64,000 nucleotides of DNA from Collinsella intestinalis DSM 13280 (GTDB lineage: Bacteria > Actinomycetota > Coriobacteriia > Coriobacteriales > Coriobacteriaceae). Within the stretch, counting starts at the first letter, position 1, and each line of letters begins with the position of its first letter. The stretch lies in NCBI RefSeq assembly GCF_000156175.1, contig NZ_GG692710.1, positions 1,189,767-1,253,766 on the forward strand. Reading direction: 5' to 3'. Positions 1-64,000 of this stretch are shown here, piece by piece. The notes under the pieces are model-generated. The model ran no database searches. It was given only the letters and a program-made list of their open reading frames with translations, and was not told where the DNA came from. Both the position numbers and the translations under genes were made by a program.

Positions 1-1821
1 CACGACGCTGCCACATGGCGCGAACTCCTCAACGAGGCCGATCGCCGCGCCGAGCTCGCAAAGGGCCGCGTCGCCCGCATCGTCGCCACCGACCCGTCCG
101 GAGACGCCGTCGCCTGCGCGCGCCGCATCCTCAAAGCCGCCGGCCTCGCCGACCGCGTGATCTTTGCCCAACCCGACCTCGACAAGATCTCGCGCAAACT
201 CATGATGTCCGCATGCTGCGGCGGAGAGCCGCGCGGCTTCGTCTTCCTCGACACCACCGAGACCGCCATTTCCAAGATGTCCCGCGTGCTCGACCTCGCC
301 ACGAGCCTGCACGCCGGCGCCTGTGGGGCCGACCCCGTCCGCGCCATGCTGAGCACCATGCCCACCGTGGCCCTCACCCGCGATGACCTGCTCATCCGTG
401 CACTCGGCGAGCCCGCGCGCTCCCTGCGCGTCATGCCGAACAACGAAGAAGCCGAGCTCGCCGTCTTTTCGGCGGCAAACGGCGCAATCAGCGCCGGAGA
501 GGGCAACGTGGCCGCCGAGGACTCCATGCCCGCGGAAGACGCCATCGAATCCAGCGTCGCCCCCTCCCCCGCCACCACCCTCATCGACCTGGGCGACGGC
601 AAGCCCTGCGCCGTCCTCATCCCCGAGTCCGAGCAGTTTGCCCGCCGCCTGCGCAAGGTCGCAAAGCTGCGCCGCAAGTGGGCTCAGCGCGAAGGCGTGA
701 CTTGCTACCGCGTCTACGACGCGGACCTGCCCGACTACTCCGCGGCCATCGACCTGTACGAGGGCAGCGCCACAACGCCCGGGCGCTGGCTCGTCATCGC
801 CGAATACGCCGCACCGCGCGAGGTCGATCCCGCCCTGGCCGAGGCGCGCCTGCTCGACATCCTCACACTCGCTCCGCGCATCCTGCAGGTCGACCCCGAC
901 AACGTCTTTGCCAAGGCGCGCATCCGCTCGCGCGGCGGCTCTCAGTACGGCAAGCAGGCCGGCGGCCCCAACCCCGGCAAGGGCGGCAAGCCCCGCGGCA
1001 CCCGCGGCGGCTCGGCATCCAACCGCCCCAGCCAGGGCGCGAGCTCGGGCACCCCATCCGACATCCGCACCCGCAGGCTCCCCCTCATCGAGGAGGGCGG
1101 CCTCACCTTCGCCGTCAACTTCAACGATTACCTGGATACGGGCATCTTCCTGGACCACCGCATCACCCGCGGCCTCGTGCGCGAGCACGCCCGCGGCAAG
1201 CGCTTCTTCCTCAACCTGTTCGCCTACACCGGCACCGCGACCTGCTATGCGGCCGATGCAGGCGTGGAGGAAACCGTCACCGTCGACCTCTCCAACACCT
1301 ACCTGGACTGGGCCGAGCGCAACATGGAGCAAAACGGCTTTGTCGGCCCCGACCATCACTACGTGCGCGCCGACGTCATGAGCTGGATCCGCGATATGAG
1401 GCAGACCCGCAACCGCTGGGACCTGATCTTCTGCGATCCGCCCACCTTCTCCAACTCCAGCAAGATGGGCCGCCGCACCTGGGACGTCCAGCGCGACCAC
1501 GTCGAGCTGCTCGTCGGCTTGTCGCGCCTGCTCTCCCGCGAGGGCGAGGCGATCTTCTCGTGCAACCTGCGCACGTTCCGCCCCGATATTGAAGAGTTGG
1601 CGCGCGCCGGCGTGGTCCTCACCGACATCACGGACGAGACCATCCCCGAGGACTTTGCCCGCAATAAGAAGATCCACCATTGCTACCTGGTCAAGCGCTA
1701 CACGTCCGAAGAAGCCATGCGCCGGATCGGCATGAGCGAGGATGCAATTCGCGAGCGCACGCGCGAGTTGCGCGAGGCTTCCGCGCGAAAACCTGCCGAC
1801 ACAAAGCGTTTCCGCAGGTAG
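1..1821 (+). CDS. rlmL: RlmKL-like 23S rRNA methyltransferase (5' end outside window)
   Basis: The reading frame is open from base 1, so the N-terminus (THUMP region expected) lies upstream; 606 residues are visible. The C-terminal half matches the RlmK (m7G2069) module: a PUA-like stretch with CYRVYDADLPDY, then a Rossmann methyltransferase with NLFAYTGTATCYAA (SAM-binding motif I) and FCDPPTFSNSS (catalytic DPPT motif). The visible N-terminal part should be the end of the RlmL (m2G2445) methyltransferase domain, but no NPPYG motif is seen. A Gly/Arg/Ser-rich linker of about 45 residues precedes the RlmK domain and another low-complexity Ala/Glu segment lies further upstream. E. coli RlmKL is about 700 aa, so roughly 100 or more residues are probably missing. 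RlmK assignment is strong; RlmL activity is uncertain. Confidence 0.85.
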   Translation, partial: HDAATWRELLNEADRRAELAKGRVARIVATDPSGDAVACARRILKAAGLADRVIFAQPDLDKISRKLMMSACCGGEPRGFVFLDTTETAISKMSRVLDLATSLHAGACGADPVRAMLSTMPTVALTRDDLLIRALGEPARSLRVMPNNEEAELAVFSAANGAISAGEGNVAAEDSMPAEDAIESSVAPSPATTLIDLGDGKPCAVLIPESEQFARRLRKVAKLRRKWAQREGVTCYRVYDADLPDYSAAIDLYEGSATTPGRWLVIAEYAAPREVDPALAEARLLDILTLAPRILQVDPDNVFAKARIRSRGGSQYGKQAGGPNPGKGGKPRGTRGGSASNRPSQGASSGTPSDIRTRRLPLIEEGGLTFAVNFNDYLDTGIFLDHRITRGLVREHARGKRFFLNLFAYTGTATCYAADAGVEETVTVDLSNTYLDWAERNMEQNGFVGPDHHYVRADVMSWIRDMRQTRNRWDLIFCDPPTFSNSSKMGRRTWDVQRDHVELLVGLSRLLSREGEAIFSCNLRTFRPDIEELARAGVVLTDITDETIPEDFARNKKIHHCYLVKRYTSEEAMRRIGMSEDAIRERTRELREASARKPADTKRFRR

Positions 1822-1851
1822 AGGCATATAGCCTACGCCCTGCGTACAGCC

Positions 1852-1857
1852 TATAAT
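1852..1857 (+). promoter_or_regulatory. Candidate -10 box for kup
   Basis: A perfect TATAAT lies 90 nt upstream of the chosen kup start, just after the rlmKL stop. No good -35 hexamer is found at 16-18 nt, so this is a partial match only. The roughly 90-nt leader that would follow seems too short for a ydaO-type c-di-AMP riboswitch. Confidence 0.35.
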
Positions 1858-1946
1858 GGCTGGAACGTTAGATGGCATGCATATGCCTCTCGGCGCGCTG
1901 GGGGAAGGCCGGCGCCGGGTCATCTTCGCCAAGGAGCAATACCGCA

Positions 1947-3983
1947 ATGGCACACTCAACTGAATCATCCGAGCACGGGCACGGTTCTGCCGCGATCCCG
2001 GTAAGCATCGGCGCGATGCTCGTCACCCTGGGCGTCGTGTACGGCGACATCGGCACGTCGCCCATGTACGTCACCAAGGCGCTGCTTGCGGGCCAGGGCG
2101 GCATCATGACCGTGACCGAGGAGTTCATCCTCGGCGCGCTCTCGCTCGTCATCTGGACGGTCACGCTGCTGACCACCGTCAAGTACGTGCTCGTCTCCCT
2201 CAAGGCCGACAACCACGGCGAGGGCGGCATCTTCGCGCTCTACAGCATCGTGCGCAAATACGGCAAATGGCTGATCGTGCCCGCCATGCTCGGCGGCGCC
2301 GCGCTTCTGGCCGACGGCATCCTCACCCCTGCGGTGACCATCACCACGGCCATCGAGGGCCTGCGCACCATCCCCGCCGTGCACGACATTATGGGCGACA
2401 ACCAGATGAACGTCGTGGTCATCACGCTCATCATCGTGTGCCTGCTGTTCGCGGTGCAGCGCGTGGGCACTTCCAAGATCGGCCATGCCTTCGGCCCGGT
2501 CATGACGTTTTGGTTCCTGTTCCTCGGCGGCGCGGGTCTCATCTACGTGCTCGGCAACCCTGTTGTCTTGCTCGCGTTCAACCCGCTGCGCGGCATCAGC
2601 TTCCTGCTGTCTCCCAACAACCATGCCGGCATCATGATCTTGGGTAGCTGCTTCCTCGCCACCACCGGTGCCGAGGCCCTCTACTCCGACATGGGCCACG
2701 TCGGCCGCGGCAACATCTACGCCACTTGGCCCTTCGTCAAGATCTGCCTCATCCTGTCCTACCTCGGCCAGGGCGCTTGGCTGCTCGCCAACGCCGGCAA
2801 CCCCGAGCTCGCCCTCATCGAGGACCTCAACCCGTTCTTCCAGATGCTGCCCGAGATGGTCCGCCCGTTCGGCGTCGTCCTCTCCACCTGCGCCGCGATC
2901 ATCGCGAGCCAGGCACTCGTGACCGGCGCGTTCTCGCTCGTGTCCGAGGCCAGCCGCCTCGACCTCATGCCCCACATGCAGATCTTCTACCCCGCCGAGA
3001 CCAAGGGCCAGCTCTACATCCCCATGGTCAACAACGTCATGTGGGTCGGCTGCGTTATCGTCGTGCTGCTGTTCCAGAGCTCTGCTCACATGGAGGCCGC
3101 CTACGGCCTGGCCATCACCATCACGATGATCTGCACCTCAGTGCTGCTCTTCTTCTACCTGCACGGCGTGCGCGAGATGAAGGTCTTCCCCTGGGCCTTC
3201 GTCATCTTCTTCGTCGCGCTTGAGGGCTTCTTCTTCGTGTCCTCCCTCACCAAGTTCTTCCATGGCGGCTACTTCACCATCCTGATGGCCGCACTCATCA
3301 TGGGCGTCATGGTCAGCTGGTACAACGGCAGCCGCGTCGAGCGCCGCCAGTACACGATGCTCCCTGTGCGCAAGTACATCGACCAGCTCGACCGCCTGCG
3401 CAACGACTCGCACTACGAGACGCTCTGCGACAACCTGGTCTACCTCACCAACAGCAAGTCGACCGACATGCTCGACCGTGACATCCTGTACTCAATCTTC
3501 GATAAGCACCCCAAGCGCGCCCGCGCCTACTGGTTCCTGAACGTCGAGGTCACCGATGAGCCGCACACCTTCGAGTACTCCGTCGAGAACTACGGCACCG
3601 ACTTTGTGTACCGCGTGCACCTCTACCTGGGCTACAAGGTCAACCAGCGCGTGAACGCCTACCTACGCCAGATCGTTTCCGACCTGTCCGCGTCCGGTGA
3701 GCTGCCGCCGCAGGTGCACGATTACTCCGTGTATGACAAGCCCGGCGTGATCGGTTCCTTCCGCTTCTGCCTGATCCGAAAGACGCTTGCGCCCGAGTCC
3801 GACGTCGAGCAGCGTGAGCGCCACGCCATCGCGATGAAGTACGCGATCCGCCGCTTCGCCGGTTCTCCGGTGCAGTGGTTCGGCCTGGAGAACTCCAGCG
3901 TGTTCTACGAGTACGTGCCGCTGTTCACCAAGTTCAAGCCGGTCGACCGCATCGCGCGCGTGGCCGTGGAGGAGCGCTGCTAA
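1947..3983 (+). CDS. kup: Kup-family potassium uptake protein
   Basis: Low-affinity K+/H+ symporter of the KUP/HAK/KT family in the cytoplasmic membrane. The family signature near the N-terminus, VTLGVVYGDIGTSPMY, is present and is followed by about twelve hydrophobic segments and a hydrophilic C-terminal domain, as in E. coli Kup (622 aa; here 678 aa). ATG 1947 is chosen because AAGGAG lies 10 nt upstream and the protein then starts just before the conserved region; the upstream in-frame ATG at 1872 would add a 25-residue tail without homology or ribosome binding site. It follows rlmKL in the same direction and ends at a strong terminator. K+ transport is well supported; regulation is not visible. 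Confidence 0.93.
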   Translation: MAHSTESSEHGHGSAAIPVSIGAMLVTLGVVYGDIGTSPMYVTKALLAGQGGIMTVTEEFILGALSLVIWTVTLLTTVKYVLVSLKADNHGEGGIFALYSIVRKYGKWLIVPAMLGGAALLADGILTPAVTITTAIEGLRTIPAVHDIMGDNQMNVVVITLIIVCLLFAVQRVGTSKIGHAFGPVMTFWFLFLGGAGLIYVLGNPVVLLAFNPLRGISFLLSPNNHAGIMILGSCFLATTGAEALYSDMGHVGRGNIYATWPFVKICLILSYLGQGAWLLANAGNPELALIEDLNPFFQMLPEMVRPFGVVLSTCAAIIASQALVTGAFSLVSEASRLDLMPHMQIFYPAETKGQLYIPMVNNVMWVGCVIVVLLFQSSAHMEAAYGLAITITMICTSVLLFFYLHGVREMKVFPWAFVIFFVALEGFFFVSSLTKFFHGGYFTILMAALIMGVMVSWYNGSRVERRQYTMLPVRKYIDQLDRLRNDSHYETLCDNLVYLTNSKSTDMLDRDILYSIFDKHPKRARAYWFLNVEVTDEPHTFEYSVENYGTDFVYRVHLYLGYKVNQRVNAYLRQIVSDLSASGELPPQVHDYSVYDKPGVIGSFRFCLIRKTLAPESDVEQRERHAIAMKYAIRRFAGSPVQWFGLENSSVFYEYVPLFTKFKPVDRIARVAVEERC

Positions 3984-4012
3984 CGAGCGCCTCCGCAATC
4001 TCGCTGAATGTC

Positions 4013-4046
4013 AAAAAGACCCATCCGCGCGGATGGGTCTTTTTTG
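4013..4046 (+). terminator. Rho-independent terminator after kup
   Basis: Stem AGACCCATCC / GGATGGGTCT with a GCGC loop, preceded by an A tract and followed by TTTTTT. It lies 30 nt downstream of the kup stop. Confidence 0.92.
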
Positions 4047-4073
4047 TTTGTGCATGCCAAGACGTTCGCCGTG

Positions 4074-4102
4074 AAAACCGAGGCCCCAGCGGGGCCCCGA
4101 GC
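4074..4102 (-). terminator. Terminator of the nitroreductase gene
   Basis: On the minus strand a GC-rich hairpin (GCTCGGGGCCCC / GGGGCCTCGG) is followed by TTTTC, 19 nt past the nitroreductase stop. With the kup terminator it separates the two convergent genes. Confidence 0.8.
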
Positions 4103-4120
4103 ATCACGCTTAAGATGTTT

Positions 4121-4912
4121 CTACCAGCTCTTTCCAAGCCAATTCCGAAGCCACAAGTCCATCGACCGGCTCATCTCGGCCATGAAGTCGCTCGTGTGCT
4201 TGCGCGTGTAGATGTCGCGCACACGCGCCCCGGGCTCCGTCGCGTGAGGGCGGAACATCGCGTCCATCTCGGCGATTTGAGCGTCCATTGTCGGAGCGTC
4301 GGCGCGACGATAGCGCTCCTCCATCACAAGGTTGACGGTCGGATGCGGGGTTGCCGGACGCTCCTTCTTAGGAGTCCCAAGGATGAGCATTCTCAAGGGC
4401 ACGGTGTGCTCGGGCAAATCCAGAAGGTCACGCACCTCCTCGGCGTTCTCGATGATGTCGCCTATGTAGCAGGTGCCCAGCCCCACCGCCTCGGCGGCAA
4501 TTGCCGCATTCTGTGCCGCGATCACCGCGTCCTGCGCCGCGATTCCAAAATCGCCCAGACCGGGATGCGGGCGGGCAGCGCAGCCAGATTCGGTCGCGAA
4601 TTCCTCGGTCAAGCATCCCGCGTGCTCAAACAGGTCGATCCACTTGCAGTAGTCCACCACAAACACCAGCGCCCACGGCGCCTTGGAGATCATCGGCTGA
4701 TTGTCGCAAAGCACCGCGAGGCGATCTCGCGTCGCCTGCTCGCGAATATCGATAATCGAATACATCATCATCGCCCCGGCGCTTGGGGCCCTACTCGCAG
4801 CATGGAGCACGGCCTCCCGTTGTTCGGCCGTGATTTCCACCGTCAAGTCGAACTGCCGCGTCGAGCTCCTGCGCTCGATGCAGTCGAGCACCGCGTTTCC
4901 CGTCATTCCCAT
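4121..4912 (-). CDS. Nitroreductase-family flavoprotein
   Basis: 263 aa. NfsA/FRP-type nitroreductase fold: an FMN-dependent NAD(P)H oxidoreductase that usually works as a homodimer in the cytoplasm. Visible family features are the N-terminal RRSSTRQF (FMN phosphate-binding Arg cluster), AASRAPSAGAMMMY, the central helix DAVIAAQNAAIAAEAVGLGTCYIG, and the C-terminal ILGTPKKERPATPHPT motif (GxPxxxxxxKPR region). Length agrees with the 240-265 aa typical of the NfsA branch. It is monocistronic, convergent with kup and divergent from the sulfatase-fold gene. The start at 4912 could be shifted two codons to the ATG at 4906. The physiological substrate cannot be read from the sequence. Confidence 0.85.
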   Translation of the reverse strand: MGMTGNAVLDCIERRSSTRQFDLTVEITAEQREAVLHAASRAPSAGAMMMYSIIDIREQATRDRLAVLCDNQPMISKAPWALVFVVDYCKWIDLFEHAGCLTEEFATESGCAARPHPGLGDFGIAAQDAVIAAQNAAIAAEAVGLGTCYIGDIIENAEEVRDLLDLPEHTVPLRMLILGTPKKERPATPHPTVNLVMEERYRRADAPTMDAQIAEMDAMFRPHATEPGARVRDIYTRKHTSDFMAEMSRSMDLWLRNWLGKSW

Positions 4913-5130
4913 TTACCGCCGTCCTTAAGCATCGGTTACGCTTCTTGGCCCATTCTATGGAAACAACGGATACCTGCAGCTTATCGACTAAATCTCGACA
5001 ATCCGTGGGTAGTATGTTCCCTTGTCGCCTTCCGCGCGTAGCACATGTTTATCAAGGCCGGGTAAGCGCTGTCCAGGATTTGGGCACGCCGCCTGCTTCA
5101 ACATCCGTTGAGCGAAGAAGAGGTTGTCGT

Positions 5131-7488
5131 ATGTTCACTGCCATCGTATCCATCGCGGGGCTTATCGCCTCCGCCTACTTAGGCCGTCGGGAGCTCACCC
5201 GTCGCAAGGAATCGGGTGATCGCTCCGGCATGGGCTGGGGCATCACGTTCTGCATCATGCAGGCCATTGCCGTCGCGCTGGGCTTTCTTGGCATGGCGCC
5301 CGACGACATCCTCTCCCCCATCATCCTGAACGCTGTGCTCACCGCCTGCGCTTGGGCCTCTTTCGCGCGTGACATCACCTGGGCGCGCATCGAATCCTAC
5401 ATGCGTTTCGGTGACGAACTTGCCGCTCGCACCTTCCGACCCGACTGCGGCGCATGCGACAAGTACGATGCGTGCGCACATCGCATCACCCGCGACGAGG
5501 ACCTCTCCCGCATCGGTCGCCTGGGCCGCAAGCTGCGCGGCCGCGTCCACGAGCTCCGCATCGCGCTGCACCGCCCCACCGCGGTCTGCGTGATGCTGCT
5601 CTTGCTCGCCGGACTGTTCGCCATGCTCGGACTCGAAACCCCCTCCAACCATGACCTCACCTGGTGCTACCCGCTGTGCATTCTGCTTGAGTGGGCACTC
5701 ATCACCGCCGTCATGGTCGGCCTGTTCTACCTGTTCCAGCGTCGCGGTGGCGCCCCGGCGTTCGTCGCCTTCCTGTGCTGGGGCATCGGTATGGCGCAGT
5801 TCTTCGTCATCACGTTCAAGTCCATGCCCATCCAGCCCGCCGACCTCTCCGCCCTGGGCACTGCTGCCGCGGTGAGCGGCGGCTTCACCTACATCTTCAG
5901 CGCGTTCGGCCTGTACGGCATGACCTTCCTGGCCATCTCCATGCTGCTGTGCTCGCTCGCCGGCGTCTTCCGCCCCGAGCCCGCCAAGCGCAACCGCCGC
6001 CTCTTCCTCACCAACCTGTTGATCGGTGCCCTGTGCCTCGTTGGCGTTGGTGCCCACGTCACGCTCATCGACTACTACAACACCCTCAACATCACCGTGT
6101 ACACCTGGCGCCCGCTCGAGAGCTACTACCGCCAGGGCTTCATCCCCACGTTCATCTCCTCCGCGCAGACCATCAAGCCGCCCGTGCCCAAAGACTACGA
6201 TATGGCCAAGGCCGAAAAGCTCGAGAAGAAGCTCGCCGGCGAGTACGACGAGACTGCCGGCAAGACCCAGCAGCGCACCGATGCCGAGGCCCAATTCGCC
6301 AAGGAAAAGCCCACGGTTATCGCCATCATGAACGAGACGTTCTCCGACCTCTCCATCTACCAGAACATGCATGCCGGCTACAACGGCCCGCAGTTCTTCA
6401 AGAACCTCCCCGACACCCTCTCGCGCGGCACCCTCTACGTGAGCGCGTACGGCGGCGGCACCTGCAACACCGAGTTCGAGTTCCTCACTGGCAACTCAAT
6501 GTCCTACCTTGGGTCGGGCGTGTATCCCTACACGATCTACGACCTGCTCGACACCAAGAATCTCGCCGAGCAGTTCAAGGATCTGGGCTACACCACCACG
6601 GCCATGCACCCCAACCATGGCACTAACTGGAACCGCGAGAACGTCTACTCCGGCTTCGGCTTCGATCGCTTCATGACAATCAACGACTTCCAGGATGCCG
6701 AGAAGCTCCGCGGCATGGTGTCCGACGCCGCCACCTACGACAAGATCCTCGAGATGCTCGAGTCCGACTCCGCGCCTCAGTTCATCTTCGACGTGACCAT
6801 GCAGAACCACTCCGGCTATGACACCGGCCTGCTCCCGCCCGACAAGCTGAACAACTACCTGATCGACGGTGCGGTGAACAACGAGGTCAACGAGTATCTG
6901 TCCCTCATTGAGGAATCCGACCGCGCGCTCAAGGACTTCGTTGGCAAGCTGCGCAAGCTCGATCGCCCCGTCGTGCTCGTGTTCTTTGGCGACCACCAGC
7001 CGTTCTTCCCCGACAAGTACAACAACCGCTGGTTCACCAATGAGGATAAGGCCGAGCACAACATGCGCCTGTGGACCACCGACTACCTCATCTGGGCGAA
7101 CTACGATGTCGCCGGCAACGACCAGGACAGCCATGTGGACAACCTCTCCACCAATTACCTGGGCACCGAGATGATGAACATCATCGGAGCTCCGCTCAAC
7201 GACTACCAGAAGGCCCAGCTCACCCTGCGCAGCGCGCTGCCCGCCATCAACACCACCGGCTACCTTGACGCCACCGGCACCATCTACCTGTCCAGCGTCA
7301 AGGAGGATGAGAGCGGCGGAGATGCCCAGACTTCGCTGCAAAAGGCACTGCAGGCGCGCTCCGAGTACGCCACGATTCAGTACTACGAGCTCTTTGGCGA
7401 CGGCAAGGATGTGTACACCAAGCTTCGCCAGAGCGCCGCGAACGAGACCGACCCGAACCTCGCGCCCGGTACGACGCAGATCAAGTAA
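5131..7488 (+). CDS. LtaS-like membrane sulfatase-fold enzyme (phosphoglycerol transferase family)
   Basis: 785 aa. Related to lipoteichoic acid synthase: a multi-span membrane domain (about residues 1-300) followed by an extracellular alkaline-phosphatase/sulfatase domain. Metal and nucleophile motifs are visible: MNETFSDL (E402), GGGTCNTEFEF (probable nucleophile T444), HPNHGTNWNREN and FFGDHQPFFP (D621, H622). Expected role: transfer of glycerol-phosphate from phosphatidylglycerol to a cell-envelope polymer. Whether it makes classical LTA or another phosphoglycerol polymer is unknown. ATG 5131 is preferred because AAGAGG lies 7 nt upstream; the 62-residue upstream extension (from 4945) has no homology. 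An Arg-rich cytoplasmic region with CGACDKYDAC near residue 110 is unusual for the family and might bind a metal. Confidence 0.85.
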   Translation: MFTAIVSIAGLIASAYLGRRELTRRKESGDRSGMGWGITFCIMQAIAVALGFLGMAPDDILSPIILNAVLTACAWASFARDITWARIESYMRFGDELAARTFRPDCGACDKYDACAHRITRDEDLSRIGRLGRKLRGRVHELRIALHRPTAVCVMLLLLAGLFAMLGLETPSNHDLTWCYPLCILLEWALITAVMVGLFYLFQRRGGAPAFVAFLCWGIGMAQFFVITFKSMPIQPADLSALGTAAAVSGGFTYIFSAFGLYGMTFLAISMLLCSLAGVFRPEPAKRNRRLFLTNLLIGALCLVGVGAHVTLIDYYNTLNITVYTWRPLESYYRQGFIPTFISSAQTIKPPVPKDYDMAKAEKLEKKLAGEYDETAGKTQQRTDAEAQFAKEKPTVIAIMNETFSDLSIYQNMHAGYNGPQFFKNLPDTLSRGTLYVSAYGGGTCNTEFEFLTGNSMSYLGSGVYPYTIYDLLDTKNLAEQFKDLGYTTTAMHPNHGTNWNRENVYSGFGFDRFMTINDFQDAEKLRGMVSDAATYDKILEMLESDSAPQFIFDVTMQNHSGYDTGLLPPDKLNNYLIDGAVNNEVNEYLSLIEESDRALKDFVGKLRKLDRPVVLVFFGDHQPFFPDKYNNRWFTNEDKAEHNMRLWTTDYLIWANYDVAGNDQDSHVDNLSTNYLGTEMMNIIGAPLNDYQKAQLTLRSALPAINTTGYLDATGTIYLSSVKEDESGGDAQTSLQKALQARSEYATIQYYELFGDGKDVYTKLRQSAANETDPNLAPGTTQIK

Positions 7489-7544
7489 CCCGAGCGAAAG
7501 GTCAAGAGGCAAGCGCTCGGCCCGCTTCTGAATATCATGACGTC

Positions 7545-7582
7545 AAAACCCCTGCATGCGATCAAAACATGCAGGGGTTTTG
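7545..7582 (+). terminator. Terminator after the LtaS-like gene
   Basis: Stem AAAACCCCTGCATG / CATGCAGGGGTTTT with a 9-nt loop. The A and T flanks make it potentially bidirectional. Confidence 0.9.
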
Positions 7583-7613
7583 CATATGATTGCCGTCTCC
7601 GTTTTTCACTTGA

Positions 7614-7742
7614 GGGACTTTTGGTAATTACTTTCCGACCTTGCCCGGTAGACAACCCCAACGACAAAATAAACCCGCAGGTCGGGCGCCCAACTTCTCA
7701 CCCGCTACTTCACGGTTTCGATTTCTAATTACCAAAAGTCCC
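7614..7742. repeat. Large palindromic element A (17-bp perfect arms)
   Basis: GGGACTTTTGGTAATTA (7614-7630) is repeated as its exact reverse complement at 7726-7742. Inside is a second inverted pair, CCGACCT (7635-7641) and AGGTCGG (7679-7685). No ORF and no T tract follow it. It sits between the terminator of the LtaS-like gene and the stop codon of the phosphatase gene. Its right half resembles the element at 25535-25670. Confidence 0.75.
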
Positions 7743-7782
7743 ATTCATGAACTATCCGACACGCCGCACCCCCACCAAGCGA

Positions 7783-8583
7783 TCAACCAAACCTCAGCCG
7801 ATGCGCAATCCGGTCGAGCACGGCGACGGGCACCTCGGCGTGACCCTCCAGATACTCCCGGACCGTTCCGTAGCGCTCGTGCAGATGCTCAAGCGTCAAT
7901 TCCATCTCGGCGGGAATCGCCTCGAACAGGCAACGAGGAGCGCGACGGCACAAAAGCGCAGAAACAGCCACGCGCTGAGCACGCAGCCCCCGTCCGAGAT
8001 ACCGCTGCGTAGCCGCATAGTCCGCAACGATGTCCCCATCCGAAACCCCAGCGAGTCCCAGCAGCAACATCGCCACAACGCCCGTCCGGTCTTTGCCCGC
8101 CCGACAATGAAACAGCGTGCAGCCATCCTGCCCAAAGGCGTCAATCGACTCCATCACGCGTCGGATGCTCGAAGCGTGATTGTCGAGCAGCCCCTTGTAC
8201 ACCGTCGACATGCGATCCGGCAGTGCGTCACGAAACTTTCCCGAATTGAGCTGGTCGAGCATCTGAACATGCACGTACGTCACACCGTCTCGACCGCGGG
8301 CATAAGGATCGGGCCAATGACCAACCTCAAAATCGCTGCGCAAATCGACAACGCACTTCAGACCCTCTCCGTACTCCTGCAGATATTCATAGTCTCCAGG
8401 CGTCAATTTGCGAAGAGACGGGCCGCGAAGAAAGATGCCATATTCTGTTTCCCCTTGCGAGCCGTCCTCCGCCCTATACGCATACCCGCCCAAATCGCGC
8501 ACGTTTCTCACGCGAGCAAGCGGAAGCTGCTGGGGGCCGGCGGAATGAACTGCGGCATCGCGCCGCTCAGTTGCAATTACCAT
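7783..8583 (-). CDS. Tyrosine/serine protein phosphatase (Y_phosphatase3-like)
   Basis: 266 aa. The CX5R phosphatase loop is intact as HCRAGKDRTGV, preceded by the aspartate-bearing RNVRDLGGY motif typical of the MptpB/LipA-like 'Y_phosphatase3' family, and VVDLRSDFE. These enzymes dephosphorylate phosphotyrosine, phosphoserine or phosphoinositides; the substrate here is unknown. The start at ATG 8583 has AAGGTGG 10 nt upstream and is preferred over the GTG at 8622. No signal peptide is seen, so the protein is probably cytoplasmic. It is monocistronic, flanked by palindromic element A downstream and by the IS3-family insertion 165 nt upstream of its start. Confidence 0.85.
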   Translation of the reverse strand: MVIATERRDAAVHSAGPQQLPLARVRNVRDLGGYAYRAEDGSQGETEYGIFLRGPSLRKLTPGDYEYLQEYGEGLKCVVDLRSDFEVGHWPDPYARGRDGVTYVHVQMLDQLNSGKFRDALPDRMSTVYKGLLDNHASSIRRVMESIDAFGQDGCTLFHCRAGKDRTGVVAMLLLGLAGVSDGDIVADYAATQRYLGRGLRAQRVAVSALLCRRAPRCLFEAIPAEMELTLEHLHERYGTVREYLEGHAEVPVAVLDRIAHRLRFG

Positions 8584-8752
8584 ATGCGCCAATCCACCTT
8601 GCGAATCGAAGCTCTCATACACTGGATTTTGCCATGCGGTTTGTACACTACATCGTATCGCTCGGTGTTCGCCACTTGCTTACGCAACGCTTACGGCATC
8701 CCGCTCTGCCTCGAAATGCCCGAATCGCCAAAACAAAGGGGCGGATACTGAA

Positions 8753-8805
8753 CTGCCTCCCATTTCTTGGACTGGAAAATAAAGTCCTCGAGATGGGAGG
8801 TTTTT
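8753..8805 (+). promoter_or_regulatory. Hairpin covering the orfA ribosome binding site in the IS left end
   Basis: CCTCCCAT (8757-8764) pairs with ATGGGAGG (8793-8800), with an inner GGACT/AGTCC pairing. The 3' arm contains GGGAGG, the Shine-Dalgarno sequence of orfA (start 8808). Transcripts entering from outside would therefore hide the start site. The run TTTTT after the stem also makes it terminator-like. Confidence 0.6.
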
Positions 8806-8807
8806 CC

Positions 8808-9311
8808 ATGACGATCTACGACAGGTCGGTGAGGGAGCGGGCCTGCGGGCTCTTCGAACGCGGGCTCGGGCACGAGGCCGCCGCCGCGAGGCTGGGGATA
8901 CCGCTGAAGGCTGTGAGACAATGGCACCTCACGTACCGCGCCGTCGGGAGGGATGCGCTGCTGGACATGGGGAGCCACAGGACGTACGACTACGAGACCA
9001 AGGTCGCCGCGGCGAGCGCCGTCATCGACGGCGGGATGTCGATGCCCGAGGCGATGGGGCGCTTCGGGGTCGCGAGCATCTCGCCACTCAAGAGCTGGTG
9101 CCGCCTGTACCGCGAGGGCGGCGCCGACGCGCTGAGGCCGAAGCCCAAGGGCCGGCCGAGGGGCTCGGGCGCGAAGGCCGCGCCCCCGACGCGCGAGGAG
9201 GAGCTCGAGCGCGAGGTCCGCAGGCTCGAGGCCCAGGTGGCGTACCTAAAAAAATCGATAGCCCTGAAGGCGGAGCTCGGCTTGCCGCTCGGGACCGGGC
9301 GGCGGCCGTAG
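8808..9311 (+). CDS. IS3-family transposase OrfA (helix-turn-helix subunit)
   Basis: 167 aa. Carries two helix-turn-helix units (about residues 5-45 and 60-105) of the Tnp_1/IS150-OrfA kind, then a Lys/Arg/Pro linker and a leucine-zipper-like coiled coil (EELEREVRRLEAQVAYLKK) for multimerisation. It binds the terminal repeats and restrains or directs transposition. ATG 8808 has GGGAGG 7 nt upstream. Near its end the run CTAAAAAAATCG (A7 at 9248-9254) permits a -1 ribosomal frameshift into orfB, giving the OrfAB transposase. Without frameshifting, translation stops at 9311. Confidence 0.93.
   Translation: MTIYDRSVRERACGLFERGLGHEAAAARLGIPLKAVRQWHLTYRAVGRDALLDMGSHRTYDYETKVAAASAVIDGGMSMPEAMGRFGVASISPLKSWCRLYREGGADALRPKPKGRPRGSGAKAAPPTREEELEREVRRLEAQVAYLKKSIALKAELGLPLGTGRRP
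9248..9254 (+). promoter_or_regulatory. -1 programmed frameshift site (A7)
   Basis: A AAA AAA heptamer at the point where the OrfA frame (Y-L-K-K-S) and the OrfB frame (K-K-I-D-S) run over the same bases with a -1 offset, as in other IS3-family elements. OrfB has no plausible start codon of its own near this point. Confidence 0.85.
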
Positions 9312-10162
9312 CCGCGCTTTCGGGGCGCTTCCCCCTGGCCGACCTGCTGGCGGCGGCGTCGCTGCCCAGGTCGACCTACTACTACGCGCTGTCGCACCCC
9401 AAGGGGCCCACCAGGCCTGAACTGCGCCCCAGGGTCGCCGAGATCTTCGGCAGGCTCCCCAACGGGGTCGGCCACAGGCAGATAGCCATGGAGCTGAGGG
9501 CCGTCGACGGCGAGCGCGTGGCGGACAAGACGGTGCTCAAGATGATGCGCGAGATGGGGCTCAGGTGCGGGATCCGCCGCGAGACCGACTACCACAGGTA
9601 CAACTCCTACAGGGGCGTCGTCGGCGAGACCTTCGAGAACGTTCTCGGCCGCGACTTCGCGGCGGACGGCCCGTGGCGGAAGATGGGCACCGACGTCACC
9701 GAGTTCAGGCTCTCTTTCGGCAGGGCCTACCTCGCGCCCGTCTACGACTTCGGGAGCAGGGAGATCGTGGCGTGGTCGATCTCGCGGAGCCCGGACCTCG
9801 CGCAGCAGAGGGAGATGCTCGACGGGCTCGCGGAGGCCATGCCGGAGGGCGCGGAGCCCGTCATGCAGATGGACATGGGCTGGCAGTACCAGCACGCCGA
9901 CTTCGTGGGCGCGCTGCGCGGCCTCGGCATCGTCCAGAGCATGTCCAGGAAGGGAAACTGCCTGGACAACGCATGCACGGAGGGGATGTTCGGCCACCTG
10001 AAGGACGAGTTCCTCCGCGGGCGCGACTGGGACACGTTCGAGGAGTTCAAGGCGGACCTGGAGGACTACATCCACCACTGGAACAACGTGAGGCGCCAGG
10101 TCAAGCTGAAGGGCCTGACCCCGGTGGAGTTCCGGGAGCAGGCCCTTCGGGGGGCCGCTTAG
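9248..10162 (+). CDS. IS3-family transposase OrfB (DDE integrase domain), expressed by frameshift
   Basis: About 304 residues after the frameshift. It begins with the HTH_21-type region (PLADLLAAASLPRSTYYYAL, GHRQIAMELR) and continues into an RNase-H-like rve integrase core. The catalytic triad can be placed at the Asp of MGTDVTEF, the Asp of MQMDMGWQYQH and the Glu of NACTEGMFGHLKDE. The C-terminal YIHHWNNVRRQVKLKGLTPVEFR is typical for the family. The second Asp motif lacks the usual His-Ser before the Asp, but the three acidic residues are all present, so activity is plausible. Confidence 0.92.
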   Translation, partial: KKIDSPEGGARLAARDRAAAVAALSGRFPLADLLAAASLPRSTYYYALSHPKGPTRPELRPRVAEIFGRLPNGVGHRQIAMELRAVDGERVADKTVLKMMREMGLRCGIRRETDYHRYNSYRGVVGETFENVLGRDFAADGPWRKMGTDVTEFRLSFGRAYLAPVYDFGSREIVAWSISRSPDLAQQREMLDGLAEAMPEGAEPVMQMDMGWQYQHADFVGALRGLGIVQSMSRKGNCLDNACTEGMFGHLKDEFLRGRDWDTFEEFKADLEDYIHHWNNVRRQVKLKGLTPVEFREQALRGAA

Positions 10163-10207
10163 CGGTTATGATTTATCGCGTCCAAGTTTCGGGGCGCAGT
10201 TCAATAC

Positions 10208-10326
10208 CATTGCACCCGCCCCGCTCTCTCAAATTGAAGATGGTCCCTGGATGAAGATGATCCCCGAATTGAACGTTTGGCGTTGGGGCAGTCCCCGAAT
10301 TGAGACTGTTTGGCATTTGCGCACCC
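10208..10326. repeat. Degenerate REP-like repeats between the IS and the ABC operon
   Basis: Contains CTCAAATTGAAGATGGTCCC, TCCCCGAATTGAAC and GGGGCAGTCCCCGAATTGAG. These resemble the CAATT/GGGGACAG repeats found elsewhere in the window. No coding signal. Confidence 0.5.
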
Positions 10327-11037
10327 TTACAGGTCGCGCGCCTTATACACCCGCAGAGAGACCAGCGCGCTCACGATATAGCACACCACACCGAAGATCA
10401 AAGCGCCCATGGCAAACGACGTCAGGCCCTCAGGCGTTTCCGCGAATGAAAGCGCCTGTTGCATGGCCATAATGGCCTCCTCGCCCATAAAGCCGCCCAC
10501 CATTAACGGCGCGACTCCCAAGAACATCATGATGAAGGGCAGCCACTGCGTCGCCTTGGTCTGGCCGAATTTGAAGAACACCGGCATGGATACCGATGCG
10601 ATCACAAACCCCATGGCACTGCAGAACGCAAGGGCGAACACCCCCGCCTGAATCATATCCGCATCGAGGCGCACCACGTTGGCGACCACCTCGGGAAGTA
10701 GCGAAGCCCCGCCCATCCAGGACAGCAGGCACGCCGCTACGGCAACGAGCAGCGACGCGATCAGCGTGCCCGCCAGCACGAACAGATAGCGACCCAACAC
10801 CACATCTCTGCGCGACACAGGCATGGTCAACCTAAACGCAGCCCAAGCGTTTTGCTCGTCGTAATGACTCGCGCTATTTGACAGGCTGAACATCCCCATC
10901 ATGAAAATGATGCCCGGCAACATGGAAGTGCTGCCCACGCCTACCGTGAAACACACCGCCATGAACAAGATGCTGAACGCCAGCTGCCTGAGGTATTGCC
11001 CAAACACCGTGAACTCCATCTTGAGCATGCGCATCAT
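10327..11037 (-). CDS. ABC-2 type transporter permease
   Basis: 236 aa, six predicted membrane segments of the ABC2_membrane_5 type: a short cytoplasmic start (MMRMLKMEFTVFGQYLRQ), paired helices around residues 18-60, a cytoplasmic loop with MPVSRRDVVLGRY (a conserved feature of this permease family), and four more helices. It pairs with the ATPase encoded immediately upstream; its start overlaps the ATPase stop by 4 nt, so translation is probably coupled. Expected to form a half-size exporter with that ATPase. The substrate is unknown; YtrA-controlled systems often respond to cell-wall antibiotics or lantibiotics, but that is inference. Its presumed terminator appears to have been split by the IS insertion. 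Confidence 0.85.
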   Translation of the reverse strand: MMRMLKMEFTVFGQYLRQLAFSILFMAVCFTVGVGSTSMLPGIIFMMGMFSLSNSASHYDEQNAWAAFRLTMPVSRRDVVLGRYLFVLAGTLIASLLVAVAACLLSWMGGASLLPEVVANVVRLDADMIQAGVFALAFCSAMGFVIASVSMPVFFKFGQTKATQWLPFIMMFLGVAPLMVGGFMGEEAIMAMQQALSFAETPEGLTSFAMGALIFGVVCYIVSALVSLRVYKARDL

Positions 11038-11990
11038 CGCGCATCACCGCCTTCCTGGGCGCCGTCACGCGGATGCAGGACCGTGCCCTTGAGGACGAGC
11101 GCCATGTAGTCGTCAATCGACACGCGGTCACATGGGATCTGCGGGAACGCGCGCATGAACTCAAAACGATCGGGAACGAGCAGGTCTACGCCATAGTCGT
11201 GATGCAAAACGCGCACCTCCATAGGTGCCTGCGCGCTCGCCAGCACCTGCTCGACCTCCGCCGCACGGCACCGCGCCACCCCCATGAGGTCGCAGATTTC
11301 GTCCTTGTCGCAGGCAAACACGATGCGCCCGTCATCGATACACACCACCGTATCGGCGATCTTGTCGAGGTCGCTCGTGATATGGCTGCTCATCAGAATC
11401 GCATGCTGCGGGTTTCCCGCGGCATCCTCCACCGCCACAAACTCGCGCAGCATGTCGAGCACCCCATCGCGTGCCATGGGGTCGAGCCCGGCGGTCGCCT
11501 CGTCCAAGATGAGCACCTGCGGGTTGTGCGCCAGGGCGCAGGCCAGGCTCAACTTCATGCCCATACCGCGAGAAAGCTCTTTAATCGCCTTCTTCGAATC
11601 GAGCTTGAACCGATGAAGATACTCTTCGAACACGCGCGCGTCCCAGGTCTGATACGCGCGGTCCATAAGCTTGCCGACCTCGGCGATCTTGATATGCGGC
11701 GGCATCGAAACGGTGTCGAACACCACGCCGACGCGCTCCTTCACCGCGGCGTCGGCACCGGACAGCCCGTGCGCATCGACACCCAAGATTCGGGCATCGC
11801 CCGCATCGATACCGATGATGCCAAGCAGGGCCTTGATGGTCGTTGATTTACCCGCGCCATTCTGCCCGATAAAGCCCACGATTTGCCCCGGTTCCACCGT
11901 GAGGGATACACCCTGTAGTGTGAAGCCGTCGTAATGCTTGGTGATATTGCGAACGTCGATAAGAGGCGCGCCCACTCGTGATGAAGTCAT
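11034..11990 (-). CDS. ABC transporter ATP-binding protein
   Basis: 318 aa. Complete nucleotide-binding domain: Walker A GQNGAGKST (about residue 42), the Q-loop region, signature LSRGMGMK, Walker B VLILDEATAGLD and a switch His in MSSHITSDLD. The C-terminal 80 residues form the accessory domain seen in BcrA/YtrB-like exporters. It powers the permease encoded next (4-nt overlap) and is preceded by the GntR regulator after a 2-nt gap, so the three genes form one operon in the order regulator, ATPase, permease. GntR(YtrA)-ABC operons commonly provide resistance or envelope-stress functions; the actual substrate cannot be told from sequence. Confidence 0.92.
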   Translation of the reverse strand: MTSSRVGAPLIDVRNITKHYDGFTLQGVSLTVEPGQIVGFIGQNGAGKSTTIKALLGIIGIDAGDARILGVDAHGLSGADAAVKERVGVVFDTVSMPPHIKIAEVGKLMDRAYQTWDARVFEEYLHRFKLDSKKAIKELSRGMGMKLSLACALAHNPQVLILDEATAGLDPMARDGVLDMLREFVAVEDAAGNPQHAILMSSHITSDLDKIADTVVCIDDGRIVFACDKDEICDLMGVARCRAAEVEQVLASAQAPMEVRVLHHDYGVDLLVPDRFEFMRAFPQIPCDRVSIDDYMALVLKGTVLHPRDGAQEGGDAR

Positions 11991-11992
11991 AG

Positions 11993-12370
11993 CTAGTCGT
12001 CACTCTCCAAAAGGGTCCTCATCATCTCGATGAGCTCCTCATCGCCCAAATCGAGCGCCCTACCAGCTTCGATGGCCTGGAGCAGGCGCTCCTCGATCTC
12101 GCGCAGGCGTTCCTCGCGCAGGATCTCGGCGTTGCCGCCGGCGACAAAACTTCCCTTGCCCTGCACCGTCTCGATGAAGCCTTGCGCCTCCAAGTCCGCG
12201 TAGGCGCGCTTGGTGGTGATGGCGCTCACACGCAGGCTGTTGGCAAGCGCGCGAATCGAGGGAAGCTGCTCACCCGCCGTCAGGTCACCAGCCATGATCT
12301 GACCCTTGACCTGTCGGACAATCTGCTCGTAAATGGGCTGGTTGCTCGAATTCGAAATAATGATTTCCAC
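11993..12370 (-). CDS. GntR-family transcriptional regulator, YtrA subfamily
   Basis: 125 aa: an N-terminal winged helix (YEQIVRQVKGQIMAGDLTAGEQLPSIRALANSLRVS) and a short C-terminal helical tail of about 45 residues, the size that defines the YtrA subgroup. These proteins dimerise and repress their own ABC-transporter operon. It is the first gene of the operon (2-nt gap to the ATPase gene). A TATACACA-type repeat cluster overlaps the promoter 90-130 nt upstream, which fits autoregulation. The inducer is unknown. Confidence 0.92.
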   Translation of the reverse strand: MEIIISNSSNQPIYEQIVRQVKGQIMAGDLTAGEQLPSIRALANSLRVSAITTKRAYADLEAQGFIETVQGKGSFVAGGNAEILREERLREIEERLLQAIEAGRALDLGDEELIEMMRTLLESDD

Positions 12371-12460
12371 GAATCACTGTCCCTTTCCCGTCTGCGCCTT
12401 GGGCGTCCCCGCGGCGCCAAGGTCGCCCCAGACGTCATGGTGCGACCAGACCGAGCATAC

Positions 12461-12508
12461 TGTGTATACTCGATAAGTACAGTATATACACACTTATACA
12501 CAGTGCAA
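12461..12508 (-). promoter_or_regulatory. Promoter and probable YtrA-type operators of the ABC operon
   Basis: On the minus strand TTGCAC (12508-12503) and TATACT (12486-12481) are spaced 16 nt apart. The box overlaps a palindrome, TGTGTATACT (12461-12470) facing AGTATATACACA (12481-12492), and a third half-site TATACACAG follows (12496-12504). Such GTATAC-rich palindromes are typical of YtrA-family operators. Promoter and operator sharing the same bases indicates repression. Confidence 0.7.
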
Positions 12509-12529
12509 GATAATTTTGCCTCAATGAGA

Positions 12530-12561
12530 GAGGGCGGCAAGATACTCGTCTTGCCGCCCTC
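12530..12561 (-). terminator. Strong hairpin, possible terminator of the yqeY operon
   Basis: GAGGGCGGCAAGA and its reverse complement form a 13-bp perfect stem with a 6-nt loop. There is no clear T tract on either strand, so the terminator role is uncertain. It lies between the yqeY stop and the ABC operon promoter. Confidence 0.5.
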
Positions 12562-12595
12562 CGGACAACGCCGTGCGCAACCCGCACTGCTATGT

Positions 12596-12622
12596 GTAAT
12601 TTGCACCCGTCCCCAATTGCAC
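12596..12622. repeat. REP-like repeat copy
   Basis: GTAATTTGCACCCGTCCCCAATTGCAC, closely similar to the copy at 27797-27825. It is an imperfect palindrome around CCCGTCCCC with outer GCAATT/AATTGC arms. Confidence 0.55.
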
Positions 12623-12644
12623 ATCCCAATTGGGTCCAATCGGG

Positions 12645-13091
12645 TTAAGACAGGCGCGAGCCAACCTCCTTGGCGGCGGCGGGCTTGTCGAAGTTGCCGT
12701 TCGTCGCGGCAGTGAGAGCGCCCATCACGCGGCCCATGTCCTTCTTGGACGTGGCACCCAGCTCGGCGATCGTCTTCTCGACCAGTGCCACGAGCTCATC
12801 GCCGGAAACCTGCTGCGGAAGCAGGCTCTCGAGCACCGCCACCTGCTCGCGCAGGCTCTCGGTGCGCTCGGCATTGTTGCCGGCCTTCTCGGACATCTCG
12901 AGCGTCTCGTTGGTCTGCTTGAGCGTGCGCTTGATCTGGGCGGTCACCTCTTCCTCGGTGATCTCGTGCGCGCCGCCGCGAGAGGCGGCGTTCTTCAGCT
13001 CACCCAGCACCAGGCGTGCAACGCCCAGGCGGACCTTGTCCTTTGCCTTCATGGCGGCGACCATCTCGGCATGCAGCTCTTCGTACGTCAT
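12645..13091 (-). CDS. GatB/YqeY domain protein
   Basis: 148 aa, full length for the YqeY family (about 148 aa). It consists of a four-helix N-terminal part (EMVAAMKAKDKVRLGVARLVLGELKN) and the small C-terminal YqeY/GatB-tail domain (ATSKKDMGRVMGALTAATNG...GSRLS). The tail domain is shared with the tRNA-binding end of amidotransferase GatB, and the stand-alone protein is thought to help tRNA amidation or mischarging correction; function is not firmly established. ATG 13091 is chosen because GAGGAGG lies 6 nt upstream. It follows the foldase gene after a 21-nt gap and is probably co-transcribed with it. Confidence 0.88.
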   Translation of the reverse strand: MTYEELHAEMVAAMKAKDKVRLGVARLVLGELKNAASRGGAHEITEEEVTAQIKRTLKQTNETLEMSEKAGNNAERTESLREQVAVLESLLPQQVSGDELVALVEKTIAELGATSKKDMGRVMGALTAATNGNFDKPAAAKEVGSRLS

Positions 13092-13112
13092 GGGATGCCT
13101 CCTCACATCCGC

Positions 13113-14318
13113 CTACTTGGCGGAGTCGTCCTTCTTCTCAGATGCCTTCTTCATGTCCACGTTGTAGGGCACGTTCTCGGGCATGGGGTTGATCTTGATC
13201 TCGGCCTTCTCGGTGTAGTCGGTCAGCCACTCGCCATAGGCCGTGGCCACCGCCTGAGACTCGAGCATGTCGGAAACATACGTGCGAATACCCTCAGGCA
13301 CCTCGTCGAGAGAGGTCACGGCCTGAACCTCGAACAGCTCCGTGCACTTGATGATGTGGTAGCCGTAGGTGGTCTTCACCAGCCCGCTGACCTGGTCGAC
13401 GCCGAGCTTGGAAAGGGCGTCCTGGTACTCGGGCACAAACGTGGTGAGCTTGTCCCAGCCCACATCGCCACCCTTGTCGGCGGAAGAATCCTCGGAGTAC
13501 TTCTTTGCGGCCTTGGCGAACTCGATCTCACCAGCGTTGATCTGGTCGAGCACCTTCTGGGCCTCAGCCTCAACCTTTGCGCGCTGCTCATCGGTGGCGT
13601 CCTCGGCGACCTTGAACAGGATGTGCGAGGAGCGGCGGGCGCCGTTGTAGGTGGAGAGGTTCTCGTTGAGATAGGTAATGATCTCCTCATCCGAGGGCTT
13701 CTCGGCGGGCGCGACCTCGTCCTTGAGCTTCTGCTGGGCCAAGGAGCTCTTGATGTTCTCCAGGTACGTATCCTTGGTAAAACCAACCTGCTCGATCATC
13801 TCGACGAATGCCTTCTCGTCGCCGCCGTAGTTCTTCACGGCGTCCTTCCAGGCTTTGTCGAGGTCCTCCTGGGAGACGGTGATCCCGTACTCCTTCTCGG
13901 CCTCGACCAGCAGGTACTGGCGGGCGATGCCGTCGATGACGTTCTCACGGTAGGACTCGGGCGTAAGGCCCTGGCTCGCGAGGTAGGCGGCCCAATCGGC
14001 GTCCTTGTCGTAGGAACCCGTGCGCAGGCTCATGATCTGGTTGGTGACGGTGTCCTCCTTGATGTTGACGCCGTTCACCGTGGCGGCCACACCGCCGGTG
14101 AGCTCATAGGGCTCTTCCTTGTTGACCTCGTTGAGCACGCCAGAGCACGCCATGGCGGTCACAGACAGGAGCATGGCGAGGATGCCGATGGCCACGAGCA
14201 CGATCTTGGCGGTTTTGGAGAGCTTCTCCTTACGTGCCTCCTTCACCTGGCGCTTTGTGGGAGCCGCCTCGGGCTCGGGCGCGCGCTTGATCTTGGCGCT
14301 CTTCTTATTCACTGCCAT
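13113..14318 (-). CDS. Peptidyl-prolyl isomerase, PrsA/SurA/PpiC-type foldase
   Basis: 401 aa. A basic cytoplasmic tail of about 38 residues, one membrane segment (about 38-58, VLVAIGILAMLLSVTAMAC), then a SurA_N-like helical region with VNGVNIKEDTVTNQIMSLR and a parvulin rotamase domain (SSHILFKVAEDATDEQ...GGDVGWDKLTTFV...GYHIIKC). It acts outside the membrane to fold exported proteins, which fits a window rich in large secreted surface proteins. The cysteine at the end of the membrane segment (MACSGVLNE) loosely resembles a lipobox, but the long N-terminal tail argues for a plain membrane anchor. It heads a two-gene unit with yqeY. Confidence 0.88.
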   Translation of the reverse strand: MAVNKKSAKIKRAPEPEAAPTKRQVKEARKEKLSKTAKIVLVAIGILAMLLSVTAMACSGVLNEVNKEEPYELTGGVAATVNGVNIKEDTVTNQIMSLRTGSYDKDADWAAYLASQGLTPESYRENVIDGIARQYLLVEAEKEYGITVSQEDLDKAWKDAVKNYGGDEKAFVEMIEQVGFTKDTYLENIKSSLAQQKLKDEVAPAEKPSDEEIITYLNENLSTYNGARRSSHILFKVAEDATDEQRAKVEAEAQKVLDQINAGEIEFAKAAKKYSEDSSADKGGDVGWDKLTTFVPEYQDALSKLGVDQVSGLVKTTYGYHIIKCTELFEVQAVTSLDEVPEGIRTYVSDMLESQAVATAYGEWLTDYTEKAEIKINPMPENVPYNVDMKKASEKKDDSAK

Positions 14319-14525
14319 AACGAGGGCCTTCCTTCACTTGTGACGGGCCGCGCAGTGCGGCTCTTGTACACGCATATCGTTGTATTGTCTCACACCGCAT
14401 CGCCAGGCGTCTCTTCGCCGAGTCGGTTTTTGGCATATGAGTGCCGTTCGCACACGTATGTTTCGCGCGAGGACGCCGAGCCACGAACGAACCATGGCCC
14501 CGGCGCCCGTCATCGATTGCCTCGA

Positions 14526-14561
14526 CAAGAAGCGCCCGCGCACCCCAAGGGCACGCGGGCG
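14526..14561 (-). terminator. Terminator after the GH20 surface protein gene
   Basis: On the minus strand CGCCCGCGTGCCC / GGTGCGCGGGCG form a stem with a TT-rich loop, followed by CTTCTTGT. It starts 19 nt beyond the stop codon. Confidence 0.75.
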
Positions 14562-14579
14562 ACCTCTCACTAGACGATG

Positions 14580-17500
14580 CTACTTGCCGGAGCGGCGGCG
14601 CAGCACGATGCCCGCGATAACCGCGATTGCGGCAACCAGGCCGACGCCGACGACGGCCACCATGGTGTTGTCTCCCGTCTGGGGCAGACCGCCGTTGGGC
14701 TTAACCGTCGCACCGGGGCGCTCGGACTCACCGGGCTTTCCAGGCTGCTCGGGGTTCCCGGGCTGCTCGGGGTTCCCGGGCTGTTCGGGCTGCCCGGGCT
14801 TGTTGTCCTCGCCGGGATTGGGACCCGGGTTGGGAGCGGCCTCCTCGTCAAGGCGAAGCGCGGCCACGCTACGAGCAACCTCTGCCTCGAGGCCGTGGAC
14901 GGTGTTCACATCCCCGTCTGCCGCGGTGATGGCATCCTCGGCGGCTGCAATCGCCTTCGTCAGGTCCTTCCACGTTGAATCGGAGAAGGTATCGTGCTTG
15001 CAGGGGCCATCCTTCTTGATCTGCTTCGCAGAGGCGACCATGGCCTGCAGACCCTCGAAATCGCCCTTGGCGTCCGCATCGGAAAGCCCGATCTCGGCAG
15101 CGCTGCCAAAGTTGCCCTTGGCCGCGGTGATCACCAGGCGCACGATCTTCGCCTCAACACGGTCGAAGGAAATCGTCTTCACCTCGGCGTTATCGGCGAG
15201 CTTGCCCTCGGCGACCTTCTCGAAAGACGTGCCGTCCTTAGACACCTCAACCTTGTAGCCGGTCACAACGCCGTTGCCGCCATCGGGACGCGGCGTGTAC
15301 ACCAGGCCATTGACGGCCATAGGCTCACCGTTCTTGGCCTTCAGATCAAACGTATAGGGGAGCTTGGCGTTCTCGTTGCCCCACTTCGAATGCCACTTCG
15401 TGTTCACATCACCGTCGATGGCCTTCGCGGCCTCCTCGCCGCCCTGCTCGCTGTTGGCCTCGGCCTTGAGGGTCGTGCGGTCGATCAGGCTCAGGTCGCC
15501 GGCGGCCTTGAGCTCAAGGCCGTTCAGCGCGTTTACAATAGCCTGCTCGTGTCCATCGACAACCCCCTGCATCGAAGCCGGCAGGTCGCGGCGGACCCAC
15601 GTCCAAGCGGCCTTCAGCTCAGCGACGGACTGCTCGGTGAACATGTCCTCGAGCTCCTTGGAGTCGAGAAGCTGCGCATATGCGTCGATGCGGCAGTAGT
15701 CGGCCTTCGCATAATCGACCTGCTCGATCTCCCCGTTGATCTTGGCCAGCAGGGTATCGACCTCGGCCTGCGCCGGGTTGTACTGCTTAAGAAGCTCGCG
15801 GGCCTGGGAAATCAGCGCGCGCAGGTTAGCTGCGTCCATGGAGCGAGTGCCATTTCCCTGCTCGGCGAGGATGGCCTCGGCGTTGAGGATCGCGTACTCG
15901 AGATCCATAGTCTTGCTGAATTCCGTTCCCTCGGGCAGTTGGCCGCCCAGACGGACATCGTCCACGTAGCCCTCGAACGCGCGGGCGGTCGATCCGATGC
16001 GCTGAACGGGGAGCATGAGGGTGGCCTTGAGCGGCTTGCCCTCGACGGTTTCGTCATCGCCAAGCGTGTCGACGAGCGTGCCGTTCACGTACAGCGAAGC
16101 CTGCTCGAACTTATTCTTGATCTCGAGCTCGACCCACTCGTTCACGGGCAGGGTGTAGTTGAAGGAATAGGCGCGGTTCTCGCGGGTAAAGCCAACCTTA
16201 CCGGTGCCCTCCTGAACGGCCATGATCGAACCGTAATCGGATTCGAACAGGACCTGCGGATCCACGGAGGCGCTGGTGCGCTTCACCTTCACGCGAAGGT
16301 CGTTGCCCAGGCCAACGGTCGTGAGAGCGTCGTCCTTGACAGACGCGAAAGACTCGCCGCCGTTAAGCTTGAGGGCCTTTTTGCCATCGACGTCCTCGAT
16401 AGCGGCGTTCTTGCCCGCCACGAGGTCGCGGCCGAGCTCGGAGGAATCCTTCAGAGAGTCCATCGCCCAATGGGCGACAACACCGTTCTTATCGGCGGAA
16501 ACCTCGTACCCAAAGTCGACATTCGGGGAGTCGCCCAGCTTGGAGACAACAGCCTTGGCGCCAGCCGTGTCAAGCTTGCCCTTGCCCCAGGAGTTGGCAG
16601 CAAAGAGGCCGAGCGAATGGTCGATGCGGTCGTAGATGTCGTACTCGGAAACACCGTTCTCCAGATAGTCGCACATGTCGTTCCACACGGCATAGGCGCC
16701 GCCGACCATCTGCGGATCGCCCGCCGGAATAGCCACGCCGCTGATGGAGTTCAGCTGATCGGTATAGGCCGCATCGCCAAGGTAGTCGTAGTAGTAGCCG
16801 GCGTTCGGCACGATGTAGAAAACGCCGTCCTGGCAGTCGATCAGGTCGAAGCCGAGCTCGTACATCTTCTTGAGATCGGCCCAACCAGGGTTCCACAGGT
16901 TCATCTCGCGACGATGCTTGCCGTCCTCGGACACGCCCTTGACCTCGACATCGCCCTTGATGGTGCTCAACGAACCCCACACGCGGGCCTTCTTGCCGTT
17001 GTCCTCGCTGTACTTGAACATGTCGTTCACAAATTTGCGGTACGCGTTTCCATCCGCGGTGTACTCGTCGGCGCCCACGTGAATCGTGTCCGCGCCAGCA
17101 AACACGGCTGCGTCGCCGCCCTTGACGTACTCATCAAAGATGCCGCTCACGAACTTGAAGCACTCGTCGTACTGCTTGGCGATATCCAGGTGATCGTTCT
17201 GACGACCGCTCGTACCATGGCGCAGGTCCGGACGGACCTTGGTGAGAGCCAGGGAGTGGGCGGGGGTATCGATCTCGGGGATGATGTTCACGCCGAGAGC
17301 CTTGGACTCCTCGATATAGGCCTTGAAGTCCTTCTTGCTGTACCAAACGTCCTTCGCGGTCAGATCGGCCTGGTTCTTGCCGTTGTTGCCACCCTTCTTG
17401 ACGTCGGACTCGAGACGGAACGCCGAGTAGGCCTGGAAAACATCCTCGTTCTTGTAGTGCTCAAGCGGAATGAGGTTGTCGTTCAGGTGAATCTGGAAGT

Positions 17501-19277
17501 CGTTCATCTTGTAGAACGACATCTGCTTGGTCATCTGCTTCAGCCAGTCGAGGGTGAAGGTCTTGCGTCCCACGTCCAGGATGATGCCGCGCACCCTGTA
17601 GAGCGGGTAGTCGCGGGCCGTGCCGAGCGGGAAGGAGCCGGAACCGGACTTCATGCCCTGCAGGATCGTCTTGCCGCCCCAGTTGGCACCGGCAACGGCC
17701 TCGGCCGTCACGGTCATCCGATCCGCGGTTACGTCGAGCAGGTATCCCTCATCCTTGAGCCCCTTGGCCTTATCGGCGCCGAGGGTAAAGAAGATGTCGC
17801 CCTTCTGGGCAGAGGTGCCCGTGGCAACCTGAAGCCTCACGCCGGTCAGGGCCTGGTAGTCGTTGGCGAAGTCCTCCGCCATGGCCTTGAGCGAGGCATC
17901 TCCGTACACAACACGCTCCGCCGTGGAGGCGGCAAAGCTGCCGCTGCCGCCGACCCACTCGCGGAACTCGGGCAGGACAACGGGGGCCGCGTTGGCACCA
18001 GTGGCCGTCATGCTACCCGGGACCTTGACGTCAAACTCCTTGAAAGCATAGTCGGAAGGATCCGTCTTGCTGGAAATCTTGAAGGACGCCTTGACCGTGA
18101 CATCGCAGATCGGGCGGTAAATCGTGCCGTCGGCATCGATGACCTGCTCGTAGTCCGTACCGTTGTACTTGATCTCATAGCCCTCGGGAACCGCGGGCAG
18201 ATCGTAGGAGAGCATCTTGGTCTCGGGCGTCACGGGATCGACAGTGACCTCGGAAAGCCAGTCATCAAGCGTCTTCTCCAGGTCGCCTCCATACACCTCG
18301 AGCTCGTGCATCGAGATGTTATCCCACTCGACTCCCCCGTCCGGATCGAGCGCGTCCCAATCCTCAACGAGCACGCGGACATAACGTGCCTTCACGGCCT
18401 TCTCCAGAGAAACGGTCTGCGTCTTCTTCGAAGGGCGCCCCGTCTCCTTGGCCGTGGTCCACTCGCTGTCCTTGGCTGGAGCGGATTCTCCGTCCGCATA
18501 TTGGAACTTCACGCTCTTGGGCTTACGAGTCTCCCAATACACACGGAAGGTCTTCACATCACGCGTAGAACCGAAATCGAGCTGGATCCAAGCCGGGCGG
18601 GCTCCAGTCTTGGTCGCCCACCGAGATTCGCGGGCAGAAGTATCCCCATCGATCGCCTTCTCGCCCGTAAGGTTTCCGTCCTCGTTGCTAGAAGTGGCGA
18701 CTTTGGCCTTGCGCGCGATGTTGGTCTCGGGAGTCTGCTGCTCAGGCGCAGGGTTCGGAGCCTCTCCCGCGATATTCCAAACCTCGAGCTCGGCCACGGA
18801 CACGCCATACGCGCCGTTCATACGCGTAATCTCGAGCTTGATGAACTGGGCATCGACGGGAGCATCAAGCTTGAGGCGAGTGACGGCCCCTTTGCTGCCC
18901 TTCCACTCCTTGATCGGTGCGCCCCAGCTCTTCTTGTCCTTGCTCGCATACAGCTTGAAATCGGCGCCGCAGTTGGTCTCATCTTCCCAAGTGATCTCGA
19001 AAAAATTGACCTTCTCGACCTTCTGTAGGTCCACGATTGCGGAATGGGCGTCGGTCGCGGGGGCCTCGGTCATCCAACGACCGGCCTTCGTCTTGTCACC
19101 ATCGACCAGCCTTTTAGCGCTCCCTTCGTGCTCTCTTGTCACCTCAACCGATTTATTGAGGGCCAAATTGACCTCGTCGGCGTGCGCCGCCTGGGCAGGC
19201 AGGGCAATCGCAGCGGCGCACAGCAGCAATAGGCACCGAGCGGTCACCCTCTTCCAGCGCTGCATCTTCATATACAT
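14580..19277 (-). CDS. Cell-wall-anchored multidomain GH20 glycosidase (beta-N-acetylhexosaminidase / lacto-N-biosidase type)
   Basis: 1565 aa. Order of parts: signal peptide (1-33, ending PAQAAHADE); two F5/8-type C (discoidin, carbohydrate-binding) domains (about 36-172 and 184-330); a linker beta domain; GH20 N-terminal domain (about 450-555); GH20 barrel (about 559-900) with ILDVGRKTF, FQIHLNDN and HVGADEY, whose D737-E738 pair is the substrate-assisted catalytic dyad; LamG-like domain (about 935-1105); helical FIVAR-like region; third F5/8C domain (about 1262-1402); second FIVAR-like region; a Pro-Gly-rich repeat (PEQPGN units); LPQTG at 1531-1535; membrane helix and RRRSGK tail. Expected to release GlcNAc, GalNAc or lacto-N-biose from mucin or milk glycans at the cell surface. 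The initiator may be the ATG at 19271, 6 nt after GGAAGGGG. Confidence 0.93.
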   Translation of the reverse strand: MYMKMQRWKRVTARCLLLLCAAAIALPAQAAHADEVNLALNKSVEVTREHEGSAKRLVDGDKTKAGRWMTEAPATDAHSAIVDLQKVEKVNFFEITWEDETNCGADFKLYASKDKKSWGAPIKEWKGSKGAVTRLKLDAPVDAQFIKLEITRMNGAYGVSVAELEVWNIAGEAPNPAPEQQTPETNIARKAKVATSSNEDGNLTGEKAIDGDTSARESRWATKTGARPAWIQLDFGSTRDVKTFRVYWETRKPKSVKFQYADGESAPAKDSEWTTAKETGRPSKKTQTVSLEKAVKARYVRVLVEDWDALDPDGGVEWDNISMHELEVYGGDLEKTLDDWLSEVTVDPVTPETKMLSYDLPAVPEGYEIKYNGTDYEQVIDADGTIYRPICDVTVKASFKISSKTDPSDYAFKEFDVKVPGSMTATGANAAPVVLPEFREWVGGSGSFAASTAERVVYGDASLKAMAEDFANDYQALTGVRLQVATGTSAQKGDIFFTLGADKAKGLKDEGYLLDVTADRMTVTAEAVAGANWGGKTILQGMKSGSGSFPLGTARDYPLYRVRGIILDVGRKTFTLDWLKQMTKQMSFYKMNDFQIHLNDNLIPLEHYKNEDVFQAYSAFRLESDVKKGGNNGKNQADLTAKDVWYSKKDFKAYIEESKALGVNIIPEIDTPAHSLALTKVRPDLRHGTSGRQNDHLDIAKQYDECFKFVSGIFDEYVKGGDAAVFAGADTIHVGADEYTADGNAYRKFVNDMFKYSEDNGKKARVWGSLSTIKGDVEVKGVSEDGKHRREMNLWNPGWADLKKMYELGFDLIDCQDGVFYIVPNAGYYYDYLGDAAYTDQLNSISGVAIPAGDPQMVGGAYAVWNDMCDYLENGVSEYDIYDRIDHSLGLFAANSWGKGKLDTAGAKAVVSKLGDSPNVDFGYEVSADKNGVVAHWAMDSLKDSSELGRDLVAGKNAAIEDVDGKKALKLNGGESFASVKDDALTTVGLGNDLRVKVKRTSASVDPQVLFESDYGSIMAVQEGTGKVGFTRENRAYSFNYTLPVNEWVELEIKNKFEQASLYVNGTLVDTLGDDETVEGKPLKATLMLPVQRIGSTARAFEGYVDDVRLGGQLPEGTEFSKTMDLEYAILNAEAILAEQGNGTRSMDAANLRALISQARELLKQYNPAQAEVDTLLAKINGEIEQVDYAKADYCRIDAYAQLLDSKELEDMFTEQSVAELKAAWTWVRRDLPASMQGVVDGHEQAIVNALNGLELKAAGDLSLIDRTTLKAEANSEQGGEEAAKAIDGDVNTKWHSKWGNENAKLPYTFDLKAKNGEPMAVNGLVYTPRPDGGNGVVTGYKVEVSKDGTSFEKVAEGKLADNAEVKTISFDRVEAKIVRLVITAAKGNFGSAAEIGLSDADAKGDFEGLQAMVASAKQIKKDGPCKHDTFSDSTWKDLTKAIAAAEDAITAADGDVNTVHGLEAEVARSVAALRLDEEAAPNPGPNPGEDNKPGQPEQPGNPEQPGNPEQPGKPGESERPGATVKPNGGLPQTGDNTMVAVVGVGLVAAIAVIAGIVLRRRSGK

Positions 19278-19619
19278 CCCCTTCCATTCGACAAAACCCC
19301 CGCTCGGCCCCTTGGAAGCTGGAGCCCCCGAGCATGGATTTGCCTACTGTAAACGTGTGCTGGTTGGGATGCTGAGCTCATTTCATACAGCTATATTCTA
19401 TATTTCAATATTTTTATGCATGTATATCTGGTATTTTACCGAAAAGACCAGTTTTGTTAACAAGTGGTACACCTGTACGTTTATGCATCAGACAAGACAA
19501 TTGCCCTATATTTAATACCTATTATTTCAGTATGTTAGGCTCGCATTTTTTCATTTTCCCACCTTTCCCCTTGGCTTAACTCCCCGCCGAACGGCGCGGG
19601 TTCGTCGGCGAACGGAATG
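19278..19619 (-). other. Non-coding region upstream of the GH20 gene, with an AT-rich island
   Basis: 342 nt without a gene. The part 19370-19520 is strikingly AT-rich (ATATTCTATATTTCAATATT and similar) in a GC-rich genome. It probably holds the GH20 promoter, for example a TTGAAA with TATA-like runs downstream on the minus strand, but no single -35/-10 pair stands out. A GGAAGGGG ribosome binding site precedes the gene. Confidence 0.6.
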
Positions 19620-19658
19620 AAAAAAGGGTGCGGCGAGCCTCAAAAGCCGCCGCACCCC
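19620..19658 (-). terminator. Terminator of the purM-purN unit
   Basis: Minus strand GGGTGCGGCGGC / CGCCGCACCC stem followed by TTTTTT. It lies 73 nt past the purN stop. Confidence 0.9.
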
Positions 19659-19730
19659 ATGGCGCGATATGTATGAAGCGCAGCGAAACGAGCTGCAAGG
19701 CGCAATGCGAAACGCATCGCGCTCGGCCCG

Positions 19731-20477
19731 CTACGCGAGTGACCGGACCTCGACCGTGAGGTTCTCCCTCACATGCACGCGCCCGTCGGCCAGCATCTGC
19801 ACGACCTCCGGATACAACACGTGCTCGATGGCGTGGATATGCTCCTCAAGCGTGTCCACATCCCAATCCTCCTCGACCACGAGGGCGCGCTGGGCGATGA
19901 TCGGACCCATGTCGTACACGGCGTTGGCGATGTGCACGGTCACGCCGGTCACCTTCACGCCGCGGTCGAACGCATCCTGGATACCGTGCGCACCCTGGAA
20001 ACTGGGCAGGAGCGCGGGATGGATGTTGATCACGCGGTTGGGGAACGTGGCGAGCAGCGGGGCGTGAACCATGCGCATGTAACCGGCCATAACCACGTAC
20101 TCGCAGCCTGTCGCAAGCAGCTCATGGGCAATGACCTCGTCTGCCTGAATCGGATCGGCGTAGATCTCCTTGGACAGCGTGAGCGTCTGGATGCCCGCTG
20201 CCTCGGCGCGCTTAAGACCAAAGGCAGAGGGGCGGCTGCCCACAACGAGCTTGATCTCGGCATTGAGCACACCGGCGTCGATGGCGTCGATCAGCGCCTG
20301 CAGGTTGGTGCCGGAACCAGAGAGCAACACGCCGATGGGCAGCGGCGCGCGATCCTCGCGAGCAAGGGCTGCGCGGATATCCTGCAGCTCGTTGATATCG
20401 GGCATGCCAGAAACGCGGGCAGCCGCCGCGACCTCTGCCACGGCGGCGTCCAGGGACTGTTCGTCCTTACTGCTCAT
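19731..20477 (-). CDS. purN: Phosphoribosylglycinamide formyltransferase (PurN)
   Basis: 248 aa; third step of de novo purine synthesis, formylating GAR with 10-formyl-tetrahydrofolate. Conserved features: the P-loop-like IGVLLSGSGTNLQAL, the catalytic Asn-His region RVINIHPALLPSFQG (N and H of NIHP), and the Asp of VYDMGPIIAQ. An extra N-terminal segment of about 45 residues, Ala-rich and acidic, precedes the usual start of the fold; a typical PurN is about 190-215 aa. It overlaps the end of purM by 11 nt, indicating translational coupling. Confidence 0.95.
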   Translation of the reverse strand: MSSKDEQSLDAAVAEVAAAARVSGMPDINELQDIRAALAREDRAPLPIGVLLSGSGTNLQALIDAIDAGVLNAEIKLVVGSRPSAFGLKRAEAAGIQTLTLSKEIYADPIQADEVIAHELLATGCEYVVMAGYMRMVHAPLLATFPNRVINIHPALLPSFQGAHGIQDAFDRGVKVTGVTVHIANAVYDMGPIIAQRALVVEEDWDVDTLEEHIHAIEHVLYPEVVQMLADGRVHVRENLTVEVRSLA

Positions 20478-21573
20478 CGGTGTACTTCACCTCGCCGGAG
20501 CCCGCGATGCAGGTGCCCACGCGGAACGGCTTCTCACCCATGGCGACGAGAGCCTCGGTCACGGCGGACTCGTCCTCGGCGGAAACGATCAGCATCAGGC
20601 CGACGCCCATGTTGAAGGTCTTGCAGGCCTCGTTGGGCGTGAGCTCGGCGTTCTCGGACACATAGGTAATGACGGCGGGAATATCCCAACCCATCTTGGA
20701 GCCGTCGCGCTCCACGAGCGCGTCGACGTTGGCGGGCAGGGCGCGGTTGAGGTTCTCGGTGATGCCGCCGCCGGTGATGTGGGCAATGGCGTGAACGTGT
20801 TTGCCGGCCTCGCCGCGGAGCAGCTCGAGGATGGGCTTCACATAGATGCGGGTCGGGGCAAGCAGGCCGTCGGCCAGGGACAGACCGGGGGCGAGCTCGA
20901 TGGACTCGAGCTCGGCCTTCTTAGCCTCGGCCTCGGGGGTACCGGGAACGATGCCGTCGACACCGATGACCTTGCGGACCAGCGAGTAGCCGTTGGAGTG
21001 CACGCCGGTGGAAGGCAGGCCGATGATGACATCGCCTTCACGCACGTTGGCGGGGTCGATCATCTTGGGGCGATCGACAACACCCACGGTGAAGCCGGCC
21101 AGATCGTAGTCGTCCGGACGCATGACGCCGGGATGCTCGGCCATCTCGCCGCCCACGAGCGCGCAACCCGCGAGCTTGCAGCCGTCGGCCACGCCCTTGA
21201 CGATCTTGGCCATGTGCTCGGCCTCGATATGGCCGATGGCGACGTAATCGAGGAAGAACAGCGGCTCGGCGCCGGAGGCGAGGATGTCGTTCACGCACAT
21301 GGCAACGAGATCCTGGCCGACCGTCTCGTGGCGGTCGAGGATCTGGGCGAGCACGAGCTTGGTGCCCACGCCGTCAGTTCCGGAGATGAGGATCGGGTCC
21401 TCCATGTCCTTGAGCGCGGCGGCGGAGAACAGGCCACCGAAGCCACCGATGCCGCCGATGACCTCGGGGCGGTTGGTCTCCTTGACCATCTGCTTGATCG
21501 CGTCGACCGCGCGGCCGCCCTCGGCGGTATCGACGCCGGCGTCCTCGTACGTTACGTGCTTGCTCTCGGCCAT
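20467..21573 (-). CDS. purM: Phosphoribosylformylglycinamidine cyclo-ligase (AIR synthetase, PurM)
   Basis: 368 aa; ATP-dependent ring closure of FGAM to AIR. Family motifs are seen: VTYEDAGVDTAEGGRAVDAIK, GGFGGLFSA, the ATP-site stretch SGTDGVGTKLVLA, FFLDYVAIGHIEAE and IGLPSTGVHSNGYSLVRKV, then the C-terminal HITGGGITENLNRALP. ATG 21573 is chosen (AAAGGAA 7 nt upstream; the protein begins just before the conserved core). An upstream in-frame start at 21675 would add non-homologous residues through the repeat region. It is followed by purN with an 11-nt overlap and lies 176 nt downstream of purF on the same strand. Confidence 0.95.
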   Translation of the reverse strand: MAESKHVTYEDAGVDTAEGGRAVDAIKQMVKETNRPEVIGGIGGFGGLFSAAALKDMEDPILISGTDGVGTKLVLAQILDRHETVGQDLVAMCVNDILASGAEPLFFLDYVAIGHIEAEHMAKIVKGVADGCKLAGCALVGGEMAEHPGVMRPDDYDLAGFTVGVVDRPKMIDPANVREGDVIIGLPSTGVHSNGYSLVRKVIGVDGIVPGTPEAEAKKAELESIELAPGLSLADGLLAPTRIYVKPILELLRGEAGKHVHAIAHITGGGITENLNRALPANVDALVERDGSKMGWDIPAVITYVSENAELTPNEACKTFNMGVGLMLIVSAEDESAVTEALVAMGEKPFRVGTCIAGSGEVKYTDEQ

Positions 21574-21628
21574 GTGAGGTTCCTTTCGACCCAGGGAATT
21601 CCTAGTACAGCATGATAGCAGGGCCAAC

Positions 21629-21659
21629 GTCTCATTTGGGGACAGGTACCAATTGAGAC
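21629..21659. repeat. REP-like repeat copy
   Basis: GTCTCATTTGGGGACAGGTACCAATTGAGAC: an imperfect palindrome with GTCTCA/TGAGAC arms around GGGGACAGGTACC. It lies in the purF-purM gap. Confidence 0.65.
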
Positions 21660-21692
21660 GCCGATGCAGCACCACCCCGCCACCCCGGCACG

Positions 21693-21725
21693 AAAAACGC
21701 CCCCGGCGCCGAAGCGCCGAGGGCG
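21693..21725 (-). terminator. Terminator of purF
   Basis: Minus strand CGCCCTCGGCGC-TTCG-GCGCCGGGGGCG followed by TTTTTCG, 24 nt past the purF stop. purM is therefore likely to need read-through or its own promoter. Confidence 0.88.
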
Positions 21726-21749
21726 GATAAATCGCACGTTGGAACGCGG

Positions 21750-23399
21750 TTACTCGCCGTGAGCCTCTTCCCAGCTACGGTCCTCGGCCTTGTCGACAAC
21801 GCAGCGACCGGTGATGGGCTCGAGCTTGCTGAGGTTGCGCGGGGCATAGCCCTCGATGAACTTGTCACGGCCGAAGCTCTCCGGAATCGCAACCGGATAC
21901 TCGCCGGTGAAGCACGCGGTGCAGTAGCCGCCCTTGGGAACGCACTCGAGCAGCGCATCCACGGACAGGAACGCAAGCGTGTCGGCGCCGATGAACTCGC
22001 AAACCTCCTCGACGGATTTGGTCGCGGAGATGAGCTGACTCTGCTCGCCGGTGTCCACGCCGTAGAAGCACGGCCAGACATCCTCCGGGCAGTTGATGCG
22101 GATGTGAATCTCCTTGGCGCCGGCCTGACGCAGCATGCGCACGAGCTGGACCATAGTGGTGCCGCGAACGATGGAGTCGTCCACGACCACGATGCGCTTG
22201 CCCTCGATCACATCCTTGAGCGGGTTGAGCTTGAGACGCACGCCCATGGCGCGCAGCTCCTGCGTGGGCTCGATGAAGGTACGGGCCACGTAGCGGTTCT
22301 TGATGAGGCCGGTGCCGTAGGGAATGCCGCTCTCAAAAGCGTAGCCCTCGGCCGAAGGCAGGCCGGAGTCGGGCGTACCGATGACCATGTCGGCCTCGAC
22401 CGGGCACTCGAGCGCCAGCTTGCGACCCATGTCGTAACGGCAGGCGTAGATGGACTTGCCGTCCACGATGGAGTCGGGACGGGCAAAGTAGACCTGCTCG
22501 AAGATGCAGTGCGCGCTCTTCTCGGCGGCGGGCACGCCCTGCTCGGACACGAGGCCCTCGGCGCTGATGCGCAGGATCTCGCCAGGGCGGATATCGCGCA
22601 CATACTCGGCGCCGACAATGTCGAGCGCACAGGTCTCGGAGGCAACAACCCAGCCGGCGGTGGAGGCCACGACTGCGTCGCCCACGAGGTCCTCGGCGGA
22701 GGCGGCGTCGCTGGGCATGGCGGAGGCAGCCGCGGCGGCATCGGCGGCGGCCACGCCCTCGTCGTCGGTCAAGCGGCCGAGCACGAGCGGACGGACGCCG
22801 TGCGGATCGCGGAAGGCGTACAGCGCCTCCTCATTGATGAGCGCCATGGCGTAACCACCGCGGATAAGCTCCATCGTCTTGCGAATGCCCTCGCGCAGAT
22901 GATGCGTCTCCTGGGTGAAGTAGCTGATGAGCTTGAGGGCGACCTCGGAATCGGAGCTCGAGTTGAAGGGTACGCCGAGCTCGATCAGCTGGCGACGCAG
23001 CTCATCGGTATTCACCAGGGTGCCGTTGTGGGCGAGGGCCACGATGACCTCGCCGATGGTGGAAAGGTGGGGCTGGGAGGCCTCCCAGCTCTTGGCGCCA
23101 GCGGTGCCGTAACGCACGTGGCCGATGGCCAGCTGGCCCTTGAGGGCGTTGATGTCGGCGTTGGAGAACACACGGCTCACCAGGCCGAGGTCCTTGCGGA
23201 CCATGACGGTGCCGCCGTCGCCCACGGCGATGCCGGCGGACTCCTGACCACGGTGCTGCAGCGCGCGCAGGCCGAAGTAGGTCAGTCGAGCGACGTCGCG
23301 GTCGGGCGCCCAAACGCCGAACACGCCGCACTCGTCATGCGGATGGTCGGTGTCGGAATCGAACGCGGTGAATTCGGACAGATCGGCGTCAAAAGACAT
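21750..23399 (-). CDS. purF: Amidophosphoribosyltransferase (PurF)
   Basis: 549 aa; first committed step of purine synthesis (PRPP + glutamine to phosphoribosylamine). An N-terminal class II glutaminase begins at C24 (DE-C-GVFGVWAPD), so a 23-residue propeptide should be removed to expose the nucleophilic cysteine, as in the B. subtilis-type enzymes. Cysteines in SETCALD, INCPEDVW and YCTACF fit the oxygen-sensitive [4Fe-4S] cluster form. PRPP loop: VVVDDSIVRGTT. A unique Ala-rich insertion (about residues 213-245) interrupts the N-terminal domain near its end. ATG 23399 has AGAGGGG upstream and gives the propeptide start; the extension to 23510 has no homology. Confidence 0.95.
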   Translation of the reverse strand: MSFDADLSEFTAFDSDTDHPHDECGVFGVWAPDRDVARLTYFGLRALQHRGQESAGIAVGDGGTVMVRKDLGLVSRVFSNADINALKGQLAIGHVRYGTAGAKSWEASQPHLSTIGEVIVALAHNGTLVNTDELRRQLIELGVPFNSSSDSEVALKLISYFTQETHHLREGIRKTMELIRGGYAMALINEEALYAFRDPHGVRPLVLGRLTDDEGVAAADAAAAASAMPSDAASAEDLVGDAVVASTAGWVVASETCALDIVGAEYVRDIRPGEILRISAEGLVSEQGVPAAEKSAHCIFEQVYFARPDSIVDGKSIYACRYDMGRKLALECPVEADMVIGTPDSGLPSAEGYAFESGIPYGTGLIKNRYVARTFIEPTQELRAMGVRLKLNPLKDVIEGKRIVVVDDSIVRGTTMVQLVRMLRQAGAKEIHIRINCPEDVWPCFYGVDTGEQSQLISATKSVEEVCEFIGADTLAFLSVDALLECVPKGGYCTACFTGEYPVAIPESFGRDKFIEGYAPRNLSKLEPITGRCVVDKAEDRSWEEAHGE

Positions 23400-23442
23400 G
23401 CGAGTTCCCCTCTTGGTTGCCATACACGGCCATACGGTGAAA

Positions 23443-23470
23443 ATTATACGCGCGCATCGTGCGTACCAAA
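23443..23470 (-). promoter_or_regulatory. Candidate purF promoter
   Basis: Perfect TATAAT on the minus strand (23448-23443), 44 nt upstream of the purF start, with a weak -35 (TTTGGT) at a 16-nt spacing. No recognisable PurBox pair was found. Confidence 0.45.
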
Positions 23471-23530
23471 TGTACACGCTGAATCGACACGGCTTTGCAA
23501 AGAAACACACCCCGGTCTCAGCCCGGGGAA

Positions 23531-23620
23531 CTCAATTCAGGGACAGTCCCCAAATTGAGGTCCCCGACGCACCGTGCCGCCGCGAGCGGCCCCAAATAGG
23601 GTCTCTCCCTAAATTGAGAC
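23531..23620. repeat. Two adjacent REP-like repeat copies
   Basis: CTCAATTCAGGGACAGTCCC continuing to CAAATTGAG (23531-23559) and CCCCAAATAGGGTCTCTCCC continuing to TAAATTGAGAC (23590-23620). Each is an imperfect palindrome with CTCAATT/AATTGAG outer bases. They fill most of the purF upstream gap (23400-23735), which holds no gene. Confidence 0.65.
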
Positions 23621-23735
23621 TTGACCGGGCATGGTGGAGTAATGAAAAGGGCGCGCTTCGGCGTAAAGCCAGGCGCGCAAGGCAGACGTTGACCATACAA
23701 TTGCGTTATCGAACCCGCTATTCAACGAGGTGTTC

Positions 23736-24161
23736 ATGGACGAGCAGACATCCCAGCCGCGCCCCGTCATCGGAGGGACGCGCAAGCACATGGGGGTCGC
23801 CACGAGCGACCCGACCTACCTGCCGCCTGTGGACAACCCCAACGCACCCACATCGGACCGCAAAGCGCGCGTCCCCGTGCGCAAGGTTTCGTACGGCAGC
23901 GGGGGCTCCGCCCAAAACGGCATCCCCTCGGGCCAATCGCCCTCGCGCATCCCGGTCGCCAGCCCAACGCTGCAGGTCCGCACGTACGAAGGTGGCGGCA
24001 ATATCTCCCCGAGACGCAACTACATCTCAACGCCCAAAAAAGGACGCGCCATCTTCACCTCCCGCCAGGACCGCCAGCGCAGGCGAATCAAGATCGCCCT
24101 CGGGATCATGATCGTTGCCGCGATCGCCCTCGCCCTGTTCTGGTTCTTCGTTCTGCGCTAA
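23736..24161 (+). CDS. Small proline-rich protein with a C-terminal membrane anchor (unknown function)
   Basis: 141 aa. About 110 residues of low-complexity, Pro/Gly/Ser/Arg-rich, probably disordered sequence, then a strongly basic patch (SRQDRQRRRIK) and a single membrane helix (IALGIMIVAAIALALFWFFVLR) reaching the C-terminus. This tail-anchored layout would leave the disordered part in the cytoplasm. No family recognised. ATG 23736 has GAGG 5 nt upstream. It is followed after 18 nt by the cysteine desulfurase gene and is likely co-transcribed with it, but no functional link is evident. Confidence 0.7.
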   Translation: MDEQTSQPRPVIGGTRKHMGVATSDPTYLPPVDNPNAPTSDRKARVPVRKVSYGSGGSAQNGIPSGQSPSRIPVASPTLQVRTYEGGGNISPRRNYISTPKKGRAIFTSRQDRQRRRIKIALGIMIVAAIALALFWFFVLR

Positions 24162-24179
24162 GAGATTCGACCCTCGCCC

Positions 24180-25415
24180 ATGACCGACATCATGCCCTAC
24201 ATCTATGCCGACAACGCGGCCACCACGCCGCTCTCGCCTCGCGCGCTCGAAGCCATGACGCCCCATCTCACCCGCTCGTTCGGCAACCCGAGCGGAATCC
24301 ACCGCATGGCGCGCGAAGCCGCCGTCGCGCTCGGAGAGGCACGCGGCACCATGGCCCGCCTCCTTGGCGCCGAGCATGCCGGCGAGATTTACTTCACCAG
24401 TGGCGGCTCGGAATCCGACAACTGGATCCTGCGCGGAGCCGTGCGCCGCTTCCGCGACGCATATGGCGAACGTGCCGTCCCCCACATCTTGACCAGCGCA
24501 ATCGAGCACCACGCCATCCTGCACTGTTGTCAGGCCCTTGAGGCCGAAGGCGTTCGCGTCACATATCTGCCGGTCGACGCGCAGGGCCGCGTTCACCCCT
24601 CCGAGCTTGAACGCGCACTTGAAGAACATGACGCGCGCGAAGCGGCAGCCGGCACGAACGCCCCTGCGGCGCTCGTCTCCATCATGCTCGCCAACAACGA
24701 GGTCGGCACCATCGAGCCCATCGCCGAGCTCGCCCAGATCGCGCACGCGCACGGTGCGCCCATCCACACCGACGCGGTGCAGGCCGTGGGACACATCCCC
24801 GTCGACGTGCAGGACCTCGACGTCGACGCGCTCTCGCTCTCCGGCCACAAGTTTCATGGGCCGCGCGGCATTGGCACCCTGTACCTGCGCGAGGGCTTTT
24901 CCATCCCGCCGCTCATCGCCGGCGGCGCCCAGGAGCGCGGCGAGCGGGCGGGCACCGAGAACCTCGCCGGCATCGTCGGCATGGCAACGGCGCTTGAGGA
25001 GGCGTGCGAGCACCTCGCGGCCGACATGACACGCATTTCCACCTTGCGCGACGCGCTCATCGACCATCTCTTGGAGCACGTCGACGGCATCCGCCTCACC
25101 GGCGCGCCCATCGCCGCAGGTCTCGACGGCCGCCTTCCTTCAATTGCATCCTTCACATGCGACGACGTCGATGGCGAACTGCTCGTGGTCTTGCTTGACC
25201 GAGCAGGCGTTGCGGCCGCCACGGGCTCGGCCTGCTCAACCGGCTCCACCGAACCGTCGCACGTCCTCACCGCAATGGGCATCGATGCCACGACGGCACG
25301 CGGCGCCCTGCGTCTTTCCCTCGCAAGCAACGCTACCGCCGAAGACATCGCCCTGCTCAGCGAACGCATTCCCACTTGCGTCCGCAAAGCGCGCCTCATC
25401 AGCTCCACGCGGTAA
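24180..25415 (+). CDS. Cysteine desulfurase (NifS/IscS class V aminotransferase)
   Basis: 411 aa. PLP enzyme that removes sulfur from cysteine for Fe-S clusters or thio-modified tRNA. Motifs: YADNAATTPLSPRA, EIYFTSGGSESDN, SAIEHHAIL (PLP-stacking His), NNEVGTIEPI, HTDAVQAVGHIPVD, the Schiff-base lysine in LSLSGHKFHGPRG, RAGTENLAGIVG, and the persulfide cysteine in ATGSACSTGSTEPSHV, the short-loop form typical of NifS/IscS. No iscU, mnmA or thiI gene lies next to it, so its acceptor is unknown. Length and motif order are normal for the family. Confidence 0.93.
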   Translation: MTDIMPYIYADNAATTPLSPRALEAMTPHLTRSFGNPSGIHRMAREAAVALGEARGTMARLLGAEHAGEIYFTSGGSESDNWILRGAVRRFRDAYGERAVPHILTSAIEHHAILHCCQALEAEGVRVTYLPVDAQGRVHPSELERALEEHDAREAAAGTNAPAALVSIMLANNEVGTIEPIAELAQIAHAHGAPIHTDAVQAVGHIPVDVQDLDVDALSLSGHKFHGPRGIGTLYLREGFSIPPLIAGGAQERGERAGTENLAGIVGMATALEEACEHLAADMTRISTLRDALIDHLLEHVDGIRLTGAPIAAGLDGRLPSIASFTCDDVDGELLVVLLDRAGVAAATGSACSTGSTEPSHVLTAMGIDATTARGALRLSLASNATAEDIALLSERIPTCVRKARLISSTR

Positions 25416-25534
25416 CGGACCGTCCCTGAATAACGGTCCTCCACCCGTCGACCCACTCATATCATCAGGCGCCAAAGCTCCTCCCAGCCGACCCAACCGC
25501 GTCGCAAGGCGAATGACCGCGTCGCAGGACAAGT

Positions 25535-25670
25535 TCGATGAGGTTTTTCGTATCCATTTTGAGTTTTCATGAGTACGGGGGCATTTCGACCAAACTCGAC
25601 TTGCGCTTTTTATTGCAATTCGCCCCGGCTACTCACCGAATCGCAAAATCAATACGAAAAACCTCATCGA
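25535..25670. repeat. Large palindromic element B (19-bp perfect arms)
   Basis: TCGATGAGGTTTTTCGTAT (25535-25553) and its exact reverse complement (25652-25670) bound 136 bp. The symmetry continues imperfectly inward. Its right half (GCTACTCACCGAATCGCAAA...) resembles that of element A at 7702-7742. No ORF. Confidence 0.75.
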
Positions 25671-25726
25671 GCTCGCGCCCCACGCACCTCGAGCCCCCAT
25701 CCTGCCCTCGATCGCAGCAGAACTTC

Positions 25727-25761
25727 AAAAAAACGGGCCGCCCGCATCTGCGAGCGGCCCG
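25727..25761 (-). terminator. Terminator of the phosphoglucomutase gene
   Basis: Minus strand GGGCCGCTCGC / GCGGGCGGCCC stem followed by TTTTTTT. The 453-nt gap 25416-25868 also contains palindrome B and a REP-like copy and no gene. Confidence 0.88.
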
Positions 25762-25830
25762 CCTTCGGCCTCGGGGGACATGCAAAACACACCCGCCCCT
25801 AATTACACACGGCTGCCTTGCTCCGTGGAC

Positions 25831-25858
25831 CTCAATTTAAGGACTGTCCCCAAATTGA
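25831..25858. repeat. REP-like repeat copy
   Basis: CTCAATTTAAGGACTGTCCC continuing to CAAATTGA, an imperfect palindrome with TCAATTT/AAATTGA arms, 10 nt from the phosphoglucomutase stop. Confidence 0.6.
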
Positions 25859-25868
25859 TGCTGGAACG

Positions 25869-27563
25869 CTAGGACAGCAGCTTGCGGCCATCCTCCTCGA
25901 TGGCGTCGATGAGCGCATCAGCGGCAGCCGCGTCCTCGCCCTTGGCAAAGATGTACAGCTTGATCTTGGGCTCGGTGCCGGAAGGACGCACGATGGCCTT
26001 GTTCCCGCCCTCAAGATCGAACTCGATAACGTCGGCCTTGGGCAGACCATTCACGCATGTGGCGTAATCCACCACGGCCTCGACCTTGGCGCCGGCGATC
26101 TCGGCAGGGGCCTCGGCGCGCAGACCGGCCATGATGCCGGCCATCTTGGCGGCACCATCGGCGCCGGGGTAGCTCAGCGAGACGGTCTTGTTGTGATAGA
26201 AGCCGTGCTTCTCGTACAGGGCACGCATGGCCTGGACCAGGTTCTTGCCCTGCAGCTTGTAGTACTGAGCCATCTGGCAGATGAGCATGGAGGCGTTGAC
26301 GGCGTCCTTGTCGCGCACGTGGTCGCCGGAGAGATAGCCGTAGCTCTCCTCAAAGCCAAAGATGAAGCGGTCGACCTCGCCGGCGTCGGACAGACCGGTG
26401 ATGATATCGCCGATGTACTTGAAGCCCGTGAGGCAGCGACGCAGTTCGAACCCGTACTCCTCGGCCAGGGCATCCACCATGGCGGAGGACACAATGGTGG
26501 TGACGGCAACCTTACGGGACAGGTCCTCCCCGCGCTGGGCGCGCATCTTGCAGATGTAGTCGAGCAGCAGAACGCCCATCTCGTTACCGGTCAGCTGCGT
26601 GTAATCGTCGCCGTCGGCGCAGGCAACGCCCACGCGGTCGGCATCCGGGTCGGTCGCGAGCAGCAGGTCGGGCTTGACCTCCTGGCACAGGTCGATGCCC
26701 TTCTGCATGGCCTCGCGGATCTCGGGGTTGGGATACGGGCAGGTCGGGAAGTCGCCGTCCGGGTCGCGCTGCTCGGGAACCACGGTGATGTCGGTCACGC
26801 CCACCTTGTTGAGGACGGTAGTGACCGGGATCAGGCCGGTACCGTTGAGCGGGGTGTAGACGAGCTTGAGCGGAGCGTTGGCGATCTGCTCGTCGGTGAG
26901 GTTGTTCACCGACTTATCGGCCACGGCGTCGTAATAGGCGTCGAGGACCTCGTCGCCGATCCACTTGACCAGGCCCTGCTCCACAGCCTCATCGAAATCC
27001 ATGGTCTTGACGTCGCGGAACGGGTCGCAGGCGTTCATGGCCGCGGAGATGGCGTCGGCCGCCTCGCTCGTGATCTGGCAGCCATCCGGGCCGTATGCCT
27101 TGTAGCCGTTATAGGCGGCCGGATTGTGGCTCGCGGTCATGCAGATACCGCCGGAGCACTCGAGGTAGCGCGTGGCCCACGAGAGCGTAGGCACGGGAGA
27201 GATCTTGGGATACACGTACGAGGTCACGCCGTTGGCAGCCAGGATCGCCGCAGTGGTCTTGACGAACAGCTCGCCGTTGTTGCGACTGTCGCGCGCAATG
27301 GCCACGGTGGGGCTCTCGAAGTGCTTTACCAGGTAATCGGCGAAGCCCTGCGTAGCGCGACCGACAGTGTAAATGTTCATGCGGTTGGTGCCGGCGCCGA
27401 GCGTGCCGCGCAGACCAGCGGTGCCGAACGCGAGCTCCTGGAAGAACGCGTCGGTGATCGCCTCCTCGTCGCCCGCCTCCTTCATGGCCTTGAGCTCCGC
27501 AAGGAGCTCCTCATCTTTCACATTCTCGATCCAAACGGAGAGAAGCTCGTGCACATCTGCCAT
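25869..27563 (-). CDS. Phosphoglucomutase / phosphomannomutase (alpha-D-phosphohexomutase family)
   Basis: 564 aa. Four-domain phosphohexomutase. Phosphoserine loop GGICMTASHNPAAYNGYK; metal loop LLLATDPDADRVG; sugar-binding loop FGFEESYGYL; phosphate-binding loop AIVRPSGTEPKIKLY. Length and the EESYGY form match the PgcA-type enzymes of Gram-positives that interconvert glucose-6-phosphate and glucose-1-phosphate for UDP-glucose and envelope glycans. Start 27563 (MADVHELLSVWIENV) has GGGAAGGG upstream. It is monocistronic with its own terminator. Confidence 0.92.
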   Translation of the reverse strand: MADVHELLSVWIENVKDEELLAELKAMKEAGDEEAITDAFFQELAFGTAGLRGTLGAGTNRMNIYTVGRATQGFADYLVKHFESPTVAIARDSRNNGELFVKTTAAILAANGVTSYVYPKISPVPTLSWATRYLECSGGICMTASHNPAAYNGYKAYGPDGCQITSEAADAISAAMNACDPFRDVKTMDFDEAVEQGLVKWIGDEVLDAYYDAVADKSVNNLTDEQIANAPLKLVYTPLNGTGLIPVTTVLNKVGVTDITVVPEQRDPDGDFPTCPYPNPEIREAMQKGIDLCQEVKPDLLLATDPDADRVGVACADGDDYTQLTGNEMGVLLLDYICKMRAQRGEDLSRKVAVTTIVSSAMVDALAEEYGFELRRCLTGFKYIGDIITGLSDAGEVDRFIFGFEESYGYLSGDHVRDKDAVNASMLICQMAQYYKLQGKNLVQAMRALYEKHGFYHNKTVSLSYPGADGAAKMAGIMAGLRAEAPAEIAGAKVEAVVDYATCVNGLPKADVIEFDLEGGNKAIVRPSGTEPKIKLYIFAKGEDAAAADALIDAIEEDGRKLLS

Positions 27564-27899
27564 GGTGAAACCCTTCCCGATGTTGATTACGGTGCGGGAG
27601 CGCCGTCAGCGTACGAGCGCGCCGCACCTGCATAATACGCCCTCGAACGGCCTTCGCGACCAAATTCCCGTCTCATCTCAGGATTATTCGGCGAGGGGTT
27701 AGAAAGTCTCAATTGGGGACAGGCACCAATTGCAACATTTTGCCTACCGATTCGCCGGCGCCAGGCACCGCCAGCGGCCCCGCGTCTGCACACGGGCGCA
27801 ATTTGCGCCCGTCTCCAATTGCGCGATCGCATACGCCGCAACCGGTGCTACCCTGTACCCGTACGCTGGTCCATAAGTCCGCGGAAAGGAAACCGAATC
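27564..27899. other. Intergenic region with two REP-like repeats
   Basis: 336 nt between two divergent genes. Copies at 27706-27736 (GTCTCAATTGGGGACAGGCA...) and 27797-27825 (GCGCAATTTGCGCCCGTCTC...). The promoters of both genes must lie here, but no clear -35/-10 pair was found. Confidence 0.6.
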
Positions 27900-28766
27900 A
27901 TGACCAAGCTTTATCAGCGCGAAGGCGCGTACATCCCGCGCGTCGCGGCCGTCCACGACATGTGCGGCTACGGCAAATGCTCCCTCGGCGTGGCGATACC
28001 CGTCCTCAGCGCCGCCGGCGTGGATGTCTGCCCCGTTCCCACGGCCCTCTTCAGCGCCCACACCAAATTCCCCGTCTTCCACATGCACGACACCACTTGC
28101 ATGCTCGAGGCTTACCTCGACGCTTGGCGTGAGGAGAACGTCGATCTCGACGGCGTGTATTCCGGCTTCCTCGGTTCGGCCGAACAGGTCGCCGTCATCC
28201 AGCGCCTCTATCGCGAATATCCCAACGCCCTTCGCATCGTCGATCCCGTCATGGGCGACGGCGGCGTGAAGTATCCCACCTACACCGACGAGCTGTGCGA
28301 GGCCATGGCAGCCCTCGTCGACGGCGCCGACGTGCTCACTCCCAACCTCACCGAGGCCTTCATCCTCACCGGCATCCCCTACGAGGGCCAGGACGTCTCC
28401 GTCGAATTCGTCCAGAAGAATGCCAATGCCCTCCTCGACATGGGTGCAAAGACGGTCGTCATCAAGGGCATCGTCCACGGTGATGAGCCCATCATCCGCA
28501 ACTACCTCGCCAGCGCCGCCGAAGGTGGCCAGGTCGAGGAGGTCTCCAGCGAGCTGCTCCCCTACATGTTGCACGGCACGGGCGACCTGTTCGCCAGCGC
28601 CCTCACCGCTGCGATCTACACCGGCCGCACCACGCGCGAAGCGGTTGATTTTGCCGGCGAGCTCGTGCGCGACGCCATGCGCATCACCCGCGAGCAGCCT
28701 GATTTCGAGATGCGCGGCGTATCCTTCGAGCCCACGCTCGGCAAGGTTGCCGCACTGCTGGCTTAA
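27900..28766 (+). CDS. Pyridoxal/pyridoxamine kinase-like protein (PfkB/ribokinase superfamily)
   Basis: 288 aa. Resembles PdxY/PdxK: the N-terminal RVAAVHDMCGYGKCSLGVAIPVLSAAG corresponds to the vitamin-binding start of the family, the middle has RIVDPVMGDGG (Mg-ATP region) and VLTPNLTEAFILTG, and the C-terminal anion hole and catalytic Asp are in LHGTGDLFASALTAA. Expected role: ATP-dependent phosphorylation of vitamin B6 forms in the salvage route to PLP. The CGYGKCS sequence near the start, where E. coli PdxY has a Val-Gly-rich segment, is characteristic of the Gram-positive branch. ATG 27900 follows GGAAAGGAAACC. Monocistronic. Confidence 0.85.
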   Translation: MTKLYQREGAYIPRVAAVHDMCGYGKCSLGVAIPVLSAAGVDVCPVPTALFSAHTKFPVFHMHDTTCMLEAYLDAWREENVDLDGVYSGFLGSAEQVAVIQRLYREYPNALRIVDPVMGDGGVKYPTYTDELCEAMAALVDGADVLTPNLTEAFILTGIPYEGQDVSVEFVQKNANALLDMGAKTVVIKGIVHGDEPIIRNYLASAAEGGQVEEVSSELLPYMLHGTGDLFASALTAAIYTGRTTREAVDFAGELVRDAMRITREQPDFEMRGVSFEPTLGKVAALLA

Positions 28767-28805
28767 GCCACACGGGGTGCGCGGCCTTTCCATTTCCCCG
28801 AACGC

Positions 28806-28837
28806 AAAAGGGCATCGACCTCGAGTCGATGCCCTTT
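28806..28837. terminator. Bidirectional terminator between convergent genes
   Basis: Perfect stem AAAGGGCATCGAC / GTCGATGCCCTTT with a 5-nt loop and A/T flanks on both sides. It serves the pyridoxal kinase gene (+) and the membrane protein gene (-). Confidence 0.92.
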
Positions 28838-28861
28838 CTCATAATCTGTGCGGCAGCCCGG

Positions 28862-29743
28862 CTATTCAGAGAACAGTGCGGCCTCCTCTTCACGCATCCG
28901 CAGGTCCTCGTCGATCTCGGCCTGCGTGGCGCCCGGGTCTTCGGCCAGCGAGCTCACCGAGTTCACCTGCTTTTGAATCGCCTCGGCAAGATCGTCATCC
29001 ATGCCGATGATCTTGAGCTCCCAATCGATGTTGGACGGCGTGGCGGACTGCGTCTTGGTCCATACGAAAGTGAGCATCGCTCGACGGGCCCCGCGCGCCG
29101 GCAAGAAGCCGAACAGGCTGTCGTGCTGGAACGCGCCGTTATCGTCCACAAGGGCGTACACGTTGTAGACCACTCGATTGATCTTCTCGTTGAGCAGGGC
29201 GTTCGTCGCCAAAGCTGAGGCCTGGATCTGCGAGTTGGACAGGAGCTCGAGCTCGTTGCGCGAATCGCTGTCGACCACGGAAACCTCGATCGTCCCCGTC
29301 TTCTCGCTCGCCTCGTTCACCGTGAACTCACGCGGGAACTGCGTGAAACCGTTGCCCCACTCCACGCCGGAGTCCATCGCGTGCGACACCGTCTCGGCGT
29401 TCGCGCGGTCGGACAGGTTGGCGGTGTTGAGGCGGCGACTCACACCGTAGACGATCTGCATGCCGAGAACGAACACGAACACGCCCATGATCACCAGCAC
29501 GGCCGTGCGAGAGATGGTCTTGCTCACCTGCGAGCCCGAGGGGTCATCATCGGAAAGCGGGTCGATCGCGGCGCGCTGCGCCTCTTTCTTCGCCGCCCTC
29601 TTCTTCGCCCTTCGGCTGCCAAAGATGCCGCGAGAGAACTGTTCGCACCCGGGGGCATCGTCGGGGTCGAGCACGCCCGACGCGTCGAGCTCGGCGAACA
29701 GATCGCGCGCCTCTTCCGGTGTCATTTTGTGCTTTTTGCCCAT
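28862..29743 (-). CDS. Membrane-anchored protein of unknown function
   Basis: 293 aa. N-terminal cytoplasmic region of about 78 residues, rich in Lys/Arg/Asp (EEARDLFAELDASGVLDPDD, then RRAKKRAAKKEAQRA), a single membrane helix (AVLVIMGVFVFVLGMQIVYGV, about 80-101), and a roughly 190-residue extracellular beta-rich domain (TGTIEVSVVDSDSRNELELLSNSQI...). No family recognised. It is the last gene after the ABC exporter on the same strand (3-nt gap), so it is very likely co-transcribed and possibly an accessory to that exporter. It ends with an acidic tail. Confidence 0.75.
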   Translation of the reverse strand: MGKKHKMTPEEARDLFAELDASGVLDPDDAPGCEQFSRGIFGSRRAKKRAAKKEAQRAAIDPLSDDDPSGSQVSKTISRTAVLVIMGVFVFVLGMQIVYGVSRRLNTANLSDRANAETVSHAMDSGVEWGNGFTQFPREFTVNEASEKTGTIEVSVVDSDSRNELELLSNSQIQASALATNALLNEKINRVVYNVYALVDDNGAFQHDSLFGFLPARGARRAMLTFVWTKTQSATPSNIDWELKIIGMDDDLAEAIQKQVNSVSSLAEDPGATQAEIDEDLRMREEEAALFSE

Positions 29744-29746
29744 CGC

Positions 29747-31519
29747 CTACCTCACGTCACGCGCTCGCGCGCCCTCGAACTGCATTCGATAGTACCGAGC
29801 ATACGTGCCGCCACGAGCGAGAAGCTCTTCATGGGTGCCGCGCTCCACAACGCGACCACGCTCCACCGTCGCGATCTCGTCGGCGTTTTTGATGGTTGAG
29901 AGCCTGTGGGCGATGATGATCGTGGTGCGGTCGGCGGCGAGGCGCTCGAGCGATTCCTGCACCGCCTCCTCGCTCTCGTTGTCCAGCGCCGAGGTGGCCT
30001 CGTCCAGGATCAAGATCGCCGGATCCTTGAGGAAGACGCGGGCGATCGCCACGCGCTGCTTCTGTCCACCGGACAGGCGGCTGCCGCGCTCGCCCACCAC
30101 GGTATCGTAGCCTTCGGGCAAGCTCGCAATGAAGTCGTGGATGTTCGCCTTGCGGGCGGCGTCTTCGATCTCGGCGTTCATGGCCCCTGGACGGCCGTAG
30201 GCGATGTTGTCGCGCAGGGTGCCGTCGAACAGGTAAACATCCTGCTGCACCAGACCGATCGCGCTGCGCAGGCTGTGCTGCGTGACATCGCGCACATCCT
30301 GGCCGTCGATGGTAATCGAACCGCTCGCGACATCGTAGAAGCGCGGAAGCAGCGCACAGGTCGTCGACTTGCCGCCACCGGAGGGACCCACCAGCGCGAT
30401 CGTCTCGCCAGGTTTGATGGAGAGGTTCATGTGGTCGATCACCGGATGCACCTCGGCACCCGCCTCGGCCGCCTCGCCCTGCTCGTAGGAGAAGCACACG
30501 TCGCGGTACTCGATCGCGCCCTCCGTCACCTCGAGCGCGCGTGCGCCGGGCTTGTCTTGAATGTCGGGCGCGGTGGCAAGCACCTCGTCCATACGGCGAA
30601 ATCCCGCAATGGCCTTTTGGAACATCTCCGTTGAGTTCACGAGCGTCTCGATGGGCCCGGTGAACAAGCTGATGTACAGGGCGAACGTGGCCATATCGAC
30701 GGCCGTCATCTGACCTTGCGCCACCAGGTAACCGCCGAAGAGCACGATAGTGATGTAGTGCATCGCCGTCATGACGGCGCTGGTCGCCTGATAACTGCCC
30801 ATCACCTTGTACTGCGCGACCTTCGAATCGAGGTATCGGCCGTTCGCCACGCGGAACTTCGCACGCTCTGTCTCCTCGTTCGCAAAGGACTTCACCACGC
30901 GCATACCCGCCAGGGAGTCCTGAAGCTGCGAATTCACCTCGGAGATCTTGGTGCGGTTATCGGCAAACACGCTGCGCATGTGCAGGTTCTGTTGAACCAT
31001 AAGCGCCACGAACACAACCGTGACCAGCGTGAGAGCGCCCGCGAGCTCAGGCGAGATGGTGAAGAGGATGGCCAGGGCGCCGATGATCTTGATGCCGCAG
31101 ATGATGATCCATTCAGGCAGGTGATGCGCACCCTCGCAAATGTCGAAGAGGTCGTTGACCACGCGGCTCATCATGTCGCCCGAGTTATGGGCGTCAAAGT
31201 AGGCGAAGCTGAAGCGCTCGTACTGGTCGAACAGGTCCTCGCGCATGCGCGACTCCATGCGAGCACCCATGATGTGCCCCTGTGCGGAGACGAAATAAAT
31301 GCATGCCGTACGGACGATATAGAGCCCCACGAGCCCGAGCCCCAGGAACAGAAGCCCGTCCATGATGGCCGCAGCGCCCTCGGTGAACAACCCACCCGTC
31401 AGCGCGCGCAGGATAATCGGAAACGCCAGGTCGATCCCCGCATACGTCAACGCGCAGACCGTGTCGGCGATAAACAGCCCCTTCTCGGGCCCGTAATACG
31501 AAATGAAGCGTTTAAACAT
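29747..31519 (-). CDS. ABC exporter with fused membrane and ATPase domains (MsbA/LmrA-like)
   Basis: 590 aa from the chosen start. Six-helix ABC transmembrane domain (about 1-310) followed by a complete nucleotide-binding domain: Walker A VGPSGGGKST, Q-loop, signature RLSGGQKQRVAIARVFL, Walker B ILILDEATSALD, H-loop IIAHRLST. Works as a homodimer or with another half transporter to export lipids, drugs or peptides; the substrate is unknown. Start: AGGA lies 9 nt before ATG 31519; the first in-frame ATG (31546) has no ribosome binding site. The unknown membrane protein gene follows after 3 nt. Upstream stands a remarkable 28-bp-armed hairpin. Confidence 0.92.
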   Translation of the reverse strand: MFKRFISYYGPEKGLFIADTVCALTYAGIDLAFPIILRALTGGLFTEGAAAIMDGLLFLGLGLVGLYIVRTACIYFVSAQGHIMGARMESRMREDLFDQYERFSFAYFDAHNSGDMMSRVVNDLFDICEGAHHLPEWIIICGIKIIGALAILFTISPELAGALTLVTVVFVALMVQQNLHMRSVFADNRTKISEVNSQLQDSLAGMRVVKSFANEETERAKFRVANGRYLDSKVAQYKVMGSYQATSAVMTAMHYITIVLFGGYLVAQGQMTAVDMATFALYISLFTGPIETLVNSTEMFQKAIAGFRRMDEVLATAPDIQDKPGARALEVTEGAIEYRDVCFSYEQGEAAEAGAEVHPVIDHMNLSIKPGETIALVGPSGGGKSTTCALLPRFYDVASGSITIDGQDVRDVTQHSLRSAIGLVQQDVYLFDGTLRDNIAYGRPGAMNAEIEDAARKANIHDFIASLPEGYDTVVGERGSRLSGGQKQRVAIARVFLKDPAILILDEATSALDNESEEAVQESLERLAADRTTIIIAHRLSTIKNADEIATVERGRVVERGTHEELLARGGTYARYYRMQFEGARARDVR

Positions 31520-31574
31520 AGGCATCTTTCCTGCAACAGAATTCATTTGCGAGCATATCGGCTCATGTGAGGTA

Positions 31575-31652
31575 GGCCCCGAGAGGGGTCAAGGGTTTGG
31601 GCGATTCCGCAGGAACGAGGACCAGCCCAAACCCTTGACCCCTCTCGGGGCC
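31575..31652. repeat. Perfect inverted repeat C with 28-bp arms
   Basis: The arm 31575-31602 (begins GGCCCCGAGAGGGGTCAAGG) is exactly repeated in reverse complement at 31625-31652, with a 22-nt loop. No T tract on either side. It lies between the NUDIX gene stop and the ABC exporter start, both on the minus strand. Confidence 0.9.
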
Positions 31653-31663
31653 GGCGGGACGAA

Positions 31664-32338
31664 TTAGAGCCTATGCGAGATCGCATCGCAGGCAAGCGCT
31701 CCCACAACGGTCTTGGCATCCTCGATCTTGCCGTCGAGCACCGCATCGATCAGCTCGGCCAACGGCACCAGATCCACATTCACAAACTCATCGTCGTCGG
31801 GATTCGCGCCGCTGAAGGTGAGACCCGTCGCCATGTAGATATGGATGACCTCGTCGCAAAAACCGGGAGTCGTGGCGATGGTGGTGAGGTACTGGATGCG
31901 GCCAGCGGAGAACCCGGTCTCCTCGAGCAGCTCGCGCTTGGCGCAATCGAGCGGGTCCTCGCCCGGATCGAGCTTGCCCGCGGGAATCTCCACGGTCACG
32001 CGGTCGATCGCGGTGCGGTACTGACGCACGAGGACGATCTTGCCCGTCTCCGTCAGCGCGACCACGGCGGCTGCGCCGGGGTGGCGCACCAGGTCGCGGC
32101 TAGTCACGCGGCCATTCGGCAGCTCGACCTGCGCGCTGCGCACATCGAGGAACTTGCCGTGCCATGCCTGCTCTTCCGAGATGATGTGCTCGTGAAGCCC
32201 GGCGTCGCGCGGATCGTCGTCACCCAAGACGAGGGCCTGCTCGACCTCCTCGACCGGCTGCTCCCCCTCAATGACCTCGGCCTCCCCTGCGGGTCGCTCG
32301 TTCTCGATGACCTCGGCCTCGAATTCCTCGTTATCCAT
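31664..32338 (-). CDS. NUDIX hydrolase, ADP-ribose pyrophosphatase-like
   Basis: 224 aa. NUDIX box GKLDPGEDPLDCAKRELLEETGF (GX5EX7REUXEEXGU) is complete. The preceding RTAIDRVTVEIPAG and following TTIATTPGFCDEVIHIYMATGL match the ADP-ribose pyrophosphatase subfamily, which splits ADP-ribose to AMP and ribose-5-phosphate. An extra acidic N-terminal stretch of about 45 residues (EEFEAEVIENERP...) is probably disordered. ATG 32338 has AGGGAGAG 5 nt upstream; the longer frame from 32428 runs through palindrome D and is rejected. It is between purD and the ABC exporter on the same strand. Confidence 0.9.
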   Translation of the reverse strand: MDNEEFEAEVIENERPAGEAEVIEGEQPVEEVEQALVLGDDDPRDAGLHEHIISEEQAWHGKFLDVRSAQVELPNGRVTSRDLVRHPGAAAVVALTETGKIVLVRQYRTAIDRVTVEIPAGKLDPGEDPLDCAKRELLEETGFSAGRIQYLTTIATTPGFCDEVIHIYMATGLTFSGANPDDDEFVNVDLVPLAELIDAVLDGKIEDAKTVVGALACDAISHRL

Positions 32339-32379
32339 GGCTCTCTCCCTGCCCGCGCATACATGCGCGTTGAAATATG

Positions 32380-32436
32380 GGGTAGGAATGCCAAAAACCC
32401 GCCGGAAAATCCAAGCGTTTTTCGACATTCCTACCC
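32380..32436. repeat. Palindromic element D (11-bp arms)
   Basis: GGGTAGGAATG (32380-32390) and CATTCCTACCC (32426-32436), with a further imperfect pairing of AAAAACCCGC with GCGTTTTT inside. It lies between the purD stop and the NUDIX start. No T tract follows the stem on the minus strand. Confidence 0.65.
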
Positions 32437-32508
32437 TCTAAACCAGCATTCGCACAGTCCCCGGCGTCGGCGCGTGAAACCTCTGCGCGGGCGCGGAGCA
32501 ACCGCGTT

Positions 32509-33816
32509 TTACGCGTCCCAAGCGTCGCGGCCGCGAAGGGCGCGCAGGCCGATATCACGGCGAAGGGTCTTGCCCTCAAAGGCGATCTTCTCGCACGCGG
32601 CGTATGCCAGGTCGCGAGCGGCCTCGAAGGTCTCGCCGAGCGCAGTCACGTCGAGCACGCGGCCGCCGGAGGTGACGAGCTCGCCCTCCTCGTTCACGGC
32701 GGTGCCGGCGTGGTACACGGTCACGTTCTCCATGGCCGCAGCATCCTCGACACCGGTAATGACCTTGCCCTTCTCATACGAACCCGGGTAACCGGCGCTC
32801 GTAAGTACCACGGACACGGCCCACTCGTCGCACCACTCAAGCTCGACCTCGTCCAGACGCTGCTCGGCGCAGGCGAGCATAACCTCGACCAGGTCGCTCT
32901 TCAGGCGAGGCATCAGCACCTCGGTCTCGGGGTCGCCAAAACGGGCGTTGTACTCGATGACCTTGGGGCCCTCAGGCGTGAGCATGAAGCCGCCGTACAG
33001 GCAGCCGCGGAAATCGATGCCTTCGCGATTGGCGGCGGCGATGGTCTCGTCCAGGATGCGGCACATCTCTGCGTGCTCCTCGTCCGTGACAATCGGCACG
33101 GGGCTGTACACGCCCATGCCACCCGTGTTGGGACCGAGGTCGCCCTCGAGGGCGCGCTTGTGGTCCTGGGAGGTCGCCATGGGGCGGACGGTCTTGCCGT
33201 CCGTGAAGGCGAGCAGCGTGCACTCAGGACCGGTCAGCATCTCCTCAATCACCACGGTGCTGCCCGCAGCGCCAAACGCACCGTCAAAGCACTCGTGCAC
33301 GGCCTGCAGGGCCTCGTCGAGAGTAAGGGCCACCACAACGCCCTTACCAGCGGCCAGGCCATCGGCCTTCACAACCACGGGGGCGCCCTGCTCGCGAACG
33401 TAAGCGAGGGCGGACTCCTCGTCGGCGAAGGAACCGTAGGCTGCGGTGGGAATGCCGGCACGGGCCATGAGTTCCTTGGAGAAACGCTTGGAACCCTCGA
33501 GCTGCGCGCCCGCGGCACCCGGGCCAAAGCACGGGATACCGGCCTCGCGCACGGCGTCGGCCACGCCCTTCACGAGCGGGGCCTCGGGGCCGATTACAAC
33601 CAGGCCGCAGCCGGTCTCACGGGCAAAATCCGCAACCGCAGACGGATCCTCGGCGTCGAGGGCGACGTTCTCGCCCAACTCGAGCGTGCCGCCGTTGCCC
33701 GGGGCGATGTAGAGCGTGCCGCAGCGCGGGGACTCGGCGAGCTTGGCAGCCAGGGCGTGCTCGCGACCGCCGCTACCCAGCAGCAGGATGTCGATGGTGT
33801 TCTCGGGTGCGCTCAT
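32509..33816 (-). CDS. purD: Phosphoribosylamine-glycine ligase (GAR synthetase, PurD)
   Basis: 435 aa; second step of purine synthesis. ATP-grasp enzyme with the N-terminal PRA-binding loop [32 protein letters not shown], the ATP-grasp segments [16 protein letters not shown] and [15 protein letters not shown], and the metal site [21 protein letters not shown]. Length is normal (about 425 aa). ATG 33816 has GAGGAGG upstream. It follows purA after 57 nt on the same strand; a GC hairpin without T tract in the gap (about 33837-33862) may lower read-through. Confidence 0.96.
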
Positions 33817-33873
33817 GCGTCCTCCTCTAGAGCAAGGCGCCGCCCAACCGGACGGCGCGCTGACTTGGCTGAA

Positions 33874-35166
<1,293 letters not shown>

Positions 35167-35295
35167 GGCCACTCCTCAATTCAATCGCCCGGGCACATCG
35201 ACCCGGACAGGTCTTCGAACATATCGGACGAGCGTCCGACCGCGGGGTCAAACGGCCCAGCCCTCACATTATAGGCGCGAAGCGCCTACCTCGCA

Positions 35296-36693
35296 TTACT
35301 CAACCGCGTGTTCGTCAATCTCATAGAACTTGGTCGAGGCGGGCAGGAACATCAGGTCCACGTCGCCAACCGGGCCCGAACGGTTCTTGGCGAGGATCAC
35401 GCGCGTGATGCCAAAGTCCGGTCGGTCATCGCGCTCGGCCTCCGACTCGGTGCTCGAACGGTCGAGCAGCATGATGATGTCGGCATCCTGCTCGATGGAG
35501 CCCGATTCACGCAGGTCGCTCATCTGCGGGCGCTTGCCGGTACGGCCCTCGAGCGAACGGTTCAACTGGGAGAGCATGATGACCGGCACGCCGAGCTCCT
35601 TGGCCATGATCTTGAGGCCACGGCTCATCTCAGAAACCTCGACGGCGCGGTTGCCGTTGTAGTTCTTGCCCGCAGGCGGGTTCACGAGCTGCAGGTAGTC
35701 GAGAATGATGACGGCCTTCTCCTTGTTGTGGAGCATGCGGCGCGCCTTGGCGCGGATCTCGGTGACCGTCGTGCCCGGGGTGTCGTCGATCAAGATATCC
35801 AGACGCCCCAGCTCGTTGATGGCCTCGTTGATGTTGGCCCACTCCTCGGGCGAGATGCGGCCCGTGCGGAAGTTGGACATGTTCACCATGGCCTGGGCGC
35901 AGATGAAGCGCTGCGCGATTTCCTTGCCGGACATCTCCAGGGAGAAGAAGCCCACCGTGTACCCGTCCGCGGCGGCGTTAAGAGCCAGGTTCAAAGCGAA
36001 CGAGGTCTTACCAACGGCAGGGCGAGCGCCGATAACGACAAGCTGGCCCTCGCGCAGACCCATGAGCATGCGGTCGAGCGTCGGATAGCCCGTGGGCGCA
36101 CCATGGACGTCGCCGCCAGCCCGCGCAACCTCCTCAGCCTCCTGATACGCCTCGGCCATAAAGTCGCCAAGTTCGCGATAGGAGCTCTTCACCTCTCGCG
36201 CCGTGACGGAAAGCAGCATGGACTCGGCGCGCTCAATGACCTCTTTCGTGTCGATCGGGGCGTCGTAGGCCAAAGCGCTAATCTGATTGGTCGCCCCGAT
36301 GATCTCACGCAGCATGGCGTCACGACGGACGATGCCGGCATGATGCTGCCAGTTGGCGAGCGCGAGAGTATTCCCCATGAGCTCGAGGACATACGCCTCC
36401 CCGCCCACGGCCTCGAGCTTGTCGATGGAGTTCAGATAGTCGATGAGGGAGATGGAGTCGATCGGAATCGAGCTCTCGTACATCGCGCTCATGGCGACGA
36501 AAATCGTCTTGTGTGACGGGCGATAGAAGTCATCGGGCATGAGCTCGACGAGGGCCTCCTCGACAACCTCGCCCGAGAGCAGCATGGCGGACAGAACCTT
36601 CGCCTCGGCATCGATGTTGTTGGGCAGTCCCTTCAGGGCACCGCGGTCAATCGAGGCAGAAGGCTCCCACCCAAAATCATCAGCTCCGCTCAT
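35296..36693 (-). CDS. dnaB: Replicative DNA helicase DnaB
   Basis: 465 aa. N-terminal DnaB domain (LPNNIDAEAKVLSAMLLSGEVVEEAL...), linker, and RecA-type C-terminal ATPase: Walker A IGARPAVGKTSFALN, FFSLEMSGKEIAQR (H1a), Walker B VIILDYLQLV, DnaB motif H3 VIMLSQLNRSLEGR, arginine finger region DLRESGSIEQDADII. No intein is present. Forms the hexameric helicase at the fork. It is followed by purA on the same strand. Upstream (36694-36940) is a cluster of DnaA-box-like sequences. Confidence 0.97.
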   Translation of the reverse strand: MSGADDFGWEPSASIDRGALKGLPNNIDAEAKVLSAMLLSGEVVEEALVELMPDDFYRPSHKTIFVAMSAMYESSIPIDSISLIDYLNSIDKLEAVGGEAYVLELMGNTLALANWQHHAGIVRRDAMLREIIGATNQISALAYDAPIDTKEVIERAESMLLSVTAREVKSSYRELGDFMAEAYQEAEEVARAGGDVHGAPTGYPTLDRMLMGLREGQLVVIGARPAVGKTSFALNLALNAAADGYTVGFFSLEMSGKEIAQRFICAQAMVNMSNFRTGRISPEEWANINEAINELGRLDILIDDTPGTTVTEIRAKARRMLHNKEKAVIILDYLQLVNPPAGKNYNGNRAVEVSEMSRGLKIMAKELGVPVIMLSQLNRSLEGRTGKRPQMSDLRESGSIEQDADIIMLLDRSSTESEAERDDRPDFGITRVILAKNRSGPVGDVDLMFLPASTKFYEIDEHAVE

Positions 36694-37753
36694 CGCACTC
36701 CTTTCCTAGCCTCATGGCGCACGCACGCCGCATGGCGCGTTCACCGGGTCCTGGGACACACAATGGTAGGGCATCTGAGACCGAGTTCCCAGCGTCACGA
36801 CCCCAGGTAGACCGTTTTATCGACGAGAGGCCCAACCCGTTCCAGCTGTTGATAACTCACCGTCTTGAGCTGGGGACAATACGGTTATCAACGTTTTCAA
36901 CAATGTGGATGACTCGTGAGATTGAAGTTATCCACAGAAATGGGCATGACCTGCGGGTTTGCAACGAACGTCCAGCGCTTACTTTCCCTTAATGCAGTGT
37001 TTACCTGCATGTTTGGCATTTTCGCAGGTAGATGCCTATATAGAGATCGAGTGTCATGTCCTGGGCGATTTCGGGGCAAAGCTGAAGTCACCTGCCTTTC
37101 GGCTCGGACAAACTCGCTTATCTGGGTTTTCGACTGTTATCGCAATCACAGTCTGTGGATTTCTCAATATCTGCCGACATGCACCCAACCCACCACCAAC
37201 GTTTCCCACGAAACCGCCGCGGCGCCCCCTTCTCGAACATAAAATGCACTTTAGCCCAGAACAAGCAAATCCACCCCCTCCAACCAGCAGAAACAGATTC
37301 CGATCCTCCTCGCAGCATCACCTCAGGTTTAATCTGTCACTGATGCCCAAATATGCCGCGCGGGCGCCGGACGCGCATTCGAACCTCTCACCACGTGCTG
37401 CGCAGTGGACCTTCTACCGCGCGCGGCTTTCCGTATGGTCTTTCGGCGGCCATGCCCACTTCGTTTACGGGCAGAGCGCCATCTGCTTGTGCCCACAGCC
37501 GCTGGCCGCGCGAAAGAACGCCTTTCGACGGATTCCCAACTCTCGGAAACAACGATGATCTTTGAGCGTCTTGCAGCGTAACCCCATCGCTCAACCGCCC
37601 ATGTCTCCAACTGTGCGCAAATACGACGCCACTTCCTCCCGGCACCTCATCGAAGTCAGAAGAAGCGAACCGCCGGACGAACCGCCCCCTCTAAACGCAC
37701 GACGGCCCTGCGCAAGCCGAAACTAAACCCCACCTTCAGGTTACGGGACATAG
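36694..37753. other. Long non-coding region upstream of dnaB
   Basis: About 1060 nt without a convincing gene on either strand; the short frames here lack ribosome binding sites and family resemblance. The dnaB-proximal part holds the DnaA-box cluster (36847-36936). The remainder contains scattered imperfect boxes (37137-37145, 37154-37162) and an ACCTGC/GCAGGT hairpin near 37012-37030. Confidence 0.6.
36847..36936. promoter_or_regulatory. Cluster of DnaA-box-like 9-mers upstream of dnaB
   Basis: TTATCCACA at 36928-36936 is a perfect consensus box. Near matches: TTATCAACA (minus, 36847-36855), TTATCAACG (36885-36893) and TCATCCACA (minus, 36904-36912). Four boxes in 90 bp, with AT-rich spacers (CGTTTTCAACAATG). 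Could be part of oriC or a DnaA-titrating/regulatory site for dnaB. Confidence 0.6.
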
Positions 37754-37790
37754 AAAACCTCCCATTTCCTGATGTCCAGAAAATGGGAGG
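37754..37790 (-). terminator. Terminator of the PTS operon
   Basis: Minus strand CCTCCCATTTTCTG / CAGGAAATGGGAGG with a 5-nt loop, followed by TTTTCT. It lies 53 nt past the IID stop. Confidence 0.9.
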
Positions 37791-37842
37791 CGATTCACCC
37801 ATGAGAGGTGCATCCGTTTAAACTGGGAAACCTGGGCGGAAT

Positions 37843-38697
37843 TTAGAAGATGCCCACGATGCAACCGAGAACGCTCAGCGCGAAAATTCCCAAGACAATA
37901 TAAATGGTCTTCACATTCTTATTGAACAGCCACACGCAGACAAACGTCGCAGCAAGAGGAAGCAGGCCTGGGAAAATCTGGTCGAAAATTGACTGCAGCG
38001 CCGTCTCGGTGCCACCCAGGGTAAAGGTAAGCGTGGTGGACAAAGAAACCATGGTTGCAATCATAGCGCCAATCACGGTCATGCCCAAAATGGATGCGCC
38101 ATACGACAGGCGCTCCATCAAGTGCTCCTCTTCTGACTTCTCCAAAAACTGCGCGCCCAGCTTGTAGCCGAACTTGCCAGCAAGAATCTTCGTGATGAAG
38201 TGAATAGCGGTGTAGAGAGCAAAGTACAAAAGACTGCCCATAATATTGCCGGTTGAGGCAAGGCCGATGCCAATGCCTGCCGCGATTACCCGAAAGGTCC
38301 CCCAGAAGAACGAGTCACCTATACCCGAGAGGGGCCCCATAAGACCGACCTTCAGGTTATTTATGGCCTTAACATCGAAATTGGGATTCGCCGCCGCCTC
38401 CTCTTCCATGGCAACCGCAAGAGTCATTACAAATGGAGAGACGTGCGGGGTGATGTTGAACGTCTCGGTATGCCGCTCGAGGGCGGCATAGAAATCGTCA
38501 TCATTGGGATAAATGCGGCGAAGCGGCTTTTCCAGCGCGTACGCAAAGCCATAGGCCATCATCTTATCAAATGACCAAGACCCCTGAATCGTAAATGAGC
38601 GCCAAAAAATGCTGCGATATTCTGCAGGCGTCATGCCGCAGGCCGGCTTCTTCTCCTCAGCGGATGGGTCCATCGCTCGAGTCAACTCTTCGGTCAT
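37843..38697 (-). CDS. PTS mannose-family transporter, IID component
   Basis: 284 aa. Membrane subunit of a mannose/fructose/sorbose-family phosphotransferase system. Conserved IID features: SIFWRSFTIQGSWSFDKMMAYGFAYAL at the N-terminus, FNITPHVSPFVMTLAVAMEE, and the very conserved KVGLMGPLSGIGDSFFWGTFRVIAAGIG, then a hydrophobic C-terminal part. With IIC it forms the sugar channel. ATG 38697 overlaps the IIC stop by one base (TAATG). It is the last gene of the operon, followed by a strong terminator. Codon use is less GC-biased than in the neighbouring housekeeping genes. Confidence 0.93.
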   Translation of the reverse strand: MTEELTRAMDPSAEEKKPACGMTPAEYRSIFWRSFTIQGSWSFDKMMAYGFAYALEKPLRRIYPNDDDFYAALERHTETFNITPHVSPFVMTLAVAMEEEAAANPNFDVKAINNLKVGLMGPLSGIGDSFFWGTFRVIAAGIGIGLASTGNIMGSLLYFALYTAIHFITKILAGKFGYKLGAQFLEKSEEEHLMERLSYGASILGMTVIGAMIATMVSLSTTLTFTLGGTETALQSIFDQIFPGLLPLAATFVCVWLFNKNVKTIYIVLGIFALSVLGCIVGIF

Positions 38698-39446
38698 TAG
38701 AAGTCCTCCTCTTCATCAAACTTCATGTTAGAGACCGCGATGAGGGCAAAGCACAAACCCGCAACCGCCACACCGATAACGTCCATCTGAAGGTAAACGA
38801 CAGCAATGAACCCTAGGAACAGATAGGGCAAGATCTTGTTGTTGGACATGATCTTGATAAGCAGGGCAAGGCCGACACACGACAGAACACCCGCAGCAAC
38901 ATTGAAGCCGTCTAGCACGACCTGCGGAATTGCGTTGAGAGCAGAATTTATTCCGTCGGCTCCGAAGTAGAGCGAAGCAAACACAAGAAGCGCGGAGGGA
39001 AGGCCGAGGGAAAGCGGCACCACTGCCAGGTGGAGCAAGTTGGCCTTTTTGAGATTGCGGGCCTCAATTGCGGCCTGAATCTGCGCTCCAGCCCAGCTGC
39101 CCGGAACTGCATAGCAGAAGTTGCGCCACATTTGAAGGAACACAGACAGGGGCAGCGCCAGGGCAACAGCAGAGCCTGCGCCCGTGCCCGCATTGATGGC
39201 AATCGCGATGCTCAGCGTGCTCGATGCGTAAACCTCAGGCGGCACCGCACTGCCGACCATAATCGACCCCATGAACATTGCTTCAAGGGCAGCACCCACT
39301 GTAACACCGGTGGCCACATCACCCATGATGGCACCAACCAGCATGCCGGTAAACAACGGGCGCGCCATCATACTGGCGCCGAACAACTGCTCGTCTACCG
39401 ACGCGAGAAACGCGACAATTGCCACGAGGGTAGCTTGGATAAGCAT
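38697..39446 (-). CDS. PTS mannose-family transporter, IIC component
   Basis: 249 aa, hydrophobic throughout. Typical IIC features: ASVDEQLFGASMMARPLFTGMLVGAIMGDVATGVTVGAALEAMFMG, followed by AVPPEVYASSTLSIAIAINAGTG, which line the sugar path in ManY-like proteins. ATG 39446 is chosen with GAGG 8 nt upstream; the GTG at 39455 is an alternative. One-base overlap with the IID gene shows translational coupling. Only IIB, IIC and IID genes are found in this operon; a mannose-family IIA must come from elsewhere in the genome. Confidence 0.92.
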   Translation of the reverse strand: MLIQATLVAIVAFLASVDEQLFGASMMARPLFTGMLVGAIMGDVATGVTVGAALEAMFMGSIMVGSAVPPEVYASSTLSIAIAINAGTGAGSAVALALPLSVFLQMWRNFCYAVPGSWAGAQIQAAIEARNLKKANLLHLAVVPLSLGLPSALLVFASLYFGADGINSALNAIPQVVLDGFNVAAGVLSCVGLALLIKIMSNNKILPYLFLGFIAVVYLQMDVIGVAVAGLCFALIAVSNMKFDEEEDF

Positions 39447-39483
39447 AAAAGTCACCTCTTGCAGTAAAACATTACGTACATTG

Positions 39484-39954
39484 CTAGATGAGCGTCTCTA
39501 CAGGGACATTCGCTTCGGTGGGAACTGCCTGACATCCCACTTCCACACCGCGAGCAAGCAGCTCCTTAATCGCCGCAATCTCCTCATCACTTGCATATAC
39601 CGAGGGCGTGAGCTGACGCCTACCCTCGAGATTCTTCATGTTGCCCAAGTTCACGCTCTCAACAACCGACGACCCTTCTGCAATGCGGAGAGCATCGACA
39701 ACGCTATCCACCACAACGAGCATTTTGTACTTATCGGTTTTGCCGGAGTTCAGCGCATCAATGGCGTCTTCCACATTTTTCGAAACAAACTTCACGCCCG
39801 CAGGCACAGCCATCTTTAACGTGGTGAGGCGGAGCTTATCGTTGCGCACCGCGTCGTTGACAACAAAAATGCAATCGGCGTTAAGGGAGTTCGTCCACGC
39901 GAGCGCGACCTGACCGTGAACCAGACGTTCATCAACTCGAAGAAGCTTGATCAT
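39484..39954 (-). CDS. PTS mannose-family transporter, IIB component
   Basis: 156 aa cytoplasmic protein. The phosphorylated histidine is H13 in LLRVDERLVHGQVALAW, the family's invariant motif. The rest (NDKLRLTTLKMAVPAGVKFVS, LVVVDSVVDALRIAEG) follows the IIB_Man/SorB fold. It passes phosphate from IIA to the incoming sugar. Its start overlaps the deglycase stop (TAATG), so all four genes of the operon are tightly packed apart from a 37-nt gap before IIC. Confidence 0.93.
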   Translation of the reverse strand: MIKLLRVDERLVHGQVALAWTNSLNADCIFVVNDAVRNDKLRLTTLKMAVPAGVKFVSKNVEDAIDALNSGKTDKYKMLVVVDSVVDALRIAEGSSVVESVNLGNMKNLEGRRQLTPSVYASDEEIAAIKELLARGVEVGCQAVPTEANVPVETLI

Positions 39955-40970
39955 TAGTACTCAACCACCCGATAATAGCGGCGGATATCGAGATCGTGGT
40001 CACGCACGATCGAGAAGTGGGTGCTCACGCGCTCCAACATTGCCGACATAACGAGCGGCGAGACGAGCGGGCGAATCTTCGGGTCAATGCCATCGAGCTC
40101 AAAGGCCTTAGTATCCCAAACCTGCACCTTATCGGTGTGCTGGCGCACAAAGCGCTCCACACGATCGACCAACGGACGGGTCTCGTCCTCGCCCTTAAAA
40201 AGCATGAAGCTCATATCCGGATCGGTCATCTCAATGGTGCCGTGGAAGAACTCTGCAGCATGGATGGACTTCGTTGCGATCCATTGCATCTCCTCGAGCA
40301 CGCACATGGCGAAACAGTACGTCTCGCCCCAAACGTTACCGGAGCCGACACACATGTGAAATGGCGTGTCCTTATGAGCAGTAGCGAAGGCGAGCGCCGT
40401 CTCATCTTGCTGCTCGCGCACGGCCTGAAGCACTTCCGGCATCTTGCGAAGCGCCGAGACAAACTCATCGTACTCCGGGAACTCACCGTTATTCCTCATG
40501 AAGCGTGCTGCGATGGCGAAATACTGAATGTAGATTTCCTCAACGAGGTTATCATTCGATGCATTGGGGTTCTCAAATACATAGTCAGCGCATTCGGCAA
40601 GCGGACACCCATCTTCACCCACCAGAGCGATAACCTTTGCACCTACAGACTGTGCGTACCGTGCGGCCTCAATAGTCTCGGTAGTAGTTCCAGAAAGCGA
40701 TGCAGTGATCACCACCGAGTCGGCATTGAGCGACAGCGGCTTGGCCTTGATGAGCTCGGCAGCAATCTCCCAATTCCACGGGATGGTGGAGTGCGTTTTG
40801 AGCAGATAGGTCACAGGGCTCGCCATAGAATACGTGCCGCCAGAACCCATAAGATACAGATTCTTGTATCCCTGATCACAAATTTCATCCACTGCCTTGT
40901 TGATTTCTTCAATATTCGAAACGGCCTTTCCCAGCACCTCTCGATAGACAGCCTCGTCGTAACCGACCAT
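39954..40970 (-). CDS. SIS-domain sugar-phosphate deglycase, FrlB/GfrE-like
   Basis: 338 aa with two SIS domains (LYLMGSGGTYSMASPVTYLL and VITASLSGTTTETIEAARYAQSVGAKVIALV in the first; FHMCVGSGNVWGETYCFAM and HAAEFFHGTIEMTDP in the second). The C-terminal DHDLDIRRYYRVVEY closely resembles the end of fructoselysine-6-phosphate deglycase FrlB, and co-occurrence with a mannose-family PTS matches the gfr-type operons for glucoselysine/fructoselysine. Likely reaction: hydrolysis of a phosphorylated Amadori product to amino acid and hexose-6-phosphate. An AgaS-like deaminase role is less likely but possible. ATG 40970 is preceded by AGGAAGGAAG; the ATG at 41024 is not. Confidence 0.82.
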   Translation of the reverse strand: MVGYDEAVYREVLGKAVSNIEEINKAVDEICDQGYKNLYLMGSGGTYSMASPVTYLLKTHSTIPWNWEIAAELIKAKPLSLNADSVVITASLSGTTTETIEAARYAQSVGAKVIALVGEDGCPLAECADYVFENPNASNDNLVEEIYIQYFAIAARFMRNNGEFPEYDEFVSALRKMPEVLQAVREQQDETALAFATAHKDTPFHMCVGSGNVWGETYCFAMCVLEEMQWIATKSIHAAEFFHGTIEMTDPDMSFMLFKGEDETRPLVDRVERFVRQHTDKVQVWDTKAFELDGIDPKIRPLVSPLVMSAMLERVSTHFSIVRDHDLDIRRYYRVVEY

Positions 40971-41019
40971 GATTCTTCCTTCCTCTCGCCCTTCCTTATG
41001 GGCACCAACAGTCTCGTGT

Positions 41020-41076
41020 TGCAACCACTTGGTAGTATAGATATACCTATTTACATCTCAATGCAACCACTTAGTT
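41020..41076 (-). promoter_or_regulatory. PTS operon promoter with paired operators
   Basis: Minus strand TTGAGA (41061-41056) and TATACT (41038-41033) are 17 nt apart. They lie between direct repeats TGCAACCACTTGGT (41020-41033) and TGCAACCACTTAGT (41063-41076). A reversed half-site, CAAGTGGT, occurs at 41142-41149 at the start of the divergent regulator gene. This arrangement suggests control by one or both adjacent GntR proteins. Confidence 0.7.
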
Positions 41077-41153
41077 GTTTTGGAATACCATTTCTGCCGT
41101 GAACGGTCGTTTTCCTTCGGCATTTGGTATATTCATAATGTCAAGTGGTCGAG

Positions 41154-41906
41154 ATGAATAGCGCTTCGATGAAACTTACCCACCAAATCGCCCATAAAGT
41201 CCAAAACCGAATCGCTTCCGGGAAATACCCCTGCGGTTCACGCATCCCCTCCGAGCGAATCCTTGCTGATGAGTTCGGCGTTAACCGCGCCACCGTCCGT
41301 GCCGCCATTGAGCTTCTCGTTTCATCCGGGAGGCTTAAACGCGTTCAGGGCAAAGGAACCTTCGTCATGAACACCGATGTGGATGATGCATCCATCCACT
41401 TTAAAGGCATGAGCGAACTGTTACAACGAGCTGGATATGAGCCTTCTTCAAACATCCTGCGCACCCAAATTCGGCCCTCCGGCTACCGGCTTTCCCGCAT
41501 CTTCGGCATCGACGAGAATGCTGAGGTGTTCCAAATCACTCGCCTGCGCTCCGGCAACTCTCGGCCCATCTCAGTTGAGAACACCTTCACTCTCCCCTCC
41601 CTAATCAACGACATTGAACAGGTCGATTTCCAGGTTTATTCGCTATATGATGCTTTCCGTATGAACCACGTTTCGATTACACGTATCGATCAGAAGCTTT
41701 CAAGCTCTCGCGCGCGCCAGAGCATTGCGCGCGCCCTGGACACCGAAGACGGATCAGCGATTATGCTCATTCAGATTACCGCCCACAATCAAAACGATCG
41801 CGTTGTCGAGTTTACTGACGTCACGGTGCTTCCTGATTTTTGCAGATACTACACCGACGCCATCATCAACAACGGCGTATATTCTATTAACTTCCAGGGC
41901 GTCTAG
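41154..41906 (+). CDS. GntR-family regulator with UTRA ligand domain
   Basis: 250 aa. Winged-helix DNA-binding domain (HQIAHKVQNRIASGKYPCGSRIPSERILADEFGVNRATVRAAIELLVSSGRLKRVQGKGTFV, about residues 8-75) and a UTRA (HutC/FrlR) effector domain (about 95-245), the type that senses sugar phosphates. It is divergent from the PTS/deglycase operon and is the natural candidate to control it; FrlR controls fructoselysine genes in other species. The start is uncertain: ATG 41154 is weakly preceded by AAGTGG, and ATG 41169 is an alternative. Its own start region overlaps a TCAAGTGGT half operator. Confidence 0.88.
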   Translation: MNSASMKLTHQIAHKVQNRIASGKYPCGSRIPSERILADEFGVNRATVRAAIELLVSSGRLKRVQGKGTFVMNTDVDDASIHFKGMSELLQRAGYEPSSNILRTQIRPSGYRLSRIFGIDENAEVFQITRLRSGNSRPISVENTFTLPSLINDIEQVDFQVYSLYDAFRMNHVSITRIDQKLSSSRARQSIARALDTEDGSAIMLIQITAHNQNDRVVEFTDVTVLPDFCRYYTDAIINNGVYSINFQGV

Positions 41907-41914
41907 GAGCACGC

Positions 41915-42610
41915 ATGCCCAAATTGTTCAATCTGCTCTCAAGTGATGTAGAGGAATACGTTCTTCAATACATCGACGAGCATCATTTAGAAGCGGGTGA
42001 TCGGCTTCCAACCGAGCGCGCACTTGCGGAAGAGCTCGGCATCACCCGCTCATCACTGCGAAGTGGGCTCCAAGCCCTAGTTGACCAAGGGGTTATCTTC
42101 AGTAAACAGGGAAGCGGTTCGTACCTCTGCCAACCGAAGGCAATTCGAACGTTAGCAACTTACTGCTTTCCTCATGCAGACAAGGCATTTGCAAACGCAT
42201 GTTATACCGCCAGAGCGCTCCGAGATCTCCCTGTCGATTTGCGCTGGCTAACTGACCACCTGTCACTTGGCATTGAGAGCGACGTGGCAAAAACGGATTT
42301 GTTTCTGGAGAGCATCAACAACAACATCGTCTCGCTCACCGCAAACGTGCTATCGACACATGCGTGCATGCTGTATTCTGACCTATTCAAATCGACCCAT
42401 GTTCCACGAGAGCTTACACAGACTCAAAAGGTTCGAATATTCGACAGGCCGAGTGAGTCCATCTCGCATTTACTCAAAACGCATGCATCCGATACATTGC
42501 TCGTTTTGCAGAACAACATTTACCTTGGGGAACGAAAGATCGCACTCTCATACTCAATATGCGTGGGCACAAGAGTGTCGCTTGTATCCACCACTGCATT
42601 ACCGGAATAA
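41915..42610 (+). CDS. Second GntR-family regulator
   Basis: 231 aa. Winged helix at the N-terminus (VEEYVLQYIDEHHLEAGDRLPTERALAEELGITRSSLRSGLQALVDQGVIFSKQGSGSYL); the C-terminal 150 residues look like a diverged UTRA domain (the end KIALSYSICVGTRVSLVSTTALPE parallels UTRA beta strands). ATG 41915 has TAGGAG 6 nt upstream and only 8 nt separate it from the first regulator, so both are translated from one mRNA. Two consecutive GntR proteins for a single PTS operon is uncommon. Base composition is clearly less GC-rich than the flanks. Confidence 0.85.
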   Translation: MPKLFNLLSSDVEEYVLQYIDEHHLEAGDRLPTERALAEELGITRSSLRSGLQALVDQGVIFSKQGSGSYLCQPKAIRTLATYCFPHADKAFANACYTARALRDLPVDLRWLTDHLSLGIESDVAKTDLFLESINNNIVSLTANVLSTHACMLYSDLFKSTHVPRELTQTQKVRIFDRPSESISHLLKTHASDTLLVLQNNIYLGERKIALSYSICVGTRVSLVSTTALPE

Positions 42611-43199
42611 CAAGTGAATTGACCAAAAGTTGGGATAGCCCCCCATTAAAGAAACATCACTCTTTAGTCTGAAATCACCTGTACAACGTCCTCAATTCAA
42701 GCTAATCTCCTTCCTTTTATCGGAAATAAGAAAAAAGGCTTTCCAGACGACCCGATGAGCTGAGGGCATCCCTTAGACGCGCCAGACGTCTGCCCGAGGC
42801 GGGGCCACCTTCCAAGGTAGCCATCGTAGCGATTATGCGCCGAAAGCAAAGACCGTCTAGAAATCCCAAGCTATCCCAACAGCGTACTGGATGAAGATTC
42901 GCCACAAAGCTGGGGTGAACGCTACCGGCCCCAAACAGAACGAATGACAGACGCGGAGTCTGCACCCGAATCCCGATACGAACCGGCAGCACCCGTAAAT
43001 CGGATAACCCTACGTCCAAAGAAGACCGAGGTTGCAACGCGGATCGTATTCAGGGAGGGACGCCTCATGTCGACAGCCGCACGGTCAGACAGACAATCAT
43101 CGCCCGAAGACGGCCTTGTTCACAAACGGGCTCATCCGAACTTCCAAACGATCGGAAGGTGCCCGTCCACCCACTTCAACCCTTGGAACCAAAGAAGCA
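42611..43199. other. Non-coding region between the second GntR gene and the ribosomal operon
   Basis: About 590 nt with no convincing gene. It contains the inverted repeat TTGGGATAGC (42630-42639) and GCTATCCCAA (42870-42879). The left copy sits in TGAATTGACCAAAAGTTGGG, which resembles IS3-type ends. No transposase remnant could be identified. Confidence 0.5.
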
Positions 43200-43203
43200 T
43201 CAC

Positions 43204-43247
43204 AAATAAAGGGACTGACCCCGGGAGATTCCGGAATCAGTCCCCAT
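43204..43247 (-). terminator. Terminator of the rpsF-ssb-rpsR-rplI operon
   Basis: GGGACTGA / TCAGTCCC stem with an inner CCGG pairing (43211-43244). On the minus strand it is followed by TTTATTTG. It lies 80 nt past the rplI stop and shares the GGGACTGACCCC wording of the REP-like family. Confidence 0.65.
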
Positions 43248-43323
43248 GATCAGCCGATTCAAGAACCCCGGCGTTACTCAAATGGCACGGGGCTCATGAG
43301 TCGCGTAACTCGAAGCGAGTAAG

Positions 43324-43851
43324 CTACTCGGCAGCAGCCTCGGTCTCGACCTCGGCGGTCTCCTCAGCGGCGACCTCCTCAGCCTCGACGGTCTCCTCGG
43401 CCTGCTCCTCGACGCCCACCAGGACGACGATGGAAGCCTTGATCTCACGGTAGATGGAAATCTCCACCTCGTGGGAACCGGCGACCTTGATCGGCTTGCC
43501 AAGCTCAACGCGCTTGCGGTCGATCTCAACGTCGAGCTCGGCCTTGATCGCGTCGACGATCATGGCAGCGGTGACGGAGCCGAAGAGGACGCCCTCCTCG
43601 CCGACCTTGGCGTCGACGGCGACCTTCTGGCCGTCGAGCTTAGCCTTGAGAGCATTGGCGTCGGCCAGGCGGACAGCCTCACGCTTCTCGATGTTGTTGC
43701 GACGCTCCTCGAGCTGCTTCAGGTTGCCCTTGGTAGCAGCAACGGCGAGCTTCTGCGGAATCAGGTAGTTCTCGGCGTAACCCTGAGCGACGTCGATGAC
43801 GTCACCCTCGCCGCCCTTGCCCTTGATCTCACCAAGCAGAACAACTTTCAT
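43324..43851 (-). CDS. rplI: 50S ribosomal protein L9 (bL9)
   Basis: 175 aa. The N-terminal rRNA-binding domain is typical (MKVVLLGEIKGKGGEGDVIDVAQGYAENYLIPQKLAVAAT), followed by the long connecting helix and the C-terminal domain (EGVLFGSVTAAMIVDAIK...ELGKPIKVAGSHEVEISIY). The last 30 residues are an acidic Glu/Ala tail (QAEETVEAEEVAAEE...) not found in the usual 148-150 aa protein. Last gene of the operon, 11 nt after rpsR. Confidence 0.97.
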   Translation of the reverse strand: MKVVLLGEIKGKGGEGDVIDVAQGYAENYLIPQKLAVAATKGNLKQLEERRNNIEKREAVRLADANALKAKLDGQKVAVDAKVGEEGVLFGSVTAAMIVDAIKAELDVEIDRKRVELGKPIKVAGSHEVEISIYREIKASIVVLVGVEEQAEETVEAEEVAAEETAEVETEAAAE

Positions 43852-43862
43852 GGGTACCCTCC

Positions 43863-44129
43863 CTACTTCTTCTCGCGAGGACCGCGGGTGGACACCACGG
43901 GCACGGCATACGGCAGAAGAGCCATCTCGCGGGCACGCTTGATAGCGTTCGCGATGTCGTGCTGATGCTGCGTGCAGGCGCCAGTGACGCGACGCGGCTT
44001 AATCTTGCCGCGATCGGTCATGTACTTGCGAAGGAGCTGAGTATCCTTGTAGTCGATGAACTCAGTGTTCTCCTTGCAGAACTGGCAGTACTTGCGACGC
44101 GGCTGACGGGCAGAATAATCATTAGCCAT
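43863..44129 (-). CDS. rpsR: 30S ribosomal protein S18 (bS18)
   Basis: 88 aa. [63 protein letters not shown] is the standard S18 sequence. The CxxC pair plus the later Cys and His (ACTQHQH) fit the zinc-binding form of S18. It binds S6 on the 30S platform; the rpsF gene is in the same operon. A start at 44129 gives the normal size. Confidence 0.97.
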
Positions 44130-44188
44130 GTCTCAATACCTTTCGTGACGACGGTTCGAGCGAACTCTCACCGTCAATTACACATCCC

Positions 44189-44668
44189 TTAGAACGGGAT
44201 GTCCTCATCGTAGACGTCGACCGCAGGGGGAACCGGAGCCGCCATGGGCGCCGGAGCCTGCTGCGGAGCGGGCGCGGGGGCGTAGCCGCCCTGCTGGCCG
44301 TAGGACGGGGCGGGGGCGTAGCCGCCTGCCTCACCCTGCTGGCCGCGGGACATGAACTCGATCTCATCGACGATGACCTCGAGCTTGCTGCGGCGTTGGC
44401 CGTCACGCTCCCAGGAGCTATAACGGAGCTTGCCCTCGATAGCGACCTTCGACCCCTTCGAGAGATAGCGGCTCACGGCCTCCGCACGGGTGCCGAACAT
44501 CGTGCAGTCCACGAAGTTCGGGTAGTCCTCCCACTCGCCCGTCTGAGGATTGCGACGACGGTCGTTGACCGCCACGCCGAAGCTCAGGACCTGGGTGCCG
44601 CTCGCAGTGGCGCGCAGCTCGGGATCGCGGGTGAGATTACCGGAAATGTTGACTCGATTGATGCTCAT
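44189..44668 (-). CDS. ssb: Single-stranded DNA-binding protein
   Basis: 159 aa. OB-fold at residues 1-110 (INRVNISGNLTRDPELRATASGTQVLSFGVAVNDRRRN, VDCTMFGTRAEAVSRYLSKGSKVAIEGKLRYSSWE), a Gly/Ala/Pro/Gln-rich flexible linker with repeats of the type YAPAPSYGQQGG, and the acidic tip DEDIPF that recruits replication proteins. Placed between rpsF and rpsR as in many bacteria. Confidence 0.97.
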   Translation of the reverse strand: MSINRVNISGNLTRDPELRATASGTQVLSFGVAVNDRRRNPQTGEWEDYPNFVDCTMFGTRAEAVSRYLSKGSKVAIEGKLRYSSWERDGQRRSKLEVIVDEIEFMSRGQQGEAGGYAPAPSYGQQGGYAPAPAPQQAPAPMAAPVPPAVDVYDEDIPF

Positions 44669-44721
44669 ACGTGTTCACTACCTCTCACGCGGCGTTAATG
44701 GGCCGCATCCATACAAATGAC

Positions 44722-45015
44722 CTACTCCTGGTCGTCGCGACGGACGATCATGTGGCGGATCACGGCGTCGGTAATACGAAGCACGCGATCGAGCTCCGCG
44801 ATGGAAGCCGGGTCTGCATGGAAGTTGATGAGGGTGTAGTCACCTTCGGTGAGCTTGTCGATCTCGTAAGCGAGCTTGCGCTTGCCCCACTCGTCGACGT
44901 TGTCGACCTTACCATTGCCCTCGGCGATCGTGTTGTCGATGCGCTTCATCACGGCGAGACGAGTCTCGGGATCGAGGCTGGGGTCAACGAAGAACAGCAG
45001 TTCATAAGCCTTCAT
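44722..45015 (-). CDS. rpsF: 30S ribosomal protein S6 (bS6)
   Basis: 97 aa. MKAYELLFFVDPSLDPETRLAVMKRIDNTIAEGNGKVDNVDEWGKRKLAYEIDKLTEGDYTLINFHADPASIAELDRVLRITDAVIRHMIVRRD is a complete S6. ATG 45015 is selected because GAGGAGGTGA precedes it; the longer frame from 45036 reads through the ribosome binding site. First gene of the rpsF-ssb-rpsR-rplI operon; promoter and leader hairpin lie upstream. Confidence 0.97.
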   Translation of the reverse strand: MKAYELLFFVDPSLDPETRLAVMKRIDNTIAEGNGKVDNVDEWGKRKLAYEIDKLTEGDYTLINFHADPASIAELDRVLRITDAVIRHMIVRRDDQE

Positions 45016-45040
45016 GTGGTCACCTCCTCTGGACAAACGG

Positions 45041-45067
45041 CTTCGGGTCGTGAAGGTGCGCCCGAAG
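45041..45067 (-). promoter_or_regulatory. Hairpin in the rpsF leader (possible S6:S18 autoregulatory motif)
   Basis: CTTCGGG (minus, 45067-45061) pairs with CCCGAAG (45047-45041) across a 13-nt loop in the rpsF 5' leader, 26 nt before the start codon, followed by CCG. In many bacteria an S6:S18-binding leader with a CCG element occupies this position. The match here is by position and simple shape only. Confidence 0.35.
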
Positions 45068-45084
45068 CAGGAAAAGACGTGCTA

Positions 45085-45112
45085 ACTATAGCCGAGTCCG
45101 CACATCTTGCAA
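45085..45112 (-). promoter_or_regulatory. Promoter of the rpsF operon
   Basis: Minus strand TTGCAA (45112-45107), 16-nt spacer, TATAGT (45090-45085), about 70 nt upstream of rpsF. Confidence 0.65.
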
Positions 45113-45304
45113 GGTGTCCGCTGCCGCACCCCATGACCTCCACATTTTCGAGCACTTCTGCCAGATACCCAAGCATGCGATCCGCCACGTGATAAGCATG
45201 ACACGCCGCCCAGACACAAAATCGCTCCCCATCGCACTGTGTCTTCTTCGATATCTGGCCTTCGTCCTCCCCCATCTGAAAGACTCAGCATGCGCACAAC
45301 GCGG

Positions 45305-45364
45305 CCGAAAATCAAAATGTGCCCCAGCCGCGTTTCCCACAAACAAGAAACACAACTGGGGCAC
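45305..45364 (-). terminator. Terminator of the DUF4013-like gene
   Basis: GTGCCCCAG / CTGGGGCAC outer stem (45364-45356 with 45327-45319) and GTTTC/GAAAC inner stem. On the minus strand it is followed by ATTTTGATTTTC, 27 nt past the stop codon. Confidence 0.7.
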
Positions 45365-45390
45365 TATGGCAAACGAAGGCTATCCCGATC

Positions 45391-46599
45391 CTATTCCGCG
45401 ATGGGACCGCCGTCCTCATCGCCGGGAGCATCATCGGTGCTGATCGGTCCGAGCGGAATGGGCTTCTTCTCAACATCCAAAGTGGCGTCGACCTGGGCCT
45501 CCTCAACAGTCTCAACTTGAGCCGTCGCGGAAGTCTTCGCCTCAGCCTCGGCAGAATCGGTGGGCTCGAGTGGCTCGACGGGGTCAGAAGAAGCAGCGGA
45601 GTCGACGGGCTCGACGGGCCGGGCGTCATCGGCGGGGGCAGAGGCTACAGAATCGGGCTCTCCAGCCGGCGAGGCCATAGGATCCACCGGTGCGGAGGCG
45701 TAAGCCGTGCGAGCTCCGTGGTGGGGAACATCGTCGGGCAGGGGGGCAGACGAGACACCCCAGCGGTTCACGTCAAAACGTGCGAACCACTGCCCCATCG
45801 CATTCACACTCACCAGGTTCATCGCCGTCGAAATCACATTGCCCACGAACAGCAGGGCCATCAAAAGCAGCACGAAGAGCAAAACCGGGCCGGCGCCCAT
45901 GCGCAGAAGCTGGTCGGCCAGGAAGTGCCAGCCGGTCATATAGCCATCCGAAAGCCCAATCACGGCGGTGGCGCTCAGCAGGCCGCCCATCAGCACGAGC
46001 ATGGCCACCATCGCCACAACGAACGCGTAGACCGAAGACGCCACGGCCCCGATGAGTGTCACCAGCAGGACCTTGCAAAAGCCGCCGAAGTCGCGGACGA
46101 CCATCTGGAACAGTCGATCGAGACGCCATCCGGCAGAAAAGCTGTCGTACAACGTTCCGCGCAGCGCCGCCGCCTGCAAAAACGTACCGGCGAACACCAT
46201 GATAACGAGGTCGAGCAGGAAGAACGTCGCCCCGGAAGCCAGGATGACCGAGTTCGCAAGACCGCTGCCGCCCATGGTCATCGCCATCAGCGCCGCAAGG
46301 GAACCGGGAAACAGAATTTGCAGGACCAGGCCACAGACAAAGGCCTGGGAAATCGTGACGAGGAAGGCGCGGGCGCCCGTGGAGATAACCTTGCCGTAGT
46401 CAACGCCGCGCTGCTTGGGGGCGGATTCCACGCCCCAGGCAGTGAGCCGCGCCCACTCGAGGCCATAGCCGAGCACGGCGATCTGACCCAATATCGGAAT
46501 CCAGCTGACCAATGTCAGGACGAGTAGCGGTTTCACCCATCCCTTGTCGCGCGTGAGCATCCGCCACGACGACATGAAACCAACTTCACCAGTTTGCAT
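45391..46599 (-). CDS. Polytopic membrane protein, DUF4013-like
   Basis: 402 aa. A short cytoplasmic start, then about six hydrophobic segments between residues 22 and 265 with the DUF4013-type opening (SSWRMLTRDKGWVKPLLVLTLVSWIPILGQIAVLGYGLEW). The last 120 residues are hydrophilic, Ala/Asp/Glu/Pro-rich and probably disordered (DPVEPLEPTDSAEAEAK...). Function unknown; members are often small integral proteins with a cytoplasmic tail. Monocistronic, with its own terminator. Confidence 0.75.
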   Translation of the reverse strand: MQTGEVGFMSSWRMLTRDKGWVKPLLVLTLVSWIPILGQIAVLGYGLEWARLTAWGVESAPKQRGVDYGKVISTGARAFLVTISQAFVCGLVLQILFPGSLAALMAMTMGGSGLANSVILASGATFFLLDLVIMVFAGTFLQAAALRGTLYDSFSAGWRLDRLFQMVVRDFGGFCKVLLVTLIGAVASSVYAFVVAMVAMLVLMGGLLSATAVIGLSDGYMTGWHFLADQLLRMGAGPVLLFVLLLMALLFVGNVISTAMNLVSVNAMGQWFARFDVNRWGVSSAPLPDDVPHHGARTAYASAPVDPMASPAGEPDSVASAPADDARPVEPVDSAASSDPVEPLEPTDSAEAEAKTSATAQVETVEEAQVDATLDVEKKPIPLGPISTDDAPGDEDGGPIAE

Positions 46600-46834
46600 G
46601 CGTGCCTCAATTCCTCAGTCTTCGCCATTTGCATGACTGAAGTGTATCCCGATGAACGTGGTAGTTTCACTTGCAACACCCATCATTAAGCACAGCTTAA
46701 GCCGCCCGCAAGAACCCCCTAAGAGTAATGTTCCCCGCGCAGACAGGGCCTGGGTCACAAGGCGAAATGCGCACCCTGATAAAACACCCGCCGGCGCCAC
46801 AACTCCCGTTGGGCGTGACCCATGGTCGACATAC

Positions 46835-46860
46835 AAAAAAACGAGCCACTCGGGCTCGTT
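46835..46860 (-). terminator. Terminator after tRNA-Ser(CGA)
   Basis: Minus strand AACGAGCC / GGCTCGTT stem followed by TTTTTTT, 14 nt past the tRNA 3' end. Confidence 0.92.
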
Positions 46861-46874
46861 AACGCGATGCATGA

Positions 46875-46965
46875 TGGCGGAGGAGGAGGGATTCGAACCC
46901 TCGTACGGGGAGTACCCGTAAACGGTTTTCGAGACCGCCGCATTCAACCACTCTGCCACTCCTCC
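46875..46965 (-). tRNA. tRNA-Ser (anticodon CGA)
   Basis: 91 nt including an encoded CCA. Acceptor GGAGGAG / CTCCTCC with discriminator G; anticodon loop CTCGAAA gives CGA; long variable arm (about 20 nt, GTTTACGGGTACTCCCCGTAC) as expected for a class II tRNA; T-loop GGTTCGAATCC. Reads UCG. Confidence 0.96.
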
Positions 46966-46975
46966 GTAGGATGTG

Positions 46976-47007
46976 AAAACGGCACGCTATCCAATTGGAT
47001 GCGTGCC
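46976..47007 (-). terminator. Hairpin terminator between the two tRNA-Ser genes
   Basis: GGCACGC-ATCCAATTGGAT-GCGTGCC forms an almost perfect palindrome. On the minus strand it is followed by GTTTTC. It could separate the two tRNAs transcriptionally or act as a processing signal. Confidence 0.65.
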
Positions 47008-47018
47008 GCTGAAAGTTC

Positions 47019-47109
47019 TGGCGGAGAGTCAGGGATTTGAACCCTGGAGACGCTTTTGGCGCCTACACGATTTCCAATCGTGCTCCTTCGGCCACTCGGA
47101 CAACTCTCC
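47019..47109 (-). tRNA. tRNA-Ser (anticodon GGA)
   Basis: 91 nt with encoded CCA. Acceptor GGAGAGT / ACTCTCC with discriminator G; anticodon stem CACGA/TCGTG around TTGGAAA gives GGA; long variable arm (GTAGGCGCCAAAAGCGTC); T-loop GGTTCAAATCC. Reads UCC and UCU. Confidence 0.96.
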
Positions 47110-47248
47110 GTGAATGCAGGGGCTATTGTACCGTAAGTTAGGTGGGATGCAACAGTAATTCTTGGAAAAGGGGGCAAAATTGCTCTGCTCCCTCCACAAC
47201 TGCCTCCGCTAAGATGGTTGAGCCAGTTCATTTTCCCAGGGAGGCACC

Positions 47249-48103
47249 GTGTTTCCGGCCGTACTCGCAGTCACGCAAAGCGCCGTCTCGGCTTCCGTCA
47301 TTGCATCCGAAAGCGTCGCGATTCCACTCGCGTTCGAGCTGCTCGCTGTCGTCGTTGCAGCGGCGACGGGCGCGCTCACGGCTCGCGAGAACAAGCTCGA
47401 CCTCGTCGGCGCCATCGGCCTGGCGGTGCTCGTCTCGCTCGGCGGCGGTCTCATCCGTGACGTGATCCTGCAGGAGGGCAACGTCTACATCCTCCGCCAG
47501 CCGCTTGCCCTGCCCGTCGCCATCGCAACCGCCGCGGCGGTGTTCACGTTCCCCGTTATGGTCGAAAAACCCGACCGCCTCGTGGCGATACTCGACATCT
47601 TCTCCGTCGGTCTGTTCGCCGTCATGGGCGCAGATAAGACGATGCTCTACGGCTATCCCGCCATCACCTGCGTCATGATGGGCTTTTTCACCGCCGTCGG
47701 CGGCGGTCTGCTGCGCGACGTCTGCCTCGCCCGCGTGCCCTATATCTTCCAACGCAGTAACCTGTACGCGATTGCGGCGATCGCAGGCGCACTCACCTAC
47801 ATCGTTCTCGTGCAATGCCTCGATATTTGGAACATCGCCGCGGCCATGATGAGCGTCGCCGTCACCATGGCCGTCCGTTGGTGGTCCATCCGCTACAACA
47901 TCATGAGCCCCACTGAGGTCGATCTGCACAAGCTGCCCGAACCGGTCAAAAAGGTCGCCCGCCCGGTGGTTCGCCCCATGCGCAAGGCGGCTCAACATGT
48001 GAGCATCAAGACAAGCCAGGCTGCCGAGCAGGCCCGCCTGCGCAAAATCGAGCGTCAGCACAAGCGCGATCGCCAGCGGGAGACCCACCGCCATCGACGC
48101 TAG
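47249..48103 (+). CDS. TRIC-family (UPF0126/YicG-like) cation channel homolog
   Basis: 284 aa, seven membrane helices in two repeats. Each repeat carries the glycine-rich family motif: GGGLIRDVILQEGNV in the first and GGGLLRDVCLARVPY in the second, with GLFAVMGADKTMLYGY between. Bacterial homologs of trimeric intracellular cation channels pass K+ and other monovalent cations. A C-terminal basic tail of about 70 residues (VKKVARPVVRPMRKAAQ...ERQHKRDRQRETHRHRR) goes beyond the usual about 210 aa. Start is GTG 47249, with GGGAGG 6 nt upstream. Confidence 0.88.
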   Translation: MFPAVLAVTQSAVSASVIASESVAIPLAFELLAVVVAAATGALTARENKLDLVGAIGLAVLVSLGGGLIRDVILQEGNVYILRQPLALPVAIATAAAVFTFPVMVEKPDRLVAILDIFSVGLFAVMGADKTMLYGYPAITCVMMGFFTAVGGGLLRDVCLARVPYIFQRSNLYAIAAIAGALTYIVLVQCLDIWNIAAAMMSVAVTMAVRWWSIRYNIMSPTEVDLHKLPEPVKKVARPVVRPMRKAAQHVSIKTSQAAEQARLRKIERQHKRDRQRETHRHRR

Positions 48104-48107
48104 CCGG

Positions 48108-48146
48108 CAAAGAAAACGGGTCGCCGCCCGAAAGCGACGACCCGCA
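48108..48146. terminator. Terminator between the TRIC gene and the surface protein gene
   Basis: GGGTCGTCGC / GGCGACCC stem, followed by GTTTTCTTT on the minus strand. It serves the minus-strand surface protein gene and perhaps both convergent genes. Confidence 0.75.
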
Positions 48147-48171
48147 GCCGTTCAGCTATGCGCACCGAATA

Positions 48172-50610
48172 CTAGTGCTTGCGACGCTTGGACGCAGCGG
48201 CCAGAGCAGCGACGCCGGAGATGCCGGCGGCTATCATCGGCAACATGGACGCATCGCCGGTCTTGGGGAGCTTGTTCGTGGGCTTGGCGGCCGGCTTGGC
48301 AGGCTCGTCCTTCACCCAACCGCCATACAGCGTGGTGTCGGCCGTGACGGCATCCTTCGCGAAGTCCCACTTCTCGGCAACAGTACCGTCAGCGTTCTTC
48401 ACCTTGAACCAACCCAGGAACTTCCAACCCTTGAGGGTGGGGGCGGCGGGCTCCTCAAGCAGAGCCCCGTCCTTGACGACAACGGCAACAGGCTTGCCGG
48501 CGCCGGATTCAAAGGTCACTGTAAACTCCTTGGGGAGCTTAGCCAGAACAGTCTCCGCCTTGGTCATCGTTTTAGTGAGCTTGGCATCAGCGAAATAGGT
48601 GTTGCACGCTGCGCAGTACCAGTGCTCGACGACGCCCTCGGTGTCAACGGTCGCAGGCTTTGCCGGGACATGGGTTGCCTTGTGGCCGAGTTTGGCAATG
48701 ACAAGCGCGTTGGGGTCGGTGACCGGAGTCTTCATACCCTCATCCAGGTACAGATCACCGCAGTCCTTGCACTTCCAGTGCGCTTTCGCACCGTCCTTGT
48801 CGCAGGTAGCGGGAACTTCAGCAACCTCGACGAGCACGTGCTTGTGCACACCGAAGCTTCCGTCGGGGTTCTTGTTCAGGCCGAAACCGGGGACGATGTA
48901 ATCCTCGTTGGGAATGGCACCCTCGTACGTACCGCCGGAGACCTGCACGTTGTTCGACGTATTCTCCTTGCTATCGGTGAAGATGGCCTGCTGGCCGCCC
49001 GTGCTGATGAACGTTCCGCCGCTTACGACCACCTTGCCGTCCTCGAAGCCCTTGGCACCCATGAGGTTAAAGACACTACCCTTGGCGCCATCCGAAGGAT
49101 CAATGGTGCCGCCAGTAATGGTCAGGTCGTTCCAGTTGAGGATGGCGGCGTTGGCGCCATTCTTCACCTCTCCACTCTTGATCACCATGACGCCATAAGA
49201 ATCGTTCTTGATGTATTTACCGCCCTCAATAACACCGCCGTCAACCGTCAACCTTGCAACATAGCCGTCTTTCTCGGGCTTGCCGCTATACCAGCCGTTG
49301 TCGACAACGCTCGAGAATCCGGCAGGTTTGCCGTCCGCGAGGAGCAGCTCGACCCTGGAGCCAGCCTTGAGCGTCAAATCCCCGCGATTCAAAACGGTGT
49401 AATAGGAGTTTCCGTTGCCCGAATTGGGCTTAAGCGTACCCGCCTCGGCAGAGCGCTTGAACGTTCCGCCAGAAAGCACGGTAACGGACCCTTCCTCGGT
49501 TACCAAAGCGGCGCGCCCATGCGACACATTATCGACCACACCACCGCTGGCAGAATCCACAACCGTGAGCTCACCCTTGTTGGTGATGGTGTGCTTGCCG
49601 GCAACGTTGGTGATCTTGTGGCCAGCGAGGTCAAGGGTGATGGTCTTGTCCGCGGGAATGACAACGGATTCGGTCACGTCGGTCAGAAGCCGAACGGTCG
49701 CGCCGTCGGCGGCGGCCAGGGCGTCTGCGAGCTTCGCAAAGGTCGCAACGTCACCACTGGGCTTAACCACGGCCGCAACGGCCTTCTCACTCGGCTTGAC
49801 GAGCGTGCCGCTCACCCACTCATGGCCACCGGGCGCAGCCAGCGCGACGGACGGGTCCTTAACGACCTTGATGGTCTCTGCGGATTCATCAATGCAAACA
49901 AGCGTGGCTTTGGAAAGGTTTCCGCCATTGATATTCAGGCCGATCGGGCCCTTGCCGGTCGCGCCACCGGAGACGCTCGTCTCGATAACGCCGACGATCT
50001 CACCCGCGCCTTTCTCGACCGTCACGACAACAGACTCGTAATCTGCGAAGCGACAAACATCGAATGCCGCCTTAGGGCCGGCCCCGCCGGCGTAAATGTT
50101 GGTACCGACGCCGATAGTCACGTTGCCATTGTTATTGGACAGCGTGTACGCGGTGTGCGGACCGCCCTTGAGCGTGACGCCTTCCAGCTTGAGATTGCTG
50201 TAGTTCTGAATAAGAATCTTTCCGCTCGCGCTTTCGGTGGTGATGACACCGTTCCGGAACGTCAAATTGCTACCCATGATCAGTTGGAATGCGTTGGTCT
50301 CGGTACCCGTCGAACCGACCGTGGGATCGGTCACCGTGTACGTGTGCCCGCCAAGGTCGAAGGTGAACTCCTGACCCCCGGCAACTTGAACGCCCGGTCC
50401 GGTCAGATCCTTCGTCAGCTTGATAGTACTGCCCTGTGGCTCCTTCTTGTCGACAATCGCCTTCACCGCTTCGGGCACCGAGGCGTACGCGCTGTCGCCA
50501 ATCATGACGTCGCCCTCAGCCGCATGCGCGGCAGGCGCAAATCCTACGGCTGCGGCGATCATCACCGCGAGAAGCGATAGGATGCGTGGGGCCTTACTCC
50601 ATTTTCTCAT
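48172..50610 (-). CDS. LPKTG-anchored beta-helix surface protein with CxxC modules and an InlB-type repeat
   Basis: 812 aa. Signal peptide (1-29, LSLLAVMIAAAVGFAPAAHA); two stretches of right-handed beta-helix-like repeats (about 50-310 and 330-610, recurring G-x-(F/I)-x-x-x-G patterns such as TVDGGVIEGGKYI, VISGGTF and VQVSGGTYEG); two CxxC modules (VPATCDKDGAKAHWKCKDCG and VDTEGVVEHWYCAACN); an InlB/Listeria-Bacteroides repeat (VTFESGAGKPVAVVVKDG...LKGWKFLGWFKV); then LPKTG (781-785), membrane helix and KRRKH tail. Likely an adhesin or carbohydrate-contacting wall protein. ATG 50610 has AAGGA upstream. The gene upstream (50853-51959) shares the CxxC module and anchor. Confidence 0.88.
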   Translation of the reverse strand: MRKWSKAPRILSLLAVMIAAAVGFAPAAHAAEGDVMIGDSAYASVPEAVKAIVDKKEPQGSTIKLTKDLTGPGVQVAGGQEFTFDLGGHTYTVTDPTVGSTGTETNAFQLIMGSNLTFRNGVITTESASGKILIQNYSNLKLEGVTLKGGPHTAYTLSNNNGNVTIGVGTNIYAGGAGPKAAFDVCRFADYESVVVTVEKGAGEIVGVIETSVSGGATGKGPIGLNINGGNLSKATLVCIDESAETIKVVKDPSVALAAPGGHEWVSGTLVKPSEKAVAAVVKPSGDVATFAKLADALAAADGATVRLLTDVTESVVIPADKTITLDLAGHKITNVAGKHTITNKGELTVVDSASGGVVDNVSHGRAALVTEEGSVTVLSGGTFKRSAEAGTLKPNSGNGNSYYTVLNRGDLTLKAGSRVELLLADGKPAGFSSVVDNGWYSGKPEKDGYVARLTVDGGVIEGGKYIKNDSYGVMVIKSGEVKNGANAAILNWNDLTITGGTIDPSDGAKGSVFNLMGAKGFEDGKVVVSGGTFISTGGQQAIFTDSKENTSNNVQVSGGTYEGAIPNEDYIVPGFGLNKNPDGSFGVHKHVLVEVAEVPATCDKDGAKAHWKCKDCGDLYLDEGMKTPVTDPNALVIAKLGHKATHVPAKPATVDTEGVVEHWYCAACNTYFADAKLTKTMTKAETVLAKLPKEFTVTFESGAGKPVAVVVKDGALLEEPAAPTLKGWKFLGWFKVKNADGTVAEKWDFAKDAVTADTTLYGGWVKDEPAKPAAKPTNKLPKTGDASMLPMIAAGISGVAALAAASKRRKH

Positions 50611-50770
50611 CGTTCGGTCCTTCCACTCGCTTGCTCGGCCTTCTGGCCGCTCAGAAACAAAATACCCCGTTGCAAACAAAGGAAATCCGACCCCTGAATG
50701 ACCTATCGCCAATCGTCGCGTTTTGTCACCTGAACGGTGTGCTACCAGGCCTTTAACTGCTTGATATAGA

Positions 50771-50804
50771 TGATGCCGAGAGCGGTACAACCACCCTCGG
50801 CATC
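50771..50804 (-). terminator. Possible terminator after the smaller surface protein gene
   Basis: GATGCCGAG / CTCGGCATC stem with a 14-nt loop, followed by a weak T-containing tract (ATCTATATC) on the minus strand. It lies in the 242-nt gap between the two surface protein genes, which otherwise holds only the downstream gene's promoter and ribosome binding site. Confidence 0.5.
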
Positions 50805-50852
50805 ACGCCTGGACCCATATCCGATTAACGAAGAGCATGACCTCTTGAAGAT

Positions 50853-51959
50853 TTATTTCGACTTTCCCCGCATCTTGACCACGATGCCGGTAACGACGGC
50901 AATAGCTCCGATCACGCCCATGATCACGACCGGAATAGCGGAGTCATCACCCGTCTTCGGCAGAAGGTTCAACGGCGCAAGGACAACCTGCTGGGCAGTG
51001 GGAGACGTCGGCTGCATCGGGACGGCCGGCGCAGGCGCCTCAAGCTTCGGCAGCACCGTGTCGGCCTTCTCAATCACCTGCGCGAGGCCGGCATCGGCAA
51101 ACACAAGGCCACAGCGGTCGCACTCCCAGTACTCGGTATTTCCCTCTGCCTGGGTCGTCGGCTCCACCGCGGGCACATGCTTGACCAGGTGCCCAGGATG
51201 CAAAATCACCTGCTCATCCAACCTGATCGTGTTGCGGCCCTCGGGATCGGAGAACGACAGCCCGCAGCCGTCGCAATGCCAGTACTCGGGACGCCCGTCC
51301 ACCATGCAGGTCGCCGGCACCTCGGGCACAAAGGAAAGCGCATGCTTGTGCACGTCCATACCGCCGAGAACCTCGCCCTCGACCCTGACCCCGTCATGCG
51401 CGACGAACGTTCCTCCGTTTTGGATGACGGGGGTCGTAACGCCTTCCGCGCCTTTCACCGACCCACTCTCCATCACGACAGACGCTCCGGGTTCGATCAC
51501 GAGTGCGGGAGTGCCGGGGGTCGGAGCAAAAAGCACGGCCGAATCGGTCGCCGAACCCTCAATGGTGAGCTTGGCGCCCGACTTGACGGTAATCGCCGGC
51601 TTGCCCGCCGTACCGTTCAGCCTGTGGGCGTACAAATCGATCGACAGCTCCTTACCCGCTGGAACCGTGATCGACTCCTCGACATTGTCTATCAGTACCG
51701 CGGTCCGGCCCTTAACCTCAGGATCGGTGCCAATGGCGTCGACGGCCTCCTGCAGCGTTTTGAAATTCCAGCCCGAAACCATGATGGGTCCGAGTTCAAA
51801 ATCGGGGAAGAAATGCGTATCTTCGAGTGCCTGGGGATCAGCACCGGGCCCAGCCTGCCCGCCATCGGCATAAGCCGACGAGGGGAGCACAGACGGAGCG
51901 CACAGCGCACCGGCGAGGAGCACGAACGTTATCACCCGTGTCATTCTCGAAAACCTCAA
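50853..51959 (-). CDS. LPKTG-anchored surface protein, smaller paralog
   Basis: 368 aa. Signal peptide (about 1-32, VLLAGALCAPSVLPSSAYADG); one short beta-helix-like region (about 60-210, AITVKSGAKLTIEGSATD, PVIQNGGTFVAHDGV); two CxxC modules (VPATCMVDGRPEYWHCDGCG and TTQAEGNTEYWECDRCG) homologous to those in the next gene; then LPKTG, a membrane helix and KMRGKSK. The start is the TTG at 51959, 6 nt after GAAGGAG; ATG 51944 is less well placed. It begins 25 nt after the purB stop, so the two may be co-transcribed, a surprising pairing. Probably a sortase-A type substrate. Confidence 0.85.
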   Translation of the reverse strand: MRFSRMTRVITFVLLAGALCAPSVLPSSAYADGGQAGPGADPQALEDTHFFPDFELGPIMVSGWNFKTLQEAVDAIGTDPEVKGRTAVLIDNVEESITVPAGKELSIDLYAHRLNGTAGKPAITVKSGAKLTIEGSATDSAVLFAPTPGTPALVIEPGASVVMESGSVKGAEGVTTPVIQNGGTFVAHDGVRVEGEVLGGMDVHKHALSFVPEVPATCMVDGRPEYWHCDGCGLSFSDPEGRNTIRLDEQVILHPGHLVKHVPAVEPTTQAEGNTEYWECDRCGLVFADAGLAQVIEKADTVLPKLEAPAPAVPMQPTSPTAQQVVLAPLNLLPKTGDDSAIPVVIMGVIGAIAVVTGIVVKMRGKSK

Positions 51960-51984
51960 GCTCGACTCCTTCTTTTTCTATCTC

Positions 51985-53328
51985 TTAGAAGCTCAGCTGC
52001 TCAAGACGATCGAACAGGACGTCGCGGCGAGTGAGGAAGTCCCACGGGTCGAAGATCTCGTCGAGCGTCTCGGGCGTCACGGTGCACTCGGGATCGGCCT
52101 CCAGGCGAGCGCGCAGATCCAGGCCATCCACGGCGGCGTGAACGTCATCCCACACGGCCATAGAGTTGCGCTGCACGATCTTGTACGCATCCTCGCGCGA
52201 AATGCCCGTATCGACCAGGGCGAGCAGCACCTTGGAGGAATAGATCAGGCCGCGCGTGAGATCGAGATTGGCCTTCATGCGAGCGGGATACAGGATGAGA
52301 CCGTCCACGATGCGGATGAGGCAGGTAAGCATGTGGTCGAGTGCCATGAAGCTGTCCGCCTGGGCAACACGCTCGGCGGAGCTGTGCGAGATGTCGCGCT
52401 CATGCCACAGCGCGACGTTATCGAACGCGACCTGGGCGTTGGCCTTCACGACGCGGGAGAGGCCACAGACCTTCTCAAGCGTAATGGGATTGCGCTTGTG
52501 CGGCATAGCCGAGCTGCCCTTCTGGCCCTTGCGGAACGGCTCCTCCACCTCGAGGGTGTCGGTCTTCTGGAGGCTGCGGATCTCGGTAGCGATACGGTCG
52601 CAAGTCGCAGCGGTAGTGGCGAGCACGCCGGCCAGGTACGCATGGTGATCGCGAGAGATAACCTGGGTGGACAGAGGGTCGTGTGCCAGACCGAGATGCT
52701 CGCAGACATACTCCTCGACGAACGGGTCGATGGAGCTGTAGGTGCCAACCGCTCCGGAGATGGCTCCAAAGGCGACGTTCTTGCGGGCGTCCACCAGGCG
52801 GTCGAGGTCACGCTTAAGCTCCCAGGCCCAGCTGCCGAACTTCATACCGAAGGTCATGGGCTCGGCGTGGATGCCGTGGGTACGGCCCACGCACAGGGTG
52901 TTGCGCTCCTCGAACGCGCGGCGGCGGCAGATCTCTCCGAGCTTGCGCACATCCTCGATGATGATGTCGGTCGCCTGGACGAGCTGGTAGCACAGGGCGG
53001 TGTCACCCAGGTCGGAGCTGGTCATGCCGTAGTGGACCCAGCGGCTGGGCTTGGGCTCGCCCTGCGGGACCTCGGCGTCGATGTGCTCGCCCATGTTGGT
53101 GAGGAAGGCGATGACGTCATGATGGGTGACTGCCTCGATAGCGTCGACCTCGGCCCTATCGAACCCGGCGTGCTCACGAATCCAGGCAGCATCCTCTTTG
53201 GTGATGCCGCACTGGCCGAGTTCGGCCTGGGCCTCACAGGCGAGCACCTCGATCTCCTGCCAAACGGCGTACTTGTTCTCGAGCGAGAAAATGTGGGCCA
53301 TCTCAGGACGGGTGTAGCGATCAATCAT
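51985..53328 (-). CDS. purB: Adenylosuccinate lyase (PurB)
   Basis: 447 aa; acts twice in purine synthesis (SAICAR to AICAR, adenylosuccinate to AMP). Fumarase/aspartase fold with MIDRYTRPEMAHIFSLENKYAVW at the start, HYGMTSSDLGDTA, VGRTHGIHAEPMTFG (catalytic His), TLEVEEPFRKGQKGSSAMPHKRNPI (flexible signature loop with the catalytic Ser) and DISHSSAER. ATG 53328 is chosen: AAGGAG lies 8 nt upstream and it matches the family start. It stands downstream of the tRNA-Gly terminator. Confidence 0.97.
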   Translation of the reverse strand: MIDRYTRPEMAHIFSLENKYAVWQEIEVLACEAQAELGQCGITKEDAAWIREHAGFDRAEVDAIEAVTHHDVIAFLTNMGEHIDAEVPQGEPKPSRWVHYGMTSSDLGDTALCYQLVQATDIIIEDVRKLGEICRRRAFEERNTLCVGRTHGIHAEPMTFGMKFGSWAWELKRDLDRLVDARKNVAFGAISGAVGTYSSIDPFVEEYVCEHLGLAHDPLSTQVISRDHHAYLAGVLATTAATCDRIATEIRSLQKTDTLEVEEPFRKGQKGSSAMPHKRNPITLEKVCGLSRVVKANAQVAFDNVALWHERDISHSSAERVAQADSFMALDHMLTCLIRIVDGLILYPARMKANLDLTRGLIYSSKVLLALVDTGISREDAYKIVQRNSMAVWDDVHAAVDGLDLRARLEADPECTVTPETLDEIFDPWDFLTRRDVLFDRLEQLSF

Positions 53329-53347
53329 GACGAGGGCTCCTTTCATG

Positions 53348-53384
53348 AAAAGAGCCCGACACCTCCACGGTACCGGGCTCTTTT
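53348..53384 (-). terminator. Terminator between tRNA-Gly and purB
   Basis: AAAAGAGCCCGG / CCGGGCTCTTTT-type stem (slightly offset) followed by TTTTC on the minus strand, directly past the tRNA 3' end. It reaches to within 20 nt of the purB start. Confidence 0.88.
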
Positions 53385-53392
53385 GGCTTCAA

Positions 53393-53467
53393 TGGAGCGG
53401 GTAACGGGACTCGAACCCGCGAATGTCAGCTTGGGAAGCTGATGCCTTACCACTTGGCGATACCCGC
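53393..53467 (-). tRNA. tRNA-Gly (anticodon CCC)
   Basis: 75 nt with encoded CCA. Acceptor GCGGGTA / TACCCGC with discriminator T; D-arm GCCAAGTGGTAAGGC; anticodon loop TTCCCAA gives CCC; T-loop GGTTCGAGTCC. Reads GGG. Confidence 0.96.
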
Positions 53468-53752
53468 GTGCGATTAATCCTACCACGCGCACTCCCGCAC
53501 AGGCAACCGACGTCTTTGCGCTCTTTCTTTGAATGAAAACAGGCAAAAACGAAGGCCCTGTGAACTGCTCACCGCATGGCGTCGTCTTGAGCTGGGGGAC
53601 GGCACGAATGGTCAGTTTTTCTCAGCTTCTTACCAAAGCGACGACAGACGAATCGAGATGCTCTCGGAATTTCGCATCGTAGCATCGCCCCACGGGCAAC
53701 GCACCACAAACACAGCCGCCCGCGTTCAACCACGAGACCACGGGAGGGCACG

Positions 53753-56700
53753 ATGATCGACAAGAGGAAGAAACCGACACGCGGGCTGATCGGAGGTGGA
53801 AACGCCAAAAAGGGACGTACGGCAACCGAAGGAGCCGCGGCGCGGCGGGCGCGCGGGCGACGACGGACTTATCCCCTGCCGGGCGCGACACTCAACGCTA
53901 GAGCTCGTACCATTCTCATATTCATCCTCATATCTGCAGCATTTTGCGCGCTCTCAGGTCTCATGGGACCCTGGTCGCGCAGCGCGTTCGCCGCAGATGG
54001 CTACACGCATACATTCCCCAACGGCAATACGGTTGAGGTGCATCCCGACGGGACGGTCACGGGCACCTGTGTGATGTCGGGCAACGCCGTTGTGGGGGGC
54101 AAATTCAGCGGAAAGGTCACCATGCCGGACGGCGCGACGTACCCCGCACTCTGTTACGAAGTGGTCATCGGGGTGCCGAATCACAGCCTGTACCCGGGTC
54201 CCTGCGACGGCTCATATCCTTTTGAGGCAAAGCGAAACCCAAACGGCACGTACTTTGTATTGATCAAAAGCCAAAACGCAGCAGCGGGTGCACCGGGCAC
54301 CGTGCCAAGCACCTATCCTTACCAGCGCTGCTGCACCAGAGAATGGAAGCTCGTACTCGATGTGAACGTCGAGTTCTCTAAGCGCTCCGAGACGCCGAGC
54401 CTGACTGACGGCAACTCGGCATACACACTGAGCGAGGCCTCCTTCGACATATACGACGCCGCGGATGAGCGCAAGGTCACCTCCATCACCATGGACGCCG
54501 GCGGCAAGGCCCGCTGCAAGCTCGCCCCTAACAAGAACTATTACGCCGTGGAAACCAAGGCGCCACAGGGCTACAAGCTGCATCAGGGCCGCATCCCGTT
54601 CCATGTGGACCCCAAGGGAATCGCGATTGTATTCGAGGACGCGCCGGGGACCGTCTCCCTCACCGTTCGCAAACAAGATGCCGCCACCGGCGGCGGAGCA
54701 CAGAGGGGCCTCTCCCTAAAGGGCGCCCAATACGAAGTGACCTCCTTGTCGACCCAGGGATGGAAAACGCATATGACAACGGATGAACGCGGCGTCGCCA
54801 CGGCGACGAACATCCCTCTGGGCCGTATCTCCGTGGTTGAGACAAAGGCACCCGAAGGCTATCGGCTCGATCCTACCGTGCATACCTACGAGGTGAACGG
54901 CGGCCAGCTTGGGACATCGGGCGTGTTCGAACTCTCACCCAAAGAAGGTTACGGCGAAGTGCCCCGGGCATTCGATATCGAGGTGGTGAAATACCTCGAA
55001 AATGGCAACGAGGGCTCCGGATTGCAAAAGCCGGGTGCCAAAGTACGCTTTGACATCATCTCAAACTCGACCGGCAAAACCGTCGGCTCCATCACGACCG
55101 ACGACCGCGGAAGAGCGTCGAGCGCGGGCAGGTGGTTCGGTGAGGGATCGCGCATCGACGGCATCAAGGGCGCCATCCCCTACGACCGAAAAGGATATAC
55201 CGTCCACGAGGACCCCGACAGCACGCCCGCGGGCTATCAACCATGCCCCGATTGGGTCATTGGGACCGACCAGATGGTAGACGGAAGCACGTTGCACTAC
55301 ATCGTCGACAATGACTTTGTCGGATCGCGGGTGCAAATCGTGAAATGCGACGCCGCCAGCGGTCAGCCCATCCCACTCGAAGGGTTCGCGTTTCAGGTGC
55401 TCGACAAGCACAAGAAACCGATATCCCAGGAGGTTTGGCATCCCAATCATGCGGTGATGGACACTTTCACCACCGACGCCACGGGATGTGTTACGTTGCC
55501 CGAGCCGCTCGAACCGGGAACCTATTACATCCGGGAAACGAAAGCCGTGAAACCCTATCTGATCAACGGGGACGAAATCGAATTCGACATTGCCGACGAC
55601 GCCGAAACGCAACCGCTGACCGTCGTGCGCATTTCAGACGAACGAGCGACGGGATCGGCGTCAATCGTTAAGCGCTGCGCCGATGACGCCTGCCCATGGT
55701 GCGAGGAGGGAAACGCAATCGAAGGCGCACGCTTTATCGTGGTAGCCATGGAAGACATCGTGAACCCGAGTGGCTCCGTCGATATGCCCAAGGGTGCGAC
55801 GGTCGAGCTCGACCCCACCGACGAAAGCGGTGTGGCCTGTATCGATGGGTTGCCGCTCGGCAGCGGGAACGCTCGATATGCGTTCGTCGAGGTCGAAGCG
55901 GCGCCGGGACACATTCTCGACCCCACCCCCATACCCTTCACCCTGAGCTGGGTCAACGCGGAAACACCCGTGGTCGACATCGAAGTGACGCATTGGAACG
56001 CCCCCACCGAAACCGTCATACACAAGACCGACGCGTCGACGGGAACGCCCCTGGCCGGAGCATCATTCGATGTCTGGCCTCGGGAACTCGAATTCAAGCA
56101 GCAGATTGAGCCCGAGCGGATGGCCGACGATGGGAATCTGGGGTCGCTGCTGATCACGAACTGCATCGGCGCTCGCGACTGGGAGAACGTCGAGATCCGG
56201 CTTGACCAAAAGGTCGACTACGCACTTGCCAGAGCATCAATCCCCGTCGGCTACTCCTTACATCTCACCCGAATTACTGACAGCGGCGAAAAGGAGGTTA
56301 GGACCCCTGAACCCGATGTGACGCGGAGCGCCGAGCGCGTAACGCTCGGCGATACGGACGATATGCTGGCACCCGGCACGTATCGAATCGAGCTGCTTGA
56401 TGCAGATGGGGCGGCCGTACACGCCGACAACGAAAAGGAACTCCGCATCGAAGCGGGCACGTCACACCTCATCGCCTACACTCCGGGCATATTCGGTATG
56501 AAGGGCAGGGTTTCCATCGAAACGAGAGATATCGAACTCGAATCATATGAGACCGACGACTTTGACCTGGATGGTGACCTGGCCATCATCAGAGACGTTA
56601 AACCGGGATCGTATCGGCTAAGCACAACATCGACCAGCGATGAGAAGCTGAGCGCAAAAACGGATGTGGAGCTTGCTTTCGGCGAACCGGCCCATGTGCA

Positions 56701-58387
56701 ATGGCGTGAGTCCCAGCTCTATCGCACGGATCACACACTCGTACCATATGCCAAGAAATATCTGGATGCGGCGTTTTCCCGTGCGAGCATATCAACGGTG
56801 ACAGACGAACATGGAGACATAGTCCTAACGCACCTTCCGATGTTGCCGCATGAACTCGACGCGCTCTTCAACCTGATTGCGCTCAAAGAGCAGCAGGATC
56901 AGCCCCGGCATATGGCTGAACCGAGCACCCGTGAGGCCGGGGAGAAACCGTTGACCTGGTGCGTTCAGGAAATGCACGCGCCCGCCGGATACGTTGCCAA
57001 CAGAGAGGTTCACACATACACAACTCAAGTCCTACCGAACGAGGAGGGGGTCGCATCCCGGCGCATCGACATTGCCAATGACTACACCAAAGTCGAGATC
57101 ACGAAGCGGGCATCTGAAACCGAGGAACCGCTTGCGGGTGCACTGCTCGAACTCACGGACGGAGAGGGCAACGTTATCGAAAGTTGGACAAGCACAACGG
57201 AGGCCCATCGTATCGAACGGCTCGAACCGGGATCCTACACGCTGACAGAACTCAGGTCTCCCCACACACATGAGCCGGCCGCGGCGCTCACGTTCAACGT
57301 GAAACCAACGACGGGCATCCAGATGGTCTCGCTCCACGACAGGCCGATTAGCGTATCGGGCAAAATCGATAAACGTCAGGAGATTGCGAAACCCGTTGCC
57401 CCGGACGCGGAAGCGGATGGAGATGGCCTCAGTCGCGCGAAGGTTCGGGAAAGCGAAGACGGTTCGTTCTCGTACGCTCTCGACTATCGAAATGACAGTT
57501 CGAGCTGGGTGGATGAGTTCACCGTTGAAGACAATCTCAATGCAGCCAAAAGCGGCATGGCTGAGCTGACGGGCATCACGACCGGGCAGGCGCATGGCGA
57601 TTACGACGGGAGGCTGAACGTTTGGTATCGCACGAACCTCGACCGAGAAGACGACGCGGAGGAAGAGAACGCCAATGCAACGCTTGCAGATGGGCACGTG
57701 AACCCTTGGCTTGGCGATGCGGCAGTTGCGAACATCGTCGGCGCAGATGGTCGAGTGAAGGACTATGGGGGCTGGAGACTGTGGAAGGAGGGGGTCTCGG
57801 CCACTGAGAGCACCTTCTTGTCCGCCTCCGACCTGCCCCTTGAATCGGGCGAGGCCATCACCGACATCCGTCTCGAGTACGGGTGTGTGAACAAGGACTT
57901 TACGTCGAGACCGAGCCAATGGGATGGCGCGGACATCAAACATCCGCATGACGATTGGAACCCCGTTCCCCCAACACATGGGAAAAAGCAGAATGCAGAC
58001 GGGGAGTCGACAGACGTATATGCGCCAACGCTGATCCATATGCGCGCGCTGCCCGCGTACACCGGCGGCAGTTCGATAGACAACCGCGCTCATGTTTCGC
58101 TCTACCGCAATGGAGGTGGTGAAGGCCTTGAAGCGCGCGACAGCGACACCGTCCATCAAGAGGCGGCAAAGGTACAGGCACATCCAATCATCAGCCTCGA
58201 TCAGACAGGAGCCGCCCCTTTGCTCAGAACTGCAGTTGGCCTCTCCATCGCAAGCATCGTCGCCGCAGGATACGCATGGCAACGAAAGCGCTGGCGAAGC
58301 GGTCGAACGGCGAGTTCTGCTGGCTTGCGTCCTAAGCGCGATTGCGGGCGCGGGACTCTCTGCAGCCGAATCACTCGCATCCGCTGA
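53753..58387 (+). CDS. Giant SpaA/Cna-B repeat surface protein with LDQTG sorting signal
   Basis: 1544 aa. A long basic N-terminus (KRKKPTRGLIGGGNAKKGR...) precedes the export helix (about 53-80, cleavage near AFAADG). An N-terminal Cys-containing domain is followed by at least six SpaA/Cna-B type modules, recognised by their closing ETKAP-like strands: VETKAPQGYKL, VETKAPEGYRL, IRETKAVKPYLI, VEVEAAPGHIL, VQEMHAPAGYVA, LTELRSP. The Glu of these motifs normally catalyses Lys-Asn isopeptide bonds. The sorting signal is LDQTG (1482-1486), then a hydrophobic helix and WQRKRWR, followed by an unusual 30-residue extension that overlaps the sortase gene. Likely a fibrillar adhesin or pilus-type protein. 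GGGAGGG stands 5 nt before ATG 53753. Confidence 0.9.
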   Translation: MIDKRKKPTRGLIGGGNAKKGRTATEGAAARRARGRRRTYPLPGATLNARARTILIFILISAAFCALSGLMGPWSRSAFAADGYTHTFPNGNTVEVHPDGTVTGTCVMSGNAVVGGKFSGKVTMPDGATYPALCYEVVIGVPNHSLYPGPCDGSYPFEAKRNPNGTYFVLIKSQNAAAGAPGTVPSTYPYQRCCTREWKLVLDVNVEFSKRSETPSLTDGNSAYTLSEASFDIYDAADERKVTSITMDAGGKARCKLAPNKNYYAVETKAPQGYKLHQGRIPFHVDPKGIAIVFEDAPGTVSLTVRKQDAATGGGAQRGLSLKGAQYEVTSLSTQGWKTHMTTDERGVATATNIPLGRISVVETKAPEGYRLDPTVHTYEVNGGQLGTSGVFELSPKEGYGEVPRAFDIEVVKYLENGNEGSGLQKPGAKVRFDIISNSTGKTVGSITTDDRGRASSAGRWFGEGSRIDGIKGAIPYDRKGYTVHEDPDSTPAGYQPCPDWVIGTDQMVDGSTLHYIVDNDFVGSRVQIVKCDAASGQPIPLEGFAFQVLDKHKKPISQEVWHPNHAVMDTFTTDATGCVTLPEPLEPGTYYIRETKAVKPYLINGDEIEFDIADDAETQPLTVVRISDERATGSASIVKRCADDACPWCEEGNAIEGARFIVVAMEDIVNPSGSVDMPKGATVELDPTDESGVACIDGLPLGSGNARYAFVEVEAAPGHILDPTPIPFTLSWVNAETPVVDIEVTHWNAPTETVIHKTDASTGTPLAGASFDVWPRELEFKQQIEPERMADDGNLGSLLITNCIGARDWENVEIRLDQKVDYALARASIPVGYSLHLTRITDSGEKEVRTPEPDVTRSAERVTLGDTDDMLAPGTYRIELLDADGAAVHADNEKELRIEAGTSHLIAYTPGIFGMKGRVSIETRDIELESYETDDFDLDGDLAIIRDVKPGSYRLSTTSTSDEKLSAKTDVELAFGEPAHVQWRESQLYRTDHTLVPYAKKYLDAAFSRASISTVTDEHGDIVLTHLPMLPHELDALFNLIALKEQQDQPRHMAEPSTREAGEKPLTWCVQEMHAPAGYVANREVHTYTTQVLPNEEGVASRRIDIANDYTKVEITKRASETEEPLAGALLELTDGEGNVIESWTSTTEAHRIERLEPGSYTLTELRSPHTHEPAAALTFNVKPTTGIQMVSLHDRPISVSGKIDKRQEIAKPVAPDAEADGDGLSRAKVRESEDGSFSYALDYRNDSSSWVDEFTVEDNLNAAKSGMAELTGITTGQAHGDYDGRLNVWYRTNLDREDDAEEENANATLADGHVNPWLGDAAVANIVGADGRVKDYGGWRLWKEGVSATESTFLSASDLPLESGEAITDIRLEYGCVNKDFTSRPSQWDGADIKHPHDDWNPVPPTHGKKQNADGESTDVYAPTLIHMRALPAYTGGSSIDNRAHVSLYRNGGGEGLEARDSDTVHQEAAKVQAHPIISLDQTGAAPLLRTAVGLSIASIVAAGYAWQRKRWRSGRTASSAGLRPKRDCGRGTLCSRITRIR

Positions 58388-59027
58388 ATGGAAGACGAGA
58401 GACCTGCGTGAAAGAATTCGGTTTCTGCCAAAGTCTAAGGAGAGAGGATGCGCCGAGCTGGATTGGAGGTCCCTTGCTCAAATCAACTCCGAAATCGTGG
58501 GTTGGATCACGGTTTCGGGAACAAGCATCGACTTGCCCGTTGCCCTGCCGTCAAAGAACAAGGCGCGCGATTGGTACCTCGATCACGACGCATGGGGGAA
58601 GCGCAGCGAACTCGGCTGCCCCTACCTTGACGTGAGATGCAAGGAACGAGGGGCGCACCTGCTCGTGTTCGGGCACAGACTTGGCCGATCGCGCCACATG
58701 TTCACCGAGCTCGCAGGAACTCATGAGCAATCCACCTTCGATGCAATCGGAAACGCAACCTGGAATAGCCGCGCGGGAAGCGAGGTATTCGAACCGGTTC
58801 TCTCGCTTGTTGTCGACAAAGACGACGCCCTCATACAACGGTTCGAATTCGATTCGCCTTCGGAGCTGCGAGACTGGTTGACCGAGTTGCTGGCCCGCTC
58901 CGCCGCGCATACAGGAAACGCGTCCGACATCGCTCTGGAAGCTCGACGGGCTCTCACTCTTGTGACATGTGCGGAGGCACGGCGCGGCGGGCGGCGACGG
59001 ACCCTTATTGTGTTTGCCACTCGATAA
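58092..59027 (+). CDS. Class B sortase
   Basis: Up to 311 aa. A membrane anchor (VLLACVLSAIAGAGLSAAESLA) followed by a class B sortase catalytic domain: INSEIVGWITVSGTSIDLPVA, WYLDHDAWGKRSELGCPYLD, the catalytic His in LLVFGHRLG, catalytic Cys in TLVTCAEA and Arg in RRRTLIVFATR. The first 295 nt overlap the end of the adhesin gene in another frame. No start codon has a good ribosome binding site: ATG 58092, ATG 58110 and a TTG near 58236 are candidates, and the domain needs only about residues 75 onward. Position suggests it anchors or polymerises the LDQTG protein upstream. Confidence 0.88.
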   Translation: MFRSTAMEVVKALKRATATPSIKRRQRYRHIQSSASIRQEPPLCSELQLASPSQASSPQDTHGNESAGEAVERRVLLACVLSAIAGAGLSAAESLASAEWKTRDLRERIRFLPKSKERGCAELDWRSLAQINSEIVGWITVSGTSIDLPVALPSKNKARDWYLDHDAWGKRSELGCPYLDVRCKERGAHLLVFGHRLGRSRHMFTELAGTHEQSTFDAIGNATWNSRAGSEVFEPVLSLVVDKDDALIQRFEFDSPSELRDWLTELLARSAAHTGNASDIALEARRALTLVTCAEARRGGRRRTLIVFATR

Positions 59028-59054
59028 GGTATTGCGAACGGCCCCCCGATGCAA

Positions 59055-59081
59055 CGAACCCCGGGGTTTCCCCGGGGTTCG
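59055..59081. terminator. Hairpin between convergent genes
   Basis: CGAACCCCGGGG / CCCCGGGGTTCG perfect stem with a 3-nt loop. No T tract on either strand, so it is a probable but atypical terminator for the sortase gene (+) and the small membrane protein gene (-). Confidence 0.6.
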
Positions 59082-59099
59082 CCCTTCGATGATTCGATG

Positions 59100-59306
59100 T
59101 CAGTCCCTCGAGGCGGCTCGCGTTTCGAAATCGATTTCGTCCAGCTCTTCGCCCTTCTGCTGTTCAGCTTCGACACGTTCGGCACGGATGCTCTCGGGCG
59201 TCGACCATATGCCGCCCAAAAAGAACGAGAGACCCAGACCGAGCAGAACGGCAACGGTGGCCCCTATGAGATATTGGACCCAATGTTCCTTGATGAACTG
59301 AATCAC
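59100..59306 (-). CDS. Small single-span membrane protein
   Basis: 68 aa. One membrane helix (VQYLIGATVAVLLGLGLSFFLGGIW, about 10-34) and an acidic C-terminal tail (AERVEAEQQKGEELDEIDFETRAASRD). Starts with GTG 59306 after a GGGGGA sequence. It lies 23 nt downstream of the M28-like membrane protein gene on the same strand and is probably co-transcribed with it. No family recognised. Confidence 0.65.
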   Translation of the reverse strand: MIQFIKEHWVQYLIGATVAVLLGLGLSFFLGGIWSTPESIRAERVEAEQQKGEELDEIDFETRAASRD

Positions 59307-59329
59307 ACGTCCCCCTCAGGCATAAACCG

Positions 59330-62293
59330 TTACGAACGACGGATGACTTCGGTCACCACGTCAGACACGACGGCGACGTTCTCAAGGTCGACGTTATAGG
59401 GCTGATCCTCCTCGGTGCGAGCAAGGGCGAAGCCGGTACCCTCCACACCGCCGATGGTCAGCGAGCGGAGACTCATGTTCATTGCAACCTGAGCATCGGT
59501 GGTGACATACGGCATATCAACCGTGGGGTACTCGTGATGGAAATCGGAGCTCACACGCTGGACGAGCTTAGTGATGCGCTTATCTCCCTTGAGAACTCGC
59601 TCCTCGCCCTCGGTGGAGAGCATCGCGACCTGACCGGCACCGACGCTCTCGAGGTTGATGAGGAACACGCCGCGAAGCTTATCGCGATGGGCATCAAGGA
59701 AGGCCTGCATACCAGCGTTCCCGTTTTCGGAAGCGCCGGTCGCGACGAACCAGATGTCGTGACCGAGCAGCTCGTCGTCGCCCATGTCCGCAATGGCCTC
59801 GCGCAGCTCCTCCTCAGACGCATCGCCGAACGGGGCGGCACCGCCCTTCCAGTCATCGTCGTCAAAGTTGTCCCAAGAGCCGATATCGTGACCGCTACGC
59901 TTGGCGTCGAAGGAATCGTCAACGCCGAGCCAGTCACTCATGCTGTCCTCGTCCTTCTTTTTGCGACCGAAAAGACGGGACAGACCTCGACGCGGCTTCT
60001 CAGGCTCGGGTGCCGGAGCGCTGATGGTCTCGAATGCACCCTCGGGAGCGTAGCCTTGCTCAAACGGAGCGGGGGAGCTGATGACCGTGAAAGCGCTGCG
60101 GGCCTCAGCGGCCTGCTCGTCGAGAACGGGGGCCGTCACAGAAGGAGCGGCGGGAGCGGGCGCGGCCATGGGAGCGGCGAAAGGATCCACCGGGGTCGCC
60201 GACGGATCGGGAAGATCGAACAGGGATGCACGATTGGCGGTCTCGGGCGTGCGGGGCTTGGGCGCCGATGCGGTGCTGGGGACGTTGATCACACGCTGGG
60301 GACGGGCGGGAACGGCACGGCTGACCTCGGCCATAAGCGAGTCGACCGTTTCGACCAGCTGCGCGGGCATGGCCACGGTACCGGAAAGATCGACCGAGCT
60401 TTCCTCCGCGGGCATGGTGAACATCTGCGTCGCACCGTCGGCGGAAGCCTCCTCGACCGATCCGTTCGGGGAGGGGGCGACAAAGGTGTCTTCGATTGCA
60501 GGAACGTCGTCATCGGAAGCGGAAGCGACATCGGGATTAGTAACATCCTCCATGTCGGCACCGGAGTCGAAGGAGTCATTCTGGGAGCCATCGTCCCCAG
60601 TCTCAGGCTGCTCGACCTCGGACTGGTCAACCTCAGCCTCAGGTTCGGACTCAGCCGCCGCATTCTCCGCGAGGGGCTCCTCCTCGATGACCTCATACTC
60701 GGCCTCGAGGATATAGTCATCCTCCTCGACGGGCGCGAACGCCTCGGCGAAAGCAGCATCGTCCTCAACCTCATCGGCGGACTCGAGAACGTCTTCCTCG
60801 ACAAACACCTCCTCGGCGTCATCGATGCGCTCTTCCGCGACTTCCTCGATTGCAACGGGCGCGGATTCTTCAGCCTCGATGGACTCGTGCTCGGCGAATT
60901 CAGGAGCCGGGACCACGACGGAGGCAGCCGGGGCGTCGCTCTCATACACGAAGGAGCAGGACTCGGGCATCATTCCCAGGGCGCGAATGACATCGGCACC
61001 GAAACGGATGTTGCCCTCGGAGTTCACGCGGAACGGCGGCTCATCCTCAGCAGCGACGTCCAAGTCGAGCTCGACCTGGCCCATCTCATCTTCGGGAAGC
61101 TCATTTGCCACGACCTGCGCGGCGGCGGGCTCGTCGACACGAGCCTCCTCGGCGCTTTCGGCATTCACAACGGCGGTGTGATCGGATTCGACGATCTCGA
61201 AGACCGCCGTCCCCTGCTCGACGGGTTCCTCCTCGACGACAACCCCCTCGACATCCGCATCTTCGTCGGCGGGATCGGCCTCGGTCAGGTTGACAGCCGT
61301 CATCCCGGCCTCGAGCTCGGCGGCGCTCATTGTGGACGTAGAGCCGAAATCGACCGCCTCAGCTGTGTCCTCACCTTCGGACTGCTCGGGCTGCTCGCCC
61401 TCCACGCCTTCGACGGCCAGCTCATCCTCTGCGCCCTCCTCCATCTCATGCGGATAGGAGGCCTGGGCGGCAGCAGCGGCCTCTGCAGCGGCGATGGCCT
61501 CCTCGAGGATGCGCTGCTGCTCGGCAAAGTACTCGTCGGCCGGCTGATCGGAAGGGAACTCCTCGCCCATCTCGTACGGGGCAACGGCGTCCATGACGCC
61601 GAGCATGGCCGCGACGGAGGACTTGTTGCACACGGCGCCCGTGGTGTAGGGCAGGAAGAAGCGATTGGCGATGATGGCGATGCCGTTCGCAAGCGGAATC
61701 AGGGCCGCCACGATGGCGAGCACCCATAGGACGACCTTTGCCGGATCGGGCAGCGGAAGCATGCGCACGACGGCAAAGATAGCGGGGGCGACCATGCAAG
61801 CGGGAAGGAGCTTCACGATGAGCGGACGGTACGCGGCGAAGGGCTCGGAGCTCAGCAGATCGGCACGCGGAGAGTCGTAGTGCGCCACAACGACCACCGG
61901 ACGGTTGCGGGGAGATGCGAGCGGACCCGTGGCCTTGTGGTAGGCGATGACGTTCTGGCTCAGACCGCCGGAACCGAGGTTGGAAAGAACAGGACGACCG
62001 GAGCGCTCGAGGACAAAGAGGACCGCAGCGGCGACAGCGAGCAGCAGGCCCACAATGCCGGCAGGCCCGCCGATGCCGGCGAGCACGGCGCCGACGAACA
62101 CCGCGATGCCGAGGCCGGCCTGGACGACCTTCGCCGAACCGCTCGCGCTGAACTCCTGCACCTCGGGCGCGAAGCCATGGTCGGAAAAGATCTTCGCGAT
62201 CGCATCCGCGGCGGCGCGCTCTTCCTCGCTGCAAGCAGGGGTGATACCGGTGTTCTGAAGCAGATGGCTCAGGTATTTCTTCGTATTCGCCAT
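59330..62293 (-). CDS. M28-peptidase-like membrane protein with a very long acidic insertion
   Basis: 987 aa. The first 240 and last 160 residues read as one M28-like (Zn aminopeptidase) fold: ACSEEERAAADAIAKIFSDHGF, PVVVVAHYDSPRAD (H138, D140), NKSSVAAMLGVMDAV, then HDIWFVATGASENGNAGMQAFLDAH, VFLINLESVGAG. Four membrane segments (about 60-92 and 160-210) interrupt the N-terminal part. Between about 245 and 820 lies a Glu/Asp/Ala/Val-rich, probably disordered region (EEEPVEQ, ESADEVEDDAAFAEAF and similar). Several metal and catalytic residues are replaced (Cys for the bridging Asp; Ser-Glu for Glu-Glu), so peptidase activity is doubtful. ATG 62293 has GGAG 5 nt upstream. Confidence 0.72.
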   Translation of the reverse strand: MANTKKYLSHLLQNTGITPACSEEERAAADAIAKIFSDHGFAPEVQEFSASGSAKVVQAGLGIAVFVGAVLAGIGGPAGIVGLLLAVAAAVLFVLERSGRPVLSNLGSGGLSQNVIAYHKATGPLASPRNRPVVVVAHYDSPRADLLSSEPFAAYRPLIVKLLPACMVAPAIFAVVRMLPLPDPAKVVLWVLAIVAALIPLANGIAIIANRFFLPYTTGAVCNKSSVAAMLGVMDAVAPYEMGEEFPSDQPADEYFAEQQRILEEAIAAAEAAAAAQASYPHEMEEGAEDELAVEGVEGEQPEQSEGEDTAEAVDFGSTSTMSAAELEAGMTAVNLTEADPADEDADVEGVVVEEEPVEQGTAVFEIVESDHTAVVNAESAEEARVDEPAAAQVVANELPEDEMGQVELDLDVAAEDEPPFRVNSEGNIRFGADVIRALGMMPESCSFVYESDAPAASVVVPAPEFAEHESIEAEESAPVAIEEVAEERIDDAEEVFVEEDVLESADEVEDDAAFAEAFAPVEEDDYILEAEYEVIEEEPLAENAAAESEPEAEVDQSEVEQPETGDDGSQNDSFDSGADMEDVTNPDVASASDDDVPAIEDTFVAPSPNGSVEEASADGATQMFTMPAEESSVDLSGTVAMPAQLVETVDSLMAEVSRAVPARPQRVINVPSTASAPKPRTPETANRASLFDLPDPSATPVDPFAAPMAAPAPAAPSVTAPVLDEQAAEARSAFTVISSPAPFEQGYAPEGAFETISAPAPEPEKPRRGLSRLFGRKKKDEDSMSDWLGVDDSFDAKRSGHDIGSWDNFDDDDWKGGAAPFGDASEEELREAIADMGDDELLGHDIWFVATGASENGNAGMQAFLDAHRDKLRGVFLINLESVGAGQVAMLSTEGEERVLKGDKRITKLVQRVSSDFHHEYPTVDMPYVTTDAQVAMNMSLRSLTIGGVEGTGFALARTEEDQPYNVDLENVAVVSDVVTEVIRRS

Positions 62294-62532
62294 GTGGACT
62301 CCACATCGAACTCGTATGCGTGCAAACGCGCTGTAAGGACAACGCGCATGTATAGTCGCCAGTATACCCTTACTTGCGCCCTACCTGCCGAATTTTGACT
62401 TGGCAAGGCCTCTCGAACAGGTGCATCGCGGACCCTCCACACCAGCTGCAGGCCATTTGTCTTGCACTAAAATGGGTGGGTGGATACATAATTGTGCCCA
62501 AAGCAGTATCAAGCCGAAAGGGAAGCACCGCC

Positions 62533-63588
62533 GTGCACAGCACAACCGCGCACACAAGCGAAACACATCCTGACATGCCGAAGCCGTCCAGGCGGGTCGA
62601 GGGCGCGCGCAGGATGCTCAACCTCCTATTCTCCCTGCACGTCTCCCCGCGTCCGCTCACGACGAGCGAGATCGTCGATGACCCCGAAATCGGATACCTT
62701 GGCAAAAAATCGGCGACGCGCGACAGCCGTTGCAAGGCGTTTAGACGCGACCGAGAGACCCTCGCCGAACACGGGGTTCACATCCGTGAGGTCCTGGCAC
62801 GGTCTGCGGGCGGCATCGCGGTAAACGAGGAAAGCGCCTGGGCGATCGACCGCGAGCGAACACATGCCGCCCAAGGAGTTCTCTCACCTTATGACGCCGA
62901 GGAGATCGTCTGCGCCATCGACCAGGTCTTCGAGCTCCACGCGGACGACCCGACCCTATGGCCGCTGCAGACGGCGCGCACCAAGCTGTGCGAACTCGCC
63001 GGCAGAGACCCGTCGTCACCCGAGCGGGCAAATGAAGGCAGGGCTGACTTGAAATCCATCTGGAACGCGTTCGACCGACTCAAGCCCGTCGAGTTCATCT
63101 ATCGCGACGCACGCGGCATCGAGAAGAAGCGCATGGTGGACACCTACGGCATGTTCACACATGGAACGCATTCCTACCTTGTCGGATTCGACCACGATGC
63201 CGAAGACCTGCGCACCTTCCGCACCGACCGCATCCTCTCCGCGAAGCACGCCCCCGACACGCGCCCTTCCTATGCAATCCCCGCCGAATTCGATGTCACG
63301 GGTCACCAATTCCTGCCGTTCGACTTCTCCCGGGCGGCCGCGAGGCCTTGCACCTTCACGTTCCCCGCGGGAATCGCGGCTGAGGAACTCACGCTCATCA
63401 CCCAGGGCAGGGGCGAACTGACACAAAGCGACGACGCATGGACCTGGAATATCGCGGTGCGAGACCTCAACGCCGCGGCATCCTTCACCCTCGAGCACGC
63501 CAACCTGGGCATGCGGGCGCAGGCCCCCAGCGAGCTCGCCGGGCTAGTTCGCGACCACATCGAAAAGGCGGTGAGCGCTCATGAGTAG
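62533..63588 (+). CDS. WYL-domain transcriptional regulator (PafB/C-like), first of a pair
   Basis: 351 aa. N-terminal winged-helix region (RRVEGARRMLNLLFSLHVSPRPLTTSEIVDD, with KSATRDSRCKAFRRDRETLAEHGV), WYL domain in the centre (KPVEFIYRDARGIEKKRMVDTYGMFTHGTHSYLVGFDHDAEDLRTFRTDRIL) and a WCX-type C-terminal extension. Related proteins sense nucleic acids or small ligands; PafBC of Actinobacteria activates DNA damage genes as a heterodimer encoded by adjacent genes. GTG 62533 is preferred (AAGGGAA 8 nt upstream); ATG 62575 lacks a ribosome binding site. It overlaps the next WYL-type gene by 8 nt. Confidence 0.85.
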   Translation: MHSTTAHTSETHPDMPKPSRRVEGARRMLNLLFSLHVSPRPLTTSEIVDDPEIGYLGKKSATRDSRCKAFRRDRETLAEHGVHIREVLARSAGGIAVNEESAWAIDRERTHAAQGVLSPYDAEEIVCAIDQVFELHADDPTLWPLQTARTKLCELAGRDPSSPERANEGRADLKSIWNAFDRLKPVEFIYRDARGIEKKRMVDTYGMFTHGTHSYLVGFDHDAEDLRTFRTDRILSAKHAPDTRPSYAIPAEFDVTGHQFLPFDFSRAAARPCTFTFPAGIAAEELTLITQGRGELTQSDDAWTWNIAVRDLNAAASFTLEHANLGMRAQAPSELAGLVRDHIEKAVSAHE

Positions 63589-64000
63589 CGTCAACAAGCG
63601 CGCCCTCTCATCCGAAGACCTGCTGCAGACCGCGCTCAACCTCATGGAGCGCCTAACGACCGCCTCAAACGCCAGCGTCGACGCGGCGTCATTCGCACGC
63701 GACGCATTCATTTCCCTCGAGCAGACAAATGAGGTTGTCGAACTGCTGCAAGGCGTTGCCGATGAACGCAGCGGATCGCACATAGCCCTCGACTATCAGG
63801 ATGGAGCGATAACCCTCTCGGGGGACGCAGGCCGCCTGGACCCCGTGCGGCTCACGCCGGCGGAGTCGCTGGCCCTGCGCCGCGTACTCACGACCTGCAA
63901 CATCGGCGACGACGTGCGCGGGCGCGTCGAGGCGGCATTGTGCGCCGGCCCCGAAGCGGACTTCGAGACCACGGTCGATAAAACCATGAGTGGCGATCGG
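63581..64000 (+). CDS. Second WYL-type regulator (3' end outside window)
   Basis: 140 residues visible, open to the window edge: MSSVNKRALSSEDLLQTALN, then ASVDAASFARDAFISLEQTNEVVELLQGVADE and LTPAESLALRRVLTTC. The layout (helical N-terminus, then a stretch like the pre-WYL region of PafC-type proteins) and the 8-nt overlap (ATG inside the end of the previous gene) support a PafB/PafC-like pair. The WYL domain itself would lie beyond the window, so the assignment rests partly on context. Confidence 0.65.
   Translation, partial: MSSVNKRALSSEDLLQTALNLMERLTTASNASVDAASFARDAFISLEQTNEVVELLQGVADERSGSHIALDYQDGAITLSGDAGRLDPVRLTPAESLALRRVLTTCNIGDDVRGRVEAALCAGPEADFETTVDKTMSGDR

Follow-up and report, generated by a model that had tools for sequence, protein, structure and literature searches.

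A SrtB-like sortase gene adjoining an adhesin with an L-x-Q-T-G sorting signal in Collinsella intestinalis and other Coriobacteriaceae

Loci made up of one adhesin and one class B sortase (AbpA–SrtB), class B sorting signals that lack Pro at position 2 (Spy0129) and the LAXTG signals of SrtE have already been published. Pro at position 2 is treated as almost universal among the signals that sortases read (about 90%; PMC5148588). In the AbpA–SrtB system of oral streptococci, a single adhesin gene immediately precedes a single class B sortase gene and the two are kept as a pair, an arrangement shared by the Collinsella locus described here, as is the unusual signal; the housekeeping sortase is not needed in the AbpA system (PMC4974636). 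The AbpA signal, LPKTS-AVK, stands at the very end of the protein without helix or tail and requires both L and P, whereas the Collinsella adhesin has a full signal with a helix and position 2 is free in the Coriobacteriaceae pair. Spy0129 of group A streptococci likewise belongs to the class B family, acts on locus-specific substrates and has non-Pro residues at position 2 (EVPTG/QVPTG; PMC3019223); its motif, however, has Pro at position 3, where the Coriobacteriaceae adhesins have Gln, and it polymerises pilins.

The class E enzyme SrtE1 (LAXTG) is, like the sortase studied here, actinobacterial and linked to non-Pro position 2 residues, A and P both being tolerated (PMC5148588), but the Collinsella sortase matches SrtB profiles, and the adhesins of the paired loci most commonly have D at position 2 and a conserved Gln at position 3. 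The SrtB–IsdC systems of Staphylococcus aureus and Bacillus anthracis (NPQTN, NPKTG; PMC11987632) share the SrtB family, the Gln at position 3 of NPQTN and the pairing of one substrate with one sortase, but differ in that the Collinsella locus carries no recognised haem-uptake genes, has Leu rather than Asn at position 1 and has no Asp at P2′. Finally, SpaH/EbpB-type LPXTG major pilins (NF033902) also contain SpaA repeats, but the adhesin scored 80 bits against a cut-off of 95 and is longer, multi-repeat and fibrillar. In the literature covered, which leaves most subscription papers outside, no paper describing LDxTG, LxQTG or Collinsella sortases was found; a search of the same scope returned no description of a family-wide SrtB-like clade with a free position 2 and a conserved Gln alongside a parallel, Asp-marked housekeeping code.

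The adhesin, its sorting signal and the adjoining sortase

The window analysed is a stretch of 64,000 nucleotides from Collinsella intestinalis DSM 13280 (GCF_000156175.1, contig NZ_GG692710.1, positions 1,189,767–1,253,766, forward strand), whose genome of 1.81 Mb is G000 in the comparison set. An open reading frame for a giant SpaA-repeat adhesin of 1544 amino acids, starting with ATG, was called at 53753..58387 (+). It encodes a signal peptide, a variable N-terminal head, a stalk with five SpaA stretches (Pfam, E 9.9e-66), a conserved C-terminal domain and a sorting signal. The C-terminal domain (...EYG-V...RNGGG-LE-D-D; 57776..58160, +; alignment A1) lies directly before the sorting signal and gave a profile match in 60 of 67 family genomes. 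The adhesin C-terminus reads ...HPIISLDQTGAAPLLRTAVGLSIASIVAAGYAWQRKRWRSGRTASSAGLRPKRDCGRGTLCSRITRIR, within which HPIIS-LDQTG-AAPLLRTAVGLSIASIVAAGYAW-QRKRWR is followed by a further tail. All parts of a sortase substrate signal are present on the plus strand, namely the pentapeptide LDQTG (58196..58210; L-[DAPFE]-Q-T-G at the homologous position in 33 loci), a hydrophobic helix (about 58211..58279) and a basic cluster, QRKRWR, with a long tail, 35 residues in all (58280..58384). The end is thus LDQTG instead of LPxTG, as a preliminary description of this DNA had read it, and the TIGR01167 sorting-signal model did not recognise the adhesin even at E 10.

Adhesin heads vary among loci (window positions 53753–54400 compared with L041, L040 and others). 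Many have a CAQG segment, to which the heads of the window adhesin and of that in the nearest relative, G032, are unrelated, and the one head tested, that of L041, gave a weak thioester-domain match below the cut-off (E 0.0085). The pattern looks like head swapping on a common adhesin stalk. On the left, the adhesin gene is flanked by a gene at 51985..53346 (−), which we take by eye to be purB (adenylosuccinate lyase); a flank motif check found purB as left neighbour in many related loci, with or without the sortase. The convergent right neighbour (59330..62293, −), presumably an M28-type aminopeptidase-like gene as judged by eye, is kept in most loci according to a C-terminal motif check of the flanks. 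Elsewhere in the window, the open reading frame at 8921–10162 resembles, by eye, an IS3-type transposase.

The sortase open reading frame (58092..59027, +; 311 amino acids from an ATG by a mechanical rule) overlaps the 3′ end of the adhesin frame (53753–58387). The part that shows coding constraint in the sortase frame (58306..59027, +) comprises an N-terminal membrane helix followed by the catalytic domain. Numbered from a translation starting at 58380, the catalytic residues are His-99 (58674..58676, +), Cys-197 in TLVTC (58968..58970, +) and Arg-207 (58998..59000, +); all three are intact, and they are invariant across 36 aligned sortases (alignment A2). Their spacing, with a long beta6/beta7 region and 10 residues from Cys to Arg, is like that of known SrtB enzymes. 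The class B NCBIfam model TIGR03064 was the best-matching model (E 1.5e-21, 76.8 bits), but because this score is below the cut-off of 153.75, the enzyme is called SrtB-like and not a proven member of class B. A profile of the 36 sortases matched structures of 15 distinct sequences, the best being 6kyc (E 2.4e-24), and these were named SrtB or SrtB-like save for a few uncharacterised entries. An AlphaFold2 model built on two sequences only (window and L033) had a pLDDT of 33 and was discarded.

The AbpA-specific SrtB model NF040525 gave 31.3 bits for the window sortase against a cut-off of 200, and the adhesin C-terminus is also unlike LPKTxSAVK. Class E membership was not found, only class B NCBIfam models matching the window sortase and position 2 being D in the window and mixed in relatives instead of Ala, nor was an Isd/NEAT haem-uptake system found at the locus, where the flanks are purB and the M28-like peptidase and the motif is L-x-Q-T-G, not NPxTx. 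Between the two nearest sortases, those of the window and G032, dN was 0.18 and dS 1.49 (dN/dS 0.12), a pairwise value that spans both lineages and that a recent loss would escape; on these substitutions, the catalytic part is under purifying selection.

Conservation of the pair across the family

For comparison, 33 adhesin–sortase loci were assembled from 32 Coriobacteriaceae genomes. A search of 67 family genomes found relatives of the sortase, at 35–66% identity, in roughly half of them, and the clade reaches through the order Coriobacteriales; the pair is old. Since the pairing recurs across the family, the catalytic His, Cys and Arg are invariant and dN is far below dS (0.18 vs 1.49), the pair is not a chance association.

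Among the 33 paired adhesins, position 1 of the motif is L in 32, position 2 is D in 13, A in 9, P in 8, F in 2 and E in 1, position 3 is Q in 30, position 4 is T in all and position 5 is G in 29. The signal is accordingly written L-x-Q-T-G, position 2 being varied and Gln 3 and Thr nearly fixed. Five loci have an adhesin C-terminal domain of another type, yet retain an L-x-[QR]-T-G end. When outgroup families were included, at least 15 changes of position 2 were counted on the sortase tree, and with such a mixture of residues Asp must be seen as one of several and not as the code. The preliminary description had proposed both a class B sortase dedicated to a single adhesin and Asp at position 2 as the mark of the pair. 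The former, with a class-B-like enzyme, is supported by the 33 loci; the latter is contradicted by homologous adhesins that carry D, A, P, F or E beside the same sortase, with Gln 3 nearly fixed.

Outside the family, the same sortase clade adjoins LDQTG, LAQTG, MAQTG, LPQTG, MPQTG and FPNTG proteins, and in two genomes of the set (G060 and G005) the sortase is present without an intact adjoining adhesin. Sortases whose adhesin has D or E at position 2 carry a basic residue behind the catalytic His in 16 of 16 cases, against 9 of 16 for those with P; among 1631 tests for sortase columns that track position 2, none survives correction or the tree. Further wall proteins end in YAKTG, YDKTG, YPHTG or LEQTGN (L199:2788–5529 in G006; L071 in G016; L165; L200:519–4463 in G008), some of them adjoining other accessory sortases. 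In these, position 2 is again free and the first or third residue is often different, as if several accessory sorting codes coexisted.

Housekeeping-type wall proteins and readings of the pair

The window genome has two sortases only, both SrtB-type; a PF04203 search at E 10 revealed none of another class. The second, of 346 amino acids, lies beside purE (C3:1331.4k of the genome), scores 135.2 bits with TIGR03064, also below the cut-off of 153.75, has counterparts across the family and is taken as the housekeeping enzyme. Three other wall proteins of the window, all on the minus strand, are of the housekeeping type, one ending LPQTGD (14580..19277) and two ending LPKTGD (48172..50790 and 50853..51959), in line with the LPQTG and LPKTG ends reported for them earlier. 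The two LPKTGD genes stand in tandem just past purB (48172–51959), so that purB has three wall-protein genes grouped around it.

In the same genome, ten other wall proteins, listed with TIGR01167, a model biased to LP, all end LP[QKSA]TG-D. Because of this bias, a motif-unbiased control set was selected through an unrelated domain, consisting of proteins that share this domain with the window LPQTGD protein. In the 14 ends read, position 2 was P in 11 and V in 3, position 3 was free and Asp followed the motif in every case, giving [LI][PV]xTG-D as the rule of the family's other wall proteins. When the 24 proteins (10 own-genome and 14 control) were set against the 33 paired adhesins, Asp right after the motif was found in 24/24 vs 1/33 (Fisher p 3e-15), P at position 2 in 21/24 vs 8/33 (p 3e-6) and Q at position 3 in 11/24 vs 30/33 (p 3e-4), values that are indicative only, since the sequences are related and their independence is overstated. 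B. anthracis SrtB requires Asp at the equivalent P2′ position (PMC11987632), so that Asp makes sense as the hallmark of a housekeeping code of SrtB type. The comparison of L-x-Q-T-G with [LI][PV]xTG-D supports the two sorting routes that had been proposed for the window.

The reading we consider probable is that of a dedicated pair, in which the SrtB-like sortase anchors the neighbouring adhesin via L-x-Q-T-G and the purE-linked SrtB-type enzyme serves the [LI][PV]xTG-D proteins. Once secreted, the adhesin would stay in the membrane through its C-terminal helix; the SrtB-like sortase would cut L-x-Q-T-G between Thr and Gly by way of an acyl-enzyme on its active-site Cys (58968–58970), and the cut adhesin would then be attached to the wall. 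We infer that the linked sortase cleaves, selects and anchors in this way; it would read Leu 1, Gln 3 and Thr 4 and accept any of D, A, F, E and P as the second residue. Given the 8 of 33 paired adhesins with P at this position, it may well cut LPQTG too. More tentatively, and at slightly short of an even chance, a SrtB-derived clade of the Coriobacteriales may have dropped the position 2 Pro, which almost all known sortases read, and recognise L-x-Q-T via Gln, beside a SrtB-type housekeeping enzyme that reads Pro or Val plus Asp after the motif, so that one cell would hold two orthogonal codes, both of SrtB type.

It is unlikely, though worth weighing, that the linked sortase is instead a pilus-type polymerase that joins adhesin molecules to one another or to extra subunits, the product being anchored by the housekeeping sortase, as with Spy0129. 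Class B polymerases of pilins are known whose signals have a residue other than Pro at position 2 (EVPTG/QVPTG; PMC3019223), AbpA–SrtB produces ladders (PMC4974636) and the adhesin has a SpaA-fold stalk and weak pilin-family matches. In four relatives (L034, L035, L040 and L049), three more genes also lie between those for the adhesin and the sortase, possibly coding for accessory subunits; in L040 (5828–8773) they encode a small protein anchored in the membrane, a 198-aa protein that looks secreted and has no Pfam match, and a 495-aa InlB-repeat protein that lacks a sorting signal. Most loci, however, consist of one adhesin and one sortase, and no second sorting-signal protein was found there. 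No conserved acceptor lysine was identified in the adhesin, which at mostly 1300–1900 amino acids is far above usual shaft pilins and whose signal lacks the Asp of housekeeping substrates.

Nineteen genomes that were read keep the adhesin without a sortase beside it, at the same locus and with the peptidase directly downstream. Their signals are LPATGS (16), LPNTGN (1), MPKTGD (1) and LAQTSD (1), the last in G033, which retains LAQT; each has moved toward the housekeeping form, having gained Pro as its second residue, Asp behind the motif, or the two together. Among the 19, an unlinked sortase of the same clade persists in G005, and three genomes (G008, G017 and G026) encode a more distant accessory sortase at another site. 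Presumably, the sortase-less adhesins are left to the housekeeping enzyme. As the sortase was lost in about two events on the adhesin tree, one of them G033 with its retained LAQT, there were too few to compare loss and signal change by independent pairs, and the change counts as a strong hint, short of a test. LPxTG homologues with unrelated sortases had been named beforehand as evidence against the pair; LPATG and LPNTG homologues do exist, but only where the sortase is missing from the locus.

The G033 signal, together with V at position 2 in 3 of the 24 housekeeping substrates, would also suit a second alternative, in which true specificity is lacking, the adhesin is anchored by the housekeeping sortase, position 2 drifts because a weak match suffices and the linked sortase does something else. 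We regard this as improbable, since Gln 3 is kept in 30/33 and Asp after the motif is absent in 32/33, the reverse of the housekeeping set, while adjacency is conserved and the linked sortase is under purifying selection.

The gene junction and what the pair would mean

The overlap was examined by the per-frame substitution pattern in a gapless DNA alignment of the window with G032. Substitutions fall mostly at third positions of the adhesin frame to ~58275 and of the sortase frame from ~58306, so that constraint changes frame near 58276–58306. A sortase start at 58092 is unsupported because constraint stays in the adhesin frame to ~58275; by this codon-phase test, the shared coding stretch is about 80–110 nt, and the overlap drawn from 58092 is too long. 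A frameshift or assembly error at the junction was ruled out by the gap-free alignment of both genomes over 57900–59027. The adhesin tail beyond QRKRWR is read from sortase-coding DNA, and in its long form is a lineage-specific by-product. In many relatives the tail is short, and the sortase gene either follows after a gap or overlaps by 4 nt, which is ordinary translational coupling. A 30-residue tail coded by shared bases had been described; the shared origin stands, but the length is 35, and with many relatives short-tailed it is not a feature of the sorting signal.

The G032 sortase begins with ATG at the frame-switch point, where the window has GCG, and window positions 58236–58305 hold no ATG, GTG or TTG at the place of this start; an out-of-frame ATG occurs at 58276. 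This difference, with the nearest in-frame alternatives (TTG 58236, ATG 58110 and ATG 58092) all inside adhesin-coding DNA, could mean that the start codon has decayed, that the sortase is no longer properly translated and that the pair is defunct in this genome while working in relatives, but we hold this to be the least probable alternative, the catalytic domain being whole and dN/dS against G032 being 0.12.

If the sortase does ignore position 2 and read Gln at position 3, it would be a useful orthogonal ligation enzyme, and the sortase-less genomes are a natural experiment on a signal passing from one sortase to another. Because TIGR01167 misses the LDQTG adhesin altogether, the wall proteins of the Coriobacteriaceae, a common gut family, are probably under-counted. 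An L-x-Q-T-G tag with a dedicated enzyme would be a modest, testable addition to bacterial wall anchoring beyond LPxTG.
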